This document shows, piece after piece, positions 1 to 23,578 of a stretch of 23,578 bases of DNA (positions within the stretch are counted from its first letter, which is position 1; each line of letters starts with the position of its first letter). The stretch comes from a virus. The notes under the pieces are model-generated. The model was not told where the DNA came from. It saw nothing but the letters and a program-made list of their open reading frames with translations, and searched no databases. The DNA lies in the IMG/VR virus record IMGVR_UViG_3300031857_001425, positions 1-23,578 of that record; one strand, 5' to 3'. Position numbers and translations under genes: made by a program.

Positions 1-1
1 C

Positions 2-3000
2 AAGATAGGTGATAGTATAACATTATCAGCAAACTATGATGCTGAACAGTTAAACAAAATCTCAGACATCATCAGTCAGTTGATTAACGGTTCTGTTGAC
101 GTTGCTAAGAAGGCATGGCTCTTTGATATTCAAGGTAACAAGGAACTGATTAACAGTCTTCTCTTCTTGACTATGGCAGGGGTTCCTGTTGAGGATGCTG
201 TATACTTTTTGTCTCAGCCAATCATACGTGACTTTGTTAAAGAGCAACGTAAGTTCAAGAGTCAGTACTCAAGAGCTATTGGTTATGGAGATGTAGGAAA
301 CTTCTTTAGAAATGAGGCAAGAGATAAAATCTTGTTTAAGGAGAAAGGAGATAACAAGTACGGTTTTAATTGGAAGTTAGCAGACTTCCAAGAGAATAAT
401 GAAAGACCATCTAAGTTTAAAAATAACAGACCTAGTAAGAGACTTGTTTTTGAATCTATTAATGCTCTTGTAGGAAATAGCTCAGATTTTAGTAAGGAGA
501 CCTTAATTAGCCGTCTTAACAAGACAAAGGACTATGATAATTATGACCGTGCTGTATTCCTTCACTTCCTTGAGATAAGTGAGATGTCATCACAGATTAC
601 TCAGCTTACTCAGAACTTGAACTTTGACCGTACAAGAACAGAGACTCTTCTTGATGCAAGATTGAGACTTGCTAAGCTTGATGATCTTACTAATGGTATT
701 GAGCCCGAGTCTATTCAAAATATCATTGAGAACTCTCCGGTATCTGCCTACAAGATCCAAGACTTCATTCTTGATTTATTCAGTGACCTCTTCCCATTAA
801 GGGATAGCAAGGAGTTAAATAATTATATTGAATCTCTTAGCACTAAGGATATATCAGGCATGCCTCCTATATCAGCAGCTAAGAAGATGACTGGCCTGGA
901 TGCTGACCAGTACATTGAAAGATTCAGAAGTGATTTAATTAACTATGTATTCCAATCAGATTACTATAGATTCAATAATAGCAAAGGAGTATATAGAGGA
1001 TTTGATGTACAAGTTCCTATTGAAGGTGTTGCATATCTTCGTGCCGGAGCAAGAGTAAAAGATGGTATCTTATATGTAAGTAAGTCTGATATCCTTACAA
1101 CTTTCCAACAGGAACTCTATTCTAAAGATTCTATGTGGGAGAACAAGGTAGCACCTGTGGAGTCATCTGTATTTGCATTGTATGATGCTAAAACAGCTGA
1201 GGCTCTCTATACTAAGTTTGTATATGAAAGAGAAGTCCTGAGATCTTTTGAGAAGAATAGTCCGGAAAACTTAAAGAACTCATCTATCTACAAGACACAT
1301 CTGAATACATTCAAGAACGATTCAATGCCAGCATTTAAAGCTTATGAGGCTACTCTAAGAGATATGGCTTTGGATAATCTTAACTACCATGGACACATGT
1401 TCTTTGGTGGCCGATCTTATGCAAAACAAGTATTGGATATTAGTAAAACTCTTTCAAATAGATATGAGGTTCTTGATAGACTTGAGATTAGTACAGGAGG
1501 AATATCCTTTATAACAAATGATGGTCAGAAACAAAACATTACCATTAACAATCTTAAGTTTGCTGGAGAAAGACCTACACCAGAAGAGCTTGATTTGTAT
1601 TCTCAACAGATTGCAGAACTAGCTGACCCTACTGTTATCAAGGTTGAAGATTCTATAGAGAATGAAAGAATATCAAAAGTATTTTCAAGATTTGGATTGT
1701 ATGCATTACTTCAGACAGGTATTGATACTACATCAGCATTCAGTCTGATTAGAGCTGTTCCGAATGATATGTTCTATGGTCTTCTTAAGACTTCTTATGA
1801 CAAGGTTTTAGTTGATTTAAAAACTAAATCTAGATCATTACTGAAGGAATATTCAACTCTATTTAATAACCAGTATAGAATTGAGAACAATAACGTAAGC
1901 AACAAGCTTAAGAACTTTGCATTCAATCCTGAGGGTATTCCTTCTGATATTATTAAAATTACTGATGACACCATATCTAGTCTTGAGGCTGATGATGAAT
2001 CAAAAGCTGAGAACATAGGTCGTGTTATTACTATAAATGGTATTAACCTAAATCTTGATAAGCTTGATATACCATTTACACCTAATGACCAGCAGCTAGA
2101 AGCATTGCAACAAATTGCTGACTTCATTGATAATCCTACTCAGGATGTATTTACTCTGATGGGTTATGCTGGTACAGGTAAATCCAGTATCACAAAGATT
2201 GCTCTTGAGTACATGAGACAAAGTGGTCTTTCTATTAATGTAACAGCACCTACTCATAAAGCTAAGAAGGTAATTGCCAAACTAGCAAAGACAGGAGCTG
2301 TGACATTACAGAAACTTCTAGGTCTTGGTAGCTCATCTAAGCTTACTAAGACAGATCTCCGTAAGCTTAAGTTAACTGTACAAAAAGAATCTCTTCTTAA
2401 ACCTGATGTAGTAATTGTAGACGAAGCTTCACTTGTAGGTAATGAGTTATTTGATGCTCTGTCTGATTATGCTGGAGAGGGTAAAACAAAGATCTTATTC
2501 ATTGGAGATCCTGCACAGCTTAATCCTGTTGAGGAAGATAAGACCACTTCTAAAAGATCTAAGGCCTTTGATCATCCTTATAAGTATGAACTGACTAAAG
2601 TAGAAAGACAAGCTGGATCAAATCCACTAGGTCCTATACTTGAAGACATTCGTAATAATCAGAAAAAGAATACATCAGCTATAGATGCTAAAACAGAGCT
2701 TTCTGGTAATCAAGGTATTGTATCAACAAGAGCTGGTGTTGATTTTACAAGACAAGCTGCTGCTGCTTTTATGTCTAAGAATTTTGAACGTAATCGAAAC
2801 TTTGTAAGAATCTTATCATACTCTAACGAAAGAGTAGAACAGTTCAACCAGGTTGTAAGAAAAGCAATGGGTTATAATACAGAATATGTTATAGGTGACC
2901 TTATTATGGCATATGAAAATGTAGGCTATCAAAAAGGTGGAACATATCAAATAAATAACTCTGTTGATTATGAGGTACTATCGGTTCAAGCAGAAAATAA

Positions 3001-4255
3001 AATGACATTCAATGGTCTAGGAGGTCTTGAACTAACTGGATATACAATACAACTACAAGAAATAGATGGTGATGGTAGTATATATGAGAAGTTTGTATTA
3101 ACTAGAGACACTCCTCAAGAAATTATTAATCTTCTTGCTCAGAAACTGGTTGAATATCAAAAATCTTTAGATGCTCAGGTTGAATCAGGACAGATAAAAG
3201 CAAACCAAGCCTTTGCAATATACAGTGGATTGAAAGATTCTATAATGACTCCATTTGACGTTACGGATAAAAAAGGTAGAGTAGTTCTTAAAAAGTCAAT
3301 AGACTATGGCTATGCTCATACTATTCATAAGTCACAAGGATCAACGTATACAAACGTGTTTGTAGATACAGAGTCAATCATTGAGGCACCTGTTCCCCTA
3401 GAAGAGAAAAACCAACTAAAGTATGTGGCTTTTTCTAGAGCAACAAACATTGCTTACTCATTAAATAGAGATGGTCAACTGAATGGTGAAAAAATCAATT
3501 GGGACGGTGACTTTGGTTCTAAGAAAGTAATTGCTGGTAAGATTGGTAAGAGTACAAATAAGAAAAGAATTGGAGATATTCAAACAGGAGACTTGTTTGA
3601 ACTACTTCAAGATACTTCTACTGGAGTAATGACATTTAATGTTCTAACCAAAGAGGATAAGACAACTAAGAAACAAGTTGATCAGTACTCTGAACTTACA
3701 GACGCAGCTGCAATAAAGGTAAGCATTGATTATCCTAATACAATATTTGTAAGAAACGAAGCATCAACACAAAGTAGAGATACTGCTGGTACCAATGTTG
3801 TATACAGAGCCATGGGTGACAGTTCATTAGGTATAAGAACCAAATCATTACCACGTGTTTCTCAATATAAGGAAGCTAAGATCAATGATTTCAATGCTAA
3901 GGCTGCATGGACAGATGCTACTCTTAAAGACAACAAAGCCATGATTGATGAGGATATAGCTGCTCTTATGGAGAAGAAAGAATCCGGTGTCAACCTTGCA
4001 TTTGATGCTAATGGTTATGGCCAGTACCTTATTGGTTACAATGAATACTTCCCTTCAGCTGCTGATGCACAGTATGCTGATAAAACAACACTAGGTGTCC
4101 AAACCTTTTTGTATCTTTCACAACAATTATTTGAGAAGTTCGGATATATAAATCCTCACTACTTGACTTTTGGTGAAGGACGTATTGTTGTACAATATGG
4201 TGCTCCTGTAACAGATGAAGAAATCGCAGACTTTAACAATAAATGCTTTAAGTAA
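2..4255 (+). CDS. Giant multidomain protein with Dda/RecD-like SF1 helicase (5' partial)
   Basis: The reading frame is open to the left edge, so the protein starts outside the window; 1417 residues are visible, numbered here from nt 2. A complete superfamily 1 helicase lies at about nt 2080-3470: a TPNDQQLEAL Q-like motif, Walker A GYAGTGKSS (residues 721-729), motif II VDEAS (about nt 2418), motif III FIGDPAQLNPV (about nt 2497), motif V with TIHKSQGS (about nt 3322) and motif VI VAFSRATN (about nt 3424). Order and spacing resemble phage T4 Dda and RecD2, 5'-3' DNA helicases of the SF1B class. The roughly 700 residues before the helicase and 250 after it match nothing I recognise. Giant proteins in crAss-like phages are thought to be packaged and ejected with the DNA. 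A role in ejected-DNA processing, or in early transcription and replication, is therefore an inference. It ends in TAA directly abutting the next ATG. Confidence 0.85.
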   Translation, partial: KIGDSITLSANYDAEQLNKISDIISQLINGSVDVAKKAWLFDIQGNKELINSLLFLTMAGVPVEDAVYFLSQPIIRDFVKEQRKFKSQYSRAIGYGDVGNFFRNEARDKILFKEKGDNKYGFNWKLADFQENNERPSKFKNNRPSKRLVFESINALVGNSSDFSKETLISRLNKTKDYDNYDRAVFLHFLEISEMSSQITQLTQNLNFDRTRTETLLDARLRLAKLDDLTNGIEPESIQNIIENSPVSAYKIQDFILDLFSDLFPLRDSKELNNYIESLSTKDISGMPPISAAKKMTGLDADQYIERFRSDLINYVFQSDYYRFNNSKGVYRGFDVQVPIEGVAYLRAGARVKDGILYVSKSDILTTFQQELYSKDSMWENKVAPVESSVFALYDAKTAEALYTKFVYEREVLRSFEKNSPENLKNSSIYKTHLNTFKNDSMPAFKAYEATLRDMALDNLNYHGHMFFGGRSYAKQVLDISKTLSNRYEVLDRLEISTGGISFITNDGQKQNITINNLKFAGERPTPEELDLYSQQIAELADPTVIKVEDSIENERISKVFSRFGLYALLQTGIDTTSAFSLIRAVPNDMFYGLLKTSYDKVLVDLKTKSRSLLKEYSTLFNNQYRIENNNVSNKLKNFAFNPEGIPSDIIKITDDTISSLEADDESKAENIGRVITINGINLNLDKLDIPFTPNDQQLEALQQIADFIDNPTQDVFTLMGYAGTGKSSITKIALEYMRQSGLSINVTAPTHKAKKVIAKLAKTGAVTLQKLLGLGSSSKLTKTDLRKLKLTVQKESLLKPDVVIVDEASLVGNELFDALSDYAGEGKTKILFIGDPAQLNPVEEDKTTSKRSKAFDHPYKYELTKVERQAGSNPLGPILEDIRNNQKKNTSAIDAKTELSGNQGIVSTRAGVDFTRQAAAAFMSKNFERNRNFVRILSYSNERVEQFNQVVRKAMGYNTEYVIGDLIMAYENVGYQKGGTYQINNSVDYEVLSVQAENKMTFNGLGGLELTGYTIQLQEIDGDGSIYEKFVLTRDTPQEIINLLAQKLVEYQKSLDAQVESGQIKANQAFAIYSGLKDSIMTPFDVTDKKGRVVLKKSIDYGYAHTIHKSQGSTYTNVFVDTESIIEAPVPLEEKNQLKYVAFSRATNIAYSLNRDGQLNGEKINWDGDFGSKKVIAGKIGKSTNKKRIGDIQTGDLFELLQDTSTGVMTFNVLTKEDKTTKKQVDQYSELTDAAAIKVSIDYPNTIFVRNEASTQSRDTAGTNVVYRAMGDSSLGIRTKSLPRVSQYKEAKINDFNAKAAWTDATLKDNKAMIDEDIAALMEKKESGVNLAFDANGYGQYLIGYNEYFPSAADAQYADKTTLGVQTFLYLSQQLFEKFGYINPHYLTFGEGRIVVQYGAPVTDEEIADFNNKCFK

Positions 4256-7200
4256 ATGGTAGCTTGTCCTATGCCTGGGGTGCTTGATCCCCTTATTGAA
4301 TATGCTAAATCAATTGGTCTTGCAGATATAGCAGAGCAAGAGGTAAAACGTGCTTATCTTACAATCAATCAGAACAAGCAACTAGGAGAGGAAATAGAAA
4401 TTCCTACTATTGAGCAGTTTAATGACATGCTTGAAACTCTTGCTATTCATGCTCCTGGTCTTCGTAATGCACCATTAGGTGCCATGCATAATGGATTTCA
4501 AACATCTATTAATACAAACCCTGCATACAGTACCATTACTAATCCTATTACTCTTGATGTTCAATCACAGAGTAGTATGAAAGTATCAGCAAGACTTGGT
4601 AGATTTCTAAGTTTACTTAGTCAGAATACCGGTGTTCCGTATCAGATGGTTACACCAGAGCAAGCTGCAGAAATAACAGCCGGATCAGTCAATGCATGGA
4701 AAGGTCAACCAGCTTTCTTTTTTCAGGGACAGGTATATGTTATTCCAGGACTGATTACAGAGAAGATGGCATTCCACGAGTTTGCTCATCCTTTAATGAG
4801 AGCAATACAACTATCCAATAAAGCATTGTTTGATAAACTGGTTAACCAGGTATTGGAAACATCTATGGGACCTAAGCTTCTTGAGGCAGCTAAAAATGCT
4901 TACCCTGGATTAGCTGAAGATGATCCTATTATTCTTGAGGAAATGTTGGTAATGGCTCTTACTGAAGCTGCTGTTGAAAAGAAAGATTCAGCATTCAATA
5001 AGTTTATATCAGATCTTCTCTTTGCTATCCGTCAGATGTTGAGAAAGATATTTGGGAAGGATGAGAAAGTCACTATAGAAAAACTGAATGAGAATACTAC
5101 CCTAGAAGAATTAGCTGATATGCTTGTACTGGATAAGTTCATACTTGATCTAGATGCTGTATCAGCAGAAGATGTTGTTGCATATTATGCATCATTAGAT
5201 GAGGTTGTGAAAGATATTACTAATCTTCCTGCCAACAAACTCGTTGATGCTACAAATGAGATGTATACTGTTATGAGCAAGCATCTTAATCTTATTATAA
5301 AAAATAAAGATTATGCTGCAGCAGAAGAGATTATCAAGGATAAGTACAATAGAAATGACATTAGTGAGATCAAAAGAAATCTTACACCCTTTCAGGATTC
5401 AACAACTTTTATAACACAAGAGATTACTAGAATCATGGAGGAGATCCGCACTGCTGAAAGCCATACTATAGCTTTTGTGCAGAGCTTGGATAGATTGTTA
5501 AGCATGGCTACAAAAATGAACCGTGCTATTACTGGTCTCATCAAGGATCCTAATTCAAAAGAGAACATATCTACTGTATTCTATTTTAATGATATCATTA
5601 ATGGATGGGAAAGTTTCATAGATAACTTCAAAGAAAGTCTTGCTGAAGCACAGGAAGAAGGTTACATTGAAGCAGAAAATTCAATCTTTGAACTTGTAGA
5701 GAAGATTAAAGGTCAGATAGACAGTGCCCGTATTTCTACAAGAAAGGTTTACTTCAATGGTACTAGTGAACTAATCAAGACTCAGTTAAAACCAATGCAA
5801 CAGTACATTGACGATAAGTATAAAAAACTTATGGATGATGTAACTAGACTAGGTCTTTCTGAAAAAACTAGACTTCTCCGTATGAAAGATTACTGGGGAC
5901 TAGATGAAGAACAATTAAAAGCTTTCTTGTCTTTCAAAGAAAGAGTAGACAAAGGAGAAAAGCTTACAGGTGTTGCTGCTCAGAACTATGAGAAACTGAA
6001 AAGATTATCATTCAAGAAGGGAGCATACCTATCAGAAGAAAAGATAGACTATCTAATGCAAGGTAATATTGGTGACGCACATGCTACCAATTCCTTTCTG
6101 GAAGCCTACATCTATAACCAGGATCCAATTGTTTTTGGATTTGCATCATGGGTAAAAAACCGAATAACCGATGTTTTAACCACGGCACAAACTAAGGGTA
6201 ATGCATTCATGACTGATGTAAGACCTCTTTTGGAGAAAGCAGGATACAATCAAAGTAATCCTGCAGCCTTTGGTGCTAAGATAACTTTCATAGATAGAAG
6301 ACCAGCCCGTGACAAAGACGGACAAACAATAGATAAGGAAGTAAGAACTATTCTGAATCCCCACAAGGACTATAGAGCAAGTATTGCTAAAATGGATAAG
6401 GCTATTGAAGATGCTGTTTTAAAAGCACAACAAAGTGGTAATGATACTGAGGCTGCCCGTCTGAAGCTAGAAAAAGATATCTTCATGAGAAATTTCTTTC
6501 ATACTCCATATGTAAAGGAATACTATGAGAGATACCGGATTTTCAATAAGGGTGACAATGATACCATTGGTGCCATAGCTGAGATGAGAAGAAAAGATCT
6601 ACAGTCTAGGATTCAAAATCTCTCTACTACTGTAGATAGAAATAGTGAAGAGGAAAACAAGGAAGTATCTGAAGGTCTGGATGTACTATGGAGAGAATAT
6701 CGATTACTGCATTCAAATTATAATGCTGCCGGTCAATTAAAAAGCCCAGATGAAATTGCTATTGCATCAAGACTAAGAGAGTTCAGAGATGCCTCAAAAG
6801 ACTTTTACATATATGAGCCAATGGTTTCACTGTTTACTGATGCTTTGGCAAGATATGAGGATGAACTTTCTAGAAAGAACTACCCACCTCAGGTAGTAGA
6901 GAAACTAAGAATGCAATGGATGGCTCGTAATACTAATATCAAAATCAACGATGATTATTTCAAAGAGGAGAAAAGAATCATGGATAAGCTTAATGCAATC
7001 AAAGCTAAGCTTCCTGTAAACGTTGCTGCAACAATAAAGATTGATGAGGCCTATGAAGAGATGAGACAACTTCTCAATCCTTATAGGGATGATGATATGC
7101 AGCCTGATGGAACAGCTATGAGTATTAATAACGTAGCTGCAATCAAAGCTGTTGAAGATAAGATTGAGAAGGCTAAGGACCTACTTATGGGTATAACAGG

Positions 7201-9976
7201 TCTTACCAAACTTGAACAACAGGAACTTAATGACTTGTTTGAAATAAAATCTACAGGACGTTTAGATCCATTAGAGTATGCAAGATTTACCAAGTTAATG
7301 GACAAGAGATCTCGGTATGGTTTGTCAAAGGAAGATAAGCAAGATATAATGGAACTGTATAATGAACTGTCTGATTTAAGACAGTCAGTTCCTACTGTTT
7401 ATTATTTGGATACAATCAACAATATTTTTGGATTGGTTCCAATTGAGACACTTAAAAAAAGTATTGGGTCAAAAGATATTACCGTTGATAATATTGATAG
7501 AGTTTTAGATCCTACTTTTTATAACACCGTTATTGCAAAATACCCTGAGGTTAAAAAATGGTTTGATGAAAACCACAGCATGAAACAAGTTAGGGATAAA
7601 ACTGGTGGAACAACAACACGTATAACAAGAGTAAGAGCCTGGAGTGTTACAAGACCGAAGGATGCTAGATACTATGAAACATTCAGCTTTACTAACTCTA
7701 AAGGTGAACCTGAAACTGTTCTAGGAGTACCTGCTAAGCAGTATACTCAACGTATTGTAAAAGATGAATACATCACCAAAGAAGTTACAATGCTTGAGGC
7801 ATTAGAACAAGGTGACCCTACATTAGCTACTGTAGATAATTATGGTAAGCACTTACCACGTCTAGATGCTCCTGATAATAGATTTGTCAATCAACAGTTC
7901 TTTGATATCAAGAAAAATGATAGACCATTGTATAATGCAATTTTAGCTCTTTCTAAATATCATTTGAAGTTTCAGGAAGGTAATCCTAGTCAGTCTAAGT
8001 TGTTCTTGGACGTACCTAGGTTTATGACTAGTAACTATGAAAGAAATCTTAACTTCCTAAATGCAGATAAGAAACCAGAAAATCCTATATCTGGATGGTT
8101 TAGAAGTGTTAGAAACTTATTTGTAGGATCTTCAGATGACTTTGATCGTGGATTCAATTATGAAGAACAATCAATGATCATGCAGGGAGATCTATATGAT
8201 GACCAATATGCAGGTATTCCAATACATGGATTATCTGATTTGGAGGTCAATGACGTTTCTTTAGATGTAGTAGGAGGAATGCTTAGATATATGTTATCAG
8301 CTGAAAAACAAAGAGCTCTTATTGAAATGAATCCAATGGCCCGAGCTTTACAGTCTGTACTACATGATCCAGCTAACTATGTAAACATTCAAAAAGGTTT
8401 ATCAAAAGGTCAAAGCAAAGCAAGAGATATTACTAATGCTATGCAACAGAAAGCATTATGGAAACAACAATACAAAGAGAAGTCAGTAAGACAAAAAACA
8501 ATAGATAACTTTATTGAAAGAGAGTTTGAAGGTATAACTAGTAAAGGAGCAATGGCCAGTGATGCAGATATCAGATGGCTTAATAAAGCAGCTCAGAATA
8601 TTATGAAGTTGTCAGCCTTTGGTTACTTTGCTTTAGATGTTCCATCGGCTATGAAAAACGATTTTTCATTAAGAATTCAATCTATGATTGAGGCTGCTGG
8701 AGGTAGATATTTTAATACAGCTAACTACATGAAAGGTCAGCTTTGGGCATCCAATACTGCAATGGATGTTAGTATGAATCTTTACACAGGAAAACCTAAG
8801 ACACATAATGAACAGCTTGTCCAAATATTTGATGCATACCAAGGTAGATTTGAAGAGAAGTTTGGAGAAGACATGTCACGATCCTTTGCAAAAGATGCTG
8901 TAGGAGGATTGAGTTGGATGACTAGTTTTAGAAAGTGGACAGAATTAAATTCAACAATATCCATCTTTGGTGCTATGATGTACCATCAGACTGTTGAAAG
9001 AACCATTAACGGAAGAACAGAAAGGATTCAATACATGGACGCATGGGAAACTGTTGATGGTCAAATCAAACTTAAAGATGGTGTTGATCCTTCTTGGGGT
9101 ATTGGTGGAGATAACTTTAAAGCATTCAAGAACAAAGTACAGGGTGTAACAAATAACCTGGCAGGTTCCTTTGCTAAGTTTGATTATTCTGAAGCTGATA
9201 GATACTTACTATTCAAATGGATTATTGCATTCAAGAGATGGTTTATAAGAATGTTCTTGAATCGATTCCAATTCAGAGGCTCTTGGAGAGATCCTCGATA
9301 TAGATTTGATGCAGCTGTAGGAGATACAGTAATGGGTTATCATGTTGAATCCTTAAGATATCTTATAAGGAGTATTAAAGGAGGTAGTGATTATATGAAA
9401 TCTATAAGTGATTCAGAAAAAACAGCCTTGATGAAATCACTTATAGACGGTGCAAGTTGGTTATTACTTGCAATGTCGGTATCAATGATATTTGGATTTG
9501 ATGGTGATGATCCAGATAAGTTTGAAAAACTTCGTAATAAGTCAGGACCATTACCATTCCCTGGTACACCGGAGACTGAGATGGACTTTAATTTCATGGG
9601 ATGGTTATCAAACCATTCCCTACTGATGGCCATGGGTCTCAAGCAAGAACAAGAACAATGGTTAAATGGTGGACAGTATCTTGAAATGATTAAACTAGAT
9701 TCTGTAGCAATGACTAATACCTTTGCTAACTATTCAAAAATTGGAGGAGGTCTATTGACGCATGCAATGCATAGTCTCTTTGGTACTGATGATTCAAAGG
9801 CATACTTTGATCAACGAGAAGGACCTTATGTATGGATGCAGGAAGGAGGCACTGATAATTGGATTGAAGGAAATAAAGCAATAACATATCTTTCACGATC
9901 ATTAGGAGCAACAGGTAAATCTTTGGATCCAGCAATGGCAGTAACTAACTTTGTAAAAGCACAAAATTGGAGATAA
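4256..9976 (+). CDS. Giant 1906-aa polyvalent/cargo-type protein with zincin motif
   Basis: This very large protein begins at the ATG touching the preceding TAA, in the same frame. Near the N-terminus a hydrophobic strand leads into a helix with H174-E-F-A-H178, the HExxH zinc-binding signature of gluzincin-type metallopeptidases; E228 or E229 in a following helix (LEEMLVMALTEA) is a plausible third ligand. The middle (about residues 250-1100) is rich in charged helices, probably coiled coil. The C-terminal third contains aromatic and basic stretches and one clear hydrophobic segment at about residues 1733-1748 (SWLLLAMSVSMIFGF), which could enter a membrane. Zincin-like domains inside giant phage proteins are a known theme of 'polyvalent' proteins delivered with the genome. 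Whether this one cleaves itself, its neighbour or a host protein is not visible. Function beyond the protease-like domain is unknown to me. Confidence 0.85.
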   Translation: MVACPMPGVLDPLIEYAKSIGLADIAEQEVKRAYLTINQNKQLGEEIEIPTIEQFNDMLETLAIHAPGLRNAPLGAMHNGFQTSINTNPAYSTITNPITLDVQSQSSMKVSARLGRFLSLLSQNTGVPYQMVTPEQAAEITAGSVNAWKGQPAFFFQGQVYVIPGLITEKMAFHEFAHPLMRAIQLSNKALFDKLVNQVLETSMGPKLLEAAKNAYPGLAEDDPIILEEMLVMALTEAAVEKKDSAFNKFISDLLFAIRQMLRKIFGKDEKVTIEKLNENTTLEELADMLVLDKFILDLDAVSAEDVVAYYASLDEVVKDITNLPANKLVDATNEMYTVMSKHLNLIIKNKDYAAAEEIIKDKYNRNDISEIKRNLTPFQDSTTFITQEITRIMEEIRTAESHTIAFVQSLDRLLSMATKMNRAITGLIKDPNSKENISTVFYFNDIINGWESFIDNFKESLAEAQEEGYIEAENSIFELVEKIKGQIDSARISTRKVYFNGTSELIKTQLKPMQQYIDDKYKKLMDDVTRLGLSEKTRLLRMKDYWGLDEEQLKAFLSFKERVDKGEKLTGVAAQNYEKLKRLSFKKGAYLSEEKIDYLMQGNIGDAHATNSFLEAYIYNQDPIVFGFASWVKNRITDVLTTAQTKGNAFMTDVRPLLEKAGYNQSNPAAFGAKITFIDRRPARDKDGQTIDKEVRTILNPHKDYRASIAKMDKAIEDAVLKAQQSGNDTEAARLKLEKDIFMRNFFHTPYVKEYYERYRIFNKGDNDTIGAIAEMRRKDLQSRIQNLSTTVDRNSEEENKEVSEGLDVLWREYRLLHSNYNAAGQLKSPDEIAIASRLREFRDASKDFYIYEPMVSLFTDALARYEDELSRKNYPPQVVEKLRMQWMARNTNIKINDDYFKEEKRIMDKLNAIKAKLPVNVAATIKIDEAYEEMRQLLNPYRDDDMQPDGTAMSINNVAAIKAVEDKIEKAKDLLMGITGLTKLEQQELNDLFEIKSTGRLDPLEYARFTKLMDKRSRYGLSKEDKQDIMELYNELSDLRQSVPTVYYLDTINNIFGLVPIETLKKSIGSKDITVDNIDRVLDPTFYNTVIAKYPEVKKWFDENHSMKQVRDKTGGTTTRITRVRAWSVTRPKDARYYETFSFTNSKGEPETVLGVPAKQYTQRIVKDEYITKEVTMLEALEQGDPTLATVDNYGKHLPRLDAPDNRFVNQQFFDIKKNDRPLYNAILALSKYHLKFQEGNPSQSKLFLDVPRFMTSNYERNLNFLNADKKPENPISGWFRSVRNLFVGSSDDFDRGFNYEEQSMIMQGDLYDDQYAGIPIHGLSDLEVNDVSLDVVGGMLRYMLSAEKQRALIEMNPMARALQSVLHDPANYVNIQKGLSKGQSKARDITNAMQQKALWKQQYKEKSVRQKTIDNFIEREFEGITSKGAMASDADIRWLNKAAQNIMKLSAFGYFALDVPSAMKNDFSLRIQSMIEAAGGRYFNTANYMKGQLWASNTAMDVSMNLYTGKPKTHNEQLVQIFDAYQGRFEEKFGEDMSRSFAKDAVGGLSWMTSFRKWTELNSTISIFGAMMYHQTVERTINGRTERIQYMDAWETVDGQIKLKDGVDPSWGIGGDNFKAFKNKVQGVTNNLAGSFAKFDYSEADRYLLFKWIIAFKRWFIRMFLNRFQFRGSWRDPRYRFDAAVGDTVMGYHVESLRYLIRSIKGGSDYMKSISDSEKTALMKSLIDGASWLLLAMSVSMIFGFDGDDPDKFEKLRNKSGPLPFPGTPETEMDFNFMGWLSNHSLLMAMGLKQEQEQWLNGGQYLEMIKLDSVAMTNTFANYSKIGGGLLTHAMHSLFGTDDSKAYFDQREGPYVWMQEGGTDNWIEGNKAITYLSRSLGATGKSLDPAMAVTNFVKAQNWR

Positions 9977-9980
9977 TAGA

Positions 9981-10121
9981 ATGGCAAAAACAGTATCATC
10001 TAAAAACAACTATGCACCCAGAGACGTTAAAAAGAAACGTCCTGGGGTACATAGTAAAAGTAAATTCAGTAAATTGAAATCTAGTAGGCACTATAAGAAG
10101 CTTAATAGAGGACAAGGATAA
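9981..10121 (+). CDS. Small highly basic protein, 46 aa
   Basis: A short ORF starts 4 nt after the stop of the 1906-aa gene and ends 6 nt before the terminator stem, so it fills the gap exactly and is the last gene of the plus-strand block. It encodes 46 residues, strongly enriched in Lys and Arg, including KKKRPGVHSKSK and a C-terminal RHYKKLNRGQG, with no acidic cluster. I see no signal peptide or membrane segment. Such composition suits nucleic-acid binding, DNA condensation or a minor packaged protein. The 'KKKRPGVHSK' style of sequence resembles small basic ORFs I associate with Bacteroidota phages, but I cannot name a family. It could also be a spurious ORF, although the tight fit and Lys/Arg bias argue against that. 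Confidence 0.65.
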   Translation: MAKTVSSKNNYAPRDVKKKRPGVHSKSKFSKLKSSRHYKKLNRGQG

Positions 10122-10127
10122 AAGAAA

Positions 10128-10150
10128 AACCCCGGTGTAATGCCGGGGTT
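10128..10150. terminator. Bidirectional intrinsic terminator between convergent blocks
   Basis: A perfect 8-bp stem, AACCCCGG (10128-10135) with CCGGGGTT (10143-10150), closes a 7-nt loop. Read on the minus strand it is followed by a strong U-tract (TTTTTCTTTT); on the plus strand by a weaker T-rich stretch (TTCTTTAGTTTATTT). It lies between the last plus-strand gene (stop at 10121) and the last minus-strand gene (stop at 10158), exactly where convergent transcription must be stopped from both sides. Confidence 0.88.
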
Positions 10151-10157
10151 CTTTAGT

Positions 10158-10541
10158 TTATTTACTAAGTATTGAAGCAATGTCTGGTCTTGTATAACCA
10201 GGTCCCTTGAGTATTTTACCATCCTGTCTGTAGATGGGTCTACCATCTGCACCAAGTTTACTCATATTGGACCGGTGAATTTCTTTAAAGATGTCTTCAA
10301 TTTTATCTTGAAGACCGTGTTTTAATATAGTACCATAGATAATGTAAAGCTGATCACCTAAGGCATCAGCAATTTCTACAATATCCTCTTTCTCAACAGC
10401 TTCCAGATATTCTTTATTCTCCTCTAACAGGAGAGAATATCTTAGCTTGCCAAGATTTTGATGTACCAATGTTGGTTTAATAGCATCTTTTTGATCAAAG
10501 ACCTGGTGGAATTCTCCTACCATTTTTACATATTGCTTCAT
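10158..10541 (-). CDS. MazG-like NTP pyrophosphohydrolase
   Basis: This 127-aa all-alpha protein belongs to the MazG/phosphoribosyl-ATP pyrophosphohydrolase superfamily. The metal-binding signature is visible: an EExxE cluster at residues 40-44 (LLLEENKEYLEA) and a second helix with E56-x-x-D59-x-x-x-D63 (VEIADALGDQLY). Family members hydrolyse NTPs or dNTPs to the monophosphate and pyrophosphate, needing Mg2+. In phages, MazG-like proteins are thought to adjust nucleotide or alarmone pools. It is the last gene of the minus-strand operon, followed by the terminator stem, and sits 14 nt after the stop of another small alpha-helical gene. The exact substrate cannot be read from sequence. Confidence 0.8.
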   Translation of the reverse strand: MKQYVKMVGEFHQVFDQKDAIKPTLVHQNLGKLRYSLLLEENKEYLEAVEKEDIVEIADALGDQLYIIYGTILKHGLQDKIEDIFKEIHRSNMSKLGADGRPIYRQDGKILKGPGYTRPDIASILSK

Positions 10542-10555
10542 ATACAGGGTTGGAA

Positions 10556-10912
10556 TTATACATCACGGGTTAACTCATACTTGATACGGACCTCTTCAAC
10601 ATTACGTTGTTTCTCAGTCATCATACCTTTCATGAGTAAGAGATACACAATGGCATCTCCAAACTTCTCATCAATAACAGCTTGATTGGCAGGAACCTTT
10701 CCTGAGATAATATCTTTAATAGATTGAAAATGCTTTGTGGCAAACTCCCAAGCAACCATCTCAGGCTTATCATGGAAACTTAATCCACCAGCAGCATTCT
10801 TAAAATTAGAGAAGACATCACCAGTAGAATACTCTTTGGTTTTATTTACTACTGTTTCTGAAATATCAGTCAAGGTTTTTTGAGCAATAACTGTAAATTC
10901 TGATTTTTCCAT
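10556..10912 (-). CDS. Small alpha-helical protein, possibly MazG/DUF1599-like
   Basis: I chose the internal ATG at 10912 (MEKSEFTVIA, 118 aa). The upstream in-frame start at 10969 would add 19 residues translated across a perfect hairpin (10933-10954), with low-complexity sequence. The protein is predicted helical, with a pattern K-x-K-E-Y....F.NFK.AA followed by ..KH..SI.D and a C-terminal E-K-x-G-D-A-x-V-Y-L-L-L helix. This pattern recalls phage DUF1599/nucleotide-modification-associated domain proteins, which resemble MazG-type pyrophosphohydrolases. The family assignment is tentative. Its position next to a clear MazG-like gene suggests a nucleotide-metabolism pair. Confidence 0.65.
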   Translation of the reverse strand: MEKSEFTVIAQKTLTDISETVVNKTKEYSTGDVFSNFKNAAGGLSFHDKPEMVAWEFATKHFQSIKDIISGKVPANQAVIDEKFGDAIVYLLLMKGMMTEKQRNVEEVRIKYELTRDV

Positions 10913-10932
10913 TTTGTTACAGATAAAGAAAT

Positions 10933-10954
10933 GGGAGGAGTATGACCTCCTCCC
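10933..10954 (-). terminator. Intergenic hairpin, possible terminator or processing site
   Basis: A perfect 8-bp inverted repeat, GGGAGGAG (10933-10940) and CTCCTCCC (10947-10954), has a 6-nt loop. It lies 24 nt past the stop of the DUF932-like gene and 20 nt before the chosen start of the next gene. On the minus strand it is followed by ATTTCTTTATCTG, only a moderate T-tract. It may be a partial terminator lowering expression of the last two genes, or an RNA-stabilising or processing structure. Confidence 0.55.
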
Positions 10955-10978
10955 TTTCTGATAAAACAACTAAACACA

Positions 10979-11947
10979 TCACAAGTCTGGCAAATCAAAA
11001 CGATTATCAGACTCAGTTTCAAAGGTAACAAAATCATCTGAATTAACAGTAGATTCTTCCTGTTCTTTTAGGGGAATTTCATGTTCTTCTTCCGGTTCCT
11101 TTTCTGTTGCCGGTTCTGTTTCCTTTTCCGCTTCTGCTATTGCATCAAGCAAATTAAGCTGATTGGTCGGTGCCTCAAGAGGAACGGTTATCTCAACAGG
11201 AGCCAAAGCAACAGTAGGTTCTGGCATAGCAAGCAGATCAGTCATAAAGTAATGGTGAACATCACACTGTGATTCAAACCATACCTTAGGATGAGACTCT
11301 CTTAAATACTTAGCAATAATGTTGTATACATTCCATGCATTAGTATAGTCCAAGTCTTCAAACATCTTGGTCTTGGTCTTAAGCATATCATAGATACCAC
11401 CAACCTGCTCTTTAGTAAGAACTTGTTTCTCAATGAAGAGACGGCCAATAGCCTCAGCAATTTGCCTCTCTGTAAGAACAACCTCCTTCAGCTTATTCTT
11501 AGCATCTACAAGAGCATCATAGTAAACATCTGCTCCCTGGATTTGAGATTTAATCTGATCCATTGCTTCCTGATCTGCCTTACCTGTATGCTTTCTAGCA
11601 TAGTTAGACATGTTGCCAGCAAACATGAAAGTCTTAGTGCTCATAATATAGACACCAATACCACATGTGAATCTTCGGGATTTGTCATAAGAGTTACCCC
11701 AGGCAAGAACCATCTTGAGATCCATGTCGGATCCATGGTCCATAAGAACAATACCATTGGCAATATTACCCGTAACTGTTGATCGATAAAGCTCAGACTT
11801 TACAGCAAGACCTTTACTTTGGATTTCAGTTAGAGTCGTATCAATAATAGATTCATGACTGATTGGAGTGTATCTTCCTCCGTGATTAGGCAGACTTATA
11901 CTTTTGAGATACTCTTTTGTAGTTGAAGCTGCTATTTTTCTACTCAT
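10979..11947 (-). CDS. DUF932-like phage protein with acidic C-terminal tail
   Basis: The chosen start is the ATG at 11947 (MSRKIAASTTK, 322 aa), one base after the polymerase stop (TAATATG). The frame is open 23 codons further upstream, but that stretch lies inside the polymerase gene. The N-terminal half has the layout of DUF932 proteins: GRYTPISHESIID, then a conserved beta region (IVLMDHGSDMDLKMVLAWGN) and a Cys-containing R-R-F-T-C-G-I-G. DUF932 proteins occur in phages, plasmids and genomic islands without a firmly established function. The last 60 or so residues are very rich in Glu and Asp and probably disordered. Such a tail could mimic DNA or recruit partners, but this is inference. 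It sits directly downstream of DNA polymerase. The stop is TGA. Confidence 0.72.
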   Translation of the reverse strand: MSRKIAASTTKEYLKSISLPNHGGRYTPISHESIIDTTLTEIQSKGLAVKSELYRSTVTGNIANGIVLMDHGSDMDLKMVLAWGNSYDKSRRFTCGIGVYIMSTKTFMFAGNMSNYARKHTGKADQEAMDQIKSQIQGADVYYDALVDAKNKLKEVVLTERQIAEAIGRLFIEKQVLTKEQVGGIYDMLKTKTKMFEDLDYTNAWNVYNIIAKYLRESHPKVWFESQCDVHHYFMTDLLAMPEPTVALAPVEITVPLEAPTNQLNLLDAIAEAEKETEPATEKEPEEEHEIPLKEQEESTVNSDDFVTFETESDNRFDLPDL

Positions 11948-11948
11948 A

Positions 11949-13952
11949 TTAAAATAGATTAAGTTGTTGCACTGGACTGTATCCAGTAATATTGTTAATC
12001 TCCTTGTACATAGCATCTGTATAGTAAGATGTATTTATATCATAGTTAATCCACGGTAATTTTTGGTAGTAGTTGAATTCAGTCAGTAGCCATTTGCCAG
12101 CCTGAACTTGAATCTCTCTTCCATCAACCTTGTTCATCTTATGAATCTTACATCCCTTATTACTTACATAGTACCGGACAATCTTCTGGAGGTTTCTTTC
12201 ATACTTATCTCCTTGAACATAGCATACCTCTTTGAACATCCAATCTCCTTTGGCCTTGGCACCTGCACAGTAGTCAAATATGTTTTTGTTCTGAGCAACA
12301 GTTTCCTCAGGTAACATATTATGAATAAAGTAATTGTAGATGCCTTTAGGGACAACAAGGAAACTCTTGTTCTTATGAAGGGCTAGGTTAGAGAATTCAA
12401 AACGACCTTTACATTTAGTAGCATTGTAGAAGTATCTACCAGCCTTTTCAGTAAAAGCATAATGAGGATTCTCCTGGCGGATCTTTTCGTAATCAAGTTT
12501 GGAACACTCCTTTGAATTAAGCATGGCTATATAGTTATTGACATCAGCAATAACCATCTTTTTGTACTCATCATGCTCAAGCTGCAGAGCTGTGATCTTT
12601 TCCCACTCAGCACATATCTCAAGATACTTAGTCTTCATATGTGCAGGTATCATCATCTCGAGACCATCAGTGTTCTGCATTAATGGAATACTTCCCGGGA
12701 TCCCTTCAGAGAGCATCTCATACAACATAACCAGACTAAGCTGGCCATTGATTGTGATTCTCATCGTGAACTCAGGGTCATACAGGAAGCTATTGACATC
12801 ATTGCTTAAGCCATAAGTACTGTTCAGAATGATCTTATAGACATAGTTCCGTGGATCTTTCTTTGGTATCTTCAATCTTTCCTGAAAGAACCATTCATAC
12901 TGATCACAGAAGTCATTCTTTGGTAGATGTGCAGGAGCCCATCTATTCTTGATTGCAAGGTTTGGATAAAAGCTAGTAACGTCAGATGTCATTATAATCA
13001 TACCGTTACCAGCTTCATACACTCCAGGTTTAGTAGCACCATGGATACCACCTAATCCAAAATCAGTTGTAACTCCCTTATGTTTAACAGAATACTTGAA
13101 GCCACCTTTAGTATCATTGGCATTGATTACCAATGTCTTAAACTGATTATGTATTTGTTTAAACTCAGGAAGGTTAAACTTGATGTAAGGTAATAGAATA
13201 GAGTCCACGTTTATGAAGTCTCTATGAGTACGAAGCTGTTTGAGATCATACTTGGTCATACCAATCTTCTTAGCTAGGAACAAGGAGAACAACTCCTTTG
13301 ATATCCTGGGTTCAGAAGCACTATTCAAATTGATACCATAGGTACTATAGTCCTTAGTAAGATTTAGTCGTAGGGCTATCTGATTCTTGCTTTGAAGAAA
13401 GATATTATTAGTAGACTTCACGTCATTGATACAGTACTGAATAACAGTATCAAGCTGATCCTGTGTTTCAATAGGTGTACTATGATGTATAGGCATCTCC
13501 TGGATGTTATACCAATCCATGCTATACTGAATCCATTTAAGACTGGATGACTTGGCCGGATTATCCCAGTGATTAAGCTTGAATAAATCAATCTGTTTGA
13601 CCAGAAGATTTTTCTCAGGATGTTTAGGAAAAGAATTGGAATTTGCCAAATCAATTGTTTCCTGTGCTTTCTTGTAGATAAGATGGGCTGCTTCTGATAC
13701 CGAACACTGTAAAAGTGTATTAGAATTCAGTATGATATACTGAGTAATCTGAGAGTCAAAAGCAATACCATTGAAACTAATGTGCCATTCAGAATGATAT
13801 GAGTTATTCAGCAAGAAATCAAACAAGGCCTGACGGTCATCTCTAAGTTCGTGGATTGCAAAAACACGGATGTCATCATCCTCTTTATAATGTTGAAACA
13901 CTGCAACAAAACAGTTGATCAGGGTTTCATAATCATGTATCCAATGATTCAT
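11949..13952 (-). CDS. Family B DNA polymerase with 3'-5' exonuclease domain
   Basis: This 667-aa replicative polymerase has both domains. Exonuclease: Exo I D7-Y-E9, Exo II N61-G-I-A-F-D66, Exo III Y173-C-I-N-D177. Polymerase: motif A D324-V-T-S-F-Y-P330, motif B K373-x-x-x-N377-S-x-Y380-G381, motif C N427-T-D429-G. Two things are odd. Motif C reads NTDG rather than the usual DTDS, keeping only the second Asp. The distance from motif A to motif B is only about 49 residues, so the fingers region is very short compared with RB69 or phi29 polymerases. Crassvirales encode either family A or family B polymerases, and this fits the B type. No TPR1 or TPR2 insertion typical of protein-primed enzymes is obvious. 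The stop TAA is one base before the DUF932-like ATG. No Shine-Dalgarno is visible. Confidence 0.92.
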   Translation of the reverse strand: MNHWIHDYETLINCFVAVFQHYKEDDDIRVFAIHELRDDRQALFDFLLNNSYHSEWHISFNGIAFDSQITQYIILNSNTLLQCSVSEAAHLIYKKAQETIDLANSNSFPKHPEKNLLVKQIDLFKLNHWDNPAKSSSLKWIQYSMDWYNIQEMPIHHSTPIETQDQLDTVIQYCINDVKSTNNIFLQSKNQIALRLNLTKDYSTYGINLNSASEPRISKELFSLFLAKKIGMTKYDLKQLRTHRDFINVDSILLPYIKFNLPEFKQIHNQFKTLVINANDTKGGFKYSVKHKGVTTDFGLGGIHGATKPGVYEAGNGMIIMTSDVTSFYPNLAIKNRWAPAHLPKNDFCDQYEWFFQERLKIPKKDPRNYVYKIILNSTYGLSNDVNSFLYDPEFTMRITINGQLSLVMLYEMLSEGIPGSIPLMQNTDGLEMMIPAHMKTKYLEICAEWEKITALQLEHDEYKKMVIADVNNYIAMLNSKECSKLDYEKIRQENPHYAFTEKAGRYFYNATKCKGRFEFSNLALHKNKSFLVVPKGIYNYFIHNMLPEETVAQNKNIFDYCAGAKAKGDWMFKEVCYVQGDKYERNLQKIVRYYVSNKGCKIHKMNKVDGREIQVQAGKWLLTEFNYYQKLPWINYDINTSYYTDAMYKEINNITGYSPVQQLNLF

Positions 13953-14006
13953 AATAAGACTGTTCAGTTAAGCTGTTCCCCCATTTATTGTTATAACTGA
14001 TACCCC

Positions 14007-14402
14007 TTATTGTGGGGTACCAGTCTCAGAAGTTTCAACTACAACCTGATTCAGATATGTAGTATAATCATAAGTGTCTGCATTACCAGCAAAATGCTTG
14101 ATAAAACTTTCAATCTCAGACTTTTCTTCAATGTAATATTCTTGGTAAGTTTCAAGAGTACGTCTCTCTTCCTTGTTAGGATTACCATTTCTGCCGGGAG
14201 ACTTCCTTCTCTCAGGATCTCCATTAGCATCCAGCTTGGTAATCATATGGAACTGGTCTTTCTTATTCTTGCTTATAGCAGCAAGTACTTTGATTTGTGG
14301 ATCAAAGATGCATTCTACAAATGGGCACTCAGCCGAAGTAGGAATCATCTTGAATGTTTTACCGTCTTTCCACGTAGACGTGATAAGCATCATGTTACTC
14401 AT
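14007..14402 (-). CDS. Unknown 131-aa protein upstream of DNA polymerase
   Basis: I do not recognise a family. The protein has an N-terminal beta-rich part (MLITSTWKDGKTFKMIP, then CPFVECIFDPQIKVLAAIS), a basic loop rich in Arg, Lys, Asn and Gly at about residues 64-80, and a helical acidic C-terminal half. The fold could be a small OB-like or replication accessory protein, but nothing fixes this. It lies 54 nt upstream of the polymerase start and 29 nt downstream of the 185-aa gene, in the replication operon. A small inverted repeat (TACCCC/GGGGTA) overlaps its stop codon. The start ATG at 14402 is followed closely by two more Met codons, so the exact N-terminus is uncertain by 3-4 residues. 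Confidence 0.75.
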   Translation of the reverse strand: MSNMMLITSTWKDGKTFKMIPTSAECPFVECIFDPQIKVLAAISKNKKDQFHMITKLDANGDPERRKSPGRNGNPNKEERRTLETYQEYYIEEKSEIESFIKHFAGNADTYDYTTYLNQVVVETSETGTPQ

Positions 14403-14431
14403 AAATGTTGGTTTTACCTTCCAAAGGTAGT

Positions 14432-14989
14432 TTAAATTTCAAAAATATTAATCTTTCTTTCCATAGCATGTAATGTTTCTTTCTCGAAATCAGGAACAGA
14501 ACATAGTTCTCCAACCTCTCTTAGAAGAGACTCCTTGACACCTAGCAACTTAGCATAATGTTCAAAGTAAATCTCAGGATGTAGGTAACTATTTATATGA
14601 TGATACGTAGCTTTATTAGTAAGAAAGAATTTAAGAATCTTGTTCTTAACATCAGGGCTTAACTTGGAATACTTACCTTGTAGGAAGTATTGCCAGTCTT
14701 TAGAGAAGTCCTCAAAATTAAAAACATATACACCTAGGCCACCTTCTGTTTCATAAAAAGAATGGAACAGTTTATTACCAGTTAGCTTGGCTTTCTCAAA
14801 CCTTACAAAGGCTGTATCATCACGTAAATAATAGGTACATACAAACTTGCATGAATCAGATGAGAACTTGTCAGTCCAGCAAACATAACTTTCTACGGGC
14901 ACTGCTTCAGATCCTTTCTGGATATCTAGCAGAGGGTAGAGAAATATTCTTGACTTCTGAATATACTCTTTATGCAGTTTTGTAATCAT
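14432..14989 (-). CDS. Unknown 185-aa protein
   Basis: No recognisable domain. The sequence looks globular and mixed alpha/beta, with several aromatic residues and Cys at two positions in the N-terminal third (SYVCWTDKF, SCKFVCTYYL); the C-terminal 70 residues are helical (TYHHINSYLHPEIYFEHYAKLLG). The start is one base after the stop of the exonuclease gene (TAATATG), which indicates translational coupling to that nuclease. A conserved crAss-like replication-block protein is likely, but its function is unknown. Confidence 0.75.
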   Translation of the reverse strand: MITKLHKEYIQKSRIFLYPLLDIQKGSEAVPVESYVCWTDKFSSDSCKFVCTYYLRDDTAFVRFEKAKLTGNKLFHSFYETEGGLGVYVFNFEDFSKDWQYFLQGKYSKLSPDVKNKILKFFLTNKATYHHINSYLHPEIYFEHYAKLLGVKESLLREVGELCSVPDFEKETLHAMERKINIFEI

Positions 14990-14990
14990 A

Positions 14991-15959
14991 TTACAATATT
15001 ACTTTGAGGGTTGCAAACTCATAGGGTAAGTCATACTGTCTAGATTTATAATGGTAGTGAGCTATGTTTAGCTTTGCTTCCATTTCTGTAATCCAAGACT
15101 TCATTGTATCATCACTTACTTCAAACTCATATACCTGTTGATACTTATCAATAACCACAAAAGAAAACTTAATAGGCTTATCAGATGTTGCACCAACAAG
15201 CTTATGATAAATGGCAGCTTGCAACCAGTAGTTGTAATAGTCAACTGTTTCTTTAAAATCAGACAAGGTCTTGTTAGTAGTCTTGAGATCGATGACATGT
15301 ATATGATCATCATACTCTACAATTCTATCTACAATACCTTTGATTCCAAAGCTATAGTTATCTAACTTAAGAGCCAGTGGTACTTCACTTGTGAAACTAA
15401 GAGCAATGTTATCCTGAATAGTACCTTGTAGGCTATTCATTATAGTTTGATTAGAACTTATAATTTCTACATAGCCCTTGATCTTATCAAGAGTTTCCTG
15501 GTCTATGATGTCTCTACCTTTCTTTGTACCTAAAAACTGAAAGTAACCAATAGAATCATCAGTTACAATCTTGTCTAGTCTTTGCTGATCGGTCTTCAGT
15601 CTCTGATGAAAATTAGCATCAATCATAGCCTGCAGAACATGATCACCTAGCACAGACAGATCCGGATCCACATTGAGTTCTAAGGCCTTTTTGTATACAG
15701 CATCTAGTACGATCTTGGTAGGACCCGTGGGTAAACTACCAGGCATCATTACAAACTGTCTTTCAAAACTGGCCTCATCTAGAAGCAGACAATGCAATAA
15801 TCTACCTTCAATCAGGTGAGCATCTGTCTTATCTTCCCGTTGGTTAAGGATATAATGCCGGTAAAAAACTGTTGGTGAAAACAATAACTTGTTCAAACCA
15901 GAATAACTAAAATAGAATTTTTTGGAATAGAACTCGTCTTCCAATAGTATATCACGCAT
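14991..15959 (-). CDS. PD-(D/E)XK exonuclease, RecB/Cas4-like
   Basis: This 322-aa protein has the signature of phage RecB/Cas4-type nucleases. The N-terminus has S-x-S-x-L-N-K-L-L-x-S-P, a helix with G-R-L-L-H56 contributes a metal ligand, and the core shows D211 in GIVDRI and the D224-L-K226 pair in VIDLKTTNK, with a possible E192 upstream. These form the complete PD-(D/E)XK active site. There is no four-Cys iron-sulfur cluster, unlike classical Cas4 and AddB. Enzymes of this class degrade DNA from ends. In a replication operon this one probably processes double-strand ends or replication intermediates, perhaps together with the Sak4-like recombinase at the right edge; that partnership is inferred. 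Confidence 0.85.
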   Translation of the reverse strand: MRDILLEDEFYSKKFYFSYSGLNKLLFSPTVFYRHYILNQREDKTDAHLIEGRLLHCLLLDEASFERQFVMMPGSLPTGPTKIVLDAVYKKALELNVDPDLSVLGDHVLQAMIDANFHQRLKTDQQRLDKIVTDDSIGYFQFLGTKKGRDIIDQETLDKIKGYVEIISSNQTIMNSLQGTIQDNIALSFTSEVPLALKLDNYSFGIKGIVDRIVEYDDHIHVIDLKTTNKTLSDFKETVDYYNYWLQAAIYHKLVGATSDKPIKFSFVVIDKYQQVYEFEVSDDTMKSWITEMEAKLNIAHYHYKSRQYDLPYEFATLKVIL

Positions 15960-15990
15960 ATAATAAATTTACAAATTAAACAGATAGATC

Positions 15991-17064
15991 CTATAAACTA
16001 TTGATTATTTGCTGAGGTTTATGTTGATTCATATATTCCTCGTAAGTCAATGTTGTATAGGATACATTGATTACTTGAGAAAGAGCTGTATCTTTTGCAT
16101 GATGATTAATCAAATCCTTAAGGATAGATCGTGATAGACTGTAATACAACTCTTCTGTTAAAGCATTTTCTTTTTGCATATACATGATAAAATCAGGGTC
16201 ATCTAGATGATGAAACTCATTAACCTTATCTGTAAAATTCCTTGCAAGTTTGGTATTAAGACTAGCTCTTCTTCTAATGTTGTGATAAGATGAATTATAT
16301 ATAAGTCTTAGATACTGAGCAGACTTCATAATATCAGATCGACACATCAAATCAAAACCAACACTAACATCATTCTTGTCAGTAGAATTAACCATACTGT
16401 TTATAGTTTCATACATAGCTTCATCAATCACAATCTTTTCCAGACTATCTAAGAAGACCTGTTCGTTGACTACTGGAATCTTTTTAGCCAGTTTCCAATA
16501 AACTATCTCCATAAATTTATCAGTAAGTGCATCTTGAGTATAGAACTTAGTATCAAAATAGAATGATTCCATATGTGGAGATTCAATATTTGCACCAAAT
16601 AAAATCTTTTCTCCTAAAGCAGGAGCTCCACCAATGTATGCTGTTACAGATTCTAGACTTTTTTCTTTGACAGAATCCGTGTAGCAAAATAATCTACCAC
16701 CAATTTCTCCTCCCCTATAAGAAAGATAATAAGCATTAGAACTATTGTACCAATTATCATGACCGATAATTGCATCTGCATTTTTTGGATGACCCGTAAT
16801 TTTATATCCGTTCTGTCTACAATATTCTTTGTAGTCATCCATTTTCAAAGAACCATCTGGTATAAAGAACAGCTTCATATCTTTCTTAAGAACAGCTGCA
16901 GTATCCCTTCCCGAAAGAAGAGATACTACACGTCCTAAAGATTCATGTGACATGGTGTGAGCTACATAACCAGATTTCTTTTTAGGAAATACAGATATTT
17001 GTTCATCAATAAATTTGAGATTTGCCAATTGCTCTGCAGTCAGAGCTGACTTGATTATACTCAT
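15991..17064 (-). CDS. Unknown 357-aa protein coupled to MoxR ATPase
   Basis: I do not recognise a family. The N-terminal part contains two possible small alpha/beta regions (KKSGYVAHTMSHESLGRVVSLL and KLFFIPDGSLKMDDYKEYCRQNGY), followed by a Gly-rich segment (GGEIGGRLFCYTD) and a C-terminal half that is largely helical. No Walker motif, metal triad or membrane segment is visible. Its ATG overlaps the TAA of the MoxR-like gene (TAATG at 17062-17066), so it is translated with the ATPase and may be a partner or substrate of the MoxR-VWA pair. It ends in TAG, with an in-frame TAA five codons later. Confidence 0.78.
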   Translation of the reverse strand: MSIIKSALTAEQLANLKFIDEQISVFPKKKSGYVAHTMSHESLGRVVSLLSGRDTAAVLKKDMKLFFIPDGSLKMDDYKEYCRQNGYKITGHPKNADAIIGHDNWYNSSNAYYLSYRGGEIGGRLFCYTDSVKEKSLESVTAYIGGAPALGEKILFGANIESPHMESFYFDTKFYTQDALTDKFMEIVYWKLAKKIPVVNEQVFLDSLEKIVIDEAMYETINSMVNSTDKNDVSVGFDLMCRSDIMKSAQYLRLIYNSSYHNIRRRASLNTKLARNFTDKVNEFHHLDDPDFIMYMQKENALTEELYYSLSRSILKDLINHHAKDTALSQVINVSYTTLTYEEYMNQHKPQQIINSL

Positions 17065-18254
17065 TATTTAACAGCCATTTTTGCAACGTCAGCATTGATC
17101 ATAAGTTTTGCAAACTTCTCTTTGTTACCATTCAGAATGGTCTTCAACATATGATACTTAATATCAAATGTGAATGCATCTGTTGTAACAATATTAGTTA
17201 CACGTTCCATGATCTTCTGAGTCACATCGTTTTTATGTGAATAGTTTACTGTATAGTTAATGATACGAGTTGCCATTACATTAGCAATGTCTGCTCTGTA
17301 TCCATCACCCATACCAATTATACTTTTGAGTTCATCTTCAACATCTTTCCAGTTATCTTTTAGGAGAACTTTGTCTGGGCTAATCAACTTGTCAAGCTTG
17401 TTGTTAATGAACATGGTAAACATGCTACCAACTTCTTCTCCTACAGAACCCTCAGCAATGAATTGAATCATAGCCAATGACTCCGAAGTATCAAAGTTTG
17501 GAAGACTTGAGATACTATTAAAGAACGTAGTAATTGAACGAGCATTTACTTTGTCCTTTACAACCTCTGGATTCATCAACAGGAAGTTGATACAACGAGA
17601 GTCAATACCATTCTGTTCTGCCCATTCAGCCCAACAGTTGATATCAAACTTCAAGTTTGCAGTAATGAATCTTGTCTTTTGAGCAACGTCAATAGAGTTT
17701 ACATTATAGTCTCCATTATCAGGATTGGTAGTCAACAAGATGTGCCAGTCCTTTGGTAGCTTCCAGGAGATATACTCTTGACGGTCAATCAATTCCATAC
17801 AAGCTTGTAGGAATCTTTGATCAGCACGAGTATAGTCATCCAATATTAGAATACCACCTTCTCCTCTACCTTGAATCCATTCAGGAGCAGCATGAGACAT
17901 TCTCTTTTCTCCAGAAGGAACATACTTATTCTGTACATACATAGGCATTAAAGACTCAGGTACCCATTTGGTAACTACCTTGCCGTCTTCACCTTGTTTC
18001 TTTATTTCAAATTCCTTAAGTGGAAAACCAGTAAGGTCACCTATCTCTTCTATCTGAGAGAGATTAAGCTTAACTACTTGCAAGCCCAGCTCTTTACCAA
18101 TCTGGAGGATTGTGCTTGTCTTACCGATACCGGCTTCACCTTCTACAGCAACAGCAACAGGTATCTTACCATTTGCTTGCAAATAACGATTGTTTGATAC
18201 AATGTGATTCATGAACCCCTTGAGTTCATTTGTGTTAAGATTTACTTGTGACAT
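17064..18254 (-). CDS. MoxR-family AAA+ ATPase
   Basis: This 396-aa ATPase has Walker A G39-E-A-G-I-G-K-T46, Walker B I135-L-I-L-D-D140, a sensor 1 Asn in LLTTNP (N177) and a candidate arginine finger in QKTRF (R195). The layout is that of MoxR/AAA_5 proteins, which act as chaperone-like remodelling ATPases and usually work with a VWA-domain partner. That partner is the next gene upstream, whose stop is 2 nt before this start. The C-terminal 150 residues form a helical lid and extension. In crAss-like phages this ATPase-VWA pair has no established role. Remodelling a phage or host metal-dependent complex is the likeliest general function. Confidence 0.88.
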   Translation of the reverse strand: MSQVNLNTNELKGFMNHIVSNNRYLQANGKIPVAVAVEGEAGIGKTSTILQIGKELGLQVVKLNLSQIEEIGDLTGFPLKEFEIKKQGEDGKVVTKWVPESLMPMYVQNKYVPSGEKRMSHAAPEWIQGRGEGGILILDDYTRADQRFLQACMELIDRQEYISWKLPKDWHILLTTNPDNGDYNVNSIDVAQKTRFITANLKFDINCWAEWAEQNGIDSRCINFLLMNPEVVKDKVNARSITTFFNSISSLPNFDTSESLAMIQFIAEGSVGEEVGSMFTMFINNKLDKLISPDKVLLKDNWKDVEDELKSIIGMGDGYRADIANVMATRIINYTVNYSHKNDVTQKIMERVTNIVTTDAFTFDIKYHMLKTILNGNKEKFAKLMINADVAKMAVK

Positions 18255-18256
18255 AC

Positions 18257-19456
18257 TTAATTTAGCTTTATTTGAGGACCTTTTAATTTATCATTGATTT
18301 TTCCACGTGTTGATATTACCCAGAGCATTTTACCTCTTACAGTAACATCTGTATAGCACTCACCATCAGTGAGGTATACAAGACAAGAATACTTACGTAT
18401 GTTTTCATTATAGTATTCCAAGACAGGATCAAAGTCAGTACCTCCACGGCCTTCAACCTTGATACCATCTCCTTTCCTATAAGGTTTGATAGATCTAATA
18501 GCAGCATCACATTGGATGACGGTAATCTCACTACCGGTAGCATTGATATGATCTATCTCTTGAAAGAACTCTATCAGTTCTTTATCACTAACAGAACCTG
18601 AGGTATCAATACCAACAAGGATATGTCGACGTTGCTTGATCTTAAGACCAGGGTTATCTTCAAATCTCTTATTGAACTTACGTCTCAGTTTCTTTGTATA
18701 TACAATTTGAGAACCACCGGCAAATCTTCTAAGATAACTTCTCCAGTCGAACTTTGGTGGTTCTTTCTGTTTCATCTTTTGAATCATGCCTTGAAATTCT
18801 CCAGGAATAGTTCCTCTACTTTTTTCAATCTGTTCAGCAACTTGATTAAGAGTATGCTCTACCTGAGCCCTAATCAGTTTCTTTTCTGCCTCACTTAAGT
18901 TTTCAAATTCATCCCATGTACTGTGATCAGGTACAGGAGTACCGTCATCAGTCTGAGTTAGACCTGCTGCAATAGCATCAATCATTTTTTGAATCTTCTG
19001 TCCTTGTGGAGAGTTGGCTTGGTTCTGTGCTTCCTGTAATAGAAGATCATAATAAGTTCTCCAGCCAGCTTTTACGGGCAGATTCAATGGACCAAATACA
19101 GCATTATCAATAGTGCATCCTCCTTCAGGAAGATACTTCTTATCGATATACTGATTAATTTCTAGATCCATTGCAATATTTGCAAGCTTTCGGTCCTTTC
19201 CCTTGTCATCATATTCAAGGTGAAAGAAACCGATATGAAGCAATTCATGCTTCAGCAAACCAATCCTGTGATCAGATGGAAGACTCTCCCAGAACTCTGG
19301 ATTAACTACCAATTGATAGTTGATACCATTCTTAGATACTCCAGCTGTAGGTATACGGTCTGATATTTCTTTGTTAAGACTAATAAGCAAGAGCCCATAG
19401 AAGGGCTCAAGCAACATTAGTTCTTTACTGGTTTTGGATATAGTACTGTAATCCAT
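18257..19456 (-). CDS. Metallopeptidase-like + VWA domain protein (DUF2201-like)
   Basis: This 399-aa protein joins two domains. The N-terminal half carries H70-E-L-L-H74, a zinc-binding HExxH motif, followed by a D97-containing helix (NIAMDLEINQYID), as in DUF2201-type metallopeptidase domains. The C-terminal part is a von Willebrand A domain with an intact metal-ion-dependent adhesion site: D284-T-S-G-S288, T340-D in GRGGTDFDP and D364 in YLTDG. A charged linker at about residues 185-260 connects them. Proteins of this type are the standard partners of MoxR ATPases, and the MoxR gene follows 2 nt downstream. The start overlaps the TAA of the 141-aa gene (TAATG). Whether the zinc site is catalytic is not known from sequence. 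Confidence 0.88.
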   Translation of the reverse strand: MDYSTISKTSKELMLLEPFYGLLLISLNKEISDRIPTAGVSKNGINYQLVVNPEFWESLPSDHRIGLLKHELLHIGFFHLEYDDKGKDRKLANIAMDLEINQYIDKKYLPEGGCTIDNAVFGPLNLPVKAGWRTYYDLLLQEAQNQANSPQGQKIQKMIDAIAAGLTQTDDGTPVPDHSTWDEFENLSEAEKKLIRAQVEHTLNQVAEQIEKSRGTIPGEFQGMIQKMKQKEPPKFDWRSYLRRFAGGSQIVYTKKLRRKFNKRFEDNPGLKIKQRRHILVGIDTSGSVSDKELIEFFQEIDHINATGSEITVIQCDAAIRSIKPYRKGDGIKVEGRGGTDFDPVLEYYNENIRKYSCLVYLTDGECYTDVTVRGKMLWVISTRGKINDKLKGPQIKLN

Positions 19457-19881
19457 TATTTCTTTGGTATAAGTTTTAGATCAAAGTCTTCCATGAAAGT
19501 AAATCCCCAACTAACCATTACTGAACCTAAACTAGAAGCAAATCTTTCTAAGAAATATTGCATAGCTTCTGGTTTAATATTCTCGTGAGCCTTAACCTCA
19601 GTATACAATCTGTTATAAGTAAGATCTTTTGGGTTATCACTTAATGTTAGATGTATACAGTGTTCATTCAACTTTTCTCTGATAATGTTTAGGAATACAG
19701 TCTTTCTATTCTCAACAGAAGACTCCTTAAACATGATCAAAAGATACGGAAGATTTGCAGCAACATCAATGTTTCTAATAGTTTCTTCTACAACAGTAAG
19801 ATTAGTTTTATCATTGCTTTTAAGCATCTGAAGAATGTTGTCACATACCTCAGATGTAAGTTCTAGATTATTACTTTCCAT
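19456..19881 (-). CDS. Unknown 141-aa protein coupled to the VWA gene
   Basis: This predicted all-helical protein has no motif I recognise. The N-terminus (ELTSEVCDNILQMLKSND) and middle (LPYLLIMFKESSVENRKTVFLNI) look like helical repeats. Its start overlaps the stop of the 75-aa gene and its stop overlaps the start of the VWA gene, both through TAATG, so it belongs to the same coupled translation unit. It could be an adaptor for the MoxR-VWA pair; this is inference from position only. Confidence 0.72.
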   Translation of the reverse strand: MESNNLELTSEVCDNILQMLKSNDKTNLTVVEETIRNIDVAANLPYLLIMFKESSVENRKTVFLNIIREKLNEHCIHLTLSDNPKDLTYNRLYTEVKAHENIKPEAMQYFLERFASSLGSVMVSWGFTFMEDFDLKLIPKK

Positions 19882-20108
19882 TAGTCTTCTATTTTTAAAG
19901 TTTTAATAATCTTATTTAATTCTTGTAAACAAGCTTCTTCAGCTTCTTCATAGGTTTTAAACCCTTTACTCCATTTTAATACAGCCAAATGATTTGGTTT
20001 ATAATAAATTACATATCCATAATTACCACCATATTCTGGTTCTATTACTTCAACTAATCCAACATAACCATGCTCATCTCTTATTTCTTTAAAAGTTTTC
20101 ATAGTCAT
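19881..20108 (-). CDS. Unknown 75-aa protein
   Basis: This short protein has a beta-rich N-terminal half (GYVGLVEVIEPEYGGNYGYVIYYKP) and a C-terminal helix (TYEEAEEACLQELNKII), resembling a small single-domain alpha/beta fold. No family is recognised. Two start codons are possible, at 20108 and 20102; the first overlaps the 3' end of the upstream 46-aa membrane peptide gene by 20 nt. It ends in KIED, as does the 113-aa gene further upstream, and the DNA around both ends is nearly identical over 18 nt. Confidence 0.7.
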   Translation of the reverse strand: MTMKTFKEIRDEHGYVGLVEVIEPEYGGNYGYVIYYKPNHLAVLKWSKGFKTYEEAEEACLQELNKIIKTLKIED

Positions 20109-20229
20109 CTTTTATTTTATTAATAAATTTAGGAAAAGCCATAAACCAAAGAGCATATAAACCCATACAGGTTAATAGCAATAAACTTATTCCTAGTATG
20201 ACCAATACAATTATTCCTATAACTTTCAT
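20089..20229 (-). CDS. Small single-span membrane protein, 46 aa
   Basis: This short ORF fills the gap between the 113-aa and 75-aa genes. Its ATG overlaps the TAA of the 113-aa gene (TAATG at 20227-20231), the same coupling used by neighbouring genes, and its stop lies 20 nt inside the 75-aa gene. The product starts MKVIGIIVLVILGIS and continues as about 30 strongly hydrophobic residues forming one membrane helix, then a short charged tail (KFINKIKDDYENF). The topology is probably N-out or unassigned, with the charged tail in the cytoplasm. Small membrane peptides in phage early regions include superinfection-exclusion, lysis-control and anti-defence factors; none of these can be chosen from sequence. 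Confidence 0.65.
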   Translation of the reverse strand: MKVIGIIVLVILGISLLLLTCMGLYALWFMAFPKFINKIKDDYENF

Positions 20230-20570
20230 TAGTCTTCTATTTTTTGTGTCTTGATCATCCACAGTGGTGGATTATTCATATTGATTATCCATTCTTTTGC
20301 ACTTGGTATATAACCATTGCAGTCTTCTTTTACATGTTGTTCACCTACATACCTGGTCATGACTTTCTTTCCAGTAGAGTTCACAAAAAAAGGTCCGAAG
20401 ACCTTCTCACATTCAAATATTCCTTCACTATGATGTCGGAATAATCTATGCATGCTGTGACCATACCATGATTTAGTTTCATCAAACCAATTATGTATGT
20501 GTAAGTACTCCTCAGGTTCACCTCCCCATCTTTTAGCAGATGAACGGCAGTGATCTATTGGATGAGCCAT
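20229..20570 (-). CDS. Conserved small phage/bacterial protein (MAHPxDH family, DUF6915-like)
   Basis: This 113-aa protein starts MAHPIDHCRSSAKRWGG and contains HRLFRHHSEGIFECEKVFGP, NSTGKKV and TRYVGEQHVKEDCNG. I recognise this His-rich pattern from small proteins found widely in bacteria and phages, probably DUF6915; the function is not established. The conserved His, Cys and Asp residues suggest metal binding. It starts one base after the stop of the 131-aa gene (TAATATG) and its stop overlaps the start of the small membrane protein. Confidence 0.75.
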   Translation of the reverse strand: MAHPIDHCRSSAKRWGGEPEEYLHIHNWFDETKSWYGHSMHRLFRHHSEGIFECEKVFGPFFVNSTGKKVMTRYVGEQHVKEDCNGYIPSAKEWIINMNNPPLWMIKTQKIED

Positions 20571-20571
20571 A

Positions 20572-20967
20572 TTAATTTTTAATGAAAGAGTCTAATGTAC
20601 TACCTAAATCACCAGCTCCAGATACTTCTATAGTATCATATGTTCTTTGGTATCCTTCAATATCCCACTCTTGTTCTTTAATATTAATATGGATTGTTCC
20701 ATAGCCACCATCATTGTTATACCAATCATAGTCATAGTATCTCTCGAGGATATGATAACCTAAATCTGATAAATTCTTTTTAACTTCATCAGATATATTT
20801 TCTGCAGGAATCTGTTCAGAATCGGAATTCTCAACATAACATGTGATATCATCATCAATAGAACCGGAATCTCCTGAGCCATCAAATCCAATATGAATTT
20901 CTACAATACCTTTTTCTGCAAGAGATGCAAATAGCATCTTAATATTTAGTTCTTTATCTTGTTCCAT
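20572..20967 (-). CDS. DUF6878-like small acidic protein
   Basis: This 131-aa, strongly acidic protein has the motifs G-F-D-G-S-G-D-S-G-S-I near residue 30 and D-W-Y-N-N-D-G-G-Y-G-T around residues 80-90. This combination resembles the family I know as DUF6878, of unknown function, found in phages and mobile regions. The start ATG immediately follows the TAG stop of the nuclease gene (zero gap, same frame). The acidic loops could bind divalent metal; a DNA-mimic role is possible but unsupported. Confidence 0.7.
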   Translation of the reverse strand: MEQDKELNIKMLFASLAEKGIVEIHIGFDGSGDSGSIDDDITCYVENSDSEQIPAENISDEVKKNLSDLGYHILERYYDYDWYNNDGGYGTIHINIKEQEWDIEGYQRTYDTIEVSGAGDLGSTLDSFIKN

Positions 20968-21396
20968 CTACTTTTTTTGTTTATAAAATCTACCTAAGAT
21001 ATTCCCATTAAGAAAGTCGTCTTTCTCAAGTACTTCATATTGAAATAAGTACTTTGTTTCTTCGTAAGTAAGTTCTGTTGTTGAATAACAAATCTTTAGA
21101 ATCTCACGATGAATAACAGTATTTCTTTTATGAGCTGCCTGTAAAACATTATTACTACTATAATAATGTTTGTAGTTTAATTTAGTCTCCTTTGTGTATT
21201 TCTTAAGTCTTTGGTCAGTCACAGCAGCCAGAGCTCTTTTACCCATTCTCTTTTTAGTAACTGAATAAAAGTTTTTCTTACCGATGTATCTTAGACATTT
21301 ACCATCTATGATGGCAGTCATCATATATACAAATCCTACAGCACCTTCTGGTATATGCTGATCAGTAAACTCTTTACTTTGATATAACCAATTCAT
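20968..21396 (-). CDS. GIY-YIG-like phage nuclease
   Basis: This 142-aa protein has an N-terminal strand-strand pattern G-F-V-Y-M-M...C-L-R-Y-I-G-K-K, which matches the GIY and YIG elements. It continues with a basic region (KKRMGKRAL), YYSSNN, the strand TVIHREILKICYS, an E-containing helix (ELTYEETKYLFQYEVL) and a terminal L-N-G-N-I-x-x-R. This arrangement is typical of small phage GIY-YIG-like nucleases that lack a separate DNA-binding domain. It may be a free-standing homing endonuclease or a DNA-degradation enzyme. It overlaps the primase stop by 4 nt (ATGA) and ends in TAG, directly followed by the ATG of the next gene. Confidence 0.7.
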   Translation of the reverse strand: MNWLYQSKEFTDQHIPEGAVGFVYMMTAIIDGKCLRYIGKKNFYSVTKKRMGKRALAAVTDQRLKKYTKETKLNYKHYYSSNNVLQAAHKRNTVIHREILKICYSTTELTYEETKYLFQYEVLEKDDFLNGNILGRFYKQKK

Positions 21397-22364
21397 TTTT
21401 TCAATACTTCTTTTAGTAACGGTGTTAAATCTAACCGTGTTTTATTCATACCATACTTCTCAACAGAATCTGAAGGATCTTTTTCTAGAGAACAATGTAT
21501 ACCATCAATACCATAAGCCTTCTGATAATTACTTTTAGCAAGCATGCCAGCAGTATCAGAATCAAATAAGGTGCATAAAGACTTGTATCTCTTCTTGAAG
21601 ATGTCAACCATTTCCTTTCTGAGCATAACACTCTCACTTTCTACAGCAATGTATTCTGCATTGTAGCCAAAAGCAGATAGACACATTATGTCTTTTAGGG
21701 ACTTGGTAATAATCAGATTAGGTTGTGTGTATTCCAGTTGTTCTAGGCCTTGGATATAGTCATGTACCTTGATAAATTTCAGGTCCTTATTTCTTGGCTG
21801 ATAGATCTTCATGATCTGACCATCCCTATTAAAGAAACCATAAATGAAATTTCCTGTACGAACTAATTCAGGACGGCTATCATCTTCAGTTGTGAATACA
21901 AATCTCTCTAAAGGTTTTACATTGTATTTGCATAAAACATCAGAGTTGATTCCATACTGTGTCCAATAGACAGCATCCAGGTTATTCCAGGACCTAGCCT
22001 CAACAGAACCTACTTGATATCGAGCCTGTGGTACAATGTTATTAAGGGTATACCCATCCTTGTTAGCTCTAAGGAATGTTTGATAATCAGATACTATTCT
22101 TTTGATAGCACCAAAATGATCTAATCCAAAGAGATAGATAACAAGATTGATATGATCACCACCTTCCCCAATAGAAAAGTCCCTCCATCTATACATACCA
22201 TTCTTATAGTAGATAGAAAAGCTAGGTCTTTTATCATTAGGATTAGACAATGATTTGATGGTTATATCTTGACCCATCAACTGTTCTCCTAGATTACAGT
22301 AGTATTCGTAAATCCATGTCTGAGGAACTTCCTCTAGTCCTGTTATAACTTTAGTACTTATCAT
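21393..22364 (-). CDS. dnaG: DnaG-type primase with TOPRIM domain
   Basis: This 323-aa primase shows the TOPRIM pattern NLIITK-S-L-K-D (residues 217-225) with a downstream C-T-L-F-D268-S-D270-T-A-G, the metal-binding DxD of DnaG enzymes. The N-terminal region (residues 36-80: SNPNDKRPSFSIYY...RWRDFSIGEGGDHINLV) has the shape of the DnaG zinc-binding domain, but the zinc Cys residues are missing. In the first TOPRIM motif the usual catalytic Glu (EGxxD) is replaced by K-S-L-K-D. It makes RNA primers for lagging-strand synthesis; no helicase domain is fused. It begins 16 nt after the hairpin of a terminator-like element and its stop overlaps the nuclease ATG (ATGA). No Shine-Dalgarno is present. 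Confidence 0.85.
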   Translation of the reverse strand: MISTKVITGLEEVPQTWIYEYYCNLGEQLMGQDITIKSLSNPNDKRPSFSIYYKNGMYRWRDFSIGEGGDHINLVIYLFGLDHFGAIKRIVSDYQTFLRANKDGYTLNNIVPQARYQVGSVEARSWNNLDAVYWTQYGINSDVLCKYNVKPLERFVFTTEDDSRPELVRTGNFIYGFFNRDGQIMKIYQPRNKDLKFIKVHDYIQGLEQLEYTQPNLIITKSLKDIMCLSAFGYNAEYIAVESESVMLRKEMVDIFKKRYKSLCTLFDSDTAGMLAKSNYQKAYGIDGIHCSLEKDPSDSVEKYGMNKTRLDLTPLLKEVLKK

Positions 22365-22380
22365 GATGGTAAAAAGAAAA

Positions 22381-22400
22381 AGGGGAGATTGCTCTCCCCT
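22381..22400 (-). terminator. Intrinsic terminator between ssDNA-binding and primase genes
   Basis: A perfect 8-bp stem, AGGGGAGA (22381-22388) and TCTCCCCT (22393-22400), has a 4-nt loop. On the minus strand it is followed at once by TTTTTCTTTTT, a strong U-tract. It lies just past the stop of the ssDNA-binding-like gene and just before the primase start. It would let the upstream genes be made in excess of the primase and later genes, unless antiterminated or supplemented by a promoter. Confidence 0.82.
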
Positions 22401-22405
22401 ATATA

Positions 22406-23107
22406 TTACAATTCAAATTCCTCAGCAACGTTAGATGTAGCAGAAAAGTTCTGACTAGCATCTGTTCCGAAAGACTTAACATCTTGTGTCTTAGGCTTTC
22501 TGATATGTACTTCTGGATTGTACTTTACAACACGGCTCATTGATGGATCAACTGAAGCACTCTCCATTGCTAGACCATCCTTAGACCATTTTGGTAAGAA
22601 TAAATCATATGAAGTATAACCAGCTTTGTTTTGATACTCACGGCCAGCAATACATACACGTAGGAATTTACCTGCATATGGTTTGTCTAAACCAAACTGA
22701 GTTACCAAAGATTCAATGGTATCATGCTTTTCATCTTGAGAATCAAGCCAAGATTCACATTGAAGATCTCGGCAAAGATTCTTAATTGCCTTGAGAACTT
22801 CCTCATCACGGCTGATGACATCACCTCTTTTGGTAACACCATCTGAATAAGGATACTCAGAGTAACGGATACGACCTACCTGGCCAGCATAGTTACCTTT
22901 GCTTGCATCATCTTTGTCAATTAAGAAACCTTGGAAGTCGGCACCTAAAGCAGGACCTTCAGCTTCCAATACTACATGATAAGCATCTTGCTTGTAGGGA
23001 ACTGTTTCAAGTCTTACGTTATTAATTTTGATTTCGGCATTACCTGTGCCTAAAGTTTTGGGGACAGAATTGCCACCACCTGTGTTGATGTTTTTTGTAC
23101 TAATCAT
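22406..23107 (-). CDS. Putative single-stranded DNA-binding protein
   Basis: This 233-aa protein has a Gly-rich N-terminus (MISTKNINTGGGNS), a beta-rich core (AEIKINNVRLETVPYK, AYHVVLEAEGPAL, FLRVCIAGREYQNKAGYT) compatible with an OB fold, and a disordered C-terminal region ending in an acidic EEFEL tail like those of phage SSBs. It lies 11 nt after the Sak4-like recombinase and before the primase, where an SSB is expected, and an intrinsic terminator after it suits a highly expressed protein. The assignment rests on context and composition; no diagnostic SSB motif was seen. The alternative is another recombination accessory protein. It shares the start MISTK with the primase. Confidence 0.75.
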   Translation of the reverse strand: MISTKNINTGGGNSVPKTLGTGNAEIKINNVRLETVPYKQDAYHVVLEAEGPALGADFQGFLIDKDDASKGNYAGQVGRIRYSEYPYSDGVTKRGDVISRDEEVLKAIKNLCRDLQCESWLDSQDEKHDTIESLVTQFGLDKPYAGKFLRVCIAGREYQNKAGYTSYDLFLPKWSKDGLAMESASVDPSMSRVVKYNPEVHIRKPKTQDVKSFGTDASQNFSATSNVAEEFEL

Positions 23108-23118
23108 GATTTTGATTG

Positions 23119-23578
23119 TTAGTCGATGAAAATTTGAGACCAGTCTACTTGAATTTGGCCGTCTGAATTAATTTGTGATATTTGAAATTCCTTGTTACGC
23201 AAATGTTCTGGTCTTGCACCACAAGATACATCATCTTTAGTTTTAAAACTAAGCATGTTAGTATCTCCTTTACGGTACAAATACCCTATTGCATCTGATT
23301 GTGAGGTCATTATCCTCTTAAGCTTACCTGTAAGATCTAGGTCCATTGCTGAAAACTCGGTACCATTCTTCTCTAAAAGAATATCCTTTACGTGTCCAGC
23401 AAATATTGTTCTAGGAGCCCACATCTTGATATAGTTAGTAACCTTAGTCATGGCTTCCCTTAACCAGGGATAGCCAGCACCTTGAGGCATGTTCAGGATA
23501 CTACCATATTTAAGCTTACCTTCTGTATACCAGTTCTTACCTTGAGCAGACTGTGCATACAGTTGTTCAGCAAGAGGA
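23119..23578 (-). CDS. Sak4/AAA_24-like recombinase ATPase (5' partial)
   Basis: The frame is open to the right edge, so the N-terminus with the Walker A motif lies outside the window; the Met at 23490 is internal. About 152 residues are visible. The sequence resembles the C-terminal half of phage AAA_24/Sak4-type RecA-like single-strand annealing ATPases: SILNMPQGAGYPWLREA, then I-F-A-G-H-V-K-D on the sensor strand, and L-D-L-T-G-K-L-K-R-I...A-I-G-Y-L-Y-R. Sak4 proteins anneal ssDNA and often neighbour an SSB, as here. It is the first visible gene of the minus-strand operon. Confidence in the family is moderate because the P-loop is not visible. Confidence 0.75.
   Translation of the reverse strand, partial: PLAEQLYAQSAQGKNWYTEGKLKYGSILNMPQGAGYPWLREAMTKVTNYIKMWAPRTIFAGHVKDILLEKNGTEFSAMDLDLTGKLKRIMTSQSDAIGYLYRKGDTNMLSFKTKDDVSCGARPEHLRNKEFQISQINSDGQIQVDWSQIFID

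Follow-up and report, generated by a model that had tools for sequence, protein, structure and literature searches.

Background

Among the viruses of the human gut, crAss-like phages are the most abundant. Their virion RNA polymerases (vRNAPs) are already known, and so, separately, are the Dda helicases; Dda-type enzymes must load on single-stranded DNA, along which they travel 5'->3'. The vRNAP of phage N4 (gp50), which is also a giant ejected virion RNAP with a large accessory C-terminal domain, is a T7-type polymerase and is unrelated to the crAss-like vRNAP. It is inactive on native double-stranded DNA, and the authors of that work, who do not report its C-terminal domain as a helicase, speculate that this domain has a part in DNA binding or unwinding (PMC12633501). 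In the available text of Yutin 2021, figures aside, an SF1 helicase is given among the conserved genes of crAss-like phages and the transcription block is described as large multidomain proteins, some with a PDDEXK domain, with no mention of a helicase in that block. Among papers on crAss-like phages, virion RNA polymerases and helicase domains, none describing a fusion was found by title or abstract.

The crAss-like vRNAP to which the present locus can be compared is gp66 of Cellulophaga phage phi14:2 (PDB 6VR4). The phi14:2 gene order is g067, g066 (the catalytic RNAP), g065 and then a convergent block, and in its record the annotation of g066 and g065 comes from MS/MS proteomics. In virions of crAss001, the RNAP-associated proteins gp47, gp49 and gp50 were detected by mass spectrometry (PMC10172136).

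Homology to a virion RNA polymerase

The DNA analysed here is a 23,578-nucleotide stretch, the whole of which we call the window (IMG/VR record IMGVR_UViG_3300031857_001425, positions 1 to 23,578). Its first ORF, 2..4255 (+), is open over 1417 codons and reaches the window edge at its 5' side, so that the 5' end of the gene is missing. The window is organized as follows:

2..1936 (+): vRNAP catalytic polypeptide, C-terminal region (window residues 1-645), from a profile match and the 6VR4 alignment of a relative
1934..3685 (+): helicase cassette, a Dda-type SF1B helicase with linkers, core residues about 691-1152
3686..4252 (+): domain that ends the vRNAP polypeptide, a weak DUF7831 match, kept with or without the helicase
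4256..9976 (+): 1906-aa homologue of phi14:2 gp65, virion RNAP-associated protein, from an iterated profile search
10158..23490 (-): convergent replication/nucleotide block, with MazG-like, DNA polymerase, exonuclease, ATPase, HNH and primase

A relative that is 88% identical, on a 113-kb IMG/VR contig (G001), supplies the complete ORF of 3880 aa. This chain contains GGDFDIDKMF, the catalytic DxDxD signature of RNA polymerases, at residue 2240, and the helicase Walker A motif at 3176, 936 residues after GGDFDIDK. Window residue 1 corresponds to G001 residue 2451, 211 residues past the DFDID motif. The motif is thus expected just outside the window, upstream of its edge, which is why the original prediction, made from the letters of the window, described a Dda-like helicase in a giant protein and missed the RNA polymerase identity.

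When the full-length G001 chain was used as a phmmer query it matched phi14:2 gp66 at E 5e-22, and the alignment to 6VR4 spans residues 2198-2538 (i-E 6e-11) and 1749-1895 (i-E 3e-9), extending into the region that corresponds to window 2..1936. A vRNAP profile built from other lineages alone (phi14:2 gp66, Suoliviridae and distant environmental phages) matched window residues 5-205 at E 1.3e-39, and it matched neither the remaining window ORFs nor the reversed decoys. Fragments of the RNAP part gave no phmmer match in the PDB, probably because of the HMMER speed filters, as the full-length query and the profile both matched. A model of the RNAP C-terminal fragment behind the catalytic motif (pLDDT 67, mostly helical) found no clear PDB match, its hits being unrelated chains at Z < 4 with 6VR4 absent; this result speaks neither for nor against the assignment. 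The two double-psi beta-barrels expected in one chain of the gp66 type would be located upstream of the window. On the sequence homology, ORF 2..4255 is the C-terminal part of a crAss-like vRNAP of the phi14:2 gp66 type. The two share the core, including DFDIDK, the adjoining gp65 gene, the convergent replication block and the position in the structural block; they differ in that gp66 has 2180 aa and no helicase, whereas the window type has about 3880 aa with a cassette and a terminal domain. Pfam matches of ORF 2..4255 to ATP-grasp and CARF were below the cut-off and were ignored.

The helicase cassette

Matches to helicase families cover window residues about 652-1152 and include PHROG 325, Dda-like helicase (E 1.6e-83), and the Pfam families AAA_30 (3e-26) and UvrD_C_2 (2e-7); a PDB sequence search with this region returned Dda-type chains at E down to 3e-22. 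The SF1B motifs I, Ia, II, III, V and VI were all found, together with VERQ, and are conserved across 10 fused homologues, with the Walker A motif GYAGTGK[ST] invariant in every one. The positions of the main motifs are:

2162..2185 (+): motif I / Walker A, GYAGTGKS, residues 721-728
2420..2431 (+): motif II, DEAS, residues 807-810
2504..2521 (+): motif III, GDPAQL, residues 835-840
3317..3349 (+): motif V region, HTIHKSQGSTY, residues 1106-1116
3422..3445 (+): motif VI, YVAFSRAT, residues 1141-1148

An AlphaFold2 model of the helicase made with seven sequences (pLDDT 66 overall, 80-90 over much of the core) matched T4 Dda (3UPU) with a Foldseek E of 5e-26, a TM of 0.75 on the target and a VIA Z of 26.7 over 413 residues, and RecD2 with a VIA Z of 22.6. 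In this model the motifs assemble into a Dda-like core of two RecA domains, so the structural outcome that the original prediction named as refuting it was not seen. The motif set is not a product of chance, since families, conservation and predicted fold agree, and the description of a protein of at least 1417 residues with intact SF1 helicase motifs is confirmed. We strongly expect the predicted helicase to have ATPase and unwinding activity. While T4 Dda shares its motif set and fold, that enzyme is a free protein of 439 residues, and the window helicase is a domain within the vRNAP chain.

In two vRNAPs of the same clade (L034/L035) the helicase and its linkers (window residues about 645-1228) are missing as a clean block and the RNAP core is joined directly to the terminal domain; no helicase match occurs elsewhere on those contigs either. 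The terminal domain, which matches DUF7831 at E 0.0019, below the cut-off, by itself ends most helicase-less vRNAP ORFs. Alignment therefore places the cassette of the window clade between the polymerase core and the terminal domain, and with that domain behind it the cassette is internal to the chain and not at a free end. Between the window and G001, dN/dS of ORF 2..4255 is 0.15 for the RNAP part, 0.19 for the helicase and 0.15 for the terminal domain, and all three parts are under purifying selection. Conservation is lower in the linker preceding the helicase core than in the remaining chain.

Gene order and probable packaging

The original prediction also placed the giant ORF on the strand opposite to the replication genes and next to a second giant protein, and both observations are correct: the replication genes are on the minus strand (10158-23490) and the adjoining ORF has 1906 aa. 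GC skew changes sign at about 10 kb, between the (+) block and the (-) replication block. The 1906-aa ORF reached phi14:2 gp65 at E 4e-15 in round 2 of an iterated profile search, and the reciprocal value was 1.6e-21. The order vRNAP then gp65 homologue in the window is that of phi14:2, and in G001 a 1906-aa gene likewise comes directly after the 3880-aa ORF, with the fused gene inside one co-directional block that has head-protein homologues. A phage-type vRNAP, a convergent replication block and a structural block, features of the Crassvirales, are all present; the TerL, portal and MCP genes lie outside the window. Homology and synteny argue strongly that the chain of the window is packaged, as it is homologous to gp66, is followed by a gp65 homologue in the phi14:2 order, and both proteins are annotated from MS/MS in that phage.

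Distribution of the fusion

We scanned IMG/VR with the RNAP core and examined the best 80 of 431 loci by similarity. A helicase lies inside the RNAP ORF at 9 of these 80, or 7 distinct ones when near-copies are removed (L026, L027, L028, L029/L030/L054, L031, L037 and L042), but the examined loci are the nearest relatives of G001, so this fraction should not be read as a population frequency. The fused ORF of L027 is split by a frameshift. With the whole window protein or its helicase part as query, viral-contig scans recovered the near relative G001 alone, whereas the RNAP-core scan was productive; a scan of a genome collection for a host found no relative.

In a phage collection the fusion was present in two gut Suoliviridae genomes, cr118_1 (Besingivirus coli, 4946 aa) and cr50_1 (Cohcovirus hiberniae, 4774 aa). 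As in the window-type chain, one ORF carries the vRNAP motif and a C-terminal Dda-type helicase; here, however, the helicase itself forms the extreme C-terminus and no terminal domain follows, and in cr50_1 an A1S_2505 domain precedes it. Public records label these giant proteins only "DNA helicase" or "exonuclease V", an annotation that the vRNAP identity corrects. No fusion was found in cr10_1, cr1_1, cr56_1, cr113_1, cr124_1, cr273_1, cr85_1 or phi14:2 of that collection, with TAG read through where needed. Two further candidates, MT835492 and MT835470, were rejected because their helicases are stand-alone and bounded by in-frame stops, including TAA. Each fused genome has a single helicase match, located in the RNAP ORF. 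The Intestiviridae, p-crAssphage included, have instead a free Dda homologue of 480-490 aa, and the stand-alone Dda homologues of other crAss-like phages lie in the replication block beside uracil-DNA glycosylase and DNA polymerase. All the fused phages found are uncultured.

Proposed role of the helicase

The best explanation of these observations, and one that we think probable on balance, is that the protein is a gp66-type vRNAP with an inserted Dda helicase, packaged with its gp65-like partner and ejected, the helicase aiding the vRNAP in opening its template. The vRNAP would act first after being ejected into the cell with the genome, and a helicase tethered to it could open or clear double-stranded phage DNA for it in the first minutes, before any phage replication proteins exist. 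If the polarity is that of Dda, 5'->3' movement along the non-template strand would carry the helicase in the direction of transcription, together with the polymerase, so that it opens the DNA ahead. PcrA and other SF1 helicases of bacteria are known to bind directly to RNAP (PMC8318588). Our confidence in the coupling of the helicase to early transcription is moderate, with the case about evenly balanced. Since the vRNAPs of L034/L035, cr10_1, cr1_1 and phi14:2 all lack such a helicase, vRNAP function in general does not depend on it, and the fact that sister phages dispense with it argues for an aid and not an essential part. For the lineages that have it, a built-in helicase offers a direct and testable answer to how double-stranded early promoters are found and opened: if the proposal is true, the phage probably injects a transcription machine already equipped with a motor for unwinding DNA. 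More tentatively, and as something a little short of an even chance, we suggest that the virus packages and injects a multisubunit-type RNA polymerase and a helicase as one polypeptide, self-contained in needing no host factors to melt or clear its double-stranded template, and that vRNAP genes gain and lose the cassette in the course of evolution. The window clade and L034/L035 are natural pairs with and without the cassette, and provide a ready comparison.

It is unlikely, in our estimate, that the helicase instead remodels R-loops or an origin, turning vRNAP transcripts into primers or removing R-loops and so linking transcription to the start of replication. Packaged proteins would act ahead of the synthesis of replication proteins, and no sequence feature ties the cassette to an origin, although other crAss-like phages do keep their stand-alone Dda homologues in the replication block and the PcrA/UvrD helicases that bind RNAP suppress R-loops (PMC8318588).

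The original prediction held that the helicase would be packaged and injected, and that it could pull the genome in, clear host proteins from it, or start replication or transcription at once. Injection is supported in part, by the homology to gp66 and the gp65 order, but pulling in the genome is now less likely: because the host protein of the helicase is an RNA polymerase, its likely role shifts towards helping that polymerase on the template. As a motor for genome entry, the ejected helicase would hold the incoming DNA and reel it in by ATP hydrolysis, with the polymerase as a second motor. We consider this quite improbable, as the entering genome is double-stranded while Dda-type helicases load on single-stranded DNA, and sister phages enter without the cassette; in its favour, genome uptake in N4 is believed to be aided by vRNAP transcription (PMC12633501), and for crAss-like phages it has been proposed that vRNAP fusions link DNA translocation with early transcription (PMC10770324).

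The giant chain might also be a polyprotein, cleaved to release a free Dda for replication, or the helicase might never be packaged. With no second Dda-type match in the fused genomes the role of replication helicase may fall to the fused domain, and the lower conservation of the linker ahead of the helicase core also speaks for this reading; but the gene sits in the structural and transcription block, and a terminal domain common to helicase-less vRNAPs lies behind the helicase, and we rate this reading as doubtful indeed. That two genes were joined in assembly or annotation, or that the motifs are a chance set, has practically no likelihood: the window is a fragment cut inside a gene, but the same architecture occurs in many independent assemblies and in cr118_1 and cr50_1, which rejects an assembly artefact, and the low dN/dS throughout and the fold match to Dda also speak against it.

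Evolution of the cassette

In the RNAP tree, which was made by a quick method and has several long branches, fused vRNAPs occupy three separate positions and 5 changes are needed, at least 3 of them forced by well-supported branches. In the helicase tree the fused domains do form one group, though weakly (73/87, not starred). This grouping would fit a single origin for all the fusions, but the RNAP tree needs several changes; both trees would be accounted for by repeated loss, or by vRNAP genes exchanging a helicase module. At fourfold sites, divergence between the window and G001 is 10% in the helicase, against 26% and 32% in the two flanking parts (Fisher p 1.6e-6, for a comparison chosen after the domains had been seen), and this low divergence hints at recent recombination in the helicase segment.

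Possible recombination and domain variation in vRNAP tails

Between the window and the 88%-identical relative G001, fourfold-site divergence is about threefold lower in the helicase segment (window positions 2072-3457, residues 691-1152) than in its flanks. This sequence comparison suggests that the helicase cassette of the virion RNA polymerase (vRNAP) has recombined recently. In another vRNAP, that of locus L082, the C-terminal part carries a 2OG-Fe(II) oxygenase domain where others have the helicase, and vRNAP tails therefore seem to host varied enzyme cassettes. The features of this and other vRNAP loci are listed below.

L082:11603-15751, + strand, vRNAP polypeptide with the oxygenase domain (E 5e-11)
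L017 (cr50_1) 17764-18510, A1S_2505 domain (NF049995; E 3e-33)
L022 (cr10_1) 10866-13280, cpYpsA SLOG match in the vRNAP tail
L037:2813-16741, + strand, fused vRNAP with an extra P-loop kinase domain (AAA_33, E 1e-17)
L079:4949-17233, + strand, vRNAP ORF with a long tail
L027:13818-13858, helicase of a fused vRNAP split over two frames

The A1S_2505 domain of cr50_1 precedes the helicase. The kinase domain of L037, which is polynucleotide-kinase-like, lies after the helicase and before the terminal domain. The L079 tail extends 1975 aa behind the core, with DUF7831 as the sole recognised match there.

In L027 the frame breaks at an A-rich run, reflecting either frameshifting or a sequencing error.

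Public annotation

In MT774379.1 / NC_055872.1 and MT774375.1 / NC_055868.1, the giant vRNAP proteins are named only 'DNA helicase' or 'exonuclease V'.
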